From a virus: a DNA stretch of 64,000 nt. Below the pieces are notes generated by a model that was not told where the DNA came from, did no database searches, and was given only the letters and a program-made list of their open reading frames with translations. Both the position numbers and the translations under genes were made by a program. How positions within the stretch are numbered: the first letter of the stretch is position 1; the number at the start of each line of letters is the position of its first letter. The stretch spans positions 24,267 through 88,266 of the IMG/VR virus record IMGVR_UViG_3300025687_005582, one strand, 5' to 3'. Positions 1-64,000 of the stretch are shown in pieces.

Positions 1-285
1 AGTGCTTGGATCACCGGGATGGTGGTTGGTCAGGAATATAACTTAAACAAGCATGAACTTATGGCAGCCTTGTCTGAAATCGGAGTTCCATCTCGCCCTT
101 TCTTTTACCCATTATCAAGTATTCCAGCGTTTGAGCTTGAAAATGTATATAATCATAAAAATAATATAGCCTATGATGTATCATCTAGAGGTATCAATCT
201 CCCGGGCGCTGCCAATCTTACAGATGATCAGTTAAAATTTATTTCTGATGGTATTCGCAAGGTATTGATCAAGAAAGGAAAATAA
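1..285 (+). CDS. DegT/DnrJ/EryC1-type sugar aminotransferase, C-terminal fragment
   Basis: The reading frame is open from base 1, so the gene starts outside the window and 94 C-terminal residues are visible. They look like the end of a PLP-dependent nucleotide-sugar aminotransferase: an RPFFYPLSSIPAF-like stretch followed by SRGINLPGAANLTDDQ, matching the family's usual 'GxxLPs...Lt.eq' ending before a final helix. The family (established) transfers an amino group to a keto-sugar nucleotide. The catalytic lysine lies upstream and cannot be checked. A second aminotransferase of the same superfamily follows 11 bp downstream, then RmlA and RmlB, so both probably act on a dTDP-4-keto-6-deoxy sugar (inference). 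Confidence 0.82.
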   Translation, partial: SAWITGMVVGQEYNLNKHELMAALSEIGVPSRPFFYPLSSIPAFELENVYNHKNNIAYDVSSRGINLPGAANLTDDQLKFISDGIRKVLIKKGK

Positions 286-296
286 AACATAATACT

Positions 297-1220
297 ATGA
301 TACCGTTATTTAACATAGAAAACTATGTGATTGACACTTCCAAATTCGATCATGCCTTGCATGATTCGGGTGTATTGAAATTTGAAGAGTCGTTCGCTGA
401 GTATGTGGGGGCAAGATATGCTTGTTCTGTTAATAGCGCAACGAGTGCAATTTTTCTCATCTTCTTGAACAAAAATATAAAAGTAAATGTTCCTAGTATA
501 ATCCCACCAGTAGTATTAAATGCTTTGTACAATGCCGGTAATACGATTAATTTTGTTGATAATGTTGACTGGGTAGGAGATTCATATATCTTACACGAGT
601 TTGCTGACTATAAAGTGATTGATTCTGCTCAAAAAGTTAAACCAAACCAGTTCCAACTGGAAGCAAACCCTAATGATCTAATGCTTTTTAGTTTTTATCC
701 GACTAAGCCGGTGGGAAGTTTGGATGGTGGTATGATAGTATCAAATGACTATGAAAAGATTTCCTATTTTAAAGAAGCTGTGATGAATGGTATGAGTTAT
801 AATCATAATAATTGGGATCGTCGTATAAAGTTTCCGGGGTGGAAGATGTATCTCAATTCTTTCCAGGCTGCTATCGCAGCCGAGAATCTAAAGAAGCTTC
901 CTAATAAATTGGAACATCTAGAGTATGTACGAGACTTCTATAACACAGAGCTTGGTCTAAACAACAATAGCGACCATCTATACAGGATTGAAGTGTCTAA
1001 TAATGCAGAAGTTATCGCGGCTTTGGAGGAAGTAGGCATTTCGTGTGGAATACATTATGCTGCCATGCATCTTCATCCAGTATACGGAACAATAAGCGAG
1101 TCAGACTGCCCTCGATCTGAGAAAATAGAAAAAAGCACTTTAAGCATTCCTTTTAATGAAAAGTTAACAAAGAAAAATTTACAGGATGTAGTGAAGCATG
1201 TTAGAGGCTGGATGGTATGA
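297..1220 (+). CDS. DegT/DnrJ/EryC1-type sugar aminotransferase (short form)
   Basis: A 307-residue PLP-dependent aminotransferase of the sugar-nucleotide class. SVNSATSAIFL (residues 44-54) is the phosphate-binding turn. VIDSAQKVKP (107-116) carries the aspartate that contacts the pyridine nitrogen. FYPTKPVGSLDGGMI (133-147) contains K137, the probable Schiff-base lysine. At 307 residues it is shorter than the usual 360-400, mostly through shortened loops, so substrate choice may differ. It overlaps rmlA by 4 nt (ATGA), indicating translational coupling. Sugar and acceptor are unknown; a dTDP-4-amino-4,6-dideoxyhexose is the simplest inference. Confidence 0.85.
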   Translation: MIPLFNIENYVIDTSKFDHALHDSGVLKFEESFAEYVGARYACSVNSATSAIFLIFLNKNIKVNVPSIIPPVVLNALYNAGNTINFVDNVDWVGDSYILHEFADYKVIDSAQKVKPNQFQLEANPNDLMLFSFYPTKPVGSLDGGMIVSNDYEKISYFKEAVMNGMSYNHNNWDRRIKFPGWKMYLNSFQAAIAAENLKKLPNKLEHLEYVRDFYNTELGLNNNSDHLYRIEVSNNAEVIAALEEVGISCGIHYAAMHLHPVYGTISESDCPRSEKIEKSTLSIPFNEKLTKKNLQDVVKHVRGWMV

Positions 1221-2107
1221 AAGGCATTATATTGGCTGGAGGCTCCGGAACGCGATTAAACCCAATAACGATTGGAGTTACGAAACAATTATTGCCGGTA
1301 TACAACAAGCCACTCATTTATTACCCATTATCTACTTTAATGTGGGGTGGTATTCGAGAAATTTTAATCATTTGTAAAAACAAAGATTTGAACTCTTTTA
1401 AAGAGTTATTTGGCGACGGTTCCCAACTTGGACTAGAAATAGAGTATAGAATTCAAGAGCACCCAGGGGGTATCGCAGAGGCATTTCTAATCGGAGAAGA
1501 CTTTATTGCTGGAGATGATGTATGTTTAATCTTAGGAGATAATATCTTTTATGGAAATAACTTAGGAATCACACTTGAAGAAAATATAAATCATATCAAA
1601 CATAACGGAGGGGCTCTTATTTATGGCCATGCTGTAAACAACCCGCAAGATTATGGAGTAGCTTACTTAAGCAAAAGTGGCATTCTTAATAAGATTATTG
1701 AAAAACCGAAATCTCCCCGATCGAATATTGCTGTAGTTGGATTGTACATGTATGACAACACAGTGGTTAATATATCAAAAAGCATCTTACCATCTGATCG
1801 CGGAGAAAAAGAAATAACTGACGTAAACCGATTGTACTTAAACCATAAAAAAATAAGATTACAGTTATTAGGTCGAGGTTTTGCGTGGTACGATTCTGGA
1901 TCCCCGGAAGCTCTATTTGATGCATCCAACTTTGTAAAAACCATAGAGTGCCGTCAAGGCGTCAAGATTGCTTGTTTAGAAGAAATTGCCTTTAAAAAAG
2001 GATTTATTGGATTTGATCAGTTACATGCGATCGCCAAAAAACAAAAAAATAGCGATTATGGACGTTATTTGTTAAAGCTGGTAGAAGAAGAGGAAAATAA
2101 TGGGTAG
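1217..2107 (+). CDS. rfbA: Glucose-1-phosphate thymidylyltransferase (RmlA)
   Basis: Makes dTDP-glucose from glucose-1-phosphate and dTTP, the first step of dTDP-deoxysugar synthesis. The N-terminal signature GGSGTRL (residues 8-14) with R13, TKQLLPVYNKPLIYYPLS (22-39) and the metal-binding ILGDNIFYG (105-113, D108) are all intact. The length of 296 residues is normal for the family, so the enzyme is probably active. The start overlaps the stop of the aminotransferase, and the end overlaps the start of rmlB by 8 nt. The neighbours RmlB and two aminotransferases point to an amino-deoxysugar. No rmlC or rmlD is in this window. Confidence 0.97.
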   Translation: MKGIILAGGSGTRLNPITIGVTKQLLPVYNKPLIYYPLSTLMWGGIREILIICKNKDLNSFKELFGDGSQLGLEIEYRIQEHPGGIAEAFLIGEDFIAGDDVCLILGDNIFYGNNLGITLEENINHIKHNGGALIYGHAVNNPQDYGVAYLSKSGILNKIIEKPKSPRSNIAVVGLYMYDNTVVNISKSILPSDRGEKEITDVNRLYLNHKKIRLQLLGRGFAWYDSGSPEALFDASNFVKTIECRQGVKIACLEEIAFKKGFIGFDQLHAIAKKQKNSDYGRYLLKLVEEEENNG

Positions 2108-3038
2108 AAGCAAAAGTGTGATGATAACAGGCTGTGCTGGATTTATAGGGAGCCACACAGCAGAAAGATTTTTGGATGCTGGTTATCGAGTGGTCGGCGT
2201 TGACGCCATGACATACGCAGCACGAAGATCAAATATTAAAGAATGCTTAAACAATGAAAATTTTACCTTTTATGAGATGGACATATGTGACAACACAGAG
2301 ATCAAATTGTTGGTTCAAAAATATAATATTGACTGGATCATTAATTTGGCAGCCGAAACCCATGTTGATAAATCAATCATCGATTGCACTGCTTTTATCA
2401 GATCTAACATTGAGGGTGTTAAATCTCTTTTGGAGGTGGGTCGAGAGCTAAAAACTAAACTTCTACATATTTCTACAGACGAGGTTTATGGTGAAATACG
2501 GAAAGGGTCGTTTCGGGAGGATTCTCCTTTAGAGCCTCGTAATCCTTATTCGGCTACTAAAGCTGCATCTGAACATCTTATCAGAGCATATGCGAACACA
2601 TATGGAATAGAGTATAAAATGGTGAGACCATCTAACAATTTTGGTCCGCGCCAGCACGATGAAAAGTTATTACCGACAGTTATTCGCAATTTAAAATCTG
2701 GAAATAAAGTTCCTGTTTATGGTGATGGAAAACAAGTTAGAGAATGGACATACGTCAAATACACTGCGGAGGCAATATTGTTCGTATTAGAACATGCTCC
2801 GGTGAATGATGTATATAATGTATCTAGCGGCTGTGAAATGGAAAATATCGAGATTATTAAACAAATATGCTCTATGATGGGTAAGGATTTTTCTTTAAGT
2901 ATTGAAAATATTCCTGATCGTGCGGGACATGATTTTAGGTATTCTGTATGCCCAGATAAACTGAACAACATCGGTTTCAGAATGCAACACGATACTATTA
3001 GTCAGATAGCACATACGATTGAAAAAAGTTATGAATGA
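2100..3038 (+). CDS. rfbB: dTDP-glucose 4,6-dehydratase (RmlB)
   Basis: Short-chain dehydrogenase/reductase that converts dTDP-glucose to dTDP-4-keto-6-deoxyglucose with bound NAD. The Rossmann motif GCAGFIG is at residues 11-17. The STDEVYG motif gives T126-D127-E128, the acid/base pair used for water elimination. The YxxxK dyad is Y150/K154 in YSATKAASEH. RPSNNFGPRQ (about 177-186) and the WTYVKYTAEAI segment also fit. At 312 residues it is slightly short (usually about 330-360). An AGAGG-like ribosome site precedes the ATG inside rmlA. It supplies the keto-sugar for the two upstream aminotransferases. Confidence 0.97.
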   Translation: MGRSKSVMITGCAGFIGSHTAERFLDAGYRVVGVDAMTYAARRSNIKECLNNENFTFYEMDICDNTEIKLLVQKYNIDWIINLAAETHVDKSIIDCTAFIRSNIEGVKSLLEVGRELKTKLLHISTDEVYGEIRKGSFREDSPLEPRNPYSATKAASEHLIRAYANTYGIEYKMVRPSNNFGPRQHDEKLLPTVIRNLKSGNKVPVYGDGKQVREWTYVKYTAEAILFVLEHAPVNDVYNVSSGCEMENIEIIKQICSMMGKDFSLSIENIPDRAGHDFRYSVCPDKLNNIGFRMQHDTISQIAHTIEKSYE

Positions 3039-3993
3039 CACTACAGCAGAGAAAGATCTTTTGATAATTCATAGATGTCAAAATCGGCAGTATAATTTAA
3101 AAAAAGTGATTGATATGTACGCTCGTATGCCAGGAGTTAGAAACGTAATACTCGATCATTCAAGTCAAATATACTCTAATATATCTTACGTAGAGACGAA
3201 TGGATTCGAATATTACCATCGTAAGCCAGAGGTTAATTATTTTGATATGACGCTAGAACTTCTATCAAATACCGAACAAGAATTCGTTGTTGATATTCCA
3301 GATGACGATATTACCCTCAAATCTTCATTAGCTCAATCTATAAAATTTTTAAAGCAAAATAGTGATTATGGGTCTTGTGATGGAGCATATCTACAGTCAA
3401 GAAAAGCTAATGATATTCGTATAAAATATCCAAAATCATTATCATATCATAATGCTATTAACGCTAGAAATGTGGACGATGCTCTCGAAAGAATCGAGAT
3501 GTTTTTTGTTAAATCTTATTATCCTTTGTGTCATGCTGTTCTTCGCACGAATATAATGAGAGAAATTCATGAGATGTTTGCCGACAATGACATTCTTCGT
3601 AACAAAATAAATGCATATGACAGATTCTTTACTTTTTTAACTCTCTTGAGAGGGAAGCATAAAATTCTAGAGCTACCATTCCAGATTAGAAATGATAACG
3701 AAACACGTCGCGCCGTGAACCAAAAAGTTACCCATAAGATGTGGAGTTTTAAAAATCTTAAACAGAACCTCTCTAAAGAGGCGGGGTGGCTAGATCCGTT
3801 GGCTAAAAAAATCTCTCAAGAATATGGTATAGAGGATATAAATGGGTTTCAAGAAGTAAATAAGATCCTGCAGCTTCACTTTAAATGTGATCCGAATCCT
3901 AATAAGAAATTTAAATCAGGAAATATTGAAAATCTTATTTCGAAAGAAGTCTTGGATGCCACAAGCATAATGTGGGAAAGAACTAAAGTTTAA
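3031..3993 (+). CDS. Glycosyltransferase-like protein (TIGR00180-type, GT2-like)
   Basis: A 320-residue protein with the ATG at 3031 chosen over an in-frame TTG at 3019; the ATG overlaps the rmlB stop by 8 nt, as elsewhere in this operon. DLLIIHRCQNRQYNLKKVI is the usual opening of this glycosyltransferase group. VVDIPDDDITLKSSL has an acidic triad (residues 91-93) resembling the DxD nucleotide-sugar/metal site, followed by NSDYGSCDGAYL. Its place next to dTDP-sugar genes suggests it transfers the sugar made here, but the acceptor (a phage structural protein, host envelope glycan or other) cannot be read from the sequence. Confidence 0.68.
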   Translation: MNDTTAEKDLLIIHRCQNRQYNLKKVIDMYARMPGVRNVILDHSSQIYSNISYVETNGFEYYHRKPEVNYFDMTLELLSNTEQEFVVDIPDDDITLKSSLAQSIKFLKQNSDYGSCDGAYLQSRKANDIRIKYPKSLSYHNAINARNVDDALERIEMFFVKSYYPLCHAVLRTNIMREIHEMFADNDILRNKINAYDRFFTFLTLLRGKHKILELPFQIRNDNETRRAVNQKVTHKMWSFKNLKQNLSKEAGWLDPLAKKISQEYGIEDINGFQEVNKILQLHFKCDPNPNKKFKSGNIENLISKEVLDATSIMWERTKV

Positions 3994-4056
3994 ATATATA
4001 CTTATTTTTAGCTTGCTAGCAGAAACAAATCTATTGTAGAAAGGATTTTAACCAAT
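3989..4056 (+). promoter_or_regulatory. Leader copy A, similar to the leader at 4869-4932
   Basis: This intergenic stretch runs TTTAAATAT, an AT-rich tract, a TTTTAGC...TTGC(T)AGCA block, an AAACA-ATC-ATT block, then TAGAAAGGA and the start codon. The same blocks occur in the same order upstream of the gene at 4933. AAAGGA at about 4040-4045 is the ribosome site. The shared AT-rich 5' part suggests a promoter for each gene; no clean sigma70 -35/-10 pair was found. Confidence 0.45.
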
Positions 4057-4857
4057 ATGTTTAAAAATTTATGGAAGATATTTGAGAAAGAAAAGAAAGA
4101 AGAGCCGGTAGAAGAGGAAGAACCTTCTCCTCAATCTGAAGAAGGAACAGAAGAAGTCGAACCGGAGCTTGTACCAGAGAGTCTAACAGCGGCTCCAGCG
4201 CCGGAGAAGCCAGAAATAACCATACCACAACCTCCGACACCGGAATCAACTGAGGACACAAAAATAGTCTCTTCCGGAGGAAGGAATAAGTTACATATTG
4301 GATATAATAAAACAGGAACAACCTTTTTGCAGAAACTTGTATTTCCACATTTAGAGAATTATAAAGGAAGATTATATTTGGAAGATGGCGATAAAATATG
4401 CAATCTAAGTTCACATAAAGTCGATAGACAGCCAAAACAAACTTGTCAAAATATTTTAAATCACTTCAAGGGACAGAAAGACATAATCGTATCGGCAGAA
4501 TGGTTTTCACTTATACCTCATGAAGATTTATTTGAATTATTGGGCGATGATGAGTGGGACGTATTAGTAGTCACAAGAGATGTAGAAGATCTGGTAGCAA
4601 GTTGGAAAAGAAAAGGCCCATCTAGAGACTTCTTTCTCAGAAGAGAAGTCAAGAGAAGACAGATGCAGCAAGTAGTTAGAGACTTTTACAATCCAGACAA
4701 TTTGAAAGTTGGAATAAAAAACTTAACAATCTTATCTTATGAAAAGCTTTTTTCTGGAAATATGGATGAGATTCAAAGACTCTCCGATTTTCTAGGAGCA
4801 GATATAAACAAGATTTTCTTAGATAATCTTGGAACTGTGGTAAATGGATCAAAGTGA
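4057..4857 (+). CDS. Sulfotransferase-like protein with acidic Pro/Glu-rich N-terminus
   Basis: 266 residues in two parts. Residues 1-73 are a low-complexity, Glu/Pro-rich, probably disordered segment that begins with a short basic/aromatic patch. Residues 78-266 resemble a PAPS-dependent sulfotransferase: GYNKTGTTFL (82-91) is the 5'-phosphosulfate loop, and VTRDVEDLVASW (172-183) with R174 and S182 resembles the 3'-phosphate site. The family (established) moves sulfate from PAPS to sugars, proteins or lipids. It follows the glycan operon but has its own leader (copy A). Sulfating the sugar made upstream is the obvious inference. The acidic extension is not part of the fold and may be a localisation or interaction tail. 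Confidence 0.7.
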   Translation: MFKNLWKIFEKEKKEEPVEEEEPSPQSEEGTEEVEPELVPESLTAAPAPEKPEITIPQPPTPESTEDTKIVSSGGRNKLHIGYNKTGTTFLQKLVFPHLENYKGRLYLEDGDKICNLSSHKVDRQPKQTCQNILNHFKGQKDIIVSAEWFSLIPHEDLFELLGDDEWDVLVVTRDVEDLVASWKRKGPSRDFFLRREVKRRQMQQVVRDFYNPDNLKVGIKNLTILSYEKLFSGNMDEIQRLSDFLGADINKIFLDNLGTVVNGSK

Positions 4858-4932
4858 TATAAATAAACTTTAAATATGTGTTTAAATTTTAGTATGCTTG
4901 CAACAACAGATCCATTATAGAAAGGAATTATT
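4858..4932 (+). promoter_or_regulatory. TATAAATA element plus leader copy B
   Basis: TATAAATA at 4858-4865 is identical to the classical T4 late promoter core. It is followed by TTTAAATAT (4869-4877) and the same block order as leader A, ending in TAGAAAGGA (4918-4926) and the ATG at 4933. Promoter function is inferred. Elsewhere in the window the recurring element is CTATTTA, so whether the T4-consensus site is used here is uncertain. Confidence 0.45.
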
Positions 4933-5130
4933 ATGACGTTATCAAATCAAGCAGTTGGAGCCTTAATGATGGCTCTTCAAAGATCACTAATGGAGCAATC
5001 GGATATTGTTCCGGTGTTGACTTCAATGAATTTTGTAGCAAACCCGGATGATCCTACTGGAGATACATTGGTAGTTACCAATCCTCCAACAATAAATTTG
5101 AGCCAAGTACAGTTAAGCGAAGAGGAGTAA
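4933..5130 (+). CDS. Small hypothetical protein (65 aa)
   Basis: Not recognised. A 65-residue protein with a helical, Met/Leu-rich first half (about residues 5-30) and an extended Pro/Asn/Thr-rich second half ending in an acidic tail. There are no cysteines and no clear membrane segment. A strong ribosome site (GAAAGGA) lies 8 nt before the ATG. It is followed 3 bp later by another short gene, so the two are probably co-expressed from leader B. Confidence 0.6.
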   Translation: MTLSNQAVGALMMALQRSLMEQSDIVPVLTSMNFVANPDDPTGDTLVVTNPPTINLSQVQLSEEE

Positions 5131-5133
5131 ATA

Positions 5134-5304
5134 ATGTTTAACAAAAATCGTACCACAACCACACCACGTTACCTTACAGAGGGTGAGGCAAGAGAGTTAG
5201 TAGATGAGTTGCTTCGTACAGCACTCCGGCAGCAGGCGCGAGATCTGGAGCGTCACCTATCAGATATTGATAGAAGATTAAAGGCCCTTGAGACGCGACG
5301 TTAA
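5134..5304 (+). CDS. Small basic coiled-coil protein (56 aa)
   Basis: A short open frame: ATG at 5134, TAA at 5302-5304, and the stop shares its last A with the ATG of the next gene (TAATG), which is typical coupling. The 56 residues start with a Lys/Arg/Thr-rich stretch. From about residue 14 there is a continuous charged amphipathic helix with leucines at heptad-like spacing, ending in ALETRR. That pattern suggests a short coiled coil, perhaps an oligomerising or nucleic-acid-associated peptide. The family is not recognised. The tight fit between neighbours supports it being real. Confidence 0.6.
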   Translation: MFNKNRTTTTPRYLTEGEARELVDELLRTALRQQARDLERHLSDIDRRLKALETRR

Positions 5305-5552
5305 TGCCACGATATCAGTATCGCTGCAAAGCGTGTGAAGAAGTCTCAACTATATACCACCCTTCATCCGAGACGCAATCAGCTTGTCCAAAGTGTGACT
5401 CGGACTCTACTCTAGTAAAACTTTTAACAACATTTACTACGAGAAAAAAGGGAACAAAATCTAATAAGGTTGGTCAAGTTACAGAGCAATTTATAGAAGA
5501 TTCGCGTCAAGAGTTAGAACAACAAAAAGAACAACTAAATAAAAACAAATAA
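5304..5552 (+). CDS. FmdB-family zinc ribbon protein
   Basis: 82 residues beginning MPRYQYRCKAC, the standard opening of FmdB/CxxC_CxxC_SSSS putative regulatory proteins. Zinc ligands are C8, C11, C28 and C31, followed by a Ser/Asp stretch. Residues 45-82 are a charged helix. FmdB-type proteins are widespread but poorly characterised. In this small-gene block just before the late sigma factor, a role in transcription or as a terminase-like accessory is possible but only a guess. It shares 1 nt with each neighbour. Confidence 0.8.
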   Translation: MPRYQYRCKACEEVSTIYHPSSETQSACPKCDSDSTLVKLLTTFTTRKKGTKSNKVGQVTEQFIEDSRQELEQQKEQLNKNK

Positions 5553-5920
5553 TGTTCATTTATATTGTATTAATCATATCCCTTATATTAAACGCACTTT
5601 TGGGTTGGTATATATCAAGGATACTGCAAAAGTTTATGTTTATCTCGGACAACATGTCTGATTTGTTTTTGACCACAAAAGCATTTCATGTGTTCGTAAA
5701 GAATATGTATAGCATGGATTCATTTCATGGAGAGCCAATCATTCAAGAGTTGGTGTTTCGTATAAAAGAAGTAAATGAAGAAATGTCCAATTTTAGAGAT
5801 ATATTTGAATATACAATAGACGCCGAATTGGATCAAGAACTAGAGGAAGCGCTAAATGCCGAGGAAGAAGAGCAAGAAAAATCATTACTTTACGCAGGTT
5901 CACGAAGACGCAATAGTTAA
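5552..5920 (+). CDS. Small membrane protein with acidic C-terminus
   Basis: 122 residues. Residues 2-22 form one strong hydrophobic helix with few flanking charges, so it is probably anchored in the inner membrane with the rest cytoplasmic (inference). The C-terminal third is strongly acidic with coiled-coil character (residues 75-110). The last 65 nt overlap the start of the late sigma factor in another frame. No family recognised. Confidence 0.65.
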   Translation: MFIYIVLIISLILNALLGWYISRILQKFMFISDNMSDLFLTTKAFHVFVKNMYSMDSFHGEPIIQELVFRIKEVNEEMSNFRDIFEYTIDAELDQELEEALNAEEEEQEKSLLYAGSRRRNS

Positions 5921-6542
5921 GTATGCCCTGACAAATGACAGGGAGCTGCGATCTAAGTTGTACGAAGAGTACATACAGCCTGCATTTGACGATATGGTAG
6001 ACAAGATAATCTACACGTATCGTTTTACCACATTGCCAAACATTGACTATCTCAGAGCAGATTGCAAGGTTTGGCTTACAACAATCCTAAACAAATATGA
6101 TCCTAATAAGGGCTCCAAAGCTTTTTCATATTTCTCGGTTGTAACAAAGAACTGGTTTATTCATAAAGTCAAAAGAACTAAGAAGCGTCTACAAACAGAA
6201 GTCTTTATGGAGGATGTTCTGAATGAGATGGATGAAAACCTAGTATCTGAGGAGCCTAACTATTTTGACAAAAGATCAGAAGTTGAATTTTGGATATCTC
6301 TCAGCAATGAGATAGAGACTTGGGATTCATTTATGATAAAAGAAAACGAGAAGAAGGTTCTTATGGCTGTTCGTATTCTTTTAGACTCTGCTGATCAAAT
6401 AGAAATTTTCAACAAAAAAGCTATTTACTTATATCTTCGCGAGATAACTGGGTTAAATACCAAGCAAGTTGTAAATAACCTTAACAAGCTTCGCAAGAGG
6501 TACAGGACGTTTAAGACAAAATGGGAAAACAGCGAGATCTAA
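5856..6542 (+). CDS. gp55-like late-transcription sigma factor
   Basis: 228 residues (T4 gp55 is 185). AFSYFSVVTKNWFIHKVKR (about residues 89-107) is the sigma region-2-like segment typical of gp55 homologues in T4-like marine phages, preceded by a helical region with YDPNKGSKAF. Family role (established for T4): binds host RNA polymerase core, recognises the late -10 element and needs the sliding clamp for activation. The ATG at 5856 has a GAGGAAG ribosome site and sits 65 nt inside the previous gene. It likely recognises the CTATTTA sites listed here (inference). Domain 4 is absent, as expected for gp55. Confidence 0.8.
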   Translation: MPRKKSKKNHYFTQVHEDAIVKYALTNDRELRSKLYEEYIQPAFDDMVDKIIYTYRFTTLPNIDYLRADCKVWLTTILNKYDPNKGSKAFSYFSVVTKNWFIHKVKRTKKRLQTEVFMEDVLNEMDENLVSEEPNYFDKRSEVEFWISLSNEIETWDSFMIKENEKKVLMAVRILLDSADQIEIFNKKAIYLYLREITGLNTKQVVNNLNKLRKRYRTFKTKWENSEI

Positions 6543-6832
6543 GTTTAGAGCATTACATAGAAGAAACCACGACAAACATCAAAGAAGATCGTGCGATGGC
6601 TAAGTCCTTGCTAATGGATGTAATGGCTGATATGAAAGCCTCTCCCGCCGATAGAAGAGAGATGGGCCCTATCGCGGCCAAGTATGTAGAAAACCTTCAA
6701 AGATCCAATGAGCAGATGGTGAAGCTCGCTGCGATCCTTCAACGTCAAAAGACAGGCCAAGTAGGTCTCACAGCCGACGATAAAGAACAGTTGTTTGATT
6801 TGCTAAACGAGAGCAAAGAAGATGACGGGTAA
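6521..6832 (+). CDS. Small helical protein downstream of the late sigma (possible gp33-like co-activator)
   Basis: 103 residues, nearly all helical, no cysteines. It overlaps the sigma gene by 22 nt and the following hub gene by 11 nt. The C-terminus, DDKEQLFDLLNESKEDDG, has a hydrophobic core (QLFDLL) flanked by acids. This recalls the hydrophobic/acidic clamp-binding tails of T4 gp33 and gp55. That, with its position, makes a gp33-type late co-activator conceivable. A terminase small subunit or unrelated protein is equally possible, since no family-wide motif was recognised. Confidence 0.45.
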   Translation: MGKQRDLSLEHYIEETTTNIKEDRAMAKSLLMDVMADMKASPADRREMGPIAAKYVENLQRSNEQMVKLAAILQRQKTGQVGLTADDKEQLFDLLNESKEDDG

Positions 6833-7949
6833 AATCAAACTTGAAGACGTTCCCTTCGGCACCTTAAACAACCTAGCAGATGGAGGCGGTCCTTCGACTG
6901 ATAGAAGAAGAACGGATCCGCTAGAGTTTCTTCGTCTTTCAACAGAGGCTGCTTACGGTAAAAATACCCTAAGAAACAAAGATACTTTTAATGGGATTGT
7001 TGTTGCATCTCGTGTTATATCTTATCCATCCTATAAGAACAAAACCGCCTTATTTGAAGAGTATCTAGTAAAGACACAAGAAAATACCCCTGCGCAAGAA
7101 GATCGAACAAGTGATTACAATCTCTACGCATATAAAGTTTATATTCCAGAACTAGAGCCTAGGTGTATTCCGAAAGGTACGGGTGACCCGGTATTGGTTA
7201 CTTATCCAGATGTATATTCAGATATGACAGATGGAGAAATCCCAATACCAAATGGTACTTTGGTATCAATAAAATATGATGATGTTGAAAATCTTTTCAA
7301 TCCTAGAATCGTCGCTAAGACTGGCGGTCCAATACAGTTGGCTGGTTTTGATACAAACGCCACAGCAGGCGCAACATTTCAAAATGGAGTGGTATCATCT
7401 TTAGACTTATCCGCAGATAATAAAAATCTCATTAATATACCGTACCAAAATATACCAGACTTTGATGGTCCGACATTCAATGCTGATGACCTTAGAGAGG
7501 CCCTAATGGGTTTGGGATATACTGAAAAAGGCAATGAAATATCAAACGGAGGAGACATAAACTCTGATATGTCAAGATATGGTATCGCAGTTTTTGAAAA
7601 AATCCGTGAGTTGTATCCTACAATAGATATTGAAGTTACTGGCGGTAACGATAAATATCACCAACAACTAAACTATAACAGTCGTCACAAAACCGGGAAC
7701 GCATTGGATTTCGTTATCTTTCCCGACACAGAAGAAAATATTAGAAAGGTTGAGGAGGTACTACAGGGATTTTCGGCAGGAGATCAGAATTTCAGATATC
7801 TGAATGAATACGACAGCCCAACGAAAGCAGCAACTGCAAAACACTTTCATATCTCTTACCGATTAGGTGGCACCGAAGCACAAAGAAATGTCGATGAAGC
7901 TGTAGCGCTAGCAGAGATCCGCGCGATTGAGGTTTACAGAATACAATGA
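6822..7949 (+). CDS. Baseplate-hub-like protein with M15 peptidase domain
   Basis: 375 residues. The N-terminal half (about 40-165) is beta-rich and resembles the OB-type domain of T4 gp5-like hub proteins. The C-terminal domain (about 230-360) matches the M15 (VanY/DD-carboxypeptidase-like) zinc peptidases: SRHKTGNALDF gives H289 and D296, and KHFHIS gives H341/H343. So the three expected zinc ligands are present. The family cuts peptide cross-links of peptidoglycan. Placed at the head of the baseplate block, it is probably a tail-associated wall hydrolase replacing the lysozyme of T4 gp5. Use as a free endolysin cannot be excluded, and no other endolysin candidate is seen in the window. Confidence 0.72.
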   Translation: MTGKIKLEDVPFGTLNNLADGGGPSTDRRRTDPLEFLRLSTEAAYGKNTLRNKDTFNGIVVASRVISYPSYKNKTALFEEYLVKTQENTPAQEDRTSDYNLYAYKVYIPELEPRCIPKGTGDPVLVTYPDVYSDMTDGEIPIPNGTLVSIKYDDVENLFNPRIVAKTGGPIQLAGFDTNATAGATFQNGVVSSLDLSADNKNLINIPYQNIPDFDGPTFNADDLREALMGLGYTEKGNEISNGGDINSDMSRYGIAVFEKIRELYPTIDIEVTGGNDKYHQQLNYNSRHKTGNALDFVIFPDTEENIRKVEEVLQGFSAGDQNFRYLNEYDSPTKAATAKHFHISYRLGGTEAQRNVDEAVALAEIRAIEVYRIQ

Positions 7950-8929
7950 CTACTAAAAACACTGCAATTGATTTAAGTGTTATCCCCCCAGACGAGAGGG
8001 CTGCTTATGATGCTATGTCTGAACAAGAAAAGGCAGAGTATTTTGGGTTTGGTGAAGGCACCAGAGGCAACTTCGACGTACCTGAATACATAAGCATAAA
8101 AGAAGAGACTGTGTTACAAAAAGGCAACTCTTCTATTGTTCTTGGTTTAGATCGCCCTAACAATATTCTATCGGGATATGGGGGCTCAAAAGATACTCAC
8201 TGTGCTTCCATCGACATTGTAGCTGGTCGTTTGGGATATCGAGCGCGCCGACGCGATAATCGCGGAAAGCTTTTGAATGTAGATCCAAACTTTAAGTTGG
8301 ATGCTGCTCGTGTCTATATTTCTCAAAAAGCAGACCCGGATTCTTATTTTGGATTGGCGGCGGGAATAGTTGGCAACACAAAGCCGGATAGTCCTAGAAG
8401 CACCGTGGCTATAAAAGCAGACACTTTAAGATTTGTCGCCAGAGAGAACATTAAGCTTGTTACTAGAACTGATAAGAAGAATTCTCAAGGTGGTGACGTA
8501 ACGAACGCTTCTACAACTGGCTATGGTATTGATTTGATCGCCATGAACGACGACAGAGACATGCAACCACTAGTAAAGGGGTCAAACCTCCAACAGTGTC
8601 TAACAGAGACCTTAGATGCGATACACGACCTTAGAGAGTTATTCAAGAACTTTTTGGAATACAACAGAAATCTTACACAAGCTATCTTGACTCACACACA
8701 CCGCTCGCCTTTCTATGGACAACTAACATCTCCTGATTTTGAAAGTATTTTGCCAAAAGGCACTGAAGCGATGATCAATACTCTCACAAATGTCGAGGCT
8801 CAGTTGATGCTTCATATGCAAAAGGTAAGTGGCATCAAACAAAGTTATTTGCAGACACCGGGAGGTGCTGAGACTACGAAAGATGGTAAGGGCTTATTTA
8901 TATTAAGCAAATATAACAATACGAATTAA
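7946..8929 (+). CDS. Baseplate hub/spike protein (gp5 C-terminal-like)
   Basis: 327 residues. Central features are GYGGSKDTHCASIDIVAGR (about residues 77-95), beta-rich repeats such as DTLRFVARENIKLVTRT, then QPLVKGSNLQQCL and a helical part containing ILTHTHRSPFYGQLTSP. This series occurs in gp5/spike-like hub proteins of marine T4-like phages, where the beta part forms the central spike. It overlaps the peptidase-hub gene by 4 nt. Together the two genes look like a split gp5: hub plus hydrolase in one, spike in the other (inference). The start is not in doubt; residues 1-45 are acidic and probably flexible. Confidence 0.6.
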   Translation: MTTKNTAIDLSVIPPDERAAYDAMSEQEKAEYFGFGEGTRGNFDVPEYISIKEETVLQKGNSSIVLGLDRPNNILSGYGGSKDTHCASIDIVAGRLGYRARRRDNRGKLLNVDPNFKLDAARVYISQKADPDSYFGLAAGIVGNTKPDSPRSTVAIKADTLRFVARENIKLVTRTDKKNSQGGDVTNASTTGYGIDLIAMNDDRDMQPLVKGSNLQQCLTETLDAIHDLRELFKNFLEYNRNLTQAILTHTHRSPFYGQLTSPDFESILPKGTEAMINTLTNVEAQLMLHMQKVSGIKQSYLQTPGGAETTKDGKGLFILSKYNNTN

Positions 8930-8936
8930 TTAAGAC

Positions 8937-11900
8937 ATGGCTTCAATCACCACTAAGAAATACTTAAGCAAATCTTTCAATACTCCGTTTTATGATAAAA
9001 ATAGCGGAACATATAAGGTAAAAATCAAAGTAAGCAGCAACGCTTTAGCTGGCGGTGTTGGATCTCAATTTGGTCTGCTATCAATCAAAGAACAGGGAGC
9101 GAGGGCGTTTGTTTCATCATATCTTCCAGAGTTCTACTCGTATTTGTTTGATGAAGAGTATTTTCAAGAACAAGCAAATGGTGATTTAGATCTAGCAGAA
9201 TCCTTGATAGAAGAGATAGTAAACTCGGTTCAGTTAGAGACTTCTTATCAAACTTCGCCACCATCGGCTATGTCGATTGTGATTGTTAGGACGCTTTATA
9301 ACTTTGATGATAAAAGAGAGGAGCTACTAAGTGAAGGCAATATGCCTGATTTTGAGCCGAACCTTACTTTCTTCAATCAGCGCCTTGGTATCGAAGGCGA
9401 GATATCTGAAACAACCTTAACCGTAGGTACTCTTGGAGAGCAGAACAATCTATTGAACAATGGCCTTAGAATGTTCGATACCCAATATGCAGGCTTTGAG
9501 GGGCAGATAAATCTTAATGTCGCGTTTGGTCCCCTACAAATACAAGCTACTAAGACTCTCAATAAGCTTGTAACGCTTCTATCAGAGCAGTTGAAAACGC
9601 AAGTTCCAAGTTATGATTTCTCGGAAGCAGATACTATTACCCTTATTTTTGGTAAAAAGAATGGGAAACTTGCTATATCTAGAATAGATTACCTTCTGAT
9701 CGAAGAGTCGATTCAAAGCCAGCCACTTAAAGTTGGTTATTTCCCTATCATTGAAAACAGCAACCTATTGAATGATCCAATGACTTTGGCTGTTCTGAGA
9801 AACTACCAAAGTCTTTTGACTTCTATTCAAGATACGATTGATACAAATAGCCCTTATTCTTTTTATGACTTCCTAAACGACGACGCGGTCAAAGATTCGT
9901 TAGGTTTCGATGGAAGCATAATCGAGAACTTCCAGATCCAGCCCAAAAAAGATATGACCAATGAGCTTCTAAGGGTTGCTAACGATTATGGTCTGATAGA
10001 TGTGAATAATGTTGATGACTTAGAGAAAGGCTTTAAAGATTACTTTACGTCGGAAGAATACAAGAAACTTAAAAAAGAAGTTGCTGATAATCCCGAGGTT
10101 TTCAAGAGAGTCGCCGCTGCACAAACAGTCAAGGCTTTGAATACAGCCGCACAAGTTTCAGAAGTAATCGGAGATGTCTTAGATCAAGGTCCTTTGGGAC
10201 TGATAGAAAGAGCAAACCCAAAGGTTGCTTACATCATGCGACAGTTTGGTATTGACGAAATAGCGAGAGAAGCATTTATGTGCCTGACTTTTGGAGCATC
10301 TGTTGAGGCCGGAAGAATCAATAAAGCTGTTAGAAATGCATTAGTTAGAGCTGGATCTTCAGTTTATTATCCGCCTGATGTTCCGAAAGAAGCTCCGATC
10401 AGTTTGCCGGAGGTTGATTTCACTCAGTTCCAGATCTTCACAGTCTCTGGCGAACTTTGGAAAGAGATAGAAAAGGTAATCGTTGATACGGTTCAACAAA
10501 CTGTTTTGGAAGTCATCAAAACATTAGCTGATTTATTGAGAGAAAACTGTGCCCTAACAACACCTAGGTCTAGTGACTATGGCGAAAATGATTTAACAGA
10601 TTTTATTGAAGATAATCCAAATCCCGGTACTTCCCTGTTACCAACAGTTGGCGCGGGATCTCAACTTGACCAACTATCCGGAAAGAATGGGCTTACGAAT
10701 CAACAAATATTAGATTACTTATCTGCTTTGTCTTCAATATTAAGTTCTATTGATATTTGTATTCTTCTGTTAAACAGAGATGATGCTTCCGACGAGTTGA
10801 TGGATAGAATATTGGAGTTCAATCAGAACTACAACGACGAGGCTGTTGCTAGAAGATTAAGCTCTAGAACAGACATATTGGGATTCTTTGAGGACCTATC
10901 AGGCGTTGTAGATGTTACAAACCTTTGCAATGAGATCGCCAATGAACTTTATGAGACCAATCAAGATAATGTTTGCTTGGATGAGGGTATCTTCGATGAT
11001 GAGAACGTTCAAGAGCTTTTAGATTTGATTGAGAACGGCTTACAGGTCACCCCTCCAAACTTTAACTTGGATTGTCCTGATAGTGAGTTTTTAGATCCTA
11101 CAATAACTAAATCTATTCCGGAGACTTTCAACACCTTAGCGGAAATAGTTCAGTTGCAGTTTATTGCATCTGGCGACTCTGTAAAGGAAATAATGCTTGA
11201 ACCCGTTCAGAAAAATCAATCAAGAGTTCTGGACGATATACGACAAGTAAACACTGGTTCTATTGGCGATCCGATAGATCCTGCATTCTTGGCGACTATT
11301 GTTGGCGTTTTGCAGCAAATGCAGAATGGGTTCAGTGATCTAGATGAGCAGTTACAACAATGCGATGTGGATCTATCAAGATTTTTGGGAACCGATCAGG
11401 CAGCAACTGCCGAGACAATCACGACTATTGCTCTTGCTTTATCAAGCTCTATCGCAGACCCTAACTTTAAGGATGCGATACAAAATATTATCAATAACGT
11501 TGATAATCTAGCAAATCCAGAGAATGCCTCAAATCCAGTATTCACGGCGTATGATTTTAATCAAAACTTTTTGAATGCGTTTAGGGATTACATAATCCCT
11601 GATTCATTTGGATTTGATCCACAATCTTTATCGACTGTAACCGAAAACTTTTATAGCTCATTTGTTTTAACAGGAGCGGTCGATGAATATAGAGATCTTG
11701 AATTGCTATTCAAGTTTGATAACGAGTTCACGCCAATATCCATAACAACATTGGATGAAAATATACCGGTGACTGTAATGTCCACGGGTTCAGATCCAAA
11801 TAATCCATTCACCATAAACCTTACAGATGAGGAAGTTATTGCGGGACAGGCTCTCAATCCGGATTTAGGAACTGGTATAGAAGACATAGGAAGAATACCA

Positions 11901-13637
11901 AACAGCCTTTCGCTAACTTACCCTACCAGAGGTGGCTATACAGACCCACAGTTAAACATTGATTTCAACTTAGATCGATTTTTCCGCAACAATGCAGAGG
12001 ATGAAATAATAGGTGGAGAAAAATCTCCAACCGTTGGGGAATGGAACCTCAATAACCTGCTGCCGGAAAGCATATCTACAGGCATAGCTGAAACAGCAAA
12101 TGTATTTGTAAACAAGTTTGCAGTAGCTATTTTAGATAATCTAAATGCCGAAACAGCTCAAGAAGAGCTAGAAGTTTACTACAGCGATTTCCCAAGAGTT
12201 TACGGGCAGTTAGTTGAAAATGCTTTTGAATATGTTCTAAAAAATGGAGTATTTGATGCTGCGACTTTGCAGTCATTAAACTTCTTTACACAAACAGAAA
12301 ACTGCCCACCAAGCGAACTTGGCGACTTCCTTGATATCCAGGGTATTATAAACCAAATGATTGAGGAGTATAAAGAGTCTGCCTGCAGCGGTGAAGATAT
12401 TCCTTTGAGTTCAAAGATAAGAAACGTAATCAAGTTTGGTATGTATTTGCTTTTGGTTCAGATACATATTGCTGAGGTTATTATTAAAAATATCTTTGTT
12501 ATGTCGGCTTATAACCTTGATAGCATTCTTGATAGAAACAGTTTTGTATTCACGTTCATTAGAGGGCAAATCCTTCAGTCTCTCTTGTTCTATTTTGATG
12601 CCATTGAGCCATCGGCTGAGAACAGAATACGAATGGATCTAACATCTTATTTCAACCTCAAAGCACGCCGCTCTGTTGTAGCCCAGAGAGGTGGCATTTT
12701 ATACCTTGATGGAACAGTGGCCATCCCAGCAGGCACACAGTTCTCAATAACAGATGAAGACACTTTCTTTGGCTTTGATGAAATTTTAGATTTCTTGATC
12801 TCGGATAGAATCGATAGAAGCCGTCAAGCAATCAACAATGCTTTGCGTAAAGCGCTTCCAAACACGAATCAGCTATCTTTCAACGAATCTATGTTGAGGA
12901 CACTACCGGGTATTACAGTTCAAAATGACGAGCCGTCTGCAATATCAAATGTTATATCACAATTGACGCCATCATCATTAAGGCTTTTGAATATTCCGGA
13001 AGTTGGGTTGATAATGACGATGAAGCTTTCCGGAGAGAACGCAGCTGCCGCTACCTCGGAGCAATACGAGAACCTGTTGACTTCGGATAGAGAACAGCAA
13101 AACTTGGACCCGCTACCAGTCAGCGAGTCAGATTTCACACAAGGTACAGTACCATTCGTAGCCTTGACCGCCGCGCAAAGAAGATATCTTAATGGTACAG
13201 TAACAACCAATACGGAAACAAATAGAATATTTGTTCATGTTACTTTGGGCGCCGGCGTTATGGGTGATGAGTTCCAAGCTTTGAACACTGCTAGGGCTGA
13301 GATAAGTAATGCTTATCCAAATGCTTTTCTAACTGAAGCAGTACCAGTGATCATTATTTCATCCCCAGGTGTTGGACTACGATACGGTTGGCAAGTCAAG
13401 GGAACATTGGATACAACTCAACAACAAGATACAGAAGATTCTTTTTCTACAATCACCCAACAAGAAGAAGATGTAACTGGTCGTCGTTACTTCAAGCTTT
13501 GGGTCAAGAAAGGCCAGGATGTCTATCTCTTGTTAGATCTAGGCTATAGAAATGAAGGGATCCCTCCGATCACCTCTGATGACGCGCAGGGACTTGGTGG
13601 TATGCCTATAGGTGGTCTACCGACAATACCGTCATAG
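8937..13637 (+). CDS. Large baseplate/tail structural protein (1566 aa)
   Basis: Not assignable to a T4 gene by motif. Uniform base composition and absence of stops over 4.7 kb show a real gene. The protein is acidic, mixed helix/strand, with few cysteines. One clearly hydrophobic segment (about residues 1163-1192, MYLLLVQIHIAEVIIKNIF) is unusual for a baseplate protein and could be a buried core helix or membrane-interacting. Its position between the hub/spike and gp25-gp6 genes makes a baseplate role likely. The ribosome site is weak (AAGAC). Confidence 0.6.
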   Translation: MASITTKKYLSKSFNTPFYDKNSGTYKVKIKVSSNALAGGVGSQFGLLSIKEQGARAFVSSYLPEFYSYLFDEEYFQEQANGDLDLAESLIEEIVNSVQLETSYQTSPPSAMSIVIVRTLYNFDDKREELLSEGNMPDFEPNLTFFNQRLGIEGEISETTLTVGTLGEQNNLLNNGLRMFDTQYAGFEGQINLNVAFGPLQIQATKTLNKLVTLLSEQLKTQVPSYDFSEADTITLIFGKKNGKLAISRIDYLLIEESIQSQPLKVGYFPIIENSNLLNDPMTLAVLRNYQSLLTSIQDTIDTNSPYSFYDFLNDDAVKDSLGFDGSIIENFQIQPKKDMTNELLRVANDYGLIDVNNVDDLEKGFKDYFTSEEYKKLKKEVADNPEVFKRVAAAQTVKALNTAAQVSEVIGDVLDQGPLGLIERANPKVAYIMRQFGIDEIAREAFMCLTFGASVEAGRINKAVRNALVRAGSSVYYPPDVPKEAPISLPEVDFTQFQIFTVSGELWKEIEKVIVDTVQQTVLEVIKTLADLLRENCALTTPRSSDYGENDLTDFIEDNPNPGTSLLPTVGAGSQLDQLSGKNGLTNQQILDYLSALSSILSSIDICILLLNRDDASDELMDRILEFNQNYNDEAVARRLSSRTDILGFFEDLSGVVDVTNLCNEIANELYETNQDNVCLDEGIFDDENVQELLDLIENGLQVTPPNFNLDCPDSEFLDPTITKSIPETFNTLAEIVQLQFIASGDSVKEIMLEPVQKNQSRVLDDIRQVNTGSIGDPIDPAFLATIVGVLQQMQNGFSDLDEQLQQCDVDLSRFLGTDQAATAETITTIALALSSSIADPNFKDAIQNIINNVDNLANPENASNPVFTAYDFNQNFLNAFRDYIIPDSFGFDPQSLSTVTENFYSSFVLTGAVDEYRDLELLFKFDNEFTPISITTLDENIPVTVMSTGSDPNNPFTINLTDEEVIAGQALNPDLGTGIEDIGRIPNSLSLTYPTRGGYTDPQLNIDFNLDRFFRNNAEDEIIGGEKSPTVGEWNLNNLLPESISTGIAETANVFVNKFAVAILDNLNAETAQEELEVYYSDFPRVYGQLVENAFEYVLKNGVFDAATLQSLNFFTQTENCPPSELGDFLDIQGIINQMIEEYKESACSGEDIPLSSKIRNVIKFGMYLLLVQIHIAEVIIKNIFVMSAYNLDSILDRNSFVFTFIRGQILQSLLFYFDAIEPSAENRIRMDLTSYFNLKARRSVVAQRGGILYLDGTVAIPAGTQFSITDEDTFFGFDEILDFLISDRIDRSRQAINNALRKALPNTNQLSFNESMLRTLPGITVQNDEPSAISNVISQLTPSSLRLLNIPEVGLIMTMKLSGENAAAATSEQYENLLTSDREQQNLDPLPVSESDFTQGTVPFVALTAAQRRYLNGTVTTNTETNRIFVHVTLGAGVMGDEFQALNTARAEISNAYPNAFLTEAVPVIIISSPGVGLRYGWQVKGTLDTTQQQDTEDSFSTITQQEEDVTGRRYFKLWVKKGQDVYLLLDLGYRNEGIPPITSDDAQGLGGMPIGGLPTIPS

Positions 13638-13647
13638 GAAAGCTATT

Positions 13648-15153
13648 ATGTCATATTTTATTGGAAATACTCCTGCTGAAAAGAATCTTGCTAACGCACT
13701 CATTGACGAACTTCACGATGAGTTTGGCTTACCGTTATCTGATAGTAGTAATGGTGGTCCGGGGTTTGCGTATCAGCCTGACACGGACTCCGGTGTAGTT
13801 GGTGAGTTGGGCGATGCTGATTCGACTAAGAGAGCAGAGTGGAAAGCTCTTTTAGAAGAAGCAAATACCACTATACAAAGAGCGGCCAATATGTATAGTA
13901 ACACTCCAGAAGATTTTAAACAGCAGATTTTTCCCGAGTTTGGTATCGAGTATTGGGATACATCGCTGAACTTTGCAACCACTGATTTAGCGCAGTTCGA
14001 CTCTTTTACACGCCCCAATGCAGAAAGATTTTTTTGGAGCGAGCTAGAGGGCCCCGATACCTACACAGTTAGAAACTTGATTCTAATATATCAAGCTCTT
14101 ATGGGTGACGGTGGATACAACCCGTTTCCGGCCCCACGGAACAGCGCTCTAGATGGCTCTTTAGGCCGCTGGGATCAGATTCGTGTTAACGAGTTGCTAT
14201 TTGTAGTGAATCGAGAGTTGGACCTAAGACAAGAAGCTGTCTCAGAAGCTGTAGCAACTCAAGAGTATATTTTAGATTCTATCGGTATCGACTACGAAGC
14301 AGATGATATCAACTTTATAATGAACAACGATGACTTCACCAGATTCTTCTCGACAACATTTGATTCTGATACGATCTCTTTAATACCGCTTATTTACAAC
14401 TTCTATCTTTCTTCAAAGTATTTCCAAGGAATCAACGAAGCTTTCCGGACACCAAAAGACAGAGTTTTAAGCATAATCTTGTCTACCATAGCGAACGATA
14501 ATAACTTTGATTCAACTCCAGATCTCTCAAGACCAGCAGCAAATAACGCTATAGCAAGTTCTACCGGTCAAGATCAGAACGCAGCTTTCAACTCTGCCGC
14601 AAGAGATTTTATTCTTAAGATGCTTATCAAGACCCCAATCGATATTCTAAAGGGTGTTGTAGAGCTCGCAGACCCACACGTTGCGATTTCAAAGGGCATC
14701 AAGATAGGAACTGGCTTTGCTTTTAATGAGTTAGCTAAGGTCATTGACGAGAGTGGTGTCGCACAGGAACTAAATACAGCATTGGCTGAGGGGTCACAAG
14801 GAAATCTCAATCCATCGTTTAATGGAGAAGATTTAACAAAACTATTATTGTGCCTTGGTGATTTTGCTATGCAAGAAGGTCTTGCTGCGACATTAGACGC
14901 ATCACAGCCTCCAAATAACGATGGACAGCCGCCAGTTCCAGAGAACTTCTTTCCCAGAGTATCTATTGATGGTATTGACTTCACGGGAACTGTCTCTGGA
15001 ATGCTTATGATGCCTCCGAGCCCACTTGGTATCATTTATTTATTATTAGAACTACTTAAAAGTGATATTACGAATCAAACGAATAATGTCTCAAACGCTA
15101 GTGCTGAAAACGCCAATGCAAACGAGTGTAGTGACACACCGGAGGAAGGATAA
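13648..15153 (+). CDS. Probable baseplate structural protein (501 aa)
   Basis: The frame is open from an earlier ATG at 13612, but the ATG at 13648 has an AGGAAAG ribosome site and does not overlap the upstream gene, giving 501 residues starting MSYFIGNTPAEKNL. No family recognised. The middle is helical with a hydrophobic stretch (about 310-345, LKMLIKTPIDILKGVVELAD), and the C-terminus has a Pro-rich, hydrophobic GMLMMPPSPLGIIYLLLELL segment. Such segments also occur in the preceding 1566-residue protein, suggesting the two pack together. It abuts the gp25 gene with no gap, so baseplate assembly is the best inference. Confidence 0.6.
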   Translation: MSYFIGNTPAEKNLANALIDELHDEFGLPLSDSSNGGPGFAYQPDTDSGVVGELGDADSTKRAEWKALLEEANTTIQRAANMYSNTPEDFKQQIFPEFGIEYWDTSLNFATTDLAQFDSFTRPNAERFFWSELEGPDTYTVRNLILIYQALMGDGGYNPFPAPRNSALDGSLGRWDQIRVNELLFVVNRELDLRQEAVSEAVATQEYILDSIGIDYEADDINFIMNNDDFTRFFSTTFDSDTISLIPLIYNFYLSSKYFQGINEAFRTPKDRVLSIILSTIANDNNFDSTPDLSRPAANNAIASSTGQDQNAAFNSAARDFILKMLIKTPIDILKGVVELADPHVAISKGIKIGTGFAFNELAKVIDESGVAQELNTALAEGSQGNLNPSFNGEDLTKLLLCLGDFAMQEGLAATLDASQPPNNDGQPPVPENFFPRVSIDGIDFTGTVSGMLMMPPSPLGIIYLLLELLKSDITNQTNNVSNASAENANANECSDTPEEG

Positions 15154-15552
15154 ATGGCATCTGGATTATCTCCAAAGTTACCATTAACAGTAAGCGAGGT
15201 ATTCGGTCCTTACAACTTAAATGTTACTTTTGAAGAGTTAGCAAAGCAAAATCTTAAAATGCTTATTTTAACTATTCCGGGCGAAAGAATCATGGATCCA
15301 AACTTTGGTGTGGGATTAAGAAGGTACTTATTTGAGTTCAATGGCTCCAATACTTACTCTCTTATAGAGTCAAAGATCCGCGAACAGGTTGGAAGATACT
15401 TAAGTTACATCCAGATAGACAATATTCAGTTTCAAATACCAGAAGGAAATCCAGACCTTTACCCTCATAACCTTTCGGTAGCTATATCTTTCACAATATT
15501 ACCACTTCAGCAGTCAACATCTTTGCAAATTGATGTTGATCAACCTATTTAG
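15154..15552 (+). CDS. Baseplate wedge protein, gp25/GPW family
   Basis: 132 residues, the same length as T4 gp25. NLKMLILTIPGERIMDPNFGVGLRRYLFE (about residues 31-59) carries the family's core: the 'L.t..GER..p.fG..l' strand-turn and the following helix. In T4, gp25 joins gp6 and gp53 to form the inner core of each baseplate wedge and starts sheath assembly. The gp6-like gene follows directly, the usual gene order in contractile tails. Good confidence from sequence alone. Confidence 0.9.
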   Translation: MASGLSPKLPLTVSEVFGPYNLNVTFEELAKQNLKMLILTIPGERIMDPNFGVGLRRYLFEFNGSNTYSLIESKIREQVGRYLSYIQIDNIQFQIPEGNPDLYPHNLSVAISFTILPLQQSTSLQIDVDQPI

Positions 15553-15563
15553 AGAAGCATATT

Positions 15564-17363
15564 ATGGCCAAAAAACTACAACCTATCGATTACACAAGCC
15601 GCGACTTCGACTCTATTCGTAGAGACCTAGAAAACTACGCGAAGAGATACTACCCGGATACATACAAAGATTTCAACCAAGCCTCTTTTGGCTCTTTGAT
15701 GCTGGATACAGTTGCCTACATCGGTGATATTTTATCCTTTTACCTTGATTATCAAACAAATGAATCGTTTTTAGAGTCTTCTATCGAGTACAATAACGTT
15801 GTTCGTCTTGCAAGACAGATGGGTTTCAAGCTAAACACGAGCCCTTCTTCCTACGGGTTGTTGACATTTTATATTCAGGTTCCATCGGATGCCAACACAG
15901 CTGGTCCTAACCTAGAATACGCGCCAGTTCTGCGCGCAGGATCTATCTTCTCTTCTACAGGAGGTGGTCTTTACACTCTCTTGGAAGACGTAGATTTTGC
16001 AGTATCCACAAATCAGGTTGTAGTTGGTACTGTTGACTCTACCACTGGTAACCCAACAAACTTTGTTATTAGGGCCCAAGGCCGAGCAGTATCTGGTAGA
16101 ACGCTTTTCAAAGAGTTGCAAGTAGGAAACTTCCAAAGATTCTTAAGAGTAGACTTAGAGAACAGTCGTGTTGCTGAGGTACTGAGTGTTTTGGATTCCG
16201 AAGGGCACGAATATGTAGAAGTAGATCACCTCTCACAAAATGTCGTGTATAAAGCAATTCGTAACACCAATACGTCCACTAACTCAACTGTAAGAAATAT
16301 CCTTAAAGCAGTCCCAGTTGCAAGAAGATTCACAGTTGAGCGCGAGGGAGATAGAACATATTTACAGTTTGGTTATGGCTCTGACTCTGAGTTACTATCT
16401 GATTCAGTCGCAGATCCTACGAATCTTGTTTTGGACTTGAATGGTCGCAACTACATTACGGATGCCGACTTCGATCCGACAAAATTAATCAGCACAGACA
16501 AGTTTGGTATTGCTCCGGCAAATACAACTTTAAGAATCGGATACAGAGTAAACCTAACTAACGATGTAAACGCTGCCGTAAACTCTATTACAGGAGTAGA
16601 CCGACCCCTATTCCGTTTTACCTCTCAGGGGTCACTATCACAGACACTTCGCAACACTGTTATCGGTTCCTTAGAGGTACTAAACGAAGAGCCATTTGTT
16701 GGTGATATATCTTTGCCTTCCTCGGAAGAGATTAAGCAAAGAGTATTTGGCTTCTACGCTACCCAGAATAGGGCAGTGACCATTCAGGATTATCAATCAA
16801 TCTGCTATGGAATGCCTGCAAAGTTCGGATCTGTTAAAAGAGCAGCGGTTGTTAGAGACTTTGATGAGTTCAAGAGAAACCTCAACATATATGTTATCTC
16901 AGAAGATACAAGCGGAAAATTGCTCACTGCAAACACAACTCTAAAGAACAACTTAAGAAGTTGGCTTTTACAGTATAAAGTAGTTAACGATACCATTGAT
17001 ATTTTAGATGCCGAAATCGTCAACTTCGGAATCAACTATGTTGTAGCTATTGATTTGAACACAAATAGATTCAATGTTATCAATCGAGCGAACGCAGCTT
17101 TGAGAGATTATCTTGTTAAAAATCAATATGATATCGGTGAGTCTATTCTTATAACAGACTTCTACAAAGTTCTACAAAAGGTAAACGGCATTATAGACGT
17201 TATAGATTTAGAAATCGTTGGTAAAACAGGTGCATCCTACGCAGATTCGTCATTTAGTTTTCAAGATAATCTTTCTGCCGATGGTAGAAGAATCGAAGGT
17301 CAAGAAAACGCAATCTTCGAACTTAAGTTCGCCAACGTGGATATCAAGGGAGCAATCCAGTAA
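15564..17363 (+). CDS. Baseplate wedge protein, gp6-like (J family)
   Basis: 599 residues (T4 gp6 is 660). The N-terminus has DYTSRDFDSIRRDL and FGSLMLDTVAYIGDILSFYLDYQTNESFLESS (about residues 45-78), the hallmark of gp6/phage J-type wedge proteins. The C-terminal half has the conserved RAVTIQDYQSICY and DIGESILITDFYKVL segments of the same family. In T4, gp6 dimers make the ring that clamps neighbouring wedges. It directly follows gp25, and its stop overlaps the next ATG by 1 nt. A CTATTTA motif at 15545-15551 lies just before the gene but within the end of gp25 and is very close to the ATG. Confidence 0.9.
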   Translation: MAKKLQPIDYTSRDFDSIRRDLENYAKRYYPDTYKDFNQASFGSLMLDTVAYIGDILSFYLDYQTNESFLESSIEYNNVVRLARQMGFKLNTSPSSYGLLTFYIQVPSDANTAGPNLEYAPVLRAGSIFSSTGGGLYTLLEDVDFAVSTNQVVVGTVDSTTGNPTNFVIRAQGRAVSGRTLFKELQVGNFQRFLRVDLENSRVAEVLSVLDSEGHEYVEVDHLSQNVVYKAIRNTNTSTNSTVRNILKAVPVARRFTVEREGDRTYLQFGYGSDSELLSDSVADPTNLVLDLNGRNYITDADFDPTKLISTDKFGIAPANTTLRIGYRVNLTNDVNAAVNSITGVDRPLFRFTSQGSLSQTLRNTVIGSLEVLNEEPFVGDISLPSSEEIKQRVFGFYATQNRAVTIQDYQSICYGMPAKFGSVKRAAVVRDFDEFKRNLNIYVISEDTSGKLLTANTTLKNNLRSWLLQYKVVNDTIDILDAEIVNFGINYVVAIDLNTNRFNVINRANAALRDYLVKNQYDIGESILITDFYKVLQKVNGIIDVIDLEIVGKTGASYADSSFSFQDNLSADGRRIEGQENAIFELKFANVDIKGAIQ

Positions 17364-18892
17364 TGGCTATTTTAAGATACACAGCTAGCGCTGATAATAC
17401 AATCACAAATGCTTTTGAGGCTAACTTGGTCACGAGAGGTACGGGCTCCAGCATGGGATACGCCGATTCTCTTGAGGTATTTTCCATTTATGGTCAGGAA
17501 TCAGGATCAAACGGACAATCTCAAGAGCTTTCTAGAATCCTTATTCAGTTTCCTGTAGATCGAATCTCATCTGATAGAACAGCCGGTACGATCCCAGCGT
17601 CAGGTTCTGTTTCTTTCTATCTTAAAATGTTCAATGCAGAACATCCTTTTACTCTTCCACAAGACTTTAATCTTGTCGTTGCTCCTATCTCACAGTCTTG
17701 GGTAGAGGGCACAGGTCTTGATATGGATGAATATCAGGACATTGGAACATCCAACTGGCTTAAGACAAACAACAGCACTTCATGGACAAATGTTGGTGGT
17801 GATTATCTGTCCGATGATAACTACAACGTTCGATTTGAGCAGGGATATGAAAATCTAGAGTTAGATGTTACCACTGTAGTAGAGAACTGGATTACTGGTG
17901 CTGTAGGTAATAAGTACAATAACTACGGTTTTGGTCTTCGGCTGACCGCTTCTCAGGAAGCTTACTTCTCCTCTTCCTTGGGGGTTGATTCTGGATCAGT
18001 AATCCAGAACACTGTCGGAGCAACACAGTCGTACTACACAAAGAAATTCTTTGCTCGCTCAAGTGAGTTCTTCTTTAAGCGTCCGGTAATCGAGGCTCGA
18101 TGGGATTCTCGCGTAATGGATGATAGAGAAAACTTTTACTTCTCTTCCTCTCGCGCACCAGCTGCTGATAACTTAAATACTCTATACTTTTACAACTATG
18201 TAAGAGGTCGCCTTCGCAACATCCCGGGTGTTGGAACAGGAAATATTTTGGTGTCTTTCTATTCCAGTTCGTTCGGAACGCCAGCTGGTTCTAAGATATC
18301 TTTACAGGGTGGTGGTAGCGTCGTCTCTACTGGCGATATAAACGCTACTGGAAGTTATGTGAGCCCGGGTATCTATTCTTGCACCGTCGCTCTTACAGCG
18401 GCTTCTACGCCTCTACAAGAGATTAATGATGTATGGCATTCTGGCGGTGTAGAGTTCTTTACTGGATCATTCTTCCCTGAAGCAATGCCGACATATGATA
18501 GCGCCCCAACGTTCACAAGAATCACATCTTGTAAGAATCTCAAGAAAAAGTATTCCAAACAAGACACAGCAAGATTTAGATTTTTTGTTCGCGACAGAAA
18601 CTGGAGCCCAACAATCTACACAGTTGCTACTGCTAACAATCCAACAGACATTATTGAGAGTGCATCTTATGGGATTTATCGAGTCATCGACAATCTTCCG
18701 GCTGTTCCGTATGGTACCGGTTCAGATTTTAGCACTTACTTATCTTACGATAAGGAAGGAAATTACTTTGATTTAGATATGTCACTTCTAGAGCCAGACT
18801 ATATGTATGAAATAAGATTGTCTTATTACAACGATAGTATTGGTGACTGGCAAGAACAACCTCAAACGTTCAAATTTAGAGTTGAAGAATAA
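17363..18892 (+). CDS. DNRLRE-like tail/baseplate protein (509 aa)
   Basis: Residues 5-180 resemble the DNRLRE/disaggregatase-related beta-sandwich: ADNTITNAFEANLVTRGTG, LSRILIQFPVD, SQSWVEGTGLDMDEYQD and VTTVVENWITG give the usual strand-loop order with the SWvEGtG core. The remainder is beta-rich with many aromatic residues. Such domains often serve as carbohydrate-binding or structural modules in phage tails. Its place between gp6 and the 2936-residue protein suggests a baseplate-peripheral or fibre-attachment part. No enzymatic residues are evident. Confidence 0.62.
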   Translation: MAILRYTASADNTITNAFEANLVTRGTGSSMGYADSLEVFSIYGQESGSNGQSQELSRILIQFPVDRISSDRTAGTIPASGSVSFYLKMFNAEHPFTLPQDFNLVVAPISQSWVEGTGLDMDEYQDIGTSNWLKTNNSTSWTNVGGDYLSDDNYNVRFEQGYENLELDVTTVVENWITGAVGNKYNNYGFGLRLTASQEAYFSSSLGVDSGSVIQNTVGATQSYYTKKFFARSSEFFFKRPVIEARWDSRVMDDRENFYFSSSRAPAADNLNTLYFYNYVRGRLRNIPGVGTGNILVSFYSSSFGTPAGSKISLQGGGSVVSTGDINATGSYVSPGIYSCTVALTAASTPLQEINDVWHSGGVEFFTGSFFPEAMPTYDSAPTFTRITSCKNLKKKYSKQDTARFRFFVRDRNWSPTIYTVATANNPTDIIESASYGIYRVIDNLPAVPYGTGSDFSTYLSYDKEGNYFDLDMSLLEPDYMYEIRLSYYNDSIGDWQEQPQTFKFRVEE

Positions 18893-18899
18893 TTAAAGT

Positions 18900-21800
18900 A
18901 TGAGCATCAAAAAGTATTTTGAAGTAGCTGAAAGCATCAAGGCTCTTTCAGGGAAAACGGCAGATGAAATCGCTTCACAAGTAGAATCTGTTGGGTATCA
19001 CGAAGAAGATATAATAGAAGAAGAAAGATTTATTCCAAGAGTAGACTTTTCTAAGCCCGAAAACTTTGCTCGCTATGGGTCAGCCGAAGAATACTATGAC
19101 CAAGCTATCAAAAGAATCTACAACGAATTTCCTTACGATGGCTCTCTAAGAGAAAGATTACAGTGGGAGAATGAATCCACTTATATTGATTTATACATCT
19201 ACAACAATCGATACCCAAGAACTAATGGATATGCAATTGTTTCTGCAGATGGATGGGGAACACAAGCATCTATAACTGATGGGTACGGCTTACCAGATGA
19301 TTTAGAATACATTTTTGTAAAAGGTGGCCCGAATGCTAATCCAAATGGCATGTCGCCAAAATCAGTTAACTTTACAGGCTCCAACTATTATGAGCCATCT
19401 AAGAACAGAGGGTCGAACCTAGAATTCGATCTAGCATCGCAAGGTGCTTCTATTGAGTTTTGGTTAAACAAGACTGAGTTTGTTACTGCTTCAACTGAAA
19501 AAGAAGTTCTGTTCGATCTTTGGAATGGCGAAAACTCATCGTCAGCAGATTATGTTCGTTTTACATTAGAGCTTTCAGGTACCGCTGACGGAACAGACCC
19601 ATTCTTACTTACAGTTTTCTCGGGCTCAACAGGATTTTTCCAGCAGCCAATCGCTGCTACTACATTTACAACCTCTTCTGTAGCGGATTCCAACTGGCAC
19701 CACTATGCTGTAACAGTTAAATCTGCATCTGCTGGCGTTACCACACGATTCTATGTTGATGGTAATCTCAACAACGAGACCATATTAGGCTCTGCCGGCA
19801 TAGACGACACAGACTCTTCAAGTCTACGTGCGTACATTGGTGCCCTCATTGCTGCACCTTCTGGCTCTTCCGCATCAGCGGGAGCAGGTAAGCTTTCCGG
19901 TTCTCTTGATGAGTTGAGATACTGGAAGACACAAAGATCTTCTAAAGAAATCGGACGTTTTTGGTTTACGCAAGTTGGCGGTGGCGTAAATACGGATCCA
20001 ACTCCGTTTACAACAACCGAGGAGTCAGCAAACGTAGACCTAGGTGTTTACTTCAAGTTTAATGAAGGCATCACGGGAAGAACATCAACAGATAGCACTG
20101 TTCTTGATTACTCTGGTCGCTTCTCTAACGGTTCGTGGACTGGATACACAACCAACTCAAGAAACACAGGCTCAGCGATTGTATTGTCTAATGCTGCCAT
20201 TAGTGAATACCAAGATCCAATCATCTACTCTTTCCATCCAGCCGTTGTTTCGTTAGCATCTGAGTTGCAGACATCTGGTTCGGCCCACGATGTCAATAAC
20301 AATGCTGCTGTCTACAACTCCATTCCTTCATGGATTACAGAGGAAGATTCAGAGGGCGAGAAGAACACAAAGTATCTAACACAGATTATTTCAAGTTACT
20401 TTGATACTCTGCATCTACAAATCGACAGTCTAAACCACTTAAAGGATATTCAATACCCCAGTGGTAGTGATAAACCGCTTCCATTTGCAGAGAAACTTCT
20501 TTCTTCTTACGGATTTGTGGCGCCAGAGATTTTCCTAGATACCGATGTGTTAGAGAAGTTGGCCGATAGAAGTGAAGATAAAGTCTATGAAAAGTCACTT
20601 CACGACATCAAGAACATTATATACCAGAACATTTACAACAACTTAAACTACATCTACAAGTCTAAAGGCACCGAAAAAGCATTTAGAAATCTTATTCGTT
20701 GTTTTGGTATTGATGATGAGCTAATAAAACTCAATATGTACGCGGATAACGTACAGTATGAGCTTCAAAGCAACAGAAGAAACATCATTGTTGGCGACAA
20801 GTTTGCTAACTTCAACACAGCAGCTGGTAAAAGCGCGAATGTGTACAACTACACCGACACATCAAACGTTAACTCTGTAGGATTTATTACCTCTAGCGTA
20901 TCTCTAACTGGTGGATATGCCACAACTTTAGAGGCTGAGATTCTTTTCCCACTAAAGCAAGATGAATCTTCTATTGTTTATGTTGATACGAACACAATCA
21001 GTGCCTCCTTGTTTGGTGTACACGGCACAGTCGATTCAGGCACCGACACTACATGGGCGACTTCTGACGATGTTAACTTCCAAGTATATGCCGTAAGAGA
21101 TGAGCTTCGGTCATCAAACGTTAGATTTGTTCTCACCGGAACGGCTGGTGGGCATGTTCCAGAACTTGTTTCTTCGTTGTATGAGGATGTCTACAACAAC
21201 ACAAGATGGAACTTATCTGTCAGAATAAGACCAGATCAGTTCCCGCTAACAGGACTTGTTGATGGTACAAATAGCGATTATGTTATTGAACTTCATGGTG
21301 TTCAAGCCGATGCCGGCGTAATTCTTGAAGAGTTTACTGTAACAGGGACGATTTCTAATCCTCCCGCAGCGTTCCTAACAAGCAGCAAAAGAGCATACGT
21401 AGGCGCGCACAGAACAAACTTTACCGGAACTGTACTTCAAACATCGGATGTAAAAGTCAATGCTTGTAGATACTGGCTTGATTATGTTGAGGATGATGCC
21501 CTAAGAGGACACATTCTTGATACAGAAAATCACGGTGCCCTTCAGCCGCATTTATATGCGTATCCGTTTAACCCATCTGCTTCTTTTGGGGATATAACAA
21601 AACTTGATACCCTAGTGTTCAACTGGGAGTTCCTCAACAACACGGGCTCAGATGCTAGTGGTCAGTTTATTGTGGACGACATTAGTTCTGGATCTGCCGC
21701 CTTTACAAGATTTGGAGATTTAGGAAACATCCTAAACAAGCAGTATACTGCTAGAGGCGACTTCTTTGAAGCTTCTTCCACAAAAGCAATCGACAAAGAC

Positions 21801-24800
21801 TTCGTTGTATCATCAAGACTAAATCTTCCCGAGAACATCCAATCACAGGATATGGTTCGTGTACTTGGAGCAGAAGATCAGGACGTTTTCACAACCGAAT
21901 CACGCCCAATAAACTACTTCTTCGCATTTGAGAAGAGCATGTATCAGACCATCTCTGAAGAGATGATCAACAACTTCGCTACTATGAGGGACTTACACAA
22001 CCTTATAGGCGATCCTGTAGAGCGTTGGCGCCCAGAATACAAGCAAATGAAGTTTGTGCGTCAGAAGTTCTTTGAGAAGGTTGGAAATGATGAGCTAGAT
22101 TTCGACAAGTTCTATGAGTTCTACAAGTGGTTTGACTCTTCATTATCCGTAATGCTTGGCCAGCTAGTACCAGCCTCAGCTGACTTTTCCAATAATGTAA
22201 GAACTGTTATTGAGAACCACGTACTAGAGAGGCCAAAATATCAAAACAAGTTTCCGTTCCTACAGAGACAAGGAGCAACAGATATTGAAGGGTCCGTCGA
22301 TGGCTCCAATGCTTCAGGTGATGTTGATTCTAGTCCAGATGACTTCCCGGCTGGAGCATCATTCTTCTCTAACAGAGCGCTAACAAAAAGACAGATCGGC
22401 TCCTCTAACTACACTCAGACAAAGAAGTGGGAGTTTTTACATTCTCCACTACCAACAGAATCTGAAAACAAGAATCTTCCTTGGCAGAGATACAAGAAAG
22501 AAACATCCAACTCTGATCGGGCTGGAATTTTAGCGGCTGTAGAATCTGGTTACAGAAGAAGATTAGGATCTCCTGTAAAGTTTGCAGCTGAAGGTCAAAC
22601 AGCAGTCGGTGGTGTAGCCAGACACCAAAGCAATAAGCCTAACTTTACGTTTGAGGCAACCCAGCCTTACGGTCCCACAGTTACGGCAACGAATATTCCA
22701 AAGAATATTATGCTTTCATTTGATGTTGATGTAGAAGAACTTATCGAGACGCCAGATGTTTACTATCCGACTCTAAAGCAACGTCTTGGTTTCGGATTGA
22801 ACCCGTCAATCAATAGGGGAGATAACGACAAACTTAAGTTTGATGGTAATATGTATGCGCCGTTCAGCTTGTACAGTTCTTCTGTTACAACTGGCTATAA
22901 CTCTAAGGTTGTAAGAGACTACAAATCTGGCGTAACGGTTACAAACCTTCACAATGACTTTGTTAATAGCACAGACACATCCTTGCAGGGTCCGTTCACA
23001 GAGAAGTTTGTTGGCGGTAGATATTACCGACATACAGAAATCAATGACGGAACAGACACAAGAGAGTCAAGAGCAGAAGGTTTCCGTTTAGCGCTTGGTC
23101 TCGACCCAAGTAGCTCTAACATCCCTCCCGGCGCCTCTGGAGCCCTTGGAGTGATTCCGCCAAACTATCCGTTCCTTGATTCACCGGCAGGTTCTGCGCC
23201 TTTAGGATGGCTTCCAGAGCTTCCTACGGCACAACGCTTCCGCGACGAAACTGCAAAGCGTCCCGTAAACATCAAGAACATTTTGATGACGACTGCTTCT
23301 GTTGGAACACGTCTTTCCGGAACGATTGTTCACAACCAAATCGGTAACTACCAAAAGAACTATCAAGTTGTTCAGACTGCTGGCAGAACTGCAAATGATA
23401 TATATTTCCGTGAGCAAACATTTAGTTTCGCTCCAAACCCGGAAACACTTGCGACAAGAGGGCGCTTCCCGCTTTATTATGCCTTTACGCCTGCAGTAAA
23501 AGCGACAGGTCAGATCGCAATTAAGGCGAATCCCCCATCATCATCCGTTCAGGCTCTTGAAATACCATTTTTAAGAAACGATGGAGTTGTTCAAAACATA
23601 GCAATCTTTTTTACAAGTGCCCCAGCACCCACTGATTTCTCAGGCTATCCAACCATAATTGTGCAACGTCAGGGCTCAGCAGCCGACACCGGTACTGAAC
23701 TAGCCAGCGCTTTGAGCCACTCTCCTTTCGGAACTACTTTCGGCGGCAACGCCACCGCCCTCGGAACCGGCGAGATAGTCTCACTAACACAAGGTCTTGG
23801 CGGCACAGCGGGCAATACGGAGATTACAGATGACGGTTCTGGAAATTTTGATTTGACTTCTTTTGCCGGTGGCACTGAAGCCATACCAGACACCGGAGAA
23901 GACAACGCTAATACAGGCGGCAATCTAAACTACGAACTTCCGAACAGAGATGGAGTCAACTCGAACGAAACAGTTATTGTTAACCGTTTTGCTGGATGTG
24001 GTTATGAAGTTATGTCTCGTGGATACATGGATCCAGCACACGAAGAGTTGTCTGTTTACAATGTTTTGCCTTACCGCAATCTTTCTGTTAGAGATTACGG
24101 CCTACAAGGATCTGCATCTGTCGATGTGACAGCTGGCAGAACAATCACTGTTGTAGATCAGATTGGAAAGAATCGTGGTCTTAACCAAAGAGCCTCACTC
24201 CACGCTGGACCGTTTGGTTCTGATGCTGCATATGGTTCAGTTCCAGAGCTAACATACGTTACAACACCATCTTGGCACAAGACAAACAGAAACCGTCGTC
24301 GCAGAATAGAGTTGTCTGGCGCAACATACATCACAGCGTCCGTATACGATAATCTCTTTGTTCAGCACGCGATCCCGCGTTCTACACAGCAATACTCTTG
24401 GGTAACTGCATCGTTGGCTGAGGGTCAGATTATCTACGGCAACGATAGACCATCTTGCTTTAGCGCAAGTGTCTTAAGTCAACTAATCGTTAGTGGTACA
24501 AACTATGATGATTTGACTTTCGTAGGCTTGACTACAAGAGGTAAAGATCCAATATCTGCCTCTACTCACAATCAAGGATTCCCTCTATCAGTAGCGAATC
24601 AGGCACAAGCTTACAGCAACTTTGATTACCTCGGCGCTCCACCATTTGCCCCGGGGACTGATTATTTTAACTTTATAACCATAATGCGCAACGGCCCATA
24701 CGGATACCCAACTTGGAAGCAAATCCGTGCTGGCGAGACAAAGATTGGTAGAAAGCTAAGAGAAACAAACCAGATTGGATACCCAGTTCCGCCAAAGAGA

Positions 24801-27710
24801 CTTTTTGATTATGATTTGGGCGAAGGTCCCTCTGTCGGTTTGAGACCTAACAGTTTCAGAGATTTTACAGAATCACCAGTATCTCTTAACTCTTCTCCAA
24901 TAACTTTCATTTTGGAAGACAACACAGAAGATTCTGATGCCTCTAACAACATGGTTGTGACTGTTCCGTTTAGAAATGAGATTGATTACTTCTCGCATGA
25001 AGAGTTGAACAATTTCTATGGTCTAAAATCTGATGTAAGTAGACTGAAGGCTTACAGAACTGTACTAGATTACACGCTAAGCAGCAGCCTTAGCACAGTA
25101 GTATCTTACACAGAAAGTCTATACCCATCAGATATCAACATGTTTGACGATAGAGTTCGTAGAAGAACTAACTACTCGATCACAGATATCTGGGACGACG
25201 ATAGAACAAAGCGTTCTGATACATACGGAGGTAAGGAAAACTCTCAGGGATTAGCTATACCTTCTGCCTCTACATGGCCGCTTGATGGGCACCTAAACTT
25301 TGCCTCCACTTCATCAGTTAGAATCGATGATGGTGCAGGCGAACTAATGAACTTCTACACTTCTTACTCAGGTAGTGTTGCTGGAGCATCAAAAATCAAC
25401 GTAGGTGCGACTTACGCTTTACGTGTTGCTGCGGGCCGAGCAGGATCAAATGATGCATATGCTGGTGACGCCCTATGGGAAGCAGGTACACAATCAGGCA
25501 AGAAGCCATATGAAAACTACTCTACATATGCTGAAAAGATTGCTCTCGTAGGCAAAGATCACTCTATTGTTCCGGAGTTTAGAATAAGCGAACTCATAGA
25601 AACATATGTAGAAGATAATGAAGGCGATTTCTTAGCTGATATCGATAATGTCTTTAATCTAACTGGTGCAGCAATCAGTGACAGCTCTCAGACAAATTTT
25701 TACAAAACTTACTCAAACTCTGATTTCTTAAAATATTTCTCTGTTGTAGACGAGGATCTCAATGGTCAGCGCTCAGGAGATCTTAAGATTCAAAGAGATA
25801 AAGTATCACTTCGTTGCAACGCACTTCTTAAGTTCCTGCCATACAAAGGATTCTATCCTGCTGAACGTACTTTAGAGTTAGCAACGTTACTTTCGCAATC
25901 TTACTTTACAGATAAGTTAAATGTAGAAACGAATGACTATAGATTAGCTTCTAGAATAATAAGCCAACCACTTTTTGCCCCAGGCATTATGCATAACACG
26001 ATCAAATCTGGAATCGCGGTTGGTAACTGGATTTTGACGAACACTTCTTCAGCAGGCTCGCTCCCAACCCCGGTTTATGAGACTGGTAGCGTTACAGTAT
26101 TGCCTGAAGGAAATATAGAATTTAGAAGACTCTTGAACGTAAATACTACAACAACAGATGTCGCTAGAGGCTGGACGGCACAAAAACTTCCTTTCGAAGC
26201 GATATACAAGCCATCTGCATACTTCAATAGAGAGTATGTTACTGGCAGTCTGTTATACGATAAGTTTTACGAACTTGCTGCGGAGGCTGAAAGCCCAAGC
26301 ATCAAGAATGATCACGGTCCTTTAAGTCCGGATTTAAGAGGTACAAAACTTTACGAGTTTGCCATTGATAACTTCTTGTGCGAAACAGTTGAGTTCTTCA
26401 ACGACAGACTCACTTCGATAAGATCCAGAAGAGAAGACGAATTTGCTTCCGTCGTAAGCGGCAATGTATATCAAATGAAAATGAAGTTTTATCGCCCTCT
26501 TACTACCGGTTCTATTACTTCTGATCCAGAAGTCGATAGAGCCAAGTTTGATATGTACACGAGAGTATCGGCATTCGGGTGGCCTTTGGCGGCAGGGCCC
26601 TCTACCAACGTTGCCCGCCGTTCCTCGGGTAGCTTCTCTCACTTGACAAGTCCTGCGTATGCCGGAAAGGGCGAGGTTACATTTACTTATACAGCCCCTT
26701 CTAATGGTCAGCCTTCGTTAGACCAAATATTTGCAAACACAACATTAAGTTTCTCTAGAGATGAAACAGTTGCTCATATTCCCTCTTTATTGGCGCCGCC
26801 AGATTATGATCCAACGATGCAAATGGATAGTTGCTTTAACCTTTTGGATTTCTACACAGATGTTCCAGATAATACTGTTACACAAAAGAAGAGGTGGCTG
26901 ATTCAATCTAAGTTTGAAACTCCAGTTCTAAACCTTGCTGGAGTTGACTTTACGACCCCACCAGCAACAACGGTAAGCGCTGGAACAAGCAGTGCCGATC
27001 AGATTTCTTTGAGAGGTCTATGGCATCAATATGGTTCCGTCCCAACAGCATCAGATGCTGGCTTCTTTGTAGCCATTGAAGATGCTAGTGGAGAATCGCT
27101 AGCAGACGTAGTCGGAATGCCTACAAATGCAACATTCAGAGTTGGCTCTGTAAAGAAGCAGAATCTTCTTGAAGAGGCTGTTGTCGCCGTTCCATTTAAG
27201 ACTGTTAACAACAGAAGAAAGTTCTTCGGCATCAACGACAGCAACGCTGAATACGACAACATTAAGAGAAATCTTGAGAAGTATGTGTTCCCGCCAAAGT
27301 TTGACTTCCTAACAAACGATACGGTAGATCCAATCTTGATGTATGCATTTGAGTTCTCAGCAAAGGTCACGCAACAAGACATCGCAGATATGTGGCAAAA
27401 CTTGCCACCTGATATTAATGAAAAGTTTGAGCAAAAAGAAGTTGTTATAGACGACAAGCAAGTTCTTGACTTATTAATCAACAACTCAGAAGATATTCAG
27501 TGGATGGTATTCAAGGTCAAGAAGCGCGCCAAGAAATCTTTCGAGAAGTACAGAAGGTCTTTGGTCACAGAAGATACAACCGCATTTGAAGATACAATAG
27601 GACCATACTCTTACAACTGGCCATACGATTACTTCTCTCTTGTAGAACTAGTTAAGATTGACGAAACGGTACAGTATGCGTCGGCTGACGTGGCGGGTGA
27701 TGATTCATAA
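18900..27710 (+). CDS. Giant baseplate/tail protein with LamG-like domains (2936 aa)
   Basis: One uninterrupted frame of 8.8 kb. After a helical N-terminus (1-150) there is a LamG/concanavalin-like jelly roll at about 160-350 (SIEFWLNKTEF, DSNWHHYAVTV, FYVDGNLNN, LDELRYWKTQRS). A second, weaker jelly roll lies at about 665-870 (TTLEAEILFP, YVGAHRTNF, NACRYWLDYV). Residues about 1538-1663 form a separate module of richer GC with LTQGLGGTAGNTEIT. The last 300 residues are helical and acidic/basic mixed. By position after gp25-gp6 it could take the place of T4 gp7 (1032 aa) and peripheral baseplate parts, but no gp7 motif was recognised. LamG domains suggest glycan contact at the cell surface. 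Confidence 0.7.
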   Translation: MSIKKYFEVAESIKALSGKTADEIASQVESVGYHEEDIIEEERFIPRVDFSKPENFARYGSAEEYYDQAIKRIYNEFPYDGSLRERLQWENESTYIDLYIYNNRYPRTNGYAIVSADGWGTQASITDGYGLPDDLEYIFVKGGPNANPNGMSPKSVNFTGSNYYEPSKNRGSNLEFDLASQGASIEFWLNKTEFVTASTEKEVLFDLWNGENSSSADYVRFTLELSGTADGTDPFLLTVFSGSTGFFQQPIAATTFTTSSVADSNWHHYAVTVKSASAGVTTRFYVDGNLNNETILGSAGIDDTDSSSLRAYIGALIAAPSGSSASAGAGKLSGSLDELRYWKTQRSSKEIGRFWFTQVGGGVNTDPTPFTTTEESANVDLGVYFKFNEGITGRTSTDSTVLDYSGRFSNGSWTGYTTNSRNTGSAIVLSNAAISEYQDPIIYSFHPAVVSLASELQTSGSAHDVNNNAAVYNSIPSWITEEDSEGEKNTKYLTQIISSYFDTLHLQIDSLNHLKDIQYPSGSDKPLPFAEKLLSSYGFVAPEIFLDTDVLEKLADRSEDKVYEKSLHDIKNIIYQNIYNNLNYIYKSKGTEKAFRNLIRCFGIDDELIKLNMYADNVQYELQSNRRNIIVGDKFANFNTAAGKSANVYNYTDTSNVNSVGFITSSVSLTGGYATTLEAEILFPLKQDESSIVYVDTNTISASLFGVHGTVDSGTDTTWATSDDVNFQVYAVRDELRSSNVRFVLTGTAGGHVPELVSSLYEDVYNNTRWNLSVRIRPDQFPLTGLVDGTNSDYVIELHGVQADAGVILEEFTVTGTISNPPAAFLTSSKRAYVGAHRTNFTGTVLQTSDVKVNACRYWLDYVEDDALRGHILDTENHGALQPHLYAYPFNPSASFGDITKLDTLVFNWEFLNNTGSDASGQFIVDDISSGSAAFTRFGDLGNILNKQYTARGDFFEASSTKAIDKDFVVSSRLNLPENIQSQDMVRVLGAEDQDVFTTESRPINYFFAFEKSMYQTISEEMINNFATMRDLHNLIGDPVERWRPEYKQMKFVRQKFFEKVGNDELDFDKFYEFYKWFDSSLSVMLGQLVPASADFSNNVRTVIENHVLERPKYQNKFPFLQRQGATDIEGSVDGSNASGDVDSSPDDFPAGASFFSNRALTKRQIGSSNYTQTKKWEFLHSPLPTESENKNLPWQRYKKETSNSDRAGILAAVESGYRRRLGSPVKFAAEGQTAVGGVARHQSNKPNFTFEATQPYGPTVTATNIPKNIMLSFDVDVEELIETPDVYYPTLKQRLGFGLNPSINRGDNDKLKFDGNMYAPFSLYSSSVTTGYNSKVVRDYKSGVTVTNLHNDFVNSTDTSLQGPFTEKFVGGRYYRHTEINDGTDTRESRAEGFRLALGLDPSSSNIPPGASGALGVIPPNYPFLDSPAGSAPLGWLPELPTAQRFRDETAKRPVNIKNILMTTASVGTRLSGTIVHNQIGNYQKNYQVVQTAGRTANDIYFREQTFSFAPNPETLATRGRFPLYYAFTPAVKATGQIAIKANPPSSSVQALEIPFLRNDGVVQNIAIFFTSAPAPTDFSGYPTIIVQRQGSAADTGTELASALSHSPFGTTFGGNATALGTGEIVSLTQGLGGTAGNTEITDDGSGNFDLTSFAGGTEAIPDTGEDNANTGGNLNYELPNRDGVNSNETVIVNRFAGCGYEVMSRGYMDPAHEELSVYNVLPYRNLSVRDYGLQGSASVDVTAGRTITVVDQIGKNRGLNQRASLHAGPFGSDAAYGSVPELTYVTTPSWHKTNRNRRRRIELSGATYITASVYDNLFVQHAIPRSTQQYSWVTASLAEGQIIYGNDRPSCFSASVLSQLIVSGTNYDDLTFVGLTTRGKDPISASTHNQGFPLSVANQAQAYSNFDYLGAPPFAPGTDYFNFITIMRNGPYGYPTWKQIRAGETKIGRKLRETNQIGYPVPPKRLFDYDLGEGPSVGLRPNSFRDFTESPVSLNSSPITFILEDNTEDSDASNNMVVTVPFRNEIDYFSHEELNNFYGLKSDVSRLKAYRTVLDYTLSSSLSTVVSYTESLYPSDINMFDDRVRRRTNYSITDIWDDDRTKRSDTYGGKENSQGLAIPSASTWPLDGHLNFASTSSVRIDDGAGELMNFYTSYSGSVAGASKINVGATYALRVAAGRAGSNDAYAGDALWEAGTQSGKKPYENYSTYAEKIALVGKDHSIVPEFRISELIETYVEDNEGDFLADIDNVFNLTGAAISDSSQTNFYKTYSNSDFLKYFSVVDEDLNGQRSGDLKIQRDKVSLRCNALLKFLPYKGFYPAERTLELATLLSQSYFTDKLNVETNDYRLASRIISQPLFAPGIMHNTIKSGIAVGNWILTNTSSAGSLPTPVYETGSVTVLPEGNIEFRRLLNVNTTTTDVARGWTAQKLPFEAIYKPSAYFNREYVTGSLLYDKFYELAAEAESPSIKNDHGPLSPDLRGTKLYEFAIDNFLCETVEFFNDRLTSIRSRREDEFASVVSGNVYQMKMKFYRPLTTGSITSDPEVDRAKFDMYTRVSAFGWPLAAGPSTNVARRSSGSFSHLTSPAYAGKGEVTFTYTAPSNGQPSLDQIFANTTLSFSRDETVAHIPSLLAPPDYDPTMQMDSCFNLLDFYTDVPDNTVTQKKRWLIQSKFETPVLNLAGVDFTTPPATTVSAGTSSADQISLRGLWHQYGSVPTASDAGFFVAIEDASGESLADVVGMPTNATFRVGSVKKQNLLEEAVVAVPFKTVNNRRKFFGINDSNAEYDNIKRNLEKYVFPPKFDFLTNDTVDPILMYAFEFSAKVTQQDIADMWQNLPPDINEKFEQKEVVIDDKQVLDLLINNSEDIQWMVFKVKKRAKKSFEKYRRSLVTEDTTAFEDTIGPYSYNWPYDYFSLVELVKIDETVQYASADVAGDDS

Positions 27711-28624
27711 TGGAATTTTTCAACAAAAAAGAAGAAGTTCTAGAAGTTAAGTTAACAAACTACGGTAAAGACAGATTGGCCGCTGGTCAACTTAATCCAA
27801 CTTACTATGCTTTCTTCGATGACGACATTTTATATGATACAGCTGCTGCTGGATTTTCGGAAGATCAAAACAATGCTGAGGGAAGAATCCAAAGTGATAC
27901 GCCGAAGTTAAAGTTGATCCCCACTAGAGAAGGCGCCGAGACAAGAGTCACAAGATTTATAAATCAAGTTTCATCATCTTTCAACGCCACCATCGGTGGA
28001 CATACGTCAGATCCGGCAAACAATGTTTCGATATTTCAAGAACAGCCTTACGGAGATAAAGGCAAGTTAGATGCCTATCCGCTAGGAAGATCATCCTTAA
28101 ATAAGACATATGCCCCAGCGTGGCAAATGCAAATACTTTCAAACCCGACTGCTTCTGTAGGTCAAAGTTTCTTGAACGAAGATGATTTTATACAGCCAAT
28201 ACCGCAAATCGATATAACTATTGATTATGAAACAACTTTTAAAGAAGGGCCTTTAACATCTGATTCAATCACGGGATATTTAGGAAGTTCAAATATATTT
28301 TTAGCTCTGAAAGAAAACTACTTAATGGTGGAGATAAAAGAAGAAAATACTCCATTTGAAAAAGAGAACTTTGAGATAGAAGTATTTCGTTCTGGCTCCG
28401 ATGGACAGTACGTTCAGCTAAGCTTCACAGCCGAAAGCGAAACAGAGTTTGTAGCTTCTACCATCGATAATGTTGAGTTCTTTATGAATGTTTTGACTGA
28501 TGCCGAGATTCCAAATGAGATTATCCGCGAACTCAACATCAATGAGGATGCGGTTGTAACAAGCGCAAGCAGAATCAAACTCAATAGAGATCTATACTCT
28601 ACAGAAAACGAGGAGCCGTGCTAA
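27710..28624 (+). CDS. Conserved tail/baseplate structural protein (304 aa)
   Basis: The N-terminus, FNKKEEVLEVKLTNYGKDRLAAGQLNP then YYAFFDDDILYD (about residues 4-45), resembles a protein type seen in marine T4-like phages near fibre genes; its function is not established. The rest is mixed and acidic. The start overlaps the giant's stop by 1 nt and its own stop overlaps the next ATG by 1 nt, placing it in the tail assembly unit. The opening 'KLT.YGK..LA.G' pattern is also echoed in the protein at 34076 (LTDLGRKRLAEG), hinting at a shared N-terminal fold. Confidence 0.6.
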   Translation: MEFFNKKEEVLEVKLTNYGKDRLAAGQLNPTYYAFFDDDILYDTAAAGFSEDQNNAEGRIQSDTPKLKLIPTREGAETRVTRFINQVSSSFNATIGGHTSDPANNVSIFQEQPYGDKGKLDAYPLGRSSLNKTYAPAWQMQILSNPTASVGQSFLNEDDFIQPIPQIDITIDYETTFKEGPLTSDSITGYLGSSNIFLALKENYLMVEIKEENTPFEKENFEIEVFRSGSDGQYVQLSFTAESETEFVASTIDNVEFFMNVLTDAEIPNEIIRELNINEDAVVTSASRIKLNRDLYSTENEEPC

Positions 28625-31299
28625 TGACTGTTTCACTAGGCCCATACCAGAGACCAATCCCGTTTGTTAATATACAAGACATTAGGCTTGACGAGAACGA
28701 TCAAGGACAGTACCTTATAACTATTGGAGTTTCTAATGAAAAAGTTATTCCAAAAAGAACAAGACCTCGTGCATACACGTTTGGAAACTTTATTTATTTT
28801 TCATCCTCAAGGCAAGAGATAGACGCTTTATCCACATCGCAGAGATCCTTAATCCAAGCCATAAAAGATAATCCTCAGAGTAGATTTAAGCTTAAGCCAA
28901 ATCCGTCTGAGTTTGTATTGAAGTCTAAGTCTGAAAAAAGTAACGATGTGTACAGTTATTTAAATCGCCAAAGAGTTATGATTCCTAAATCTCAACAGGT
29001 ACACGTTTTAGTGTGCTCTTATGTCGAGAACAAGAACAACTTTACTATCGGAAATGTAATCAAAGAAACGTTGTTGTCCAATAACGTATCCACTATTGAC
29101 GCCACTGTCTTCGTTTTGAACGAGACAGTTGAGAACTATGGTTCACAAGGAACTGTGTGGCCAGGGTCCGTACACGTCATCAACGATCAGTTTATGGCCG
29201 GCAACACACACATCGCCGCTGAACATCCAAACTTATCTCCTCAAACAGTTTTGAACGTAAGACTGAAAGACTTGAGAGTAATAAAAGCTGCGAATTCTCT
29301 CAACTATGATTTCATTAAAGATGAAAAGGCTTATTTTTCTCCGGTAACCTTATCGCGAGGTGCCTCTGGGAACGTTAACGGATCCTTTACATTTGACTTA
29401 TTAGCTTTCTCTAAGAATAACTGCAAGTTTGGTCCCCTTATAAAGAATGATTCAACTTTGTTGGCGTCAGCTAATATTAAGGATATTATAGTTTTTCAAA
29501 AAATAAGTGGTCGGGATTACAGTGGGAATGCCCTTACTCCAGGCAAGAGTCAAAAATGTGGCCTTGCGGAAGCAAACTCATTTAAGAGAGTTGCAAGTTT
29601 AAATAACAATTGCTCGATTGTATCCAATACGACTGATAACATATCTGTAGTTGATATATTTTTCGTTGATGATACAACCAGAGAAGTTAACTCTGGTGCT
29701 GCCGAGTATATGGTTGAGATTGTTTTAGAAGACAATACAGAAAAGTTGCTAAAAGACTTGATCTTCCCAATCAAATCAGAACTTAGAAAAGTCAATAATG
29801 TTAAAGAGATACAAGATAGCTTAAGAGTTTTTAATACAATCATTGTAGATTACCTAACAGCAGTGCAAGCAATTTTTGGTTCTGAGCCATTTACAGTATT
29901 TTCACAAAGATTCTGGAGAAAGAACTTGCTTGCTCTTGTTAACAAGTTTAACCCCCAATACGATCAAGACAAAAATCTATTCATCACAACTATGAATAAC
30001 TTTGTATCAAAAATTGAAAGATTGCTGCAAGCATACAAAACAAAGAGTGATAGTTTTGATGTAAACTCAATGATTTATATTTCTAGAAGAAACGGTAACT
30101 TAAGCGCCCGCCGAAACTTTAAAGACAAATACATCTTTACAGGAACAAGAGATTACGGGTTGGATATTTTAGATAGTAATGTTGTAATCTCGAATGCATC
30201 GGTTCCAAATATCTCATTTGATAACTACACTGCTAGAGCTACTAAGGAAGTAGAGAAGTTTCAAATAATCAACACAAACGCTGCCTCTCTAAATCCATTT
30301 GGATACTTGACGGCTCAGTCTGTTAACTTAACACCAAATCCTTTAAGGATTGACACCTCTAAGTTAAATGTCGATACCGCAGAAGCACTTCCGATTATTC
30401 AGAGCAAAACGCAAAAAAGAAGCGTTCTTGATGTTAACAAAAAGCAAAGTACCAACAGCAGAAAATCCAATGTTCTTAATGCTCTAAACATATCAGTAGT
30501 AAGAAATCCGGTACCGTTGAGAGAAGCCGCTAGACGGTCTAGAAGAATGGCCGTGGACATTATCGACTCAGCTAAGCTTTTATCAGAAACATCTGATTTC
30601 GTTTATGAAACTAAACCTTCTGACTTGGCTTCTGGCTCTAATCTCTCCACAGTTGAATCTGTTGCAAAGTCTAATGTTTTACAATCTCTTTTAGTGAACA
30701 CTGTTATTGATAAGAGCGTCACAGAGTTCAATACTGTGACTAAGATTACACAAGTAGCAGAGTTGTCTGGGTCTCCAGCGCAACAAAAACTAAATGAAGA
30801 TGGAGAAATCATCTCGGCAGGATCTGCGTTTTCGAACGCGGTTGATTTTAATTCCGTAACGCAGGTGCAATACCTAGATTCATACGATATAAAACAAGGC
30901 GTTTCAAAGCAAAATTGGAAACTTTTAACACCACAAAAAGTAGAAAGTTCGAAACAAGCATCAAAGCCTTTGATTTGCAAGTTGGTAAAGGTCTCAAGTG
31001 CTTTGGGGACACCGGATATTCTTGAGCTTGAGCCAATGACCAGTATGTTTGTTATCGGAAATGCTCAGACAACAAAGACCAACAAAACAACAAGGCAAGT
31101 GATTACGAGTGTTAGACAGGAAGTAGAAAAACAGTCTTCTAATATAGACTTGGATAATGTTGAGGTTCTATACGCTAAGAACATTCCGTTTATATCGCTA
31201 AATGTTACAGCCGCCAATAATGCAGAACTAGCTCCTGACACACAAAATAATCCTATTCAAAGGCTACTTAGAACAAGAACATCAGCGTTAGGCTATTAA
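28624..31299 (+). CDS. Tail structural protein (891 aa)
   Basis: The start is set at the ATG at 28624, which shares one base with the upstream stop (TAATG), rather than at the GTG 6 nt earlier. 891 residues, no recognised family. The first 250 residues are beta-rich and contain YLNRQRVMIPKSQQVHVLVCSYVENKNN; the centre (about 370-460) is helical with coiled-coil potential; the C-terminus is Ser/Thr/Asn-rich. Position and size suggest a fibre- or baseplate-associated structural part. Confidence 0.55.
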   Translation: MTVSLGPYQRPIPFVNIQDIRLDENDQGQYLITIGVSNEKVIPKRTRPRAYTFGNFIYFSSSRQEIDALSTSQRSLIQAIKDNPQSRFKLKPNPSEFVLKSKSEKSNDVYSYLNRQRVMIPKSQQVHVLVCSYVENKNNFTIGNVIKETLLSNNVSTIDATVFVLNETVENYGSQGTVWPGSVHVINDQFMAGNTHIAAEHPNLSPQTVLNVRLKDLRVIKAANSLNYDFIKDEKAYFSPVTLSRGASGNVNGSFTFDLLAFSKNNCKFGPLIKNDSTLLASANIKDIIVFQKISGRDYSGNALTPGKSQKCGLAEANSFKRVASLNNNCSIVSNTTDNISVVDIFFVDDTTREVNSGAAEYMVEIVLEDNTEKLLKDLIFPIKSELRKVNNVKEIQDSLRVFNTIIVDYLTAVQAIFGSEPFTVFSQRFWRKNLLALVNKFNPQYDQDKNLFITTMNNFVSKIERLLQAYKTKSDSFDVNSMIYISRRNGNLSARRNFKDKYIFTGTRDYGLDILDSNVVISNASVPNISFDNYTARATKEVEKFQIINTNAASLNPFGYLTAQSVNLTPNPLRIDTSKLNVDTAEALPIIQSKTQKRSVLDVNKKQSTNSRKSNVLNALNISVVRNPVPLREAARRSRRMAVDIIDSAKLLSETSDFVYETKPSDLASGSNLSTVESVAKSNVLQSLLVNTVIDKSVTEFNTVTKITQVAELSGSPAQQKLNEDGEIISAGSAFSNAVDFNSVTQVQYLDSYDIKQGVSKQNWKLLTPQKVESSKQASKPLICKLVKVSSALGTPDILELEPMTSMFVIGNAQTTKTNKTTRQVITSVRQEVEKQSSNIDLDNVEVLYAKNIPFISLNVTAANNAELAPDTQNNPIQRLLRTRTSALGY

Positions 31300-31302
31300 C
31301 AC

Positions 31303-34035
31303 ATGCAAGATAATAACTACAAAAACCAGTTACTTATTGTAAATCAAAATCTGGTAGGTATCAAAGATCGCGGAACTGTCAATAACAATGCAGTTGTTTC
31401 TGGTACAGTAATAACTTTCCATCCAATGGTTCGTGATAACTGGGGAACTTCTGACCCTCTACGAGGAGTTCTCGGGGCTTATTACACAAGATACAGAAGC
31501 AGCAAGGGTGAGGCTTTGTATGATTACTCTAACGCCCTAAGAGCGATAACAAATGGCTATGTACCACAGGATTTTGATCATGGCCCGGGAGGCATTGGTC
31601 CTCTTCGTAATCAGCTAGAAGGTGATGCCGGCTTTGGTACAAACATTATATTCCCGGTTTCTTTCTTTCCTACAACAGACGACAAAATACAGCTAGTGGG
31701 AGACCCTTTTGTATGGGACGATTATTCAACAGTAGCCGGTGGCCTAGGTAATGATTCACAATGGTTTCTGGGCAACTTTGACGAATACGTATTTGGATCT
31801 CTAAAAACGCCGGCAAGCCAACTATTAATCATAGAAGATATTGTAAATGAGAATACGGCAGTATATCAAGGGCTTTTTAACGATCAAAATATTGAGAATA
31901 GATCGTTTTCAGACCACACTTCTATACACTTCCTATTGTCTAGCGATCGTTCTTTGAGAGAGCGTTCGGGCGTCCTAACCAGTGTTGATTCAATTTACAA
32001 TTATTACGTTAACTCTAATCCAGACTACGAAGACGTTATTGCTGATCCGAGAGTCGAAGAGTATTTGATTCCTAATGCTTACTATCTACAGCTTGAGTTA
32101 CGGAACACAGCTTCGTTTCCTCTAGTTCCTTATCACGTTTCCGCAATCCAGTTTGGTGCATATGGTATTGCCGAGGCGGTTGTCCAAGCTCAAACGCCAA
32201 CAGGGCCAGTGAATTGGTTCAATGTTGGCTCATTTGGATTAACAGAAAATAACATTGGCAGTTACTATAGTCTATATTCAGACGGTATGTCATCGCGTAT
32301 ATCAACCCTTGATCAAAATGCTAAAAACTATTTTCAAAATGTTAATGGCGATATAGCCATTTTGCATTCCGATATAGGTGTTTTGAATCTTGATTCGATT
32401 GAGCCCATGAGTATTCCATTCTTTAATAAAATAACGATTGGTCAAGATACGGAGGGTCTATCAAATTCTACATCCTTCTTGGGAAATATTCTTTCAAATC
32501 CGGATACATCTAACTATGTTGATATGCTTCAAGCCTTTGCTATTTTGAGCTACGATGGTACAAATCCGCCAGCGGCTCAATTTTCCACAAGATATAAGAT
32601 TCTTAATAACGTAAATAACTTAAATGATTACACATTTGAATCAAACGATATTGGATTTCCAATATTATTTGATTTGGGAGATATGCTTTCATCGGGGATG
32701 GCGAATTCGGGCTTGTATCAAGAAATAATGTTGTTTTATCAGAACAAGTCTCCTGGCGGCATATCCTCCATTACTTCGAATGTAAAATTCTTAAGAGATT
32801 ATTACGGAAGATCATTAGATGATCTTATGGGCGATGTCTCTTTTGATGCTGTACAGGCTTCAAACATCTATGATATCGCTCTAGCGCAATCTGATCTTAA
32901 TAGCGAGGTCTTCAAGAGAAGTCTAAAGCAGATTTTTCAAAACAAAACTTGTCATTCTGAAACCCTTCTGTATGTTGTAGAAAAGTATCGCGTCGAGGAT
33001 AATCAGTTAGTACAAAAGATCTTCATTTCTCCCAATATCGATGGGACAGGGCCCGACCTAACATACTACGACTCCCAGGTCAAATACAACACCAAATATC
33101 GATACGACTTCAAGAAGGTAGTTTTAGTTTTTGGTAATACATACACCTACCCTGATCGTAGCGGGTTTTCAGCCGGCTCGTCTGCGGCTAGTGCTAATGT
33201 AGAAAACATACAAAACACTCCATCCATAAAGGCTATTTTGGTTCCATACACAACAGACGGAATCGAAGTAGCTATTATAGATAGGCCACCAGTTTCTCCA
33301 AGCATATCTTTCTACCCAGTTAAGGGTGACGATACGAATGTAAAGATATTACTGAATGCAAGCACTGGTGATTATATGGATAGACCGATTCAGATATTGG
33401 ATACTGACGCACAGTTTTATGAAGAAGAATACTTTGGGCAGACAGGAGTCAACAAATCATTTGAAGATATCCGCTCTGAGAATAGAAAGATTCAATTTAA
33501 GTCAGATGATCCGGTGGATAAGTACCAGTTGTTTAGAATTGGCAACATGCCTACTTCATATCGTGATTTTAATAACAACTTTGTTGAAGTGGATCCTGAG
33601 ATTGGTGTCGCCGGTTATTATCAAGATAACCTCTTGCCAAATACAAAGTATTACTATTGTGCCCGCTCGTTGGATGTTCACAATAACATTTCTAATCCGA
33701 CATATATTTTCGAAATCGAGATGGTCAATAATGATGGCCAGATTTTCTTAAGGCAGGATATATTTACTTTTGAGGCAGCAAAACCTGAAGTTGTAAAAAA
33801 TGGAAGAAGATTTATTTATATAGAGCCAAGCTTCAATCAGGTTGCTTTAGAGAATCCACCGGATGCCCCAGCAAACGTCAACGTAGCTCCGGAAAACAAC
33901 ATTCTTGGCATTGCTGATCAGCAAGAATCTTGTTGGAATGAAACATTTAAGATCAGAGTGACAAGTAAGAAGACAGGTAAAAAGTTGGATCTAAATTTAA
34001 CTTTTAAAAATTCAGGAGTTACAAATCCTAGCTAA
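31303..34035 (+). CDS. Tail structural protein with fibronectin-III-like segment (910 aa)
   Basis: 910 residues, beta-rich. Near the C-terminus (about residues 680-810) a segment with NLLPNTKYYYCARSLDVHNNISNPT has the tyrosine-corner pattern of fibronectin type III domains, preceded by KYQLFRIGN. No T4 counterpart recognised. It starts 3 bp after the previous gene with a weak ribosome site, suggesting expression by read-through or coupling. It ends the transcription unit that began at the hub; a CTATTTA element follows in the 40-bp gap. FN3 modules are common in phage tails and may aid surface contact. Confidence 0.58.
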   Translation: MQDNNYKNQLLIVNQNLVGIKDRGTVNNNAVVSGTVITFHPMVRDNWGTSDPLRGVLGAYYTRYRSSKGEALYDYSNALRAITNGYVPQDFDHGPGGIGPLRNQLEGDAGFGTNIIFPVSFFPTTDDKIQLVGDPFVWDDYSTVAGGLGNDSQWFLGNFDEYVFGSLKTPASQLLIIEDIVNENTAVYQGLFNDQNIENRSFSDHTSIHFLLSSDRSLRERSGVLTSVDSIYNYYVNSNPDYEDVIADPRVEEYLIPNAYYLQLELRNTASFPLVPYHVSAIQFGAYGIAEAVVQAQTPTGPVNWFNVGSFGLTENNIGSYYSLYSDGMSSRISTLDQNAKNYFQNVNGDIAILHSDIGVLNLDSIEPMSIPFFNKITIGQDTEGLSNSTSFLGNILSNPDTSNYVDMLQAFAILSYDGTNPPAAQFSTRYKILNNVNNLNDYTFESNDIGFPILFDLGDMLSSGMANSGLYQEIMLFYQNKSPGGISSITSNVKFLRDYYGRSLDDLMGDVSFDAVQASNIYDIALAQSDLNSEVFKRSLKQIFQNKTCHSETLLYVVEKYRVEDNQLVQKIFISPNIDGTGPDLTYYDSQVKYNTKYRYDFKKVVLVFGNTYTYPDRSGFSAGSSAASANVENIQNTPSIKAILVPYTTDGIEVAIIDRPPVSPSISFYPVKGDDTNVKILLNASTGDYMDRPIQILDTDAQFYEEEYFGQTGVNKSFEDIRSENRKIQFKSDDPVDKYQLFRIGNMPTSYRDFNNNFVEVDPEIGVAGYYQDNLLPNTKYYYCARSLDVHNNISNPTYIFEIEMVNNDGQIFLRQDIFTFEAAKPEVVKNGRRFIYIEPSFNQVALENPPDAPANVNVAPENNILGIADQQESCWNETFKIRVTSKKTGKKLDLNLTFKNSGVTNPS

Positions 34036-34050
34036 TAAGCAAAAATAAAA

Positions 34051-34057
34051 CTATTTA
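34051..34057 (+). promoter_or_regulatory. Candidate late promoter CTATTTA (before 34076)
   Basis: CTATTTA in the 40-bp gap, followed by a strong AAAGGAAGAGGA ribosome site; the ATG lies 25 nt downstream of the motif start. It is one of seven intergenic regions with this exact heptamer upstream of a structural gene. Promoter function is inferred from recurrence and placement. Confidence 0.5.
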
Positions 34058-34075
34058 AAGGAAGAGGATAATAAT

Positions 34076-35002
34076 ATGGGTTTCTTAGACAATTCTGGCG
34101 ACATCATTTTGGACGCTGTACTAACCGACTTGGGTCGTAAAAGGCTGGCCGAAGGAAATGGTAGATTTAACATCTCAAAGTTTGCTTTAGGTGACGACGA
34201 GATTGACTACAGCTTGTACGATAAAAACAATTCTAGTGGCTCTGCTTACTACGACATTAACATCCTACAGACTCCTGTTTTGGAAGCCTTCACGAACAAC
34301 ATGTCCAGCATGAAGTCCAGACTTCTATCTTACTCTAGAAACGATCTTCTTTACTTACCAGTAATCCTCACTAACACAACAGCGGGTGGACAGCCATTTT
34401 ATACCGGACTAAACTCCTATGTTGTATTAGTAGATCAAACAACCGTTAATACAGTCGCCGGCACAGGCACAAACGCACTTGCTGCTGGTATCTTAAATGG
34501 TTTTAGGCCATCTGAGGGAGCCAACTATGTTGAAGCTGATCAGGGCTTAGATACAACTGAGCTATCTTCTGATCAGACACTGGCTCAAGTAGACGATCAG
34601 CTAGTAGAGACACAATACTTTGTTCAGATAGATAATCGTTTAGGTCAGCTTCGTGCCGCTTCTGGAGAAGGTTCGTTTGCTCCTTCTTCAATCGATGACG
34701 ATAATATCGCCACATACATCTTTAGTCGCGATGATGACTCTAGCGTTGTATCTGATGTTGCTGCTAATGCCGCTTCTATCATCAGAGGTCCGAGAGGCTC
34801 TAGAGTCCAGCTTAAGATTGCTTCCTCTTTGGATCTCAGAACGAGTACCTTCTTGTTTAATCAGCTTGGTTCAACAGGAACAACTGCTATTGGCGATTTG
34901 GCATCTGGAAATTATAAGTTTATTGATACAATAGTTAGAGTTTCTGGTGTTTCAACGGGATATACACTGGATGTCCCTGTTAGATTTGTAAAGCAAAACT
35001 AG
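34076..35002 (+). CDS. Conserved tail structural protein (308 aa)
   Basis: MGFLDNSGDIILDAVLTDLGRKRLAEGNGRF followed by KFALGDDEIDY (residues 1-45) is a very recognisable opening of an abundant structural protein in marine T4-like phages. Its exact role is not established; it is usually near fibre and baseplate genes. The body is beta-rich, and it ends with an RVSGVSTGYTLDVPVRFVK strand pair. It has a late-promoter-like element and a strong ribosome site of its own, so it is probably made in quantity. It heads a group of three fibre-like genes. Confidence 0.65.
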   Translation: MGFLDNSGDIILDAVLTDLGRKRLAEGNGRFNISKFALGDDEIDYSLYDKNNSSGSAYYDINILQTPVLEAFTNNMSSMKSRLLSYSRNDLLYLPVILTNTTAGGQPFYTGLNSYVVLVDQTTVNTVAGTGTNALAAGILNGFRPSEGANYVEADQGLDTTELSSDQTLAQVDDQLVETQYFVQIDNRLGQLRAASGEGSFAPSSIDDDNIATYIFSRDDDSSVVSDVAANAASIIRGPRGSRVQLKIASSLDLRTSTFLFNQLGSTGTTAIGDLASGNYKFIDTIVRVSGVSTGYTLDVPVRFVKQN

Positions 35003-35022
35003 TTAAATAAAAGGATTTTATA

Positions 35023-36069
35023 ATGGCCACATCATTTAAAGAGTTAGAGAGCGGACGAGATTCCGTAGTAACAAGAAACCTACTTCACGAAGCAATCCCG
35101 ATTACAGGCTCGATTGTTTCTGGAACATACGCAGATAACAACATTAAGAACTTTTCTCACGGTATCTTCCAGGCTGTGTACGATTACCCTTACTTGAGTT
35201 CTTCTGCTAATCATATTTTTGATTTAACAGTCGGATACTCTTCTGATTCACCTCGTTCTGGCTCGGGGAACACCCAGCAGGAAAAGAAGATTAACGTTTA
35301 CAACGAACTAGCACAGGTCTTGGTCGGTTACGATGAGAACGGAGCAGTTCGTCGCTTCGATGAGGACGGCGATCTTACCGGTGGCACAAAGATTCGATCC
35401 GCTTACTTTGTTAACTTTGCACGTTTGCTTACAAAAGATGAGATCAAGAAAGGCTCCTTCACTTTAACTCTTGGTGTAGGAAGCACATACGCTTCTCCAT
35501 TTGGCGCGAATACAATCGATTTGGTAGATTTTAGCGGCTCTAACGGATACAAGATCAACTCACCAGCCGGCGAGTACGGTGTTCTATATGCTACTGGTTC
35601 AGCGCTAGCCGGATCTGGCTATCAGAAAGCTGGCCTAATCTACTATCAGGCCGGCATCGCAGTTGTTACAGCATCCGTATTTGGTGGTCTTCTAACAACA
35701 CCAGCGGTAATGGACGCAGCCGGAAATCTAATTAACGATATCTTGACTGGCTCAACTATTGCTTCTGGCTCTGATGCACTTCGCCATAGAGTTCAGAACA
35801 TCTCATTTAACAACACGACAGAGTTAAACTCTACCATTTACTTCTGCCGTGCTAACAACACAGATTTCAACTACTCTTCAAACCCAACTTATCTTTCCTC
35901 AAGTAAGATGGTTGTTAAGACAAACTCACAGGATCTTCCAGTATCCTATGTATCAACTGTTGGTCTTTACTCCCCAGATAACGAGCTACTCGCAGTTGCT
36001 AAGTTGTCTGAGCCTCTTAAGAAAGATCCAAGCACTGAGTTTACAATCAGAGTAAGACTTGATTACTAA
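35023..36069 (+). CDS. Fibre/baseplate structural protein, paralogue of the next gene
   Basis: 348 residues, beta-rich. Shared with the next protein are a KKGSF(T/I)-L strand in the middle, an (F/L)N(Y/H)S(S/N)NPTY motif in the last third, and a closing 'VGLYSPDNELLAVAKLSEPLKK...F.IRVRLDY' frame that aligns with 'IGIYDEDKNLIGIAKVATPVKK...FTFKIKLDI'. The C-terminal homology suggests a shared attachment domain with diverged N-termini. AAAGGA precedes the ATG. Role inferred from neighbours only. Confidence 0.58.
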   Translation: MATSFKELESGRDSVVTRNLLHEAIPITGSIVSGTYADNNIKNFSHGIFQAVYDYPYLSSSANHIFDLTVGYSSDSPRSGSGNTQQEKKINVYNELAQVLVGYDENGAVRRFDEDGDLTGGTKIRSAYFVNFARLLTKDEIKKGSFTLTLGVGSTYASPFGANTIDLVDFSGSNGYKINSPAGEYGVLYATGSALAGSGYQKAGLIYYQAGIAVVTASVFGGLLTTPAVMDAAGNLINDILTGSTIASGSDALRHRVQNISFNNTTELNSTIYFCRANNTDFNYSSNPTYLSSSKMVVKTNSQDLPVSYVSTVGLYSPDNELLAVAKLSEPLKKDPSTEFTIRVRLDY

Positions 36070-36089
36070 AGCGAATATGTGGTTATGTT

Positions 36090-37298
36090 ATGCCTTACTA
36101 CAAGTTTAAACGGAATGAAGTATATAACAATACTTTAAAGACTTATCCAAGCGTTAAATTTGTAGTTTATTCTGGCTCCGCATATTACAACAACACACCA
36201 AACATTTCTGGTGCTTTTGCCGATCCTATTCGTTTAACGGATGGCGGCAAAGTATCTTTATATGAGTTGAACATTGATAGAGTTAGTTCCTCAACAGGGC
36301 GCACTATTGGCGAAGTAAATGATAATGGCCTTATCTTTCCATTTGTTGTAAAGAACGGCACTCGCATAGATTTTAGAACTTCCACAGAAGCAGCGTTCAA
36401 TAGTGCTAGTTACGGTGATGTTCTTGTTAGTTCGTACCCATACACATCAAGCATCGATAAAGAGTATTACAGCACAACAACCGCGAGAATAGGAACTGTT
36501 ACATCACTAACAGATGGTTATGTTTCTCATCTTCGTGCTCTCAAGAACACCATCAATCACTATAACTATGTGAACCCGCACTTTGAATATTCTTCATCTC
36601 TATATCAAAGAGATTTTGATACGGATGAGGTTGGTTTGGTAAGTATCCCATCGGTATTCTATGGTTCACAGATTAAGAAAGGCTCTATCAATCTTGAATA
36701 TTATTTCACAGGAACTTTGATCGGAAGAGCACAGGATACAAACAGAGACGGAGTTTTATATTCTACATACGGTGTGGGCTCTGGTAGTGCGATTGGGTTG
36801 GCTCTCTACAATGAAGGGTTCTTGATTTTAACAGGATCAGAAAGTCTAAACGGTAGCAGCGATGCTTACCTACCAGGGAACGATAGCCCAAAGTGGGTTT
36901 ACTTTGCTCAGTCCATATCTGGTTCTATCAAGGCGCCAAATTCTTCTTACGTTATGCAGATGAGTGGCACCTCTTATACACAAACTCTCACTATGTTTGC
37001 AACAGCCCAGAAGGGCGATTTGAACCACTCAAACAATCCAACGTATACTCAATATTCAACGGGTAGTTATGCTGCTACTAGCTCGTATGCTTATTTGGAA
37101 CTAACCAACAGACCAATCAAAAACATTGTTAGTTCTTCCTATCCCGACCCAACCGGCTCATTTGAAAAAACAACATACATCTCAAAGATCGGTATCTACG
37201 ATGAAGATAAAAATCTTATCGGTATCGCCAAGGTCGCGACACCAGTAAAGAAAACCGTAGAGCGAGATTTCACATTTAAGATCAAGCTTGACATCTGA
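36090..37298 (+). CDS. Fibre/baseplate structural protein, paralogue of the previous gene
   Basis: 402 residues. Beginning MPYYKFKRNEVYNNTLKTYP, it is Tyr/Ser/Thr-rich and beta-structured. The last about 200 residues are alignable by eye with the protein encoded just upstream (shared NPTY motif and closing IGIYDED/IAKV/PVKK pattern). The pair is best read as a tandem duplication followed by divergence. The ribosome site is weak, so coupling to the upstream gene is likely. It ends the tail block; the next gene belongs to DNA metabolism. Confidence 0.58.
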   Translation: MPYYKFKRNEVYNNTLKTYPSVKFVVYSGSAYYNNTPNISGAFADPIRLTDGGKVSLYELNIDRVSSSTGRTIGEVNDNGLIFPFVVKNGTRIDFRTSTEAAFNSASYGDVLVSSYPYTSSIDKEYYSTTTARIGTVTSLTDGYVSHLRALKNTINHYNYVNPHFEYSSSLYQRDFDTDEVGLVSIPSVFYGSQIKKGSINLEYYFTGTLIGRAQDTNRDGVLYSTYGVGSGSAIGLALYNEGFLILTGSESLNGSSDAYLPGNDSPKWVYFAQSISGSIKAPNSSYVMQMSGTSYTQTLTMFATAQKGDLNHSNNPTYTQYSTGSYAATSSYAYLELTNRPIKNIVSSSYPDPTGSFEKTTYISKIGIYDEDKNLIGIAKVATPVKKTVERDFTFKIKLDI

Positions 37299-37310
37299 TA
37301 TTATTCGGAT

Positions 37311-37847
37311 ATGATTTTAGGACTTGACATCTCAACCAGTATTACTGGCTTAACAATATTAGACCCCGAAACTGGCGCCATTCTTTATTGCGATCATATT
37401 GATATGCGCAAAGAAAAAAACTTCTTTAAGAAGGCTGATATGATTGAAGATAAGTTAGAAAACATATCATATCGGTTTTACATAGGCAGGATCTATGTAG
37501 AGCAATCGCTTCAATCATTCCGCTCAGGATTCTCATCAGCACAAACGCTTTCGCTTTTATCAAAGATCAATGGTATAGTTTCTTGGCAATGTTATAAGAT
37601 CTTTGGCTTACAACCTCAATATCTCGCAGCCATATCTGCCAGAAAGTTGGTCGGCATTCAAGTTCCCAAAGGTCAGAAAGCAAAAGAAGTCGTTATGAAG
37701 TTTGTTATTGACAACGTGGAAGACTTTAATGTAGAGTATACCCGTCACGGCAATCCAAAGCCCGGTTATGCTGACCGCGCCGACAGTTACGTGATAGCAA
37801 AAGCGGGGTATATAAATGATAGACAAGAAACTCAAAATCCTAACTAA
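37311..37847 (+). CDS. RuvC-like Holliday junction resolvase
   Basis: 178 residues with the RNase-H-fold RuvC motifs: MILGLDIS (D6), IYVEQSL (E64), and YADRADSYVIA (D155 and D158), giving four acidic metal ligands in the right order and spacing. VPKGQKAKEVVM and ISARKLVG are the usual helices. The family cuts four-way DNA junctions. In a phage this resolves branched replicative DNA before packaging, the job done by the unrelated endonuclease VII (gp49) in T4. Its 3' end overlaps the primase gene by 32 nt. Confidence 0.87.
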   Translation: MILGLDISTSITGLTILDPETGAILYCDHIDMRKEKNFFKKADMIEDKLENISYRFYIGRIYVEQSLQSFRSGFSSAQTLSLLSKINGIVSWQCYKIFGLQPQYLAAISARKLVGIQVPKGQKAKEVVMKFVIDNVEDFNVEYTRHGNPKPGYADRADSYVIAKAGYINDRQETQNPN

Positions 37848-38751
37848 TGTTCTCGGAGCATCTTATCGCTCCAACAATGAGTTTCTTTTTTCCTGTCCTT
37901 ACTGCAAACACCACAAACGCAAGTTCTCGGTAAACATAGACAAAGGCTATTACAAGTGCTGGGTCTGTGATACACGCGGTAAAAACATTTATCGTGTTAT
38001 CCGACGCTTTGGAACAAACCACGACAAGTCTCAATGGCGTGACATCACAGGCACCGTTGATTATGAGAAGCTTGAAGATCTTTTTGCCGAGAAAGTAGAA
38101 GAAAAACAAATACTTGATATGCCCGAAGGTTTTGTATCTTTGGCGAATAAAGATATTCCACCTACCGGATTTGCTGCCCGAAACTATCTACGAAAGCGCG
38201 GCATCACAAAGCAAGATATTGTTTGGTGGAAGATGGGCTATTGTAGTAAAGGAGAGTATGAAAATCGCATTATCATTCCTTCGTTTGATGATGAAGGCGA
38301 TTTGAACTACTTTGTTTCTCGGTCTTATGATAAGAAAGCTTACCCAAAGTATAAGAACCCGCCAGCAAGTAAGAACATTATATTCAACGATTTGTTTGTG
38401 GATTGGAGTTCGGACATTATATTGGTGGAGGGAGTCTTCGATGCTGTGGTTGCCGGTCGTAATTCTGTACCTCTTCTTGGATCCACACTAAATCAAAACT
38501 CTTCTCTTCTACAAAAGATTGTAAAAGAAGACGCAGGCGTTTATATCGCTTTGGATCCCGACGCAAGAAAGAAAGAGTTGGAAATCATCAAAACTTTGTT
38601 GGATTTTGATATTGAAGTTTGGAAAGTAAACATCGGAGAGAATGAAGATGTTGGGTCAATGACGAAGGGTAACTTCCAGAAATGTTTGGACAAAGCGACC
38701 CTTATTACATCAGACAACTATTTACTGTTGACGCTCGCTATGTCGGTGTAA
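37816..38751 (+). CDS. DnaG-type DNA primase (gp61-like)
   Basis: 311 residues (T4 gp61 is 342). Zinc ribbon: C27, C30, C48, C51 within SCPYCKHHKRKFSVN and YYKCWVCD. Toprim core: IILVEGVFDAV (E205) and VYIALDPDA (D247, D249). The region between, with GFAARNYLRKRGITKQDI and RIIIPSFDDEGDL, fits the DnaG catalytic core. It makes RNA primers for lagging-strand synthesis with a gp41-type helicase, which is outside this window. The first 32 nt overlap the resolvase gene. All key residues are present, so it is likely active. Confidence 0.88.
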   Translation: MIDKKLKILTNVLGASYRSNNEFLFSCPYCKHHKRKFSVNIDKGYYKCWVCDTRGKNIYRVIRRFGTNHDKSQWRDITGTVDYEKLEDLFAEKVEEKQILDMPEGFVSLANKDIPPTGFAARNYLRKRGITKQDIVWWKMGYCSKGEYENRIIIPSFDDEGDLNYFVSRSYDKKAYPKYKNPPASKNIIFNDLFVDWSSDIILVEGVFDAVVAGRNSVPLLGSTLNQNSSLLQKIVKEDAGVYIALDPDARKKELEIIKTLLDFDIEVWKVNIGENEDVGSMTKGNFQKCLDKATLITSDNYLLLTLAMSV

Positions 38752-38765
38752 AAGGAAACATAAAA

Positions 38766-39335
38766 ATGAAACTTATAATGGAAAACTTTAAAAAGTTTAT
38801 CAACGAAGAGGAAGACGCTATGCGCGGTGCTGATCGTCCTGGCGCCGGCATTGAAGATGTCCCCCAGCCAGAAGGTGAAGAGCCAATCGACGTTCTTATG
38901 GACGTGAAGGCACGCCTAGCAGGTATGAGTGAAGAAGAGTTGATGCAGTTAGCCGCAGACTTAGACGGAGGTATGGTTACAGCACTTCGCCACATTCTTT
39001 CTGATAAGATGTATGCTCCAACGGGCGAGTTTGATAGTCTTCCACAGATCGGTGATGATCCACGAGATCAAAGTCCTTTGGAAGAGATGCACGAAGGCTA
39101 CGGCCCCGGCGGCGTCCGTGGGTCAAGCTACAGTGGGTTTCCTCCGGCTCAGGCCCGCGCCCTCGCTAAGCAGCTAGCTACCATGAGCAGTAGGAAATCA
39201 CTTAGCTATGGAGATGAAGGAAAATTGAATGATTACCTGAGGCAGCAGAAATACAGCACTAGTAGAGAAGCCAAAGACGATATCATTAAATACTTGGTTG
39301 GAAATGGATTTGGATATCGCGCAGATTATACATAA
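38766..39335 (+). CDS. Small protein with capsid-targeting-like N-terminus (189 aa)
   Basis: The frame is open from an ATG at 38682, but the ATG at 38766 has an AAAGGAAA site and avoids overlapping primase, giving 189 residues. It begins MKLIMENFKKFINEEE. This resembles the capsid-targeting leaders of T4 internal proteins and Alt: short, amphipathic, ending in I-x-E, the gp21 protease consensus (here I12-N13-E14). The middle is acidic with a helix-rich MSEEELMQLAADLDGG part. Residues about 110-189 (GPGGVRG onward) are Gly/Pro-rich then basic, from GC-richer DNA. Function unknown; packaging into the head is a testable inference. Confidence 0.55.
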   Translation: MKLIMENFKKFINEEEDAMRGADRPGAGIEDVPQPEGEEPIDVLMDVKARLAGMSEEELMQLAADLDGGMVTALRHILSDKMYAPTGEFDSLPQIGDDPRDQSPLEEMHEGYGPGGVRGSSYSGFPPAQARALAKQLATMSSRKSLSYGDEGKLNDYLRQQKYSTSREAKDDIIKYLVGNGFGYRADYT

Positions 39336-39357
39336 GGACGAAAATCTAAAATAACAC

Positions 39358-39385
39358 TTGACTAACTCTACCGTTGGTATATACT
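39358..39385 (+). promoter_or_regulatory. Sigma70-like promoter for the Mre11-Rad50 gene
   Basis: TTGACT (39358-39363), 16-nt spacer, TATACT (39380-39385). Both hexamers are close to the bacterial consensus, and transcription would start near 39392. The -10 box lies in the loop of the terminator hairpin (see next feature), so transcripts from here lack the left arm and would not be stopped. This is the clearest host-type promoter in the window. Confidence 0.6.
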
Positions 39386-39403
39386 GACGGTAGAGTTTTT
39401 TTT
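39364..39403 (+). terminator. Rho-independent terminator after the gene at 38766
   Basis: Perfect 11-bp inverted repeat AACTCTACCGT (39364-39374) / ACGGTAGAGTT (39387-39397) with a 12-nt loop, followed by a run of eight T (39396-39403). It lies between the stop at 39335 and the TTG start at 39418. Confidence 0.85.
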
Positions 39404-39417
39404 ATTGGGAGTAAAAC

Positions 39418-42400
39418 TTGGGATACAAAATCGCGCACATCGCAGACACACACATCAAAAATCTAAAATATCATTACGAATACAAGAAAGTATTTGAGCA
39501 ACTTTACGATACTCTTCGTAAAGAGAACGTAGATTACATTGTTCACTGCGGCGATATTGCCCATACAAAGACGCAGATTTCACCAGAGTTTGTTGAGTTA
39601 TGCTCAGACTTCTTTGCTAATCTTGAGTCTATTGCGCCTACCTACATTATCTTGGGCAACCACGACGGCAACTTGAAGAACAGCAGCCGTCAGGACGCTC
39701 TGTCGCCCATTGTAAGCGCTTTGAACCTCCCTAACCTTCACCTACTCAAGAATGCCGGTGAAACCGTTCTAGAGCCCGATCTCGCGCTCAACGTGCTATC
39801 TGTATTTGATGAGGAGAACTGGGTTGCTCCAAGCGATCAATCACGCATCAATATTGCTTTGTATCACGGTGCTATTGGCGGCGTCTCAACTGACGTTGGT
39901 TGGGTAATGGATCACGGCGATCACGACATTGGCGTGTTTGCTGGTCACGATTATGCGATGCTTGGAGATATTCACAAGACCAACCAAATCCTTGATACAG
40001 AAGGTCGTGTGCGTTACGCAGGTTCAACCGTTCAACAAAACCACGGCGAAACCAATGATAAAGGATTCTTAACTTGGGAAATTCGTAGTAAAGATGACTT
40101 TACTGTCAAACATCACGTTCTCCTAAACCCCAAGCCTTTTGTTACACTTGAACTAACGCCAAAGGGTCGCATTCCAAAGGGCACAAGCATCCCTTCTGGT
40201 GCGCGCCTGCGTCTTGTAAGTAACAACAATCTGCCTCTGGACGTAATGCGCAAGGCAGTTGAGGTCGCAAAGTCTCGTTTCAAGCCGGAATCAATCTCGT
40301 TCTTGAACAGAGCAGCAGGCGAAAGAGGCGAGATTAGTCTTGGAAAGAACTTCAAGATTGAGAACTTACGAGATGTAGCAGTTCAGGAAGATCATATTCG
40401 CGAGTATCTACAAGATTACGAGCCTTCTAATACTATCTTACAGAAGGTTTACGAACTAAACCGTAAGTATAACTCTCACATTGAAGAGAACGAAGACATT
40501 GCGAGAAATGTAAATTGGAATATCAACCGCTTTGAATGGGACAACCTCTTCAACTACGGTGAAGACAATACACTTGATTTCACAAATCTCAACGGTATTG
40601 TCGGGATCTTTGGAAAGAACTATTCAGGCAAGTCATCTGTTATTGATGGAATGCTTTACACAATGTTCAATACCACCTCAAAGAACGAAAGAAAGAACTA
40701 CAACATTATCAATCAAAACAAGAAAGATTGTAAGAGTTCTTTGGAGCTACAGATTGGTGAGAAGACCTATACCATTGAAAGAAAGTCAGAAAAGTATGTA
40801 AAGCGCCTCAAAGGTGTGGAAACAAATGAAGCAAGAACTTTCTTGGACTTTACACAGGACGGTGATTTAAGCCTCAACGGCACAACCCGTAACGAAACTG
40901 ACGCTAATATTCGCAAGCAGTTCGGAACAGTTGAGGATTTCCTGCTAACTTCTATGGCTAGTCAGTTGGATTCTTTGAGTTTCATCAAGGAAGGCTCTAC
41001 AAAGCGTAAGGAAATCCTTGCGAAGTTCTTGGACTTGGAGATCTTTGAAAAGAAGTTCAAGTTGGCAAAAGAAGATTCAGCAGATCTCAAAGCTGTTATT
41101 CGTCGTATCGGAGATGTAGATTACGACAAGGATATTGCTATTGCTGAGGTTCATCGAGACGAAGCACAAAAGAAACTTGAACTGGATAGTGCTACTTGCT
41201 CTATGCTTCGCCGGCGCCTTATAACGCACGAAGAAGATCACAAGAACCTAACAGAGCAGATTGATTCTATTCCGACAGAGCGACTAAACATCAAGAAGCT
41301 TCTTGAAAGAAGAGCACAACTAACTAAAAACATTGAGGATACAAAAGAAAACATCTCTGAACTCAAAGTTGAAATCTCCGAGTTTGATGCGACACTAAGT
41401 CGATATGATGATTTCCTAACGACAATCAACATTGAAGATTTGCTGGAAGAGAAAAAGCAATACGATGTTTTCAAGCGTCGTTATGATGAGACAGTCAATC
41501 GTGCTCGCATAATGGATAACGACTACAAGACCATATCCAAGAAGCTTACTTTGCTTGATGAGGTTCCTTGTGGGAACTCTTATGTTTCATCTTGTAAGTT
41601 TATCTCGGATGCTCACAATGCCTCTGTTGAGATGCCTGTTCTTGAAAAGGCTATCATTGAAAAGATTGAGGAAGCAAAAGGCTACAAAGAAAAGATTGTA
41701 TCTGTTGATTCAGCAGCGATGGTTGAGTTGATTGATAGTTACAACGAAACCATTATCTCAAAGAACAACATTGAGATTGAGAAGCGCGATAACAAAGTTT
41801 CTATTGAGAAGTTGTTTGCGAAGATCAAGACGCTAACAGCCGATCTTAGCGAGACCAATGATAAGATCGCCTTATACGAAGATAACAAAGAAGCAATCCA
41901 GAACATAGAAAATCTCATTTCTTCCCGAGATGAGATTGAAAAGAAGATTGCCGACACAAAGAAAGAGATTGAATCTTACGAGGCAATATTATCAACTCAT
42001 AACAGAACAATCGGTTCGCTTGAACAAAAGGTAGAAACTTTGGTAGAGAAAAAGCAAGAGTTGCTTGATATTCGTGCCGAGTTCGCTGCTTACGATTTGT
42101 TTATGCGTTGTATGCACTCTAACGGCATTGCTTATGATATTATTAAAAAACGACTTCCGGTCATCAATGAAGAAATCGCAAAAACCATTTCCAATATTGT
42201 TGACTTTGAGGTATTCTTTAGAGAGGATGGAAACAAATTAGATGTTCTTATTAAGCACCCTAACTACGAAGCCCGACCTATTGAGATGGGTTCAGGCGCT
42301 GAAAAGACGCTTGCGTCGATGGGCATACGTTTGGCTTTACTCTCTGTGTCTTCGCTACCAAAAGGTAATATCTTTATTTTAGACGAGCCTGGAACGGCTT

Positions 42401-42561
42401 TGGACGCAGAGAATATGGAAGGCTTTATACGAATGCTTGATCTAGTTAAAACGTACTTTAAGACAGTTATTCTTATTTCTCACTTGGATTCTCTAAAAGA
42501 CATTGTTGATATGGAGATTACGATCGAAAAGAACAACGGATACGCGAGGATTAGCCAATGA
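39418..42561 (+). CDS. Mre11-Rad50 (gp47-gp46, SbcD-SbcC) fusion protein
   Basis: A single 1047-residue chain. Residues 1-370 are an Mre11/SbcD nuclease: HIADTHI (D10, H12), HCGDIAH, ILGNHDG, LYHGAIGG and AGHDYAMLGDIH supply the metal ligands. Residues 385-1047 are a Rad50/SbcC ATPase: Walker A FGKNYSGKSS (398-407), long coiled coils, a hook-like C718-x7-C726, signature EMGSGAEKTLASMG, and Walker B IFILDEPGTALD. In T4 these are two genes (gp47, gp46; 339+560 aa) acting in end resection and recombination-dependent replication. The TTG start is supported by GGGAG 6 nt upstream and by the exact Mre11 opening. No stop separates the halves. Confidence 0.92.
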   Translation: MGYKIAHIADTHIKNLKYHYEYKKVFEQLYDTLRKENVDYIVHCGDIAHTKTQISPEFVELCSDFFANLESIAPTYIILGNHDGNLKNSSRQDALSPIVSALNLPNLHLLKNAGETVLEPDLALNVLSVFDEENWVAPSDQSRINIALYHGAIGGVSTDVGWVMDHGDHDIGVFAGHDYAMLGDIHKTNQILDTEGRVRYAGSTVQQNHGETNDKGFLTWEIRSKDDFTVKHHVLLNPKPFVTLELTPKGRIPKGTSIPSGARLRLVSNNNLPLDVMRKAVEVAKSRFKPESISFLNRAAGERGEISLGKNFKIENLRDVAVQEDHIREYLQDYEPSNTILQKVYELNRKYNSHIEENEDIARNVNWNINRFEWDNLFNYGEDNTLDFTNLNGIVGIFGKNYSGKSSVIDGMLYTMFNTTSKNERKNYNIINQNKKDCKSSLELQIGEKTYTIERKSEKYVKRLKGVETNEARTFLDFTQDGDLSLNGTTRNETDANIRKQFGTVEDFLLTSMASQLDSLSFIKEGSTKRKEILAKFLDLEIFEKKFKLAKEDSADLKAVIRRIGDVDYDKDIAIAEVHRDEAQKKLELDSATCSMLRRRLITHEEDHKNLTEQIDSIPTERLNIKKLLERRAQLTKNIEDTKENISELKVEISEFDATLSRYDDFLTTINIEDLLEEKKQYDVFKRRYDETVNRARIMDNDYKTISKKLTLLDEVPCGNSYVSSCKFISDAHNASVEMPVLEKAIIEKIEEAKGYKEKIVSVDSAAMVELIDSYNETIISKNNIEIEKRDNKVSIEKLFAKIKTLTADLSETNDKIALYEDNKEAIQNIENLISSRDEIEKKIADTKKEIESYEAILSTHNRTIGSLEQKVETLVEKKQELLDIRAEFAAYDLFMRCMHSNGIAYDIIKKRLPVINEEIAKTISNIVDFEVFFREDGNKLDVLIKHPNYEARPIEMGSGAEKTLASMGIRLALLSVSSLPKGNIFILDEPGTALDAENMEGFIRMLDLVKTYFKTVILISHLDSLKDIVDMEITIEKNNGYARISQ

Positions 42562-42620
42562 ACGCAGCATTTTGGGAAGCACTTTTAAACGGTCTGATCT
42601 TTAAGAAAAAGAAGAGTTAG
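42558..42620 (+). CDS. Possible 20-residue micro-ORF
   Basis: ATG at 42558 overlaps the fusion gene's stop (ATGA) and has a GAGGA ribosome site 7 nt upstream (42546-42550). It encodes 20 residues with a hydrophobic first part and a KKKKS tail, and its stop is 5 bp from the convergent minus-strand gene. The good initiation context is the only support. It could equally be chance. Confidence 0.35.
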   Translation: MNAAFWEALLNGLIFKKKKS

Positions 42621-42625
42621 GGTTT

Positions 42626-43369
42626 CTACGGCCATTTGTAAACTTGCTTGAAGTATTGATCCATAACTCTTTCTTTCCGTTCATCAGAAGAGGTATACCA
42701 TACCCACACAAATAATTGGCCAATACGAGAGATACGACCCATCGTAAGTTTTATATCTTCTTCGATCCAGCTGATCTGCTTTTCATCGATATCCCCAGGC
42801 GATATTCCGAGATCAATAGCAATAGAATAAAGAACATACCAGTTCTCACGCTCATATGCTTCTTTTGCTTTCTTGAACATTCCTTCTCTTCTCTCGACTT
42901 GTGCTTGCGAGAAGCCAGAAGCGATTAGTTTATCCGGATGTGTCTCGCTAGCAATCTTGCGATAAAGTTTTTTGATTACTTTAGATTTGTCGTCGTCATC
43001 ATCGTTGTCTTCAATCTCATCGGGATTAAGATAGAACTCTTCACCAGTCTGACCATCTACAAAGGTTTCTTTGTTTTTAACAAGACTTCTTTGCTCTTCT
43101 TGCTCCTCTGCTTCAGCCTCTAATCGCTTTTTACTTTCTTTCTCGGCTTCCTCTAGCAGTTGCTTTGCTTTTTCATCATTTAATTTATGAAGATGTCGCG
43201 TCCAATATTTTCTTTGACGCCGAGACATATTATTGATTCTGTCTAAAAATGCTTCGTTAAAATCAACTTTTGCCTCAAATACTAACTCTTCGTGATACTC
43301 CAAATCTGCGTGTACAAACTCGGCTTTCTTTAGCATTTTCTTGAATTTAAGTTCGGTGCGTTTAGACAT
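42626..43369 (-). CDS. J-domain-like (DnaJ-type) phage protein
   Basis: The only convincing minus-strand gene. 247 residues: a basic, helical N-terminus (1-65), a Glu/Lys-rich coiled coil (65-100), an acidic DDDDD linker (120-128), then a J-like segment at about 129-190 (VIKKLYRKIASETHPDK, with H144-P145-D146, followed by FKKAKEAYERENWYVLYSIAIDLGI). The HPD motif is what J-proteins use to stimulate Hsp70 ATPase. Unlike classical DnaJ, the J-domain is near the C-terminus and Gly/Phe and zinc regions are absent. It could recruit host DnaK for phage replication or head assembly (inference). It ends convergent with the micro-ORF at 42558. Confidence 0.72.
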   Translation of the reverse strand: MSKRTELKFKKMLKKAEFVHADLEYHEELVFEAKVDFNEAFLDRINNMSRRQRKYWTRHLHKLNDEKAKQLLEEAEKESKKRLEAEAEEQEEQRSLVKNKETFVDGQTGEEFYLNPDEIEDNDDDDDKSKVIKKLYRKIASETHPDKLIASGFSQAQVERREGMFKKAKEAYERENWYVLYSIAIDLGISPGDIDEKQISWIEEDIKLTMGRISRIGQLFVWVWYTSSDERKERVMDQYFKQVYKWP

Positions 43370-43383
43370 AGTAATCTGCGAAC

Positions 43384-43393
43384 CTATTTATAG
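43384..43393. promoter_or_regulatory. Palindromic CTATTTATAG element between divergent genes
   Basis: Plus strand reads CTATTTATAG, which contains the CTATTTA motif found before other plus-strand structural genes. The minus strand reads CTATAAATAG, which contains TATAAATA, the T4 late core, about 20 nt before the ATG of the minus-strand J-domain gene. The plus-strand ATG at 43407 is 23 nt from the motif. One site may therefore serve both genes (inference). Confidence 0.5.
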
Positions 43394-43406
43394 TGGGAGT
43401 AAACAA

Positions 43407-43610
43407 ATGACTGAACAAGTACAACACGTAGTAGATAGGACACTAGACAAGATAGTGTCCAGAAAGTTATTGGCTTGGGTAACTGCCACTGGACTGCTAA
43501 TGTTTTCTGACCTACAATCATCTGACTGGGTTATAATCACAACTGTATATATCGGTGGTCAAACTGTTATTGACGCCGTTACAAAGTTGAAAGGATTTGG
43601 AGACCGATGA
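43407..43610 (+). CDS. Small membrane protein, possible holin
   Basis: The frame is open from 43341, but the ATG at 43407 has a GGGAG ribosome site and follows the CTATTTA element, giving 67 residues starting MTEQVQHVVDRTLDKIV. Two short hydrophobic stretches (about 21-35 and 40-58, around WVTATGLLMF and VIITTVYIGGQTVIDAV) with charged ends resemble small phage holin-type proteins. No diagnostic holin family motif is seen, so the assignment rests on size, topology and on the membrane/coiled-coil genes that follow. It overlaps the next gene by 4 nt. Confidence 0.5.
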   Translation: MTEQVQHVVDRTLDKIVSRKLLAWVTATGLLMFSDLQSSDWVIITTVYIGGQTVIDAVTKLKGFGDR

Positions 43611-44014
43611 AGCTTAAATTGTTTTTGAAACAAGCTTGGCTTTGGGCTAAGAAGTTCTGGTGGGCAATCATTATTGTTCTATTGCTTACCGGCGCAGGAT
43701 TGATTTCTGCTCTTATGCGCAACGGAGTGTTGTTGGCGCGAGTTATGGATCTTCTTCAAGCAAAAAGAGATCAACACGATCAAGAAATGGAAACACTCTC
43801 GCATATTCATAATACGGAAATAGATGAGAAGAACCGGCGCCTCGAACAACATCTTCAAGAGAAAGATGATATTCAAAGAAAGTTTGAAGAAGAAGCCGAC
43901 AAGCTCGATAAGGCAAAAGAAGAAGAACTTAAAAAGCTTGTAGATGAAAGTTATAATAATCCAGAGAAGCTGGCTAAGGACATAGCCGACGCTTTCGGAT
44001 TAGAAAATGGTTAA
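43607..44014 (+). CDS. Membrane-anchored coiled-coil protein (possible spanin-like)
   Basis: 135 residues. A Trp/Lys-rich N-terminus and one transmembrane helix (about 17-36) are followed by a long, highly charged coiled coil (about 50-120). This is the layout of an inner-membrane spanin subunit (N-in, C-out), but also of many unrelated phage membrane proteins. It overlaps both neighbours (4 and 8 nt). The next gene encodes an exported protein, which makes a two-component envelope-spanning pair possible (inference). No sequence motif proves it. Confidence 0.5.
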   Translation: MKLKLFLKQAWLWAKKFWWAIIIVLLLTGAGLISALMRNGVLLARVMDLLQAKRDQHDQEMETLSHIHNTEIDEKNRRLEQHLQEKDDIQRKFEEEADKLDKAKEEELKKLVDESYNNPEKLAKDIADAFGLENG

Positions 44015-44456
44015 AAGATTATTACTTTTTTATTTGGTTCTTTGTTTATCGGTTCCAAACGTAGCATATGCCCAAGACAACACTGTTCTTTCAGTGAAGA
44101 AAGGCGATCTTGTTCCTTTTGATGGTGTCCTACTGTCTTTGGACGCTGCGGCAAAGGTCTTGAACGACAAGAGATTTACAGACGAAGAGTGCGATCTGCG
44201 TTTAGAGTATCAGCTAAACCTTCTAAAAGAAAACTATGAGCTACAACTTGATTTTAAAGATATTGAGATTACATCTTGGAAAGATAGATACGAGTCAATG
44301 ATGATATTGAAGACAGCAGAGAACGATCGTCTTATGGAGTTGGTTACAAAGCAGAAGCCAAGCCAGGGCCCACTATGGGTTGCGTTAGGGTTTGGTGTTG
44401 GCACTCTTACTTCATTAGGTATCTTTGCTTTATCTACGGAGATTGTAAAACAATGA
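44007..44456 (+). CDS. Exported protein with signal peptide and C-terminal membrane helix
   Basis: 149 residues. A Sec signal peptide (1-22, cleavage after AYA before Q23) is followed by KKGDLVPFDGVLLSLDAAAKVL, a charged helical region (60-115) with one cysteine, and a C-terminal hydrophobic helix (about 122-144, WVALGFGVGTLTSLGIFAL). After cleavage it would be periplasmic and anchored by its C-terminus. No lipobox is present, so it is not a classical lipoprotein o-spanin or u-spanin. The 'KGD..PF.GVLLS..AA' opening is a pattern I associate with marine phage genomes, function unproven. A lysis role is possible. Confidence 0.6.
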   Translation: MVKRLLLFYLVLCLSVPNVAYAQDNTVLSVKKGDLVPFDGVLLSLDAAAKVLNDKRFTDEECDLRLEYQLNLLKENYELQLDFKDIEITSWKDRYESMMILKTAENDRLMELVTKQKPSQGPLWVALGFGVGTLTSLGIFALSTEIVKQ

Positions 44457-44839
44457 GCGATAAGCAAGATTATATCGTTAAGTTAGAAAAAGCTATTTCA
44501 CAAAAGTATGGCGAGGAAGCAACACACAATCCAAGACGATTTTGGGACGAGGACAAAGAAAAAGAATATATCCAACAGTCTCAGTTAGAACAGCAGAAGT
44601 TTGCGAAGAATGCTGAATCTCAAGACAAAATAGAAGCAGACGGATTTTTAATAAACAAAAAACTACTTAATAGAGATCATAATAGGACTTGTCCTGTTTG
44701 TTCCAAATATTCTTTTCATCCTCGGGATGATTTGTATATGAATAAGTTTGAAGCTTGCTTTAAATGTTACATTCAATACATTGAAGGTGGAAGAGAAGAA
44801 AGATGGAAAAACGGATGGAGACCAAACAAGGAACAATAA
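44453..44839 (+). CDS. Zinc-finger protein upstream of terminase (128 aa)
   Basis: The start is set at ATG 44453, which overlaps the previous stop (ATGA), rather than at 44375. Zinc ligands: C80, C83, C102, C105 in RTCPVCSKYSFHPRDD and FEACFKCYIQYIEG, closing with EERWKNGWRP. The N-terminal 75 residues are helical and charged. The family is unrecognised by name. Its place shortly before the large terminase gene might suggest an accessory in DNA packaging or a small-terminase-like role, but there is no direct evidence. Confidence 0.6.
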   Translation: MSDKQDYIVKLEKAISQKYGEEATHNPRRFWDEDKEKEYIQQSQLEQQKFAKNAESQDKIEADGFLINKKLLNRDHNRTCPVCSKYSFHPRDDLYMNKFEACFKCYIQYIEGGREERWKNGWRPNKEQ

Positions 44840-44840
44840 G

Positions 44841-45383
44841 ATGGCATCAGTATACGACATTGTAAAAGGAATCAGCCAAGCGGCTGCAAATGCTTATGAC
44901 GGAGCGCACGACGCAACTCTAGCTGCTGACGATAAAGAGCGCAAAGCTGGGCTTAAGAGAGAAGACGGCCACTACATTCACGACCGTCGTGTGATGGATG
45001 GTTTTGGTGTCAAGTTCCACGGTCCGATTCTTCGTATTACTTACCAAGCAGAGACAAGACTTAAAGAAGTCCAAGACAAAGGCTTTGAAGGCGAGATTGA
45101 GCAGCGTCTGCAGGACATTGCTAACTTCCTAAAGAAAGAATACAAAGCCGTCACGGGTGATACACTAACCTTAACAAAAGAAGGTGAGCCACACGTTCTC
45201 GTTCAGCGCATTTCCAACTATCGCACTGATACACAGGCTCATTGTGATTATCGTATCGGCGGTTTAACTGACGTTGTTGAGGTTAACGGTGGCTCTGACG
45301 AAGAGCGCGTTGATAAAGCAGTCAGAGATTTTCTTGCACTAGGGAGAGACAAAGCCAAAAAGCCTTCAAATGTGAAGGTCTAA
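44841..45383 (+). CDS. Conserved hypothetical protein before terminase (180 aa)
   Basis: The ATG at 44841 is chosen over an upstream in-frame ATG (44748) that would overlap the zinc-finger gene. 180 residues starting MASVYDIVKGISQAAANAYDGAHD. Mixed alpha/beta, with YIHDRRVMDGFGVKFHGPILRITYQAE in the middle and VLVQRISNYRTDTQAHCDYRIGG later. It resembles proteins seen next to terminase in other marine T4-like phages, function unknown. It sits 1 bp before the terminase ATG, so a packaging or head-completion role is a fair inference. Confidence 0.55.
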   Translation: MASVYDIVKGISQAAANAYDGAHDATLAADDKERKAGLKREDGHYIHDRRVMDGFGVKFHGPILRITYQAETRLKEVQDKGFEGEIEQRLQDIANFLKKEYKAVTGDTLTLTKEGEPHVLVQRISNYRTDTQAHCDYRIGGLTDVVEVNGGSDEERVDKAVRDFLALGRDKAKKPSNVKV

Positions 45384-45384
45384 T

Positions 45385-46968
45385 ATGGCTGCGCTTACAA
45401 AGCAAGAGATACTAAAAGAGATTGTTAAAGCCGGCAAAGATCCGGTTTACTTTACAACAAACTACTGTCGCATCTCACACCCGCAAAAAGGTTTAATTCC
45501 TTTCAAAGCATTCGAATATCAGCAGGATCTTTTAAAAGACTTCCGCGATTATCGTTTTAATATTATTCTAAAAGCCCGACAGTTGGGCATTTCTACTATT
45601 AGTGCTGCGTATGTGGCGTGGCTGATGTTGTTTCACAAAGACAAAAACATCCTTGTTGTTGCTACCAAGCTACAAACTGCCACAAACTTGGTTAAAAAAG
45701 TTAAGTCTATCATCAAGAACCTGCCGCAATGGATGCAGATTTCTGATATTACAGTAGATAACAGAACATCCTTTGAACTTTCTAACGGTTCGCAGATTAA
45801 AGGCTCATCAACATCTGGCGATGCTGGTCGTTCCGAGGCACTTTCGCTTCTAATCATCGATGAGGCTGCTCACGTTGAGAAGTTAGAAGATCTATGGACT
45901 GCGCTTTACCCCACACTATCCACAGGTGGTCGTTGTATTGCGCTATCAACTCCCAACGGTGTAGGTAACTGGTTCCACCAAAACTGTGTTGAAGCAGAAG
46001 CAGGCTTAAATGACTTTCATATGACGACCCTTATGTGGGACGTTCATCCAGAGCGAGACAAGAAATGGTTCGAGAAAGAAACCAGAAACATGTCCAAGCG
46101 CCAGATCGCTCAGGAGTTAGAATGTAACTTCAACGTTTCTGGTGAAACTGTTATCCACCCAGATGATCTACAATGGTATTTGGAAAAAGCTTGCACACCA
46201 GAGTACCGCACTGGCTTTGATAGAAACTATTGGATCTGGAAACAATACAACCCAGAAAACCATTATTTGATTGTTGCCGACGTTGCTCGTGGCGACGGTA
46301 AAGATAACAGCGCTTTTCACATTATAGAACTTGCAAACCTTGAACAGGTAGCTGAATATGTCGGCAAACCAACACCAGACGACTTTGCAGACATTCTTTC
46401 TAATGTGGCAGCTGAATACGGCAACCCTATGTTGGTGATAGAAAACAATAATATTGGCTTTGCTGTTCTTAAAAAGTTGATCGATAAAGGGTATCCTAAT
46501 CTCTACTACACAACAAAGGGTGATCACCAATATGTTGATCCTCTAACCGCACAATGGCAATCAAACGTAATACCCGGTTTTACAACTTCTTCCAAAACAA
46601 GACCTTTGATCGTTGCGAAAATGGAAGAGTTTATGAGAAATAAACTAATTACGATTAACTCAAATCGTTTGCTTTCCGAAATGAAAACATTTATTTGGCA
46701 TCACGGAAGACCGCAAGCAATGAGAAGTTATAACGACGATCTAACAATGTCGTTCGCTATTGGATGCTGGGTAAGAGACACCGTGATTGTAGAAAGTCAA
46801 AAGAACGTAGAGTACAGCAAATCTTTCTTGTCTGCTATCAGCACGGCAAAAACATCTATTTCTACAACGATCCCTGGTATGCAGGGGCACAAGATGACGA
46901 AAGAAACCGAGCGTGTTGAAAAGGCGAAAGAGCTTCAATACCAATATATAGGATTACTAAAAGGCTAG
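45385..46968 (+). CDS. Large terminase subunit (gp17-like)
   Basis: 527 residues (T4 gp17 is 610). ATPase: adenine-binding FEYQQDLL (43-50), Walker A-like KARQLGIST (63-71), Walker B LLIIDEAAH (155-163) with D159/E160, and coupling motif LSTPNGVGN (187-195). Nuclease: IVADVARGDGKD (about 296-307, D299), VIENNNIGFAVLKKL and a late NDDLTMSFAIG acidic motif. It powers DNA translocation into the prohead and cuts the concatemer. Followed by the portal gene 8 bp downstream, the classical order. No small terminase was identified with confidence nearby. Confidence 0.95.
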   Translation: MAALTKQEILKEIVKAGKDPVYFTTNYCRISHPQKGLIPFKAFEYQQDLLKDFRDYRFNIILKARQLGISTISAAYVAWLMLFHKDKNILVVATKLQTATNLVKKVKSIIKNLPQWMQISDITVDNRTSFELSNGSQIKGSSTSGDAGRSEALSLLIIDEAAHVEKLEDLWTALYPTLSTGGRCIALSTPNGVGNWFHQNCVEAEAGLNDFHMTTLMWDVHPERDKKWFEKETRNMSKRQIAQELECNFNVSGETVIHPDDLQWYLEKACTPEYRTGFDRNYWIWKQYNPENHYLIVADVARGDGKDNSAFHIIELANLEQVAEYVGKPTPDDFADILSNVAAEYGNPMLVIENNNIGFAVLKKLIDKGYPNLYYTTKGDHQYVDPLTAQWQSNVIPGFTTSSKTRPLIVAKMEEFMRNKLITINSNRLLSEMKTFIWHHGRPQAMRSYNDDLTMSFAIGCWVRDTVIVESQKNVEYSKSFLSAISTAKTSISTTIPGMQGHKMTKETERVEKAKELQYQYIGLLKG

Positions 46969-46976
46969 GATAGAAA

Positions 46977-48944
46977 ATGGCTAAGAACAAGAACAACCCA
47001 AGAAATCCGGCATCGCCGTTATTCAAAAGACTAACCAGACTTCTATCTGGCCCAGTTGTAAACTATCGTACACAAGTTGCGAGACAAGAAAGAAGAGCAG
47101 ATCTAGATAAGTATCGTTATCGTTTCCGTTCTATGTCTGGTCAGGAGTTCAAGAGACACGATTCTAACATGTCTCAGAACTACAACCTTTACACATCAGC
47201 CGCATTCCGTAACCAAAACAGAGCAGAGCGTTACATTGACTTTGAGCAAATGGAATACATGCCCGAGATTGCTACAGCGTTAGACATCTATGCCGATGAG
47301 ATGACGACATCAAACGAGTATGATCGTCTTCTAAACATTGATTGTCTTAACCACGAAATCAAGACTATCCTTGAGTCTTTATTCTACGACGTTCTAAACA
47401 TTGAGTTTAACTGCTTTGGTTGGGCGCGTTCAATGTGTAAGTATGGCGACTTCTTCCTTTATATGGACATCGATGAGAAGCTAGGTATTACATCTCTTAT
47501 TGGTATGCCTAACAACGAAGTAGAGCGCCTTGAAGGTCAGGACCAAACAAACCCTAACTATGTTCAGTATCAGTGGAACGGTGCTGGTATGACCTTTGAG
47601 AACTGGCAGGTTGCGCACTTTCGCATTTTAGGCAACGATCGTTATTCACCATACGGTACATCCGTTCTAGACCCAGCCCGCCGCATTTGGCGACAGCTAA
47701 CACTTCTAGAAGATGCGATGATTGCTTATCGCGTTGTTCGTGCGCCAGAGCGCCGAGTATTCAAGATTGACGTAGGCAACATTCCGCCACAAGACATTCC
47801 ACAATATATGGAAAAAGTCAAGTCAGAAATGAAGCGCAACTCTCTTGTAAATTCTACAACTGGTCGTGTGGATCTTCGCTACAATCCGCTATCACTTGAA
47901 GAAGATTACTTTATTCCGATGCGTGGTGGCGTTGGATCGGAGATTACATCGCTCCCTGGCGCCAAGTCTTTGGACGACATTGAGGATGTTAAGTATCTTC
48001 GTGATAAGTTGTTCGCAGCAATCAAGATCCCACAGTCTTATCTAACCAACCTTGAAGGCGGGACAGAAGATAAGACTACTCTAGCACAGAAGGATATTCG
48101 TTTCGCAAGAACTATTCACAGACTTCAAAGATCGTTGGTTTCCGAATTGGAGAAGATGGCGATAGTTCATCTTTACACATTAGGTTTCAGAGGTCAAGAT
48201 CTTTTGGGCTTCAAGATTACACTAAATAACCCTTCGCGTCTTGCGGAGCTACAGCAGCTTGAATACATGAAGACAAAGTTCGAGACTGCTACATCAGTTC
48301 CAGAAGGCACGTTTTCAAAGCGTTGGGTTGCTTCCAACATTCTTGGAATGTCTGATTCCGAGTTCCTTCGTAATCAGCGCGAAACTTTCTATGATCGCAA
48401 ATACCAGCAGTCTCTTGAGTCAGTTGTTGACGAAGGCGCTGAGCTTGGTGGCGAAGAAGGCGGGGGCCTCGGAGGAGATCTCGGCGGTGATTTGGGCGGC
48501 GATCTTGGTGGAGACCTTGAAGGCGATCTTGGCGGTGACATCGATCTCGGTGGTGACGAAGGTGGCGCAGAGGCAGGAGGCGGCGAAGAAGACGTTTTAT
48601 TAGCAACCCCGGGTCGTAGGGAAGATAATCCTACAAGACACGAGGGAGCGGCTTACAAGCCTGTTGATGTCGATAAAAGAAAAGGCTCTTCAACAAGACA
48701 CTCACAGGGTCCGATGAGACGCGAAATCAAGCGAATGGTTCGCGGACCAGAGATGGGAACAACCTCCAGAACTGTCCATCCAGGCAAGCTTGGTATGCCT
48801 GATTTCAGATCGCTTGTTGGTCTGGAAGAGAAAGTTCAGCCTACTTATAATAGAGACGAAAGAACTCTTTTCGAGAACACCAATAAAGTTCGTATGTTAG
48901 TAGAACAAATGGAGAGCAAAGAGGAAGAGAAAAATGAAGCATAA
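46977..48944 (+). CDS. Portal protein (gp20-like)
   Basis: 655 residues (T4 gp20 is 524). MEYMPEIATALDIYADEMT (about 91-109), PFG-like NDRYSPYGTSVLDPARRIWRQL, YRVVRAPERRVFKIDVGN, and the IKIPQSYLT...EDKTTLAQKDIRFARTIHRLQ segment are the gp20 family's core. It forms the dodecameric vertex through which DNA passes and docks the terminase. The C-terminus is longer than in T4 because of a Gly/Asp repeat (about residues 488-539) and a basic tail. It overlaps the next gene by 11 nt. Confidence 0.93.
   Translation: MAKNKNNPRNPASPLFKRLTRLLSGPVVNYRTQVARQERRADLDKYRYRFRSMSGQEFKRHDSNMSQNYNLYTSAAFRNQNRAERYIDFEQMEYMPEIATALDIYADEMTTSNEYDRLLNIDCLNHEIKTILESLFYDVLNIEFNCFGWARSMCKYGDFFLYMDIDEKLGITSLIGMPNNEVERLEGQDQTNPNYVQYQWNGAGMTFENWQVAHFRILGNDRYSPYGTSVLDPARRIWRQLTLLEDAMIAYRVVRAPERRVFKIDVGNIPPQDIPQYMEKVKSEMKRNSLVNSTTGRVDLRYNPLSLEEDYFIPMRGGVGSEITSLPGAKSLDDIEDVKYLRDKLFAAIKIPQSYLTNLEGGTEDKTTLAQKDIRFARTIHRLQRSLVSELEKMAIVHLYTLGFRGQDLLGFKITLNNPSRLAELQQLEYMKTKFETATSVPEGTFSKRWVASNILGMSDSEFLRNQRETFYDRKYQQSLESVVDEGAELGGEEGGGLGGDLGGDLGGDLGGDLEGDLGGDIDLGGDEGGAEAGGGEEDVLLATPGRREDNPTRHEGAAYKPVDVDKRKGSSTRHSQGPMRREIKRMVRGPEMGTTSRTVHPGKLGMPDFRSLVGLEEKVQPTYNRDERTLFENTNKVRMLVEQMESKEEEKNEA
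48471..48560 (+). repeat. Degenerate 12-bp repeat encoding GGDL in the portal gene
   Basis: About seven copies of a GGxGGxGAxxTx unit in frame, encoding (GGDL)n-type repeats. The third positions vary, so the peptide rather than the DNA is maintained. It lies in the C-terminal extension of the portal. No spacers of CRISPR type. Confidence 0.75.
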
Positions 48945-49746
48945 TAAAAAAAGAAACACAGCCTTTATTTATGAAACGCTAACAAGAGAACTAACAAAGG
49001 CTATCGTTGATAAGGACAACAACAGAAAAGCAACTGTTCTTGCAATTATCAAAGAAGGATTTGGTGGCGACTCAACATTAGCAAAAGAACTCTCTCTTTA
49101 CAAGACTTTGCTTGAGACAAAAAACATCCAACCTAAACTTGCTGAGAGAATGCTTCAAGAAACAAAGTTTGCTTACTCAAAGTTGGATTCCTCCGAAGTT
49201 TTTGATGCACAGTCTCGAATGATTGCTGCGATCAATAAACAGCTAGGTCAGGACGTTTGGTCTAACTTTGTTCCAAACTTTAAGTCTCTTGCTTCCGTAA
49301 ATGCTATTTTTAGTACAAAGACGCCAGTAAAAAGCAAGGTGCTTTTTGAGCAGGCAATCGTAGATTCAATGAGTGCCGAACAGCCTCTTACCGAGTCTAA
49401 CAAAATGGAGTCTTTGGACAACCTAACTTACAACTCTTTTATCAAGAAGTTTAACGACAAATACACTAACCTTCTAAAAGAGCAAAAAGATCTTCTCAAC
49501 CAATACATCACAAGCTTTGCAGATGACGGGTTCGAACTTCGTATTTACTTGAACGAAGAATTGGAAAGGCTTAAAAGCTTAATTAGTGACGCGAGTCAAA
49601 ATACAGTTGAGCCTCTCATTTCGCAAAAGCTAGATGAAGTATCCGAGTATCTTGAAGGATTCCGCAAGCGTGAGTTTGGGGACAACGATCTAAACAAGAT
49701 TCTTAAGACACAAGAGCTTGTTCAGGAACTAACACAAAATGATTAA
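48934..49746 (+). CDS. Helical protein between portal and protease (270 aa)
   Basis: 270 residues, almost entirely helical: KRNTAFIYETLTRELTKAIVDKD at the start, then ELSLYKTLLETKNI, a region rich in Leu/Glu/Lys with coiled-coil tendency (about 175-265). No cysteines, no membrane segment. In T4 the gap between gp20 and gp21 encodes the prohead core proteins gp67 and gp68; position and helicity fit a core/scaffold part, but no sequence match is claimed. The start overlaps the portal by 11 nt, and the stop overlaps the next ATG by 8 nt. Confidence 0.55.
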   Translation: MKHNKKRNTAFIYETLTRELTKAIVDKDNNRKATVLAIIKEGFGGDSTLAKELSLYKTLLETKNIQPKLAERMLQETKFAYSKLDSSEVFDAQSRMIAAINKQLGQDVWSNFVPNFKSLASVNAIFSTKTPVKSKVLFEQAIVDSMSAEQPLTESNKMESLDNLTYNSFIKKFNDKYTNLLKEQKDLLNQYITSFADDGFELRIYLNEELERLKSLISDASQNTVEPLISQKLDEVSEYLEGFRKREFGDNDLNKILKTQELVQELTQND

Positions 49747-50245
49747 AATCAAAGTCGGTGGTCCGCAAGCTACAGTAGAACTCAAAGCCCGCAAGGCTTT
49801 GGATGGTTCGCTTCTTATTATGGATCACAACAAGATTGATATTGCTGTTATGCCTAAGCAAATGAAAGTTACAACTGTTCCAAAGTCAACTATATCAGAC
49901 GATGTATACGATTATCAAGATCGTCTTTTAGAGTTGCTTGCGGACAAAGGCATTGTTGATCGTTCTTCAATCCAAGGCGGAAACGTATTCCGTTCCTTGG
50001 AGGGAAAGATCTATGCCAATGATGAGATCAATCCTCTACAAGCAGCTACATTTGTGATCGCAGAGTTTATTCATTACGAAGCAGAGCACGAGCAGATTGC
50101 TGATCAGTATGAAAAAGAGTTGGAGGATATGTACACACATCCATCCGACCGCGACTCCACCGAATACGGCGAGGTCCCACAGTATGCCGAGAAGGGCTCT
50201 ATGCGTCCTGGCTACTACTATTACCCACTAAGAAACAGGTATTAG
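49739..50245 (+). CDS. Hypothetical head-region protein (168 aa)
   Basis: 168 residues. A beta-rich N-terminus (IKIKVGGPQATVELKARKALDGSLLIMDH) is followed by a helical region with VYDYQDRLLELLADKGI and a long helix with FVIAEFIHYEAEHEQIADQYEKELEDMY. It ends in a Tyr-rich GYYYYPLRNRY tail. No family recognised. Placed between portal and protease with overlapping ends, it is presumably made with the head proteins. Confidence 0.5.
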   Translation: MIKIKVGGPQATVELKARKALDGSLLIMDHNKIDIAVMPKQMKVTTVPKSTISDDVYDYQDRLLELLADKGIVDRSSIQGGNVFRSLEGKIYANDEINPLQAATFVIAEFIHYEAEHEQIADQYEKELEDMYTHPSDRDSTEYGEVPQYAEKGSMRPGYYYYPLRNRY

Positions 50246-50246
50246 A

Positions 50247-50564
50247 TTGCAACTGCTACATTTTGTCCTTGCCGCTTACGGCATGACATTCATTATTGTT
50301 CACGGACATATCTTCAATAAAATACGACCAGCCTGCTCTGCTTGGGGCGGCTTTGGTCGTTTATTTCACTGTTGTCTATGTATGGGATTTTGGGTTGGAG
50401 TTTTTCTCTGGGGCGTAAGTCCATATACAGAACTATTTAATTTTGATCGTACACTTGCAGATGCTTTTATTTGTGGGTGTATTAGCGCTGGAACATCATA
50501 CATTTTAAGTATGGTAGTAAATGATTACGGGATCAACTTGATCCACAAAGGAGGTGAATCATGA
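50247..50564 (+). CDS. Small membrane protein, DUF1360-like
   Basis: 105 residues from a TTG start directly after the previous stop; an internal ATG at 50283 would cut the first hydrophobic helix, so TTG is preferred. Three hydrophobic segments (about 3-20, 38-58, 70-92). The cysteine-rich turn FHCCLCMGFWVGVF resembles the C-x2-C...W pattern of DUF1360 membrane proteins found in phages and bacteria, function unknown. An odd neighbour for head genes. It ends in an ATGA overlap with a 16-residue micro-ORF preceded by a perfect ribosome site. Confidence 0.55.
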   Translation: MQLLHFVLAAYGMTFIIVHGHIFNKIRPACSAWGGFGRLFHCCLCMGFWVGVFLWGVSPYTELFNFDRTLADAFICGCISAGTSYILSMVVNDYGINLIHKGGES

Positions 50565-50611
50565 AAAAGTGGCAAATCCAGCCTGTACGCCGCTGCTGCT
50601 CCGGTAGCTGA
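50561..50611 (+). CDS. 16-residue micro-ORF with consensus Shine-Dalgarno
   Basis: ATG at 50561 overlaps the previous stop (ATGA) and is preceded by AAGGAGGTGA (50547-50557), the strongest ribosome site in the window. It encodes MKKWQIQPVRRCCSGS and stops at 50609-50611, just before a terminator. So strong a site spent on so short a frame suggests a real peptide, a leader, or a site conserved for another reason. No family recognised. Confidence 0.5.
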   Translation: MKKWQIQPVRRCCSGS

Positions 50612-50617
50612 ATTTAT

Positions 50618-50652
50618 GTGGGGGTGAAAGCCCCCACGTTAAATCTTTTTTT
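50618..50652 (+). terminator. Rho-independent terminator before the protease gene
   Basis: Perfect 7-bp GC stem GTGGGGG (50618-50624) / CCCCCAC (50631-50637) with the 6-nt loop TGAAAG, then GTTAAATC and seven T (50646-50652). It would separate the portal-side transcript from the protease transcript unless anti-termination acts. No clear promoter was seen in the 12 bp between it and the protease ATG, so some read-through is likely. Confidence 0.75.
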
Positions 50653-50664
50653 GAGAGAACAACA

Positions 50665-51264
50665 ATGGCTAAACTACTACGAGAATTTTATGAACTATGT
50701 GAAGGTGGCGTCTGCCAAGACCTTCTAACCGAATCTGAAAAGCAGTTTGTTCGCGACGGCGGAATGATGCTAACAGGCAAGCTACAAGAAGCAGAGGTTC
50801 AGAACGGAAACGGACGTGTATATCCTCGCTCTGTATTAGAAAGAGAAGTTAAGCGATACGCAAAGGTCGTTGAGGACCGCCGTGCTCTTGGCGAGTTAGA
50901 TCACCCAGATTCTTCTATTATTAATTTAGCCAACGTGTCCCATATGATTACAGAGGTTTGGATGGACGGGCCAGCCGTAATGGGCAAATGTAAAGTTCTC
51001 GACACTCCATCCGGCCAGATTCTACGTGCCCTTGTAGATTCGGGTGTTAAGATTGGCATTTCTTCCCGTGGTATGGGATCTGTAAGCGAGAGAATGGGTA
51101 AGACCATCGTGGAAGATGATTTTCAGTTGATTTGTTTTGACATTGTTTCAGAGCCATCAACACCAAATGCTTTTATGGCTCTGTCCGAGGGGAAACTCGT
51201 AAATGAGCAAATTGAAAAAAATAATAAGATTATTACTCTTATGAATGAAATTATTGGAGATTAA
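50665..51264 (+). CDS. Prohead maturation protease (gp21-like)
   Basis: 199 residues (T4 gp21 is 212). GELDHP gives H80, ISSRGMGS gives S133/S134, and FDIVSEPS carries D159. These match the His-Ser site of gp21-type prohead proteases. NGNGRVYPRSVLEREV (about 47-62) is the family's first conserved block. The enzyme cleaves scaffold, capsid and internal proteins after (I/L)xE during maturation (established for T4). It likely acts on the leaders of the small proteins encoded just downstream and on the capsid protein. It follows a terminator by 12 bp. Confidence 0.9.
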   Translation: MAKLLREFYELCEGGVCQDLLTESEKQFVRDGGMMLTGKLQEAEVQNGNGRVYPRSVLEREVKRYAKVVEDRRALGELDHPDSSIINLANVSHMITEVWMDGPAVMGKCKVLDTPSGQILRALVDSGVKIGISSRGMGSVSERMGKTIVEDDFQLICFDIVSEPSTPNAFMALSEGKLVNEQIEKNNKIITLMNEIIGD

Positions 51265-51267
51265 AAA

Positions 51268-51702
51268 ATGAAAATTTCAGAAGTAAGATTAAAAGAAATC
51301 ATTAAAGAAGAAATTGATGCCGCCGTAGAGGAAGGCTTGCTAGATAGACTTAAAGCTCGTGCTGCTAGCGCCAAAGGGAAAGCAGCCAGCGCTGCATCCA
51401 AATTGGGCGCTAAAGCTGCCGGCGCACTTGGAGCCTCCAGCGCCGCCGCTGAACTTGAGCGTGCAGCTGCAGCGAGAAAAGGTGCCGCTCAAGACAGAGA
51501 AGTGGAGGTGTTGAGAAACTCACTAGGCAAAAGAATAAAAAGGGTTCAAGCTCGATTTCAAAAAGAATTAGAAGCTGCTCTTGTTGACGCCACGAAGCTA
51601 GGATTGGATGATAGTAGGGCTGAACAAATAGTTTATGGTGATCTCAACAAAGTAAATCAGGCTCTTAAGCAGGCTGCTGAAACATTGGCTGCAGAGGAAT
51701 AA
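51268..51702 (+). CDS. Ala/Lys-rich candidate internal head protein
   Basis: 144 residues. The leader MKISEVRLKEIIKEEI has an I12-K13-E14 site for the gp21-type protease. Residues 28-75 are an Ala/Lys/Gly-rich segment (KARAASAKGKAASAASKLGAKAA) like histone H1 tails or other DNA-condensing proteins. The rest is a charged helix (95-144). It follows the protease gene by 3 bp. By analogy with T4 internal proteins it could be a processed, DNA-bound head protein, but no homologue is named. GC is higher in the Ala-rich part. Confidence 0.6.
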   Translation: MKISEVRLKEIIKEEIDAAVEEGLLDRLKARAASAKGKAASAASKLGAKAAGALGASSAAAELERAAAARKGAAQDREVEVLRNSLGKRIKRVQARFQKELEAALVDATKLGLDDSRAEQIVYGDLNKVNQALKQAAETLAAEE

Positions 51703-52152
51703 ATGAAAAAGTCGGAGTTCAAAAAACTAATCAAGCCTATTGTTCAAGAGTGTATTAAAGAGTCGCTTCTTGAAGACGGTTTGATTTCCGGCATTATTGC
51801 CGAGGTTGTCAAGGGGATGTCTTCACAAACTATTGTTGAGACAAAAACACCACAACCAAAAGTAGATCCTGTTATGGAAAGAATGAAAGCAAATGCTTTC
51901 AACAAAGAACAGTCCGGCAAACTTCAAGAGCATAAGAAAAAGCTTATGGCTGCTATTGGCGGTTCAGCTTACAACGGTGTTGATTTGTTTGAAGGAACAA
52001 CTCCAGCACCAGCACAAGCGTCCCCAACTGCACAGGCTTCTCCAATGTCCGGACAAAGCCCAAGTGATCCAGGCGTAGATATCTCTAGTCTCTTCGGAGC
52101 AGTAGGCAGAAACTGGAACGCTCATATGAACGAAATGAAAGAAAGAGAGTAA
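51703..52152 (+). CDS. Candidate prohead core/internal protein (149 aa)
   Basis: 149 residues beginning MKKSEFKKLIKPIVQECIKESLLEDG, an amphipathic basic leader with V14-Q15-E16 and I18-K19-E20 as possible protease sites. A second (I/L)xE site occurs at IIAE. The middle is charged and helical; residues 95-125 are Ala/Pro/Ser-rich linker; the end is helical. Such a leader is common in small proteins of marine T4-like phages near the prohead genes (recalled, not searched). It starts directly after the preceding stop. A core or internal protein is the best inference. Confidence 0.55.
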   Translation: MKKSEFKKLIKPIVQECIKESLLEDGLISGIIAEVVKGMSSQTIVETKTPQPKVDPVMERMKANAFNKEQSGKLQEHKKKLMAAIGGSAYNGVDLFEGTTPAPAQASPTAQASPMSGQSPSDPGVDISSLFGAVGRNWNAHMNEMKERE

Positions 52153-52156
52153 TAAA

Positions 52157-52378
52157 ATGGCTGTTAACCTTGAGGTAGTCAAAAGACGCGGCGAGTCAGA
52201 TGAGAAACTAATTCGTCGTTTTAATCGTAAATGCAAAAAACAAAAGATTGTTGAAGAGTACAGAGAAAAAACTGATTACTATGTTAAGCCTTCTATCACA
52301 AAGCGCCTGAAAAGACAGCAGGCTATTCGCGAGCAACAGAAGCGCGTGAGAAAAGAACAAGATAATTTGTTTAGGTAA
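52157..52378 (+). CDS. rpsU: Ribosomal protein bS21 homologue
   Basis: 73 residues, the normal bS21 length. VNLEVVKRRGESDEKLIRRFNRKCKKQKIVEEYREK then YVKPSITKRLKRQQAIREQQKR aligns by eye over its whole length with bacterial bS21: the 'E..d.ALrRFkr.cek.gil.E.r.re.YekPs..rkrk...a.kr' pattern, including the KP(S/T) turn. bS21 is the last-joining small-subunit protein and takes part in mRNA 5'-end engagement at the anti-Shine-Dalgarno site. Viral bS21 genes are known from pelagiphage and marine viromes, so this fits. The gene lies among head genes, so late expression is likely. It may tune host ribosomes to phage mRNAs (inference). Confidence 0.88.
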   Translation: MAVNLEVVKRRGESDEKLIRRFNRKCKKQKIVEEYREKTDYYVKPSITKRLKRQQAIREQQKRVRKEQDNLFR

Positions 52379-52393
52379 TCTTGTTTTACTTTA

Positions 52394-52400
52394 CTATTTA
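52394..52400 (+). promoter_or_regulatory. Candidate late promoter CTATTTA (before 52418)
   Basis: CTATTTA in the 39-bp gap after bS21, 24 nt before the ATG at 52418, with ACGGAGAA as ribosome site between. Same layout as the element at 34051. Confidence 0.5.
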
Positions 52401-52417
52401 ATAACGGAGAAATATAA

Positions 52418-52822
52418 ATGTCAACTTACAACTACAAACCCGGACTAGGCAATGCCGCTTCTTATCAGGTATCTGGTATACCTTACGTAACAGGTGGAAT
52501 TGATCTATCTGCTGGGGGCGTAACGTCTATAGACTTTCCATCCGTAACAAGTTGGATTGTTGTTAGCGTGGGTGATAACAACACCTGTAATGTTGGCTTT
52601 TCCTCATTGGGTGCTCAAAACGAGAACTACTTAAAGATTACCGGCAATACTGTAAGCCCAAGGTTTGAAATTAAAGCAACTCAGTTACATCTGTCGGGAA
52701 CCTCAGCCGATGTTTCAGTAATGGCTGGCTTGACGTATATTTCTAAAGCAGATATTAACAACGCTGCGGTTTCACCTTCTGGCTCTAACTGGTCTGGCTC
52801 TCTAGCAGCTCTTGTGGGGTAA
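52418..52822 (+). CDS. Small virion protein (134 aa), possible decoration protein
   Basis: 134 residues, Ser/Gly/Asn-rich and beta-structured, few charges: MSTYNYKPGLGNAASYQVSGIPYVTGG then alternating strands. It has its own candidate late promoter and good ribosome site, so it may be abundant. No cysteine except C68-like in NTCNVGF. No family recognised. A small soluble beta-sandwich on the capsid or at the neck is plausible, but there is no direct evidence. Confidence 0.5.
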   Translation: MSTYNYKPGLGNAASYQVSGIPYVTGGIDLSAGGVTSIDFPSVTSWIVVSVGDNNTCNVGFSSLGAQNENYLKITGNTVSPRFEIKATQLHLSGTSADVSVMAGLTYISKADINNAAVSPSGSNWSGSLAALVG

Positions 52823-52828
52823 TAACCC

Positions 52829-53338
52829 ATGTCTGATCCAAAGAACAAATGGACGCAACCTGATGCGCCACCCCCGCCAATGTTCTTTGGCCAAAAAGAG
52901 CGTGACCTTGTAAAACAAGTTAATGATGAGTTAGCTGAAAGAGTTGTTGGACAAACAGTTGCTTACTATCCTATAAGCGTTGAGCACTCTAATTTTAATG
53001 AAACATATGGAGAAGCAATAGACAAAGTTACGCTTCCGCCTGTTCGTGTGTTTGCTTACGTTGTTGTAGAGAATGAGCAAACAAACCAAAAGTATGGATA
53101 CGAATACCAATCTAAACTAACAGTTAATTTTCATCGCCGCCGCCTAACAGAAGATCAAGATCTTTTTGTTCGTGCTGGTGATTTTATTCAGTATGGTGAT
53201 TTGTTTTACGAGATTGTAAAAACGTATAACGACACAAGATATTACTTTGGTCAAGTAGATCACAAGTTTCAGATAAGCGCCGAATGTGTAAGAGCGCGAG
53301 AAGGAACTTTTAGAGTTATTGATAGTGTTGATAGATAA
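52829..53338 (+). CDS. Neck protein, gp14-like (tentative)
   Basis: 169 residues (T4 gp14 is 256). FFGQKERDLVKQVNDELAERVVGQTVAYYPI, then NETYGEAIDKV, followed by SKLTVNFHRRRL, RAGDFIQYGDLFYEIV and YYFGQVDHKFQISAECVR. This order follows gp14-type neck proteins: an N-terminal helix, a YGE(D/A) turn, a beta domain with 'P/GDfI...lfEI...... QVDH.f....'. Role (known for T4): completes the head and forms the neck to which the tail docks. Homology is by pattern only and distant, hence moderate confidence. The gene starts 6 bp after the previous stop. Confidence 0.5.
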   Translation: MSDPKNKWTQPDAPPPPMFFGQKERDLVKQVNDELAERVVGQTVAYYPISVEHSNFNETYGEAIDKVTLPPVRVFAYVVVENEQTNQKYGYEYQSKLTVNFHRRRLTEDQDLFVRAGDFIQYGDLFYEIVKTYNDTRYYFGQVDHKFQISAECVRAREGTFRVIDSVDR

Positions 53339-53386
53339 ATCATCTAAGCCCAGACAGACTTGCTTTGAGTTTTTGACTTTGACCAA

Positions 53387-53393
53387 CTATTTA
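53387..53393 (+). promoter_or_regulatory. Candidate late promoter CTATTTA (before 53416)
   Basis: CTATTTA in a 77-bp gap, 29 nt before the ATG of the fibre gene, with AGGAGAG between. The rest of the gap holds TTTTTGACTTTGACC upstream of the motif but no hairpin. Confidence 0.5.
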
Positions 53394-53415
53394 TGAAAGC
53401 AGGAGAGATTTAAAT

Positions 53416-55137
53416 ATGTCATGGGTATTTGGACCGGGAGGCGGTGGCACCCCCGGAGGCGCAAATGGAGATATACAGTTCAATAACAATGGGTCGTTTA
53501 GTGGCTCAAACTTATTAACCACAGATGGTTCGGGATCCTTATCGGCATCTACCCACGTTTCAGCCTCAACCTTTTACGGCGATGGCTCTAACCTAACTGG
53601 CGTTACAGCATCAGCAGTTCAGGTTGCTAATGGTCCTCAGTATTCTTTACAGTTTAGATATGACTCTCCTGTATCTGGTGATTTAAGTGGGTCTAGTGAT
53701 TTACTTTGGGATCCAGCAACAAGTGATGTTCTTATATCAGGCAACGTTCGTCTTGAGAACGGTAAAGAATTCTACGGCGACTTGGAAGGTGCTATCTTAT
53801 TTCCTGCCAAAGTTGATGAAGTTGGCGGTATTGGAAAAGGCAAAGTCGTATACATCAAAGGAATATCGGGAACAACGCCAACCATTGGTCTTGCTGCTTG
53901 CGATAACCCTGCTACGATGCCTGCTTTTGGGTTGTGCGTAGCTTCGGCCAGCAATAATGCCAACACTCAAGTTGCAACCTTTGGTTCTCTTGATGGCTTG
54001 AATCTAAACAACATATCCCCCGGACATTCATTCTCGGCAGGTGATATTCTTTATGTGAACACAGGCTCTGGTGGAACAGCAGGAACATTCACCAACATTA
54101 AGCCAACAGGCTCTAACAACCTACTACAAAACATTGGCAAGGTTGTTCGCAATGGTGTTAGCTCTAATGGGCAAATCAAAGTTGGTGGTGCAGGTAGAAC
54201 AAATGATACTCCCAACTTGGATAAAGGATATATATTTGTCGGCAACGAAACAGACCAAGCAATCCAAGATAACACAATCTTTGTTTCAGCCTCGGCTAAT
54301 AGAGTTGGCATTAACGTATCAACAAATCTTTCAGCAGCCCTTCACGTTTCTGCTTCTTCTGTTCACGGCGGTGAGTCCGCACGCTTTGAAGGCGAAGTTG
54401 TTATTACAAGCCCAGAAGGCAAATTACAAGTTCGAGATACAACAAACAATTATCAGGTATCTTTGGCGCCAGCATTTATTCCTAGAGTTGCCTTCGGAAC
54501 TACCTCAAATGAATTGCAATATATGTATATTGATGGCGGTAACACAAATAGAATTGCTTCACTTAATGATTTTTATATTGCAACTGCATCAGTCAACGGC
54601 GTGAACTTTGGTAAAGGTTTTTATTATGATATTTCAGAAGAAAGATTTGGTATTCATACCAAGACTCCTACGCACGACTTTACAGTTAATGGCGATCTTT
54701 CTGTATCATCCTCAGCCAGTGGGTCTATCAATATTGGCGAAGGAATAAGCTATGTATTTGATGGAGTTAATCGTTTTGATGTATTTGAAAATGAATTTAG
54801 GATAAACAAGACCAATTTCTATCAAGGTGTCTCTGGAGAACAGACAAGCAACTTTAATATTCGCGATGCACAAGTGTTTCTTGTTGACACCAACAGTTCG
54901 GTTGTCACCGGTACACTTCCTGGCGTGAACTCTTCAGATGATTATGGTGTTACATTTATTATTAAGGACTCTGGCGGAAACGCTGGTACAAACGATATTG
55001 TCATTGAGCCATCTGGCTCACAAAATATTGATGGCGGTACCGCTGCTAAGATAACGACAAACTATGGAGCTATGACTGTGGTTGCTATTTCGTCTTCAAC
55101 AAACGGTCTCGGCTGGGCAATTGTTTCGGCAACATAA
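53416..55137 (+). CDS. Tail-fibre-like protein (573 aa)
   Basis: Opening MSWVFGPGGGGTPGGANGDIQFNNNGSFSGS is typical of collagen/beta-helix phage fibres. Residues 40-65 (SASTHVSASTFYGDGSNLTGVTAS) are a repeated fibre segment known from phage tails and cell-surface fibres. The centre and C-terminus are beta-rich repeats, closing with GTAAKITTNYGAMTVVAISS. No chaperone or peptidase domain is evident. It has its own late-type promoter. It sits oddly between neck and scaffold genes, suggesting insertion of a fibre module into the head block. It pairs with the next gene. Confidence 0.65.
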   Translation: MSWVFGPGGGGTPGGANGDIQFNNNGSFSGSNLLTTDGSGSLSASTHVSASTFYGDGSNLTGVTASAVQVANGPQYSLQFRYDSPVSGDLSGSSDLLWDPATSDVLISGNVRLENGKEFYGDLEGAILFPAKVDEVGGIGKGKVVYIKGISGTTPTIGLAACDNPATMPAFGLCVASASNNANTQVATFGSLDGLNLNNISPGHSFSAGDILYVNTGSGGTAGTFTNIKPTGSNNLLQNIGKVVRNGVSSNGQIKVGGAGRTNDTPNLDKGYIFVGNETDQAIQDNTIFVSASANRVGINVSTNLSAALHVSASSVHGGESARFEGEVVITSPEGKLQVRDTTNNYQVSLAPAFIPRVAFGTTSNELQYMYIDGGNTNRIASLNDFYIATASVNGVNFGKGFYYDISEERFGIHTKTPTHDFTVNGDLSVSSSASGSINIGEGISYVFDGVNRFDVFENEFRINKTNFYQGVSGEQTSNFNIRDAQVFLVDTNSSVVTGTLPGVNSSDDYGVTFIIKDSGGNAGTNDIVIEPSGSQNIDGGTAAKITTNYGAMTVVAISSSTNGLGWAIVSAT

Positions 55138-55149
55138 AAGGATTGTAAA

Positions 55150-55899
55150 ATGGGATTAGTATTAGAAAATGGTTTCTGGCAACTACAGGCAGACGGCAGC
55201 AATGTCAAAACTGTTGCACAGACCTTGTCCCCCTCATCTGGAACTCCTTCCAGTATTGCAGATGGTGCTACATTAGATGCTGGGATGCTAAATGGGTGGG
55301 TTGTTAAAGATCCAAATGGGGTCTTTAACGCAGTAACAGATGATGGTACCACATGTAATATTAAATTTGATCAGGGGGGCGGCGGAACGTTAACGCCTTC
55401 TAATGGCAGTGCCTTTGTAACTAATGGACTAATTCAATACCCCAATCTTCTTATGGGGGATTTTGATTTCGCTATATACACCGATAACCCGGGAAGTGTT
55501 GCGAGTGTAAATACAGAGATAGATATAATGGCCGGTGGTGGTAACGCGGTTAACGAAGCACACTGGTTAGGTCATAGGTACGGAAGATGGAACGCATCGC
55601 TCGCCAAATACTATGGGATGGGTGCTTTCGGATCCCAGGCCCTTGTTCACAACGGAACTTCAAATTTATCCAGAACCACAGCAAGATGGATTGGTATTAA
55701 GCGTGTGAGCCAGACAGTTTCGTTTCGTGAAGGCGGCACAGCCGAAACGCCAAGTTGGACCGACACCGACAAGCAATGGGACGCCGCCGGCGGTGCCGTC
55801 CGAATCGCAATATCATTTTTTGCTGGCTCCGCAACTGAGGAAACTTACAGGCTTTATAAAGTTATTCTCAATGGCTCTGAGTACACGGCTACTCCATAA
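55150..55899 (+). CDS. Fibre-tip or adhesin-like protein (249 aa)
   Basis: 249 residues, beta-rich, many Gly/Thr/Asn and Trp (W10, WVVKDP, HWLG, RWIGIKR, WTDTDKQW). NFDFAIYTDN-like, HWLGHRYGRWNAS and ETYRLYKVILNG suggest a concanavalin-like sandwich, but no family motif is certain. Parts (55376-55400 and 55735-55810) are visibly richer in GC than neighbours, hinting at recent acquisition. It directly follows the tail-fibre gene with an AAAGGA site, so it may be a receptor-binding tip (inference). A 127-bp gap with a CTATTTA element follows. Confidence 0.52.
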   Translation: MGLVLENGFWQLQADGSNVKTVAQTLSPSSGTPSSIADGATLDAGMLNGWVVKDPNGVFNAVTDDGTTCNIKFDQGGGGTLTPSNGSAFVTNGLIQYPNLLMGDFDFAIYTDNPGSVASVNTEIDIMAGGGNAVNEAHWLGHRYGRWNASLAKYYGMGAFGSQALVHNGTSNLSRTTARWIGIKRVSQTVSFREGGTAETPSWTDTDKQWDAAGGAVRIAISFFAGSATEETYRLYKVILNGSEYTATP

Positions 55900-55984
55900 T
55901 TAAACTTTTCATACTGTATAAGCGAGTACCTTAACTTTACGCTTCTTAAATAAAACAGTTTTCGTCATTTAGAAAAATAAAACA

Positions 55985-55991
55985 CTATTTA
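55985..55991 (+). promoter_or_regulatory. Candidate late promoter CTATTTA (before 56027)
   Basis: CTATTTA in the 127-bp gap before the scaffold gene, 42 nt from its ATG, with GGAG at 56014-56017. The rest of the gap (55900-55984) is AT-rich without a clear hairpin or second promoter. Confidence 0.5.
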
Positions 55992-56026
55992 TTTTTGACG
56001 AGCTATCGTGTTTGGAGTTAATTTTT

Positions 56027-57301
56027 ATGTCTTCACTATTAGAAGAGGCGATCGTGGACGCCAAAGCCCTTAAGGAAGCAGCATTGAAGAATGCTGAGAA
56101 TGTTGTATTGGAAAAGTATTCGGGCGAAGTTAAGAAAGCCTTAGATACTTTACTAGAGCAAGAAGAACTAGAAGAGGGTGGCGAAGACGAGACTCTTACA
56201 GAGTTCACAGACGATGTTCCTTACGCATTTCAGAACGAAGAGTTAGATGCTTTAGAAGAAGACGAAATTGTTGAGATTGATTTTGATGCTCTCAAGGCTC
56301 GTTTAGAAAAGGAAGATGAAGTTGTTGAGGAAGAAGACCTTAACGATGCTCTAGAGATGGCTGACGATATGGCTGGTGGCGAGATGGCCCCAGAGCTTGA
56401 AGCTTCTGCCGAGGAAGATACTGCCGAACTAGGTGCAGAGCCAGTCGAGCCACTAGAAGAAGGCAAAGACCGTTTCATTATCATGAAGAGCAGCCGAGCC
56501 CTGGACGACGGCAAAGCGCAGCCAAGCAACGCTTATTCCAACCCCGCAACCACTAAGAAGGCTGGTGTGAAGGCTGGACACGTTTACGACTCCAAAGAAG
56601 CCGCAGAGAAAGATGCCAAAAAGCTGGGAGACGCCAACCCGGTGGGCTTCACAGTTGTGAAACTGGCTAGCAAGGATCTAGATGAAGATCTCGATCTATC
56701 CGGACTTTTTATTGAAGAATTAATAGAAGAGCTTGTTGTTGATATGGATACATCACCAGCAGGCTTCTCTTCACTCGGTGGCGCTTACAATAGTGTGATG
56801 CAAGCAAATAATGATGCTATTGCAGCTGCTAAGGAAGCACACCTTGAGGAAGAAGAGGAAGAGGAGATTGAAGAAGATACCGCACCAGATGTTGTGCCGG
56901 TTGAACTTCATGAGGCAAAGATCTCCAAACTTACAGAATCTAACAGAGAGCTTCGTGCTCTCATTGTTGAAGCAAAGGATCAACTTACAAAGTTGAATCT
57001 TGATAACGCCAAGCTTGTTTATCAAAACAAGGCTTTGAATAGCGCCTCCTTGAATGAGCGACAAAAAGCACAAATTGTCGAAGCTGTTCAATCTGCCAAT
57101 TCTGTTGAAGAAGCAAGTATGATTTTTGAAACAATTCAAAACGCAGTGGGGAACACTCCTGATCAGAGAACACGTCCACAAACACTACGTGAAGCGGTTC
57201 AAAGACCTACGTCGCTTTTGATCAATTCTAAGAGAAACAACGAGGCAACTAAGGATCCAGCAATGGGTCGTATGCTGCGTTTAGCAGGTTTGAATAAATA
57301 A
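56027..57301 (+). CDS. Prohead core scaffold protein (gp22-like)
   Basis: The ATG at 56027 with GGAG upstream is chosen over an in-frame TTG at 56012, giving 424 residues (T4 gp22 is 269). Extremely Glu/Asp-rich and helical, with many (L/I)xE sites for the protease; the C-terminal SANSVEEASMIFETIQNAVGN...MLRLAGL block is typical of gp22-type scaffolds before the capsid gene. Residues about 148-216 (DRFIIMKSS to FTVVKLA) differ: a compact, basic, GC-richer segment that looks like an inserted small domain. It forms the core inside the prohead and is degraded before packaging (family knowledge). Confidence 0.8.
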   Translation: MSSLLEEAIVDAKALKEAALKNAENVVLEKYSGEVKKALDTLLEQEELEEGGEDETLTEFTDDVPYAFQNEELDALEEDEIVEIDFDALKARLEKEDEVVEEEDLNDALEMADDMAGGEMAPELEASAEEDTAELGAEPVEPLEEGKDRFIIMKSSRALDDGKAQPSNAYSNPATTKKAGVKAGHVYDSKEAAEKDAKKLGDANPVGFTVVKLASKDLDEDLDLSGLFIEELIEELVVDMDTSPAGFSSLGGAYNSVMQANNDAIAAAKEAHLEEEEEEEIEEDTAPDVVPVELHEAKISKLTESNRELRALIVEAKDQLTKLNLDNAKLVYQNKALNSASLNERQKAQIVEAVQSANSVEEASMIFETIQNAVGNTPDQRTRPQTLREAVQRPTSLLINSKRNNEATKDPAMGRMLRLAGLNK

Positions 57302-57332
57302 ACAATAACATTCATATGGAGGTATATTAAAA

Positions 57333-59063
57333 ATGTCTATTGTACAAAGATTGACAGAGGGTATCGTCAATCGTGATCTCGCCAAGGAGGGTGCTGCACT
57401 TATCAACAAGTGGGAGCAGACCGGTCTTCTTGAGGGCATCTCTGACGATACAAAGAGAAACGGTATGGCCCGTTTGCTTGAGAATCAGGCAAAGGAGCTT
57501 CTCCGTGAGTCTTCCAGCATGGCTGCTGGTGACGTAGAGGGTTTTGCCGCTGTTGCATTCCCACTTGTACGCCGTGTATTCGGTTCCTTGATCGCTAACG
57601 ATCTCGTAAGTGTTCAGCCAATGAGCCTTCCATCAGGTCTCATTTTCTTCCTTGACTTTAAGTACGGTGGTGTCTTCGGCAGCACAGCTGATCGTCTTGG
57701 AAACGTATTCGATACATCACTCTACGGTGGTGGGCGAGTTGGTTCCCAGATCACCGGTGGTGTTCTTCTAACCGGAGTAAACGCTGAGCGTGGTCCTTAC
57801 GCACTTAACAACGGTTACTCTTCACCAACAGGTTCGATTACTATCACAACTACAATCCGCGCATCTGGCTCTGTCGGTGCAAACGGTGAGTTCCTCGCAG
57901 ACGCAGGATCCACATCTGGTTACGATGGCGTCGATATGCTACAGTTCGATCCGGATCTAGTTTCCGGATCCGAGGTTGCAATTGCTACAATTCCGAAGTC
58001 TCAGTTGACAACAGGTCAGTTTAACTTTGACGATTTTGTTGCTATTACTGTTGCTGAAGGTGCTGCTCCTGCCCTAGCGAATGGTCGCTTGGTTCGCCGC
58101 CTCACACGCGAAGACGATCAGAACGCAGATCTTGTTCTTCTTATCGTTAATGCTTCTGGCTCTGAGAAGGCACCATTACTCTCTAGCTCTCTAAACGCCG
58201 TAACCACCTGCACAGCTCCTATCAAGGATGACTTTATTACCGGTGGTTCCATTGGTTCCGTTGTTGGTGATCAGACATGGGGTCTTGAGGGAAGTGAACA
58301 AATCCCAGAGATCGACATCAAGGTCGATTCCGTAGCAGTCACAGCTGTAACCAAGAAGCTCAAGGCTAAGTGGACACCAGAGTTGGGTCAAGACCTCAAC
58401 GCTTACCACAACCTTGACGCTGAGGTTGAGCTTACTCAGATTCTTTCTGAGCAGATTGCTCTTGAGATCGACCGCGAGATCCTTGAGGATCTTATACGTG
58501 GTGCGACAGCCGGTACACGTTACTGGTCCCGTCTCCCAGGTCAGTTCTTGAACCGTCTAACTGGTGCTGTTTCAGCTACAACCCAGGACTTCACTGGTAA
58601 CGTATCTGAGTGGTACGAGACTCTCGTTGAAACAATCAACGAGGTTTCTGCTGAGATCCACCGTAAGACTCTTCGTGGTGCTGCAAACTTTGTGGTATGC
58701 TCCCCAGAGGTTGCTAACATCCTTGAGTTCACAGCTGGCTTCCGTGCAAACGTTACAGCCGATGCTGACCGTGGTGATATCGGTGCTGTTCGCGTTGGTT
58801 CCCTCTCCAAGAAGTTTGATGTTATGGTTGACCCATACTTCCCACGTCAGTTGATCCTCGTTGGTCGACGTGGCTCCAGCTTCCTTGAGAGCGGCTACGT
58901 GTACGCACCTTACGTACCACTACAGACCACACCAACAATCTTCGGTGTAGAGGACTTCGTACCTCGCAAGGGTGTCATGACCCGTTACGCCAAGAAGATG
59001 GTCCGTCCAGACATGTACGGCTTGGTTATTTGTAGAGGTCTTGTTGAGAACCCAACAAGCTAG
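57333..59063 (+). CDS. Major capsid protein (gp23-like)
   Basis: 576 residues (T4 gp23 is 521). FPLVRRVFGSLIANDLVSVQPMSLPSGLIFFLDFKYG (about 76-112) is the hallmark block of gp23. The N-terminal 59 residues are a helical leader ending LLRE (L57-R58-E59), the likely protease cleavage site before SSSMAAGD. The C-terminus has the FVVCSPEVANILE and PYFPRQLILVGRRG segments. A GGAGGT ribosome site, the best of any large gene here, and many C-ending codons fit very high expression. It is followed by a strong terminator. Confidence 0.96.
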   Translation: MSIVQRLTEGIVNRDLAKEGAALINKWEQTGLLEGISDDTKRNGMARLLENQAKELLRESSSMAAGDVEGFAAVAFPLVRRVFGSLIANDLVSVQPMSLPSGLIFFLDFKYGGVFGSTADRLGNVFDTSLYGGGRVGSQITGGVLLTGVNAERGPYALNNGYSSPTGSITITTTIRASGSVGANGEFLADAGSTSGYDGVDMLQFDPDLVSGSEVAIATIPKSQLTTGQFNFDDFVAITVAEGAAPALANGRLVRRLTREDDQNADLVLLIVNASGSEKAPLLSSSLNAVTTCTAPIKDDFITGGSIGSVVGDQTWGLEGSEQIPEIDIKVDSVAVTAVTKKLKAKWTPELGQDLNAYHNLDAEVELTQILSEQIALEIDREILEDLIRGATAGTRYWSRLPGQFLNRLTGAVSATTQDFTGNVSEWYETLVETINEVSAEIHRKTLRGAANFVVCSPEVANILEFTAGFRANVTADADRGDIGAVRVGSLSKKFDVMVDPYFPRQLILVGRRGSSFLESGYVYAPYVPLQTTPTIFGVEDFVPRKGVMTRYAKKMVRPDMYGLVICRGLVENPTS

Positions 59064-59090
59064 TTAGTCTGACTTAAGGTCAAAATAATG

Positions 59091-59120
59091 AAAGCCCTGC
59101 CTCTTTTGAGGTGGGGCTTT
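59091..59120 (+). terminator. Rho-independent terminator after the capsid gene
   Basis: Left arm AAAGCCCTGCCTC and right arm GAGGTGGGGCTTT pair with minor mismatches around a TTTT loop. The downstream tract (TTTCTATTTATT) is U-rich rather than a pure T run. It limits transcripts between capsid and neck genes, and the next promoter element starts immediately after it. Confidence 0.82.
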
Positions 59121-59127
59121 CTATTTA
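59121..59127 (+). promoter_or_regulatory. Candidate late promoter CTATTTA (before 59156)
   Basis: CTATTTA directly abuts the capsid terminator and lies 35 nt before the ATG of the neck gene, with CAGAGGAC as ribosome site. The terminator-then-promoter order supports the motif as a start site. Confidence 0.55.
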
Positions 59128-59155
59128 TTAATAGATAAAAATCAGAGGACCGTTA

Positions 59156-60424
59156 ATGTCAATTCCAAATCTCAATCCAGCATCCACTTCAAACGCCAAT
59201 ATACTTCCAGTTACAGGGGCGGCAGGAAATGTAGCAACAACTTTACCTTTTGGTATATATGCCACATCAAATGCTTTTCTATCTGGTGCAGCTGACCAAG
59301 TTGCTTATACTTACAAGAAGTTGGGTGGCGATGTTTTAGATATCGAGTTAGCAGAAGGAAACGTTTATGCCGCTTACGAAGAAGCAGTTTTAGAATACTC
59401 GTACTTAGTAAACCTATTCCAAACAAAGAACTCTCTTTCTTCTTACCTTGGAGCTACAACAGGATCCTTTGATCAAGATGGACAGATTGTATCAGGCGAT
59501 TCTTTATCCGGATCTAACATCGCTTTACGTTATCCAAGGTTTGATTATGGTTATGTTCGTAGAATCTCTGAAGGTCTTGCAACAGAAGCTGGCTTTGGTG
59601 GCACAACACCAATATATTCAGCATCAGTGAATAGAGTAGCCAATCAGCAAGATTACGATTTACAAACAATCATTTCGGCATCTTCTGCCAATAGTTCGTC
59701 TGTTCCTTTCTACGAACAGGTCGGAGATAAAAGAGTAACCATTAGAAAAGTATTCTTCAAGACTCCACGAGCAATGTGGAGATTTTATGGTTACTACGGT
59801 GGCTTCTCTGTTGTTGGTAACTTAAGAACTTATGGCCAGTACGCTGATGACTCTACATTTGAGATTGTCCCAACTTGGCAGAACAAACTTCAAGCAATGG
59901 CTTATGAAGATGCGCTTTGGACAAGAGTCTCACATTATTCTTATGAGATTCACGACAACAAGTTAAGGATTTTCCCAATACCTGATTCAACTTCGCCAGA
60001 AAAGTTCTGGGTTCAGTTTACAATTAACAACCAATATGAGCCTTGGGACAATCAGCCAGGAATAGATAACGGAGCGGAGGGCGTTAACAACATTAACACG
60101 CTTCCATTCGAGAACATTCCATATGAAAACATTAACGCTATAGGCAAGCAATGGATTCGTAGATTTGCTTTGGCACTAACAAAAGAGATCTTAGGACAAA
60201 TAAGAGGTAAGTTTTCCTCTGTTCCAATCCCAGGAGAATCTGTAACTCTTAACGCTGCAGAACTTCTTTCGCAAGCCAGAGCTGAAATGGATCAGTTGAG
60301 AGAAGAACTTAAAACCATTCTTGAAGATACCACTTACGATAAGTTGGCTGCTGTCGACTCCACGATGCAAGACTCTGGCAGGAAGGTTCTTGAGAACATC
60401 CCAGCTGGCATTTACGTAGGATAA
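59156..60424 (+). CDS. Neck/head-completion protein, gp13-like
   Basis: 422 residues (T4 gp13 is 309). IELAEGNVYAAYEEAVLEYSYLVN (about 62-85) and the C-terminal IGKQWIRRFALALTKEILGQIRGKF, PGESVTLNAAELLSQARAEMDQLREEL follow the gp13 pattern of marine T4-like phages, where the helix and 'lpG...LNg...y..A..Ei..L.eel' end is conserved. It completes the DNA-filled head below the portal. It begins a separate transcription unit and is followed by sheath-side proteins, the same order (13-15-18) as in T4 with gp14 apparently displaced upstream. Confidence 0.68.
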   Translation: MSIPNLNPASTSNANILPVTGAAGNVATTLPFGIYATSNAFLSGAADQVAYTYKKLGGDVLDIELAEGNVYAAYEEAVLEYSYLVNLFQTKNSLSSYLGATTGSFDQDGQIVSGDSLSGSNIALRYPRFDYGYVRRISEGLATEAGFGGTTPIYSASVNRVANQQDYDLQTIISASSANSSSVPFYEQVGDKRVTIRKVFFKTPRAMWRFYGYYGGFSVVGNLRTYGQYADDSTFEIVPTWQNKLQAMAYEDALWTRVSHYSYEIHDNKLRIFPIPDSTSPEKFWVQFTINNQYEPWDNQPGIDNGAEGVNNINTLPFENIPYENINAIGKQWIRRFALALTKEILGQIRGKFSSVPIPGESVTLNAAELLSQARAEMDQLREELKTILEDTTYDKLAAVDSTMQDSGRKVLENIPAGIYVG

Positions 60425-60428
60425 ATAA

Positions 60429-61373
60429 ATGTCACGTAGCAAAAGAACTGAGAGACAAATAAAAGATAAGAGATCGCAACGTTTTGATTATGTTGGCGAC
60501 AAAGAAGTTGCTGCTAAACTTCAAGAGATAGAGTTTATGCCTTCGTCTTTAGAGACGATAGATAAAGCTATGCTTCGTTTTATTGATGAAGAACTTAACC
60601 TTTTTGCCACAACAAATAATGGTTTTAAGAAAGTTCCAGTTCTGTGGGTTACAGCCGAGCGAGCCTTTCAGATAAAACACAACAAAGATCTGCGAGATAA
60701 AGAAGAAACTTTAATTCTTCCTTTAATAACAGTGAATAGAGCAAATGTAACTAAAGAGCAAAACTATCGCGGCACTGTGTTTGCGAACCTATACCCCGTT
60801 GATGATGAAAAAGGTGGCACTATTACTGTTGCGAGACAAATAAATCAAAAGAAGACAGCAGAGTTTCAGAATGCACAGGCAAATAGAAAATACGGTGCTG
60901 ATAAAGATGTTTCCAGCAAAATGCTAAACACAAACAAAAGAAACATGTCAACCGCAAAGACAGTGTATGAAACAATAACTATCCCAATCCCTACTTGGGT
61001 TAAAGTAATGTATGAGATTACCATTAGAACAGAGTATCAGCAGCAAATGAATGAGCTTATTCGTCCGTTCATTACAATTCCTGGGAACTCAAGAACTCCA
61101 AAGCGTATTGAGGCTGAGGGGCACTATTACGAAATCTTTATCGATGGCGGGTTTTCCAATAACTCCAATCAAGCCAATCTTGGTATGGAGCAAAGAAACT
61201 ACGAAACCAATATCAATATTGAAACTCTTGGTTACCTTATTGGTGAGGGAGAAAACCAAGAAAGACCAAAGATTGTCAAACGCCAAAATGCTGTTGATAT
61301 CAAACTCGGCAGAGAAAGAACCATAGTCGGAGATATCCCACAAAGCATTAAAGATGGTTTTTACAGAGAATAA
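60429..61373 (+). CDS. Tail sheath stabiliser/terminator-like protein (gp15-like, tentative)
   Basis: 314 residues (T4 gp15 is 272). KKVPVLWVTAERAFQIKHNKDLRDKEETLILPLITVNRANV (about 66-106), IPIPTWVKVMYEITIRTEYQQQMNELIRPFIT (about 188-219), and the mid-protein basic region. This pattern of strand-helix-strand with 'IP....v.Y...i.t.Y..q.NEl..PF.t' resembles gp15-type tail-completion proteins of marine phages. Its position between gp13 and the sheath gene matches T4. Identification is by layout and partial motif, not a firm family match. Confidence 0.55.
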   Translation: MSRSKRTERQIKDKRSQRFDYVGDKEVAAKLQEIEFMPSSLETIDKAMLRFIDEELNLFATTNNGFKKVPVLWVTAERAFQIKHNKDLRDKEETLILPLITVNRANVTKEQNYRGTVFANLYPVDDEKGGTITVARQINQKKTAEFQNAQANRKYGADKDVSSKMLNTNKRNMSTAKTVYETITIPIPTWVKVMYEITIRTEYQQQMNELIRPFITIPGNSRTPKRIEAEGHYYEIFIDGGFSNNSNQANLGMEQRNYETNINIETLGYLIGEGENQERPKIVKRQNAVDIKLGRERTIVGDIPQSIKDGFYRE

Positions 61374-61384
61374 TTCTCTTCCTA

Positions 61385-61401
61385 CTATTTAACACTATTT
61401 A
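61385..61401 (+). promoter_or_regulatory. Double CTATTTA element before the tail sheath gene
   Basis: Two CTATTTA copies, 61385-61391 and 61395-61401, 10 bp apart, i.e. one helical turn, then GGAGAA as ribosome site and the sheath ATG at 61438. It is the only doubled copy in the window. Confidence 0.5.
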
Positions 61402-61437
61402 CTTTGAACATTTTCGCAATGTAGGAGAACCGAACGA

Positions 61438-64000
61438 ATGTCAGTTAAGAATTACCGATTTGTATCCCCAGGAGTTTTCGTCAACGAAATTGATAACTCC
61501 CAACTTCCTGCTTCCCCGGCCGGAATCGGTCCAGTTATCATTGGTCGCGCCGAGAAGGGACCAGCTTTAAGACCAATAACAGTTAACTCTTTTGAAGAGT
61601 TTGTTAACATTTTCGGAACCCCTGCCCCAGGTAATGATGGTGAAGACATTTGGCGCCAAGGTAACAGCACAACAGCCACAACATATGGCATGTATGCTGC
61701 TCAAGCTTATCTCCGCAATAGTTCTCCCTTGACTTACATTCGCTTACTTGGTGCCGAGTCTCAAAATGCTACAACAGCTGGCGAGGCCGGCTGGCAAGCG
61801 AGTGGCGATGCTTACGGCGTTTTCTTGTTCAATACAAACGCTCCGGCAGCAGGCGTCACCGGCTCTCTATCGGGTGCTCTTGCCGCAATCATCTACACAG
61901 CTGAGGATTACACTGTTGAGTTAAGTGGTACCGTATTGGCTGCTACAGCATCAGGTGGGGCTTTTGAAGACGGAGATATTGTCTCAGGCTCCGATTATGT
62001 TATCAAAGAAGCCTCTTCTAACTTCACAGCGCTTATTAAGAGTGGCTCTACAGAAGAGAAAGTAACTTTCAACTTTACCGAAACTGATGCGCGCTACATT
62101 CGTAAGGTTCTTAACACGAACCCACAGAGACTTAACTCGGGTATTACAACAGATACAAAGAATTACTTCTTGGGTGAAACTTTTGATGGACACATCAACA
62201 ACATTCTTAACTCTAGTGCTACAACTTATGCTGCAGTCGCAAGGATTAAGAATAACGATTCGTACACTGGTGAAGACTTCCGCCAGCCAGTACGAGCAGC
62301 TAGAACACCACAGATCATTAGTTGCCGACTCGCTCCAACAGAAGCGCCTCTTAACTTGTTCCAGTTTATTGCAAGAGGCGAAGGCGGTGATTGGACAAAC
62401 AAAAACATTAAGATTTCTATCCAAGATATTAAGCAGTCCACAAACACCGACACTGATTACGGTACTTTCTCTGTGGTCATTCGCCACATCAGCGATAGCG
62501 ACAACGTAGTTCGTGTTGTAGAACAGTTCAACAACTGTACTCTTAACCCTAACTCTCTTGATTATGTAGCTCGTAAGATTGGTGATTACAGAGAGCGTTG
62601 GGATGAGACTGAGAGACGTTATGTTCAGGAAGGTAACTACCAGAACAACTCACAATACGTTTACATTTCTATGAATAGCGATGTGGATGCCGGCGTAACA
62701 GACGCTGCGCTTCTACCATTCGGTTTCCAAGGTATCGTTAAGTACGATGACGAAGCAGATCTTTCTGGCTCTGTAACAGGTAACTGGGTCTCTGGCTCAC
62801 TTTCAGTTCCATCCGGTTACACATCTAACGCTTTCGTGATTTCTGGCTCCTCTGTTACCGCATCCGTTGCATATCCCCGCCCAACATTGCGTGCAAACGC
62901 AACAGACGGCAACCTTACTAACCCAACAGATGCTTACTTTGGTTTGCAAACAACACCATCTGCCGCTAGCACAAGATACGAGAAGTCAACTATGGACCTC
63001 TTAAGACCTCGTGGCGGTATTGTAGATATTGAAGGATCATCCGCTGCAGCAGCAACCGTTCTTTCGCCTACATTTACATTGGACGACATTGCATCTGGCT
63101 CAGCAGCAGAGGGTGTATACGTAACAGGATCACACGCTGGTGTCGTATCTGGCGCTCCAGCCGGTTCTTACACATTTGCTAGTGGTGCCATCGCAGGCGT
63201 ACTGGACGCTGGTTACGATCGTTTCACGGTGCCGCTATTCGGTGGATTTGACGGAACGGACGTTTTAGAGATGGACCCATTTGCTAACAGAACAATGTCC
63301 AGCACTGCTTCCGACACAAACAGTTACGAGTTCTTCTCTATCCGTAGAGCCATAGACTCAGTAGCTGATCCAGAGGTTGTTGAGATGAATCTAGCGGCAG
63401 TTCCGGGTCTTACACAAGATGGTCTAACAACACACTTGGTAAGAACTTGTGAGGATCGTGCAGACGCTCTAGCTGTTATCGATCTTCCAGGCGCCTTCAC
63501 TCCGCGCGAGGAAAGCACAGCGATTAACCGCAACAACACATCAAACAACATTACAACACTTGTAAATGGTTTGAGAGACCGAGGACTAAACTCTTCTTAC
63601 GGTTGTGCTTACTACCCATGGGTCAGAGCAAGAGACACCATCAATGGCTCCTTCCTTTGGTTACCACCATCCGTAGCAGCTATTGGCACATTCTCTAGCT
63701 CACAGCGTAGAACACAGGTTTGGTTCGCACCAGCTGGTTTCAACCGTGGTGGACTAACAGAAGGCTCTGCCGGCATCCCAGTTATTGATGTTGCTCACCA
63801 GCTTCGTCGCAAGGATCGTGACGATCTTTATGGGGCGAACATTAACCCAATCGCTAAGTTCCCAGCTGAGGGTGTTGTAATCTTCGGCCAGAAGACACTA
63901 CAGGTTACACCTTCTGCTTTGGATCGCATTAACGTTCGCCGCCTAATGATCTTTGTTAAGAAGCGCATCTCCCAGATCGCATCTGGCTTGCTCTTCGATC
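61438..64000 (+). CDS. Tail sheath protein (gp18-like), 3' end outside window
   Basis: Open from the ATG at 61438 to the window edge, at least 854 residues (T4 gp18 is 659). NYRFVSPGVFVNEIDNSQLP (residues 5-24) is the classic sheath opening, then GPVIIGRAEKGPA and FGTPAP. Near the edge are VIDVAHQLRRKDRDDLYGANINPIAKFPAEGVVIFGQKTLQ and INVRRLMIFVKKRISQIASGLLFD, the most conserved sheath block. Sheath subunits contract to drive the tube into the cell. The extra length lies in the middle (about 130-640), suggesting inserted surface domains. RBS GGAGAA. gp19 (tube) is expected next. Confidence 0.95.
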   Translation, partial: MSVKNYRFVSPGVFVNEIDNSQLPASPAGIGPVIIGRAEKGPALRPITVNSFEEFVNIFGTPAPGNDGEDIWRQGNSTTATTYGMYAAQAYLRNSSPLTYIRLLGAESQNATTAGEAGWQASGDAYGVFLFNTNAPAAGVTGSLSGALAAIIYTAEDYTVELSGTVLAATASGGAFEDGDIVSGSDYVIKEASSNFTALIKSGSTEEKVTFNFTETDARYIRKVLNTNPQRLNSGITTDTKNYFLGETFDGHINNILNSSATTYAAVARIKNNDSYTGEDFRQPVRAARTPQIISCRLAPTEAPLNLFQFIARGEGGDWTNKNIKISIQDIKQSTNTDTDYGTFSVVIRHISDSDNVVRVVEQFNNCTLNPNSLDYVARKIGDYRERWDETERRYVQEGNYQNNSQYVYISMNSDVDAGVTDAALLPFGFQGIVKYDDEADLSGSVTGNWVSGSLSVPSGYTSNAFVISGSSVTASVAYPRPTLRANATDGNLTNPTDAYFGLQTTPSAASTRYEKSTMDLLRPRGGIVDIEGSSAAAATVLSPTFTLDDIASGSAAEGVYVTGSHAGVVSGAPAGSYTFASGAIAGVLDAGYDRFTVPLFGGFDGTDVLEMDPFANRTMSSTASDTNSYEFFSIRRAIDSVADPEVVEMNLAAVPGLTQDGLTTHLVRTCEDRADALAVIDLPGAFTPREESTAINRNNTSNNITTLVNGLRDRGLNSSYGCAYYPWVRARDTINGSFLWLPPSVAAIGTFSSSQRRTQVWFAPAGFNRGGLTEGSAGIPVIDVAHQLRRKDRDDLYGANINPIAKFPAEGVVIFGQKTLQVTPSALDRINVRRLMIFVKKRISQIASGLLFD

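Follow-up and report, generated by a model that had tools for sequence, protein, structure and literature searches.

Polypeptides that combine the Mre11 nuclease and the Rad50 ATPase were described in 2011 by Yoshida, Claverie and Ogata, whose report covers Mimivirus R555 and 12 others, a Bacillus phage among the carriers (PMC3175470). It describes R555-type fusions as abundant in aquatic viral metagenomes and attributes the plentiful metagenomic homologues of R555 to viruses, probably in part to phages (PMC3175470). Among T4-like phages, genes-in-pieces have precedents in nrdA of Aeh1 with mobE, T4 gene 60 with mobA, and gene 43 of phage 25 (PMC2988022). For the gene considered here, the split found in relatives, not the fusion, is the new and more surprising feature.

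The window (the whole 64,000-nucleotide stretch that was analysed) lies inside an 88,266-base viral record, which is a genome fragment. On its plus strand, positions 39418–42561 form a single intact frame of 1047 codons, from a TTG at 39418, with GGGAG upstream, to a stop ending at 42561; the start region was compared with that of relatives. Pfam matches to Metallophos (residues 4–157, E 3e-13) and SMC_N (residues 369–1034, E 2e-10) fall on this chain, as do PHROGs matches to the SbcC-like phrog_77 (E 7e-60) and the SbcD-like phrog_100 (E 5e-25), which bears out the earlier note's statement that nuclease and ATPase share one uninterrupted frame. Judged from its sequence, the gene genuinely encodes Mre11 and Rad50 as a single chain.

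The Mre11/SbcD nuclease and capping domain occupies residues 1–300 (39418–40317; Pfam, structure model and 7dog_A) and includes, behind the GDIH motif, a beta-hairpin that is uninterrupted in the window gene (residues 188–201, 39979–40020; secondary structure from the model). Residues 320–358 (40375–40491) form the helix-loop-helix domain by which Mre11 binds Rad50, assigned from the model and from the T. maritima description in PMC3175470. A joint had been proposed at residues 340–395. It exists and is narrower: helices 320–334 and 338–358 belong to the Rad50-binding domain of Mre11 and the first Rad50 strand begins at 366, so the joint comprises about residues 359–365 (40492–40512; model and alignment). 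At or near it, R363, N364 and W367 are nearly invariant in 57 sequences. Rad50 ATPase lobe I, with Walker A inside, spans residues 366–540 (40513–41037; Pfam, alignment and model), the coiled-coil arms residues 541–899 (41038–42114; alignment and model) and lobe II residues 900–1047 (42115–42558), all on the plus strand. The structure model of the chain has a mean pLDDT of 79 and a pTM of 0.47, a low value that leaves the domain-to-domain arrangement unfixed; both domains share the solved folds of SbcCD/Mre11-Rad50, with matches to Rad50/SbcC (Z 27.3) and, over residues 2–297, to SbcD (7dog_A, Z 23.7).

Across up to 209 relatives, D10, H12, D46, H49, N81, H82, H150, D184 and H186 of the nuclease are invariant or nearly so, with D10, H12, D46, N81, H82, H150, D184 and H186 invariant among close relatives and retained in the wider set. 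The nuclease motifs D10, H12 and GNHD (N81/H82) named in the earlier note are conserved in relatives. Its ‘GHD’ is no active-site motif: this triplet (residues 176–178) is variable, H177 frequently being F, and the active-site motif is the invariant GDIH at 183–186, equivalent to Pyrococcus H206/H208. In the ATPase, the Walker A lysine K405, S959-G960-E962, D989-E990 and H1022 are conserved to the same degree across the same relatives (up to 209); Walker A had been placed correctly at 398–407, and the signature (SGAEKT, 959–964) and Walker B (985–990) are present as reported. The window gene has the fusion-type catalytic pattern of H49 and D184, both invariant in nearly all relatives. Cyanophage gp47, of the two-gene T4-like kind, has Asp at the position of H49 and His at that of D184, whereas Mimivirus R555 shares both fusion-type states, with His third in GDxxD and Asp replacing Pyrococcus H206, according to PMC3175470. 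The coiled-coil apex (residues 716–727, 41563–41598, plus strand) reads C718-x7-C726 instead of the CxxC of a zinc hook. Most relatives have C-x6-C, others C-x7-C or, in some, CxxC, and some have no clear cysteine pair; the C-x7-C apex is a variant hook and no proof of a different function.

So, is the fusion itself new? The earlier note implied that it was, and suggested searching related phages for the same arrangement. That search found a full fusion in the cultured Microcystis phage Mel-JY01 (phage collection) and related fusions in hundreds of environmental contigs, and the claim to novelty falls, because such fusions were already in print in 2011 and are the usual state in this clade. 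It is already known, and ordinary in this phage group. Fold matches among viral proteins include Tupanvirus, Harvfovirus, Terrestrivirus, Tenacibaculum phages and a Listeria phage protein of fused length, the best matches in BFVD being giant-virus fusions. All 18 long related viral contigs have one convincing SbcC and one convincing SbcD place, in the same frame, and no convincing second copy of either was found in them; weak extra matches occur to phrog_77 in two and to phrog_100 in one. The 735 kb phage LR756501 (L087) encodes a 1202-residue fusion and, elsewhere, a separate SbcC-like gene. Flavobacterium phage immuto, though equally near by terminase, gave no match to the SbcC-like or SbcD-like family. 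When plasmids were searched with the window query, partial matches appeared and no full fusion. Four loci in metagenome-assembled genomes (MAGs) match the fusion, three of them on contigs of 6–24 kb that are likely binned phage. The fourth (L113, CP070664.1) is a 60% identical fusion fragment within a 2.8 Mb MAG chromosome; it adjoins runs of N and is probably a mis-scaffolded phage piece. Bacterial and archaeal carriers were set aside on these grounds, short contigs in three cases and N runs beside the fourth.

The phage that carries the window gene has T4-like genes for terminase, portal, major head protein, primase and prohead protease; its T4-like genes include homologues of gp17, gp20, gp23 and gp61. 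In the phage collection, its closest terminases are those of Mel-JY01 and immuto. A T4-like DNA primase is encoded at 37816–38751 (+) and lies just upstream of the fusion in 160 of 173 testable relatives. A RuvC-like Holliday junction resolvase (37311–37847, +; a weak match, E 2e-5) has counterparts upstream in 138 of the 173. RecA was found in all eight large relatives tested, a set that lies outside the window contig. Just upstream of the fusion, at 39358–39405 (+), a terminator-like palindrome with a T run overlaps a promoter-like TTGACT-16-TATACT site. The palindrome recurs at the same position in L002, L004, L006, L010 and L035, with matched arm changes and the TTGAC/TATACT pair conserved; L016 keeps the promoter-like hexamers and has lost the palindrome. 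The palindrome may act as a terminator or as an operator. Beside the fusion stands a lone minus-strand gene (42626–43369), whose DnaJ match is weak and falls short of the Pfam cut-off. Elsewhere, sugar genes occur at window positions 297–4857 and at 15906–18342 of L084, the contig upstream of the window. They include members of the DHDPS and DAHP/KDO-8-P synthase families, a cytidylyltransferase, an aminotransferase, a nucleotidyl transferase, an epimerase and a sulfotransferase, a set that suggests acidic sugar synthesis.

We take the window gene to be the probable equivalent of gp47-gp46, or SbcD-SbcC, in an uncultured T4-like phage. Two fusion chains would pair through their nuclease domains and through ATP held between the Rad50 heads, and the helix-loop-helix of residues 320–358 would pack on the root of the coiled coil, so that a joint of about seven residues could bridge the halves and leave the usual M2R2 geometry unchanged. 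Hydrolysis of ATP would then open the heads and let the nuclease process DNA ends, which may feed recombination-dependent replication of the RecA/UvsX type. Such a role fits the primase synteny and the RecA of relatives; a literature search turned up no biochemical work on any phage protein of the fused type. The 1:1 stoichiometry that the earlier note held to be fixed by the fusion is a true consequence of it, but the ordinary two-protein Mre11-Rad50 complex is also 1:1. The change in end-resection control that the note suggested would be a possible further effect. Overall, we put at roughly 0.85 the probability that this is a one-chain Mre11-Rad50 serving recombination-dependent replication in a T4-like phage, and a target of cassettes in relatives.

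Two other accounts of the fused gene have to be set against this one. The enzyme might serve mainly some other purpose, for instance breaking down host DNA or countering defence: T4 gp46/47 has been linked to host DNA degradation as well, and the function of the fusion is a predicted one. We regard such a main purpose as unlikely, given that the primase and RuvC-like synteny and the RecA in the same genomes fit replication and recombination, although the roles are not exclusive. The joint could also be a sequencing or assembly error that merged two adjacent genes, as gp47 and gp46 are separate in T4-like cyanophages. However, the frame runs unbroken across the joint in 219 of 273 loci (some contigs counted more than once), R363, N364 and W367 are conserved there and the cultured Mel-JY01 has the same fusion; the remaining loci are contig ends, breaks at the hairpin, or two cyanophage-type records with two genes. 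Since independent contigs keep the frame across the joint, an artefact is ruled out for practical purposes.

The breaks in relatives fall at one hairpin behind GDIH, corresponding to window residues 188–201 and away from the joint; about 30 of the wider set of 273 loci are broken there. We located the cut point through GDIH itself, permitting D, H or E at 184. Some of the two-piece genes have a homing endonuclease between the pieces; most split loci have none. Three kinds of endonuclease were found at the site: DUF7487/NUMOD3 with an HNH-like end (L118), Vsr-like (L216 and L206) and TnsA-like (L086, the phage record LR756508, where the ORF has 305 residues). In L118, L216 and L086 the endonuclease gene stands between two pieces of one gene, the arrangement that defines genes-in-pieces. 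The window gene’s own nearest relatives are touched: L021, 89% identical to it in the larger part, is broken at 197/200 and holds an HNH-like remnant, and L004 and L005 are healed, with an in-frame insert at the hairpin site as a scar. A viral scan with the N-piece of L086 found no relative. L245 has a single in-frame stop at 5831–5835, near query residue 270, a different place from the hairpin.

Split genes carry additional sequence at both new ends. The tail added to the N-piece is acidic in all 26 distinct pairs (mean charge -6.0) and that added to the C-piece is basic in all 26 (mean charge +5.3). The N-tail often encodes GAGG right before a 4-base start/stop overlap, which would fit coupled translation. 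Both pieces appear from codon comparisons to be under purifying selection, with dN/dS of 0.02–0.18 for the N-piece and 0.05–0.23 for the C-piece, though dS approaches saturation in many of the pairs. Catalytic residues are retained in every split row, and no intact second copy was found in 12 split contigs of up to 369 kb. On a tree of 127 rows (tails left out, quick search), where gain and loss are indistinguishable, 11 changes are needed to explain the split-or-scar label; starred branches force the intact group alone to 11 changes. The tails also appear to be mobile. Those of L205 and L206 are 94% and 100% identical in DNA and the flanks 72% and 67%, so tails seem to move with the cassette; L205 is 86–87% like the intact L241.

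Might the broken genes simply be dead, misassembled or read through? The split loci do come from metagenome contigs, in several a single stop separates two pieces that share a frame, and L245 shows a lone in-frame stop at another place. Yet TAA, TAG and TGA stops are mixed, and the pieces mostly lie in different frames, where start and stop overlap by 4 bases and GAGG stands upstream. The three kinds of stop and the differing frames mean that recoding is not the cause of the split, and together with the overlaps they rule it out. The conserved tails of opposite charge, the low dN/dS and the catalytic residues kept in the pieces make pseudogenes or assembly errors a very unlikely explanation. 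Introns and inteins often carry homing endonucleases, and a group I intron or intein would leave the mature protein continuous. Against this, most split loci have nothing but a start/stop overlap between pieces, each piece has its own stop or start, and where endonuclease ORFs occur they take up nearly all of the 828–921 base gaps. No Rfam intron match was found in the four loci searched, and we reject an intron or intein as extremely improbable.

We lean, with some reserve, towards reading the fused gene as a recurrent landing site for a cassette whose tails re-form a working nuclease, the split outliving the endonuclease. The cassette would consist of an acidic N-tail with a stop, a homing endonuclease gene, and a start with a basic C-tail. 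By inserting in the hairpin behind GDIH, it would split the nuclease domain into two polypeptides, which the tails would pair and probably re-join; the charge and position of the tails suggest to us that they pair to make a longer hairpin. The endonuclease may be lost later, and the gene then either be healed with a scar, as in L004 and L005, or keep a remnant, as in L021. If this is true, the parasite brings its own repair for the gene that it breaks. One codon site offers natural alleles that are intact, endonuclease-bearing, split with no endonuclease, remnant-bearing or healed. They allow tests of how an important enzyme withstands a cut across its active-site region and of whether assembly tails arrive with homing endonucleases, and they provide ready-made natural split points in the Mre11 nuclease.

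Compared with known systems, the window protein is matched in both halves by solved structures of E. coli SbcCD, which consists of two chains with a longer coiled coil. T4 gp47/gp46 and the cyanophages have the same two enzyme activities in two genes; the cyanophage gp47/gp46 examined have GDxFD and GHxH motifs and a CPTC apex. The Mel-JY01 protein (WWT39521.1, annotated only as an AAA domain protein) is a fused, uninterrupted frame of 1067 residues with 31% identity to the window protein over the whole length, a more distant relative that also has a primase upstream. R555-type fusions share the N-terminal nuclease, C-terminal ATPase and short joint, but R555 has 1351 residues against 1047 here, where the carrier is a T4-like phage, and the available part of that report does not mention interruption by a homing endonuclease (PMC3175470). 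Our literature search found no homing endonuclease splitting SbcD/Mre11. The closest parallel to the breaks is the genes-in-pieces of T4-like phages, in which an essential gene is likewise split by a homing endonuclease and its two polypeptides come together again (PMC2988022). Here, in contrast, the target is the Mre11 nuclease domain, three kinds of endonuclease use a single site, the tree requires no fewer than 11 changes of state, and the tails on the two pieces are opposite in charge.

Follow-up and report, generated by a model that had tools for sequence, protein, structure and literature searches.

Viral copies of the ribosomal protein bS21 have been described in ~1,300 genomes and contigs, and the bS21 of pelagiphage HTVC008M was shown to be incorporated into E. 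coli ribosomes; in vitro, the protein output of ribosomes carrying the tagged pelagiphage bS21 was ~5% of the control (Mizuno et al., 2019, PMC6375957). bS21 was subsequently located inside the region of terminase large subunit (TerL), portal, protease and major head protein (MCP) in 47 phage genomes, structural neighbours were found in 388 out of 900 published bS21 phages, and in some phages bS21 is co-expressed with late structural genes (Chen et al., 2022, PMC9723584). The conserved region in that study is not one operon, with bS21 on the opposite strand. The same authors proposed the mechanism considered here, i.e., that viral bS21 biases host ribosomes to phage mRNAs. The initial annotation of the locus described below regarded the placement of bS21 in a late head unit as not established; it has already been published for hundreds of phages (Chen et al., 2022, PMC9723584), and in the cultured Microcystis phage Mel-JY01 an RpsU is annotated in the corresponding position and orientation. 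Placement and proposed role are thus in the literature, and a single locus repeats the published picture. What is added here is the near-fixation of bS21 in one viral lineage, its strict pairing with a small upstream gene (51703-52152), the same-strand arrangement, and a lineage-typical Lys at position 27 (K27). At stake is whether replacement of a single exchangeable protein is enough for a virus to re-specialise the ribosomes of its host; scattered acquisitions are a less clean test of this than a lineage in which bS21 is near-fixed, has a nearly constant neighbour and lies in the head cassette.

The DNA analysed (the window) is a 64 kb stretch of an 88,266-base IMG/VR record. On the + strand, positions 52157-52378 span exactly one open frame (73 codons and a stop codon) that encodes a 73-residue bS21 (MAVNLEVVKRRGESDEKLIRRFNRKCKKQKIVEEYREKTDYYVKPSITKRLKRQQAIREQQKRVRKEQDNLFR). 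The protein matches Pfam PF01165 (Ribosomal_S21) with E=1.4e-10 and 41.2 bits, above the gathering score of 27, and the alignment spans bS21 residues 7-60 and profile positions 2-54 of 55. It also matches the NCBIfam equivalog TIGR00030 (S21p) at 34.5 bits (cut-off 28.95) and PHROG 21469, "ribosomal protein S21", and its significant matches in the PDB sequence set are bS21 without exception. When the family profile was tested on viral relatives of the protein, 11 out of 11 matched. No second Ribosomal_S21 match occurs in the 88,266-base parent record. An AlphaFold2 model, built with 11 viral relatives as input, has a mean pLDDT of 83 and three helices as in bS21 (residues 15-28, 31-39 and 45-71). 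Eleven of the 13 structures retrieved with this model by Foldseek are ribosomes (10 mitochondrial, 1 chloroplast), all with E>0.1, as expected for a small and helical protein. The full-length bS21 homologue of the initial annotation is therefore confirmed by an exact open frame and by the profile search that it called for; the structure prediction agrees in its helices, while the Foldseek matches are all weak. Judged by these profile matches, 52157-52378 is a true bS21 and its family assignment is secure.

Nearly all window genes are carried on the + strand, and the order of the head unit is TerL, portal, three small genes, protease, the genes starting at 51268 and 51703, bS21, the genes starting at 52418, 52829, 53416 and 55150, a gene in scaffold position, MCP and a neck-type protein. 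TerL (45385-46968; PHROG 2, E=2.2e-51), the portal protein (46977-48944; PHROG 213, E=4.7e-77), a T4 gp21-type head maturation protease (50665-51264; PHROG 207, E=1.1e-57) and an MCP of T4 gp23 type (57333-59063; PHROG 138, E=2.6e-74) were identified by profile, whereas the probable scaffold (56012-57301) is assigned only by its T4 gp22 position just before MCP. All of these lie on the + strand. The neck-type protein is at 59156. Between the protease and the gene paired with bS21 there is an Ala-rich 144-aa protein (51268-51702, +), whose presence varies among relatives. Directly 5' of bS21 lies a gene for a 149-aa protein without assigned function (51703-52152, +), which has a weak match to a PHROG of unknown function and no Pfam match; its relatives share N-terminal MKKSEFKKLIKP..ECIKE and C-terminal GVDI..LFG motifs. 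Directly 3' is a gene for a 134-aa protein, also without assigned function (52418-52822, +), kept in most relatives and without PHROG or Pfam match. bS21 had been placed between protease neighbours and a "virion gene"; the protease and head-unit setting is borne out, but the label of virion gene for 52418-52822 derives from its position only. The gene matching 52829 is present as two adjacent copies in several relatives (L010-L013, L021, L022, L024 and others). Two genes separate bS21 from the protease and five from MCP, i.e., it lies within ten genes of both, the distance taken here to mark a head-cassette bS21 of the kind in Chen et al. (2022). Elsewhere in the window there are a frame resembling tail sheath, from 61438, whose Pfam match falls just below the cut-off, a tail-region open frame of 2,936 residues without PHROG match (18900-27710, +), and genes for an aminotransferase, a sugar nucleotidyltransferase and a sugar epimerase/dehydratase (297-3038, +), likely a surface-sugar module.

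We next describe how far this arrangement is conserved. Successive searches based on bS21 brought the number of related viral loci from 12 to 27 and then to 113; 80 of these were retained, and the order TerL-portal-protease-51703-bS21-52418 on a single strand is found in most of these ~80 IMG/VR loci. A second sample was selected via a protease alignment to avoid selecting on bS21; this alignment was built from bS21-bearing relatives, so the following counts describe the lineage and not all T4-like phages. Of the 46 protease-selected contigs that extend 4 kb or more 3' of the protease, 45 carry bS21; the gene lies on the head-gene strand in all 60 cases where it was found, and is located between protease and MCP in 21 out of 22 loci that include MCP. 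The exception, locus L146, has protease and MCP with no detectable bS21 between them, which could be natural loss or non-acquisition. In 71 out of 76 loci, the stop of the 51703 gene and the start of bS21 are separated by -1 to 16 nt (4 nt in the window), a spacing that would allow translational coupling. In this T4-like (far-T4) lineage, bS21 belongs to the core of the head cassette and is nearly fixed.

The pairwise dN/dS of bS21 has a median of 0.16 over 103 pairs, with synonymous sites near saturation in many of them, a value indicating that the gene is under purifying selection. bS21 and protease identities are correlated (Mantel r 0.66, 0 out of 2000 permutations), which is consistent with mostly vertical inheritance of bS21. 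Two residues are typical of the lineage: position 27 is Lys in 58 out of 60 relatives whose selection did not use bS21 (E, D or S is found at the equivalent position in the ~10 cellular bS21 sequences compared), and R58, at the position of F. johnsoniae Tyr54, is R in 59 out of 60, so the aromatic residue typical of the Bacteroidetes-phage bS21 clades a-e of Chen et al. is absent. Two other candidates were discarded: an inserted D40 occurs in only ~13 out of 60 protease-selected relatives and is not diagnostic of the whole lineage, and the apparent invariance of Cys26 was partly imposed by the search pattern (23 out of 60 in the protease-selected set). The initial annotation had hoped to find the host donor of the gene. 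No cellular relative turned up in two short-peptide-pattern scans of 84,980 genomes, which lends no support to this idea and led us to reject recent host capture, although a more distant donor may have escaped such patterns. The window bS21 behaves as an old viral gene.

A Shine-Dalgarno-like motif precedes ~60% of the + strand genes compared to a background of 17-19%, which suggests that the host probably uses Shine-Dalgarno initiation, unlike Bacteroidetes. For the bS21 gene itself no clear Shine-Dalgarno site was seen in the window. A weak match to a T4 gp55-type late sigma factor (5856-6542, +; PHROG 234, E=4.9e-06) suggests T4-style late transcription. The gene that follows bS21 was also considered for a T4-type late promoter; this was rejected, as the only nearby TATAAATG (52413) includes the start codon of that gene. 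Scans for sigma-70 promoters and terminators performed no better than on shuffled sequence (6 terminator sites found vs. 6.9 expected). The terminator-like hairpin of 10 pairs just 5' of the protease gene (50616-50639, +; terminator scan) is a possible, weak candidate for the upstream boundary of a protease-bS21 transcription unit.

On balance we consider it reasonably probable that this is a functional, lineage-specific viral bS21, a core gene of the head cassette, which acts by late ribosome exchange favouring late phage mRNAs. The protein would be translated late with the head proteins and move by exchange to the platform of host 30S subunits, next to the anti-Shine-Dalgarno strand, where it would replace or top up host bS21; the resulting ribosomes would initiate efficiently on abundant late phage mRNAs, although the effect may run in either direction and need not be selective. 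The family matches and helical model, the conserved cassette, near-fixation, same-strand location, tight gap to the 51703 gene, purifying selection, the correlation with protease identity and the gp55-type match make this role plausible, as do, by analogy, the published entry of a phage bS21 into ribosomes (PMC6375957) and the co-expression of bS21 and structural genes in other phages (PMC9723584). It counts against late ribosome exchange that the conserved region of Chen et al. is not one operon and has bS21 on the opposite strand (PMC9723584), that ribosomes with pelagiphage bS21 were almost without activity in vitro (PMC6375957), and that bS21 of pelagiphage Mosig is found away from the head genes. 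A more specific version, in which an obligatory, co-translated head-cassette bS21 with a near-invariant charge change in helix 1 is a dedicated late ribosome variant for capsid mRNAs, possibly together with the 51703 protein, is tentative and, we think, unlikely.

Other functions have to be weighed against this reading. Slow-growing infected hosts may be short of bS21, and the phage may simply restore capacity without any selectivity for mRNAs. The loose, exchangeable binding of bS21, the heterogeneous bS21 content of Francisella ribosomes (PMC9578407) and retention of the cellular core motif RRF..KP in the window protein would all fit such supplementation, but a distinct viral type (K27 in 58 out of 60) with no close cellular relative found suggests a specialised function, and we consider plain supplementation unlikely. 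The published in vitro result raises a different possibility, since ~5% activity of ribosomes with pelagiphage bS21 (PMC6375957) means that the effect could be inhibitory: ribosomes that take up viral bS21 would initiate poorly on host messages, so that host synthesis is shut down and phage mRNAs gain no preference, and the near-invariant K27 could alter function in this direction. That assay, however, used a mismatched host, and with its late head-cassette position bS21 would block ribosomes at a stage when the phage still depends on them; a brake on host translation is accordingly improbable in our estimate. It is also conceivable, as suggested by Chen et al. (PMC9723584), that bS21 is packaged in the virion and delivered with the genome, or that its RNA-binding helices act in head assembly with the 51703 partner. 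Its location between protease and MCP and its tight pairing with a conserved small gene would be explained, but the S21 profile is kept over nearly full length, as expected for a ribosome binder, and the N-terminus has no evident extension that would target it to the capsid, which makes a virion or assembly role quite improbable. Finally, regulation of its own operon by binding phage mRNA off the ribosome and tuning head-gene expression, as some ribosomal proteins do, is very unlikely: the gene has a fixed location in the cluster and bS21 autoregulation exists in Flavobacterium, but the Flavobacterium mechanism acts through the ribosome (PMC9976891).

Late ribosome exchange can be set against the known systems as follows. 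The window bS21 shares the RRF..KP core and, as modelled, the helical architecture with cellular bS21 (E. coli rpsU, F. johnsoniae 7JIL), but has K27 instead of E, D or S, and the closest viral sub-clade has one inserted residue (D40). In Bacteroidetes, Tyr54 of F. johnsoniae bS21 blocks the anti-Shine-Dalgarno; the window protein is without Tyr54 and the phage uses Shine-Dalgarno motifs, so the Bacteroidetes mechanism is not directly transferable. In the Bacteroidetes phages, too, bS21 lies in the region of TerL, portal, protease and MCP and is paired with a conserved neighbour (Chen et al., 2022), but there it is on the opposite strand (same strand in 60 out of 60 here), and the Tyr54 position is aromatic where the window protein has R58 (PMC9723584). 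Pelagibacter phages HTVC008M and Mosig (MT647606.1) also carry bS21 of marine T4-like phages. In Mosig it is found near sliding clamp and heat-shock genes outside the head block, so phage bS21 does not generally require linkage to the head genes. The nearest TerL proteins among phage records, 46% identical, are those of Microcystis phage Mel-JY01 and Flavobacterium phage immuto. A small frame after the immuto protease was examined as a candidate S21 and reads as an unrelated acidic protein. The Mel-JY01 bS21 is distant in sequence, and the flanking small genes were not matched to those of the window; tblastn of the window bS21 against 50,697 phage records gave no match, and its likeness to the Mel-JY01 copy is therefore by profile only. 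In gene order the two are similar: in this cultured T4-like phage (PP395634.1) the annotated RpsU is the second gene after the prohead protease, with one gene in between, and stands before the capsid gene on the head-gene strand. Mel-JY01 is a tractable phage whose arrangement resembles that of the window.
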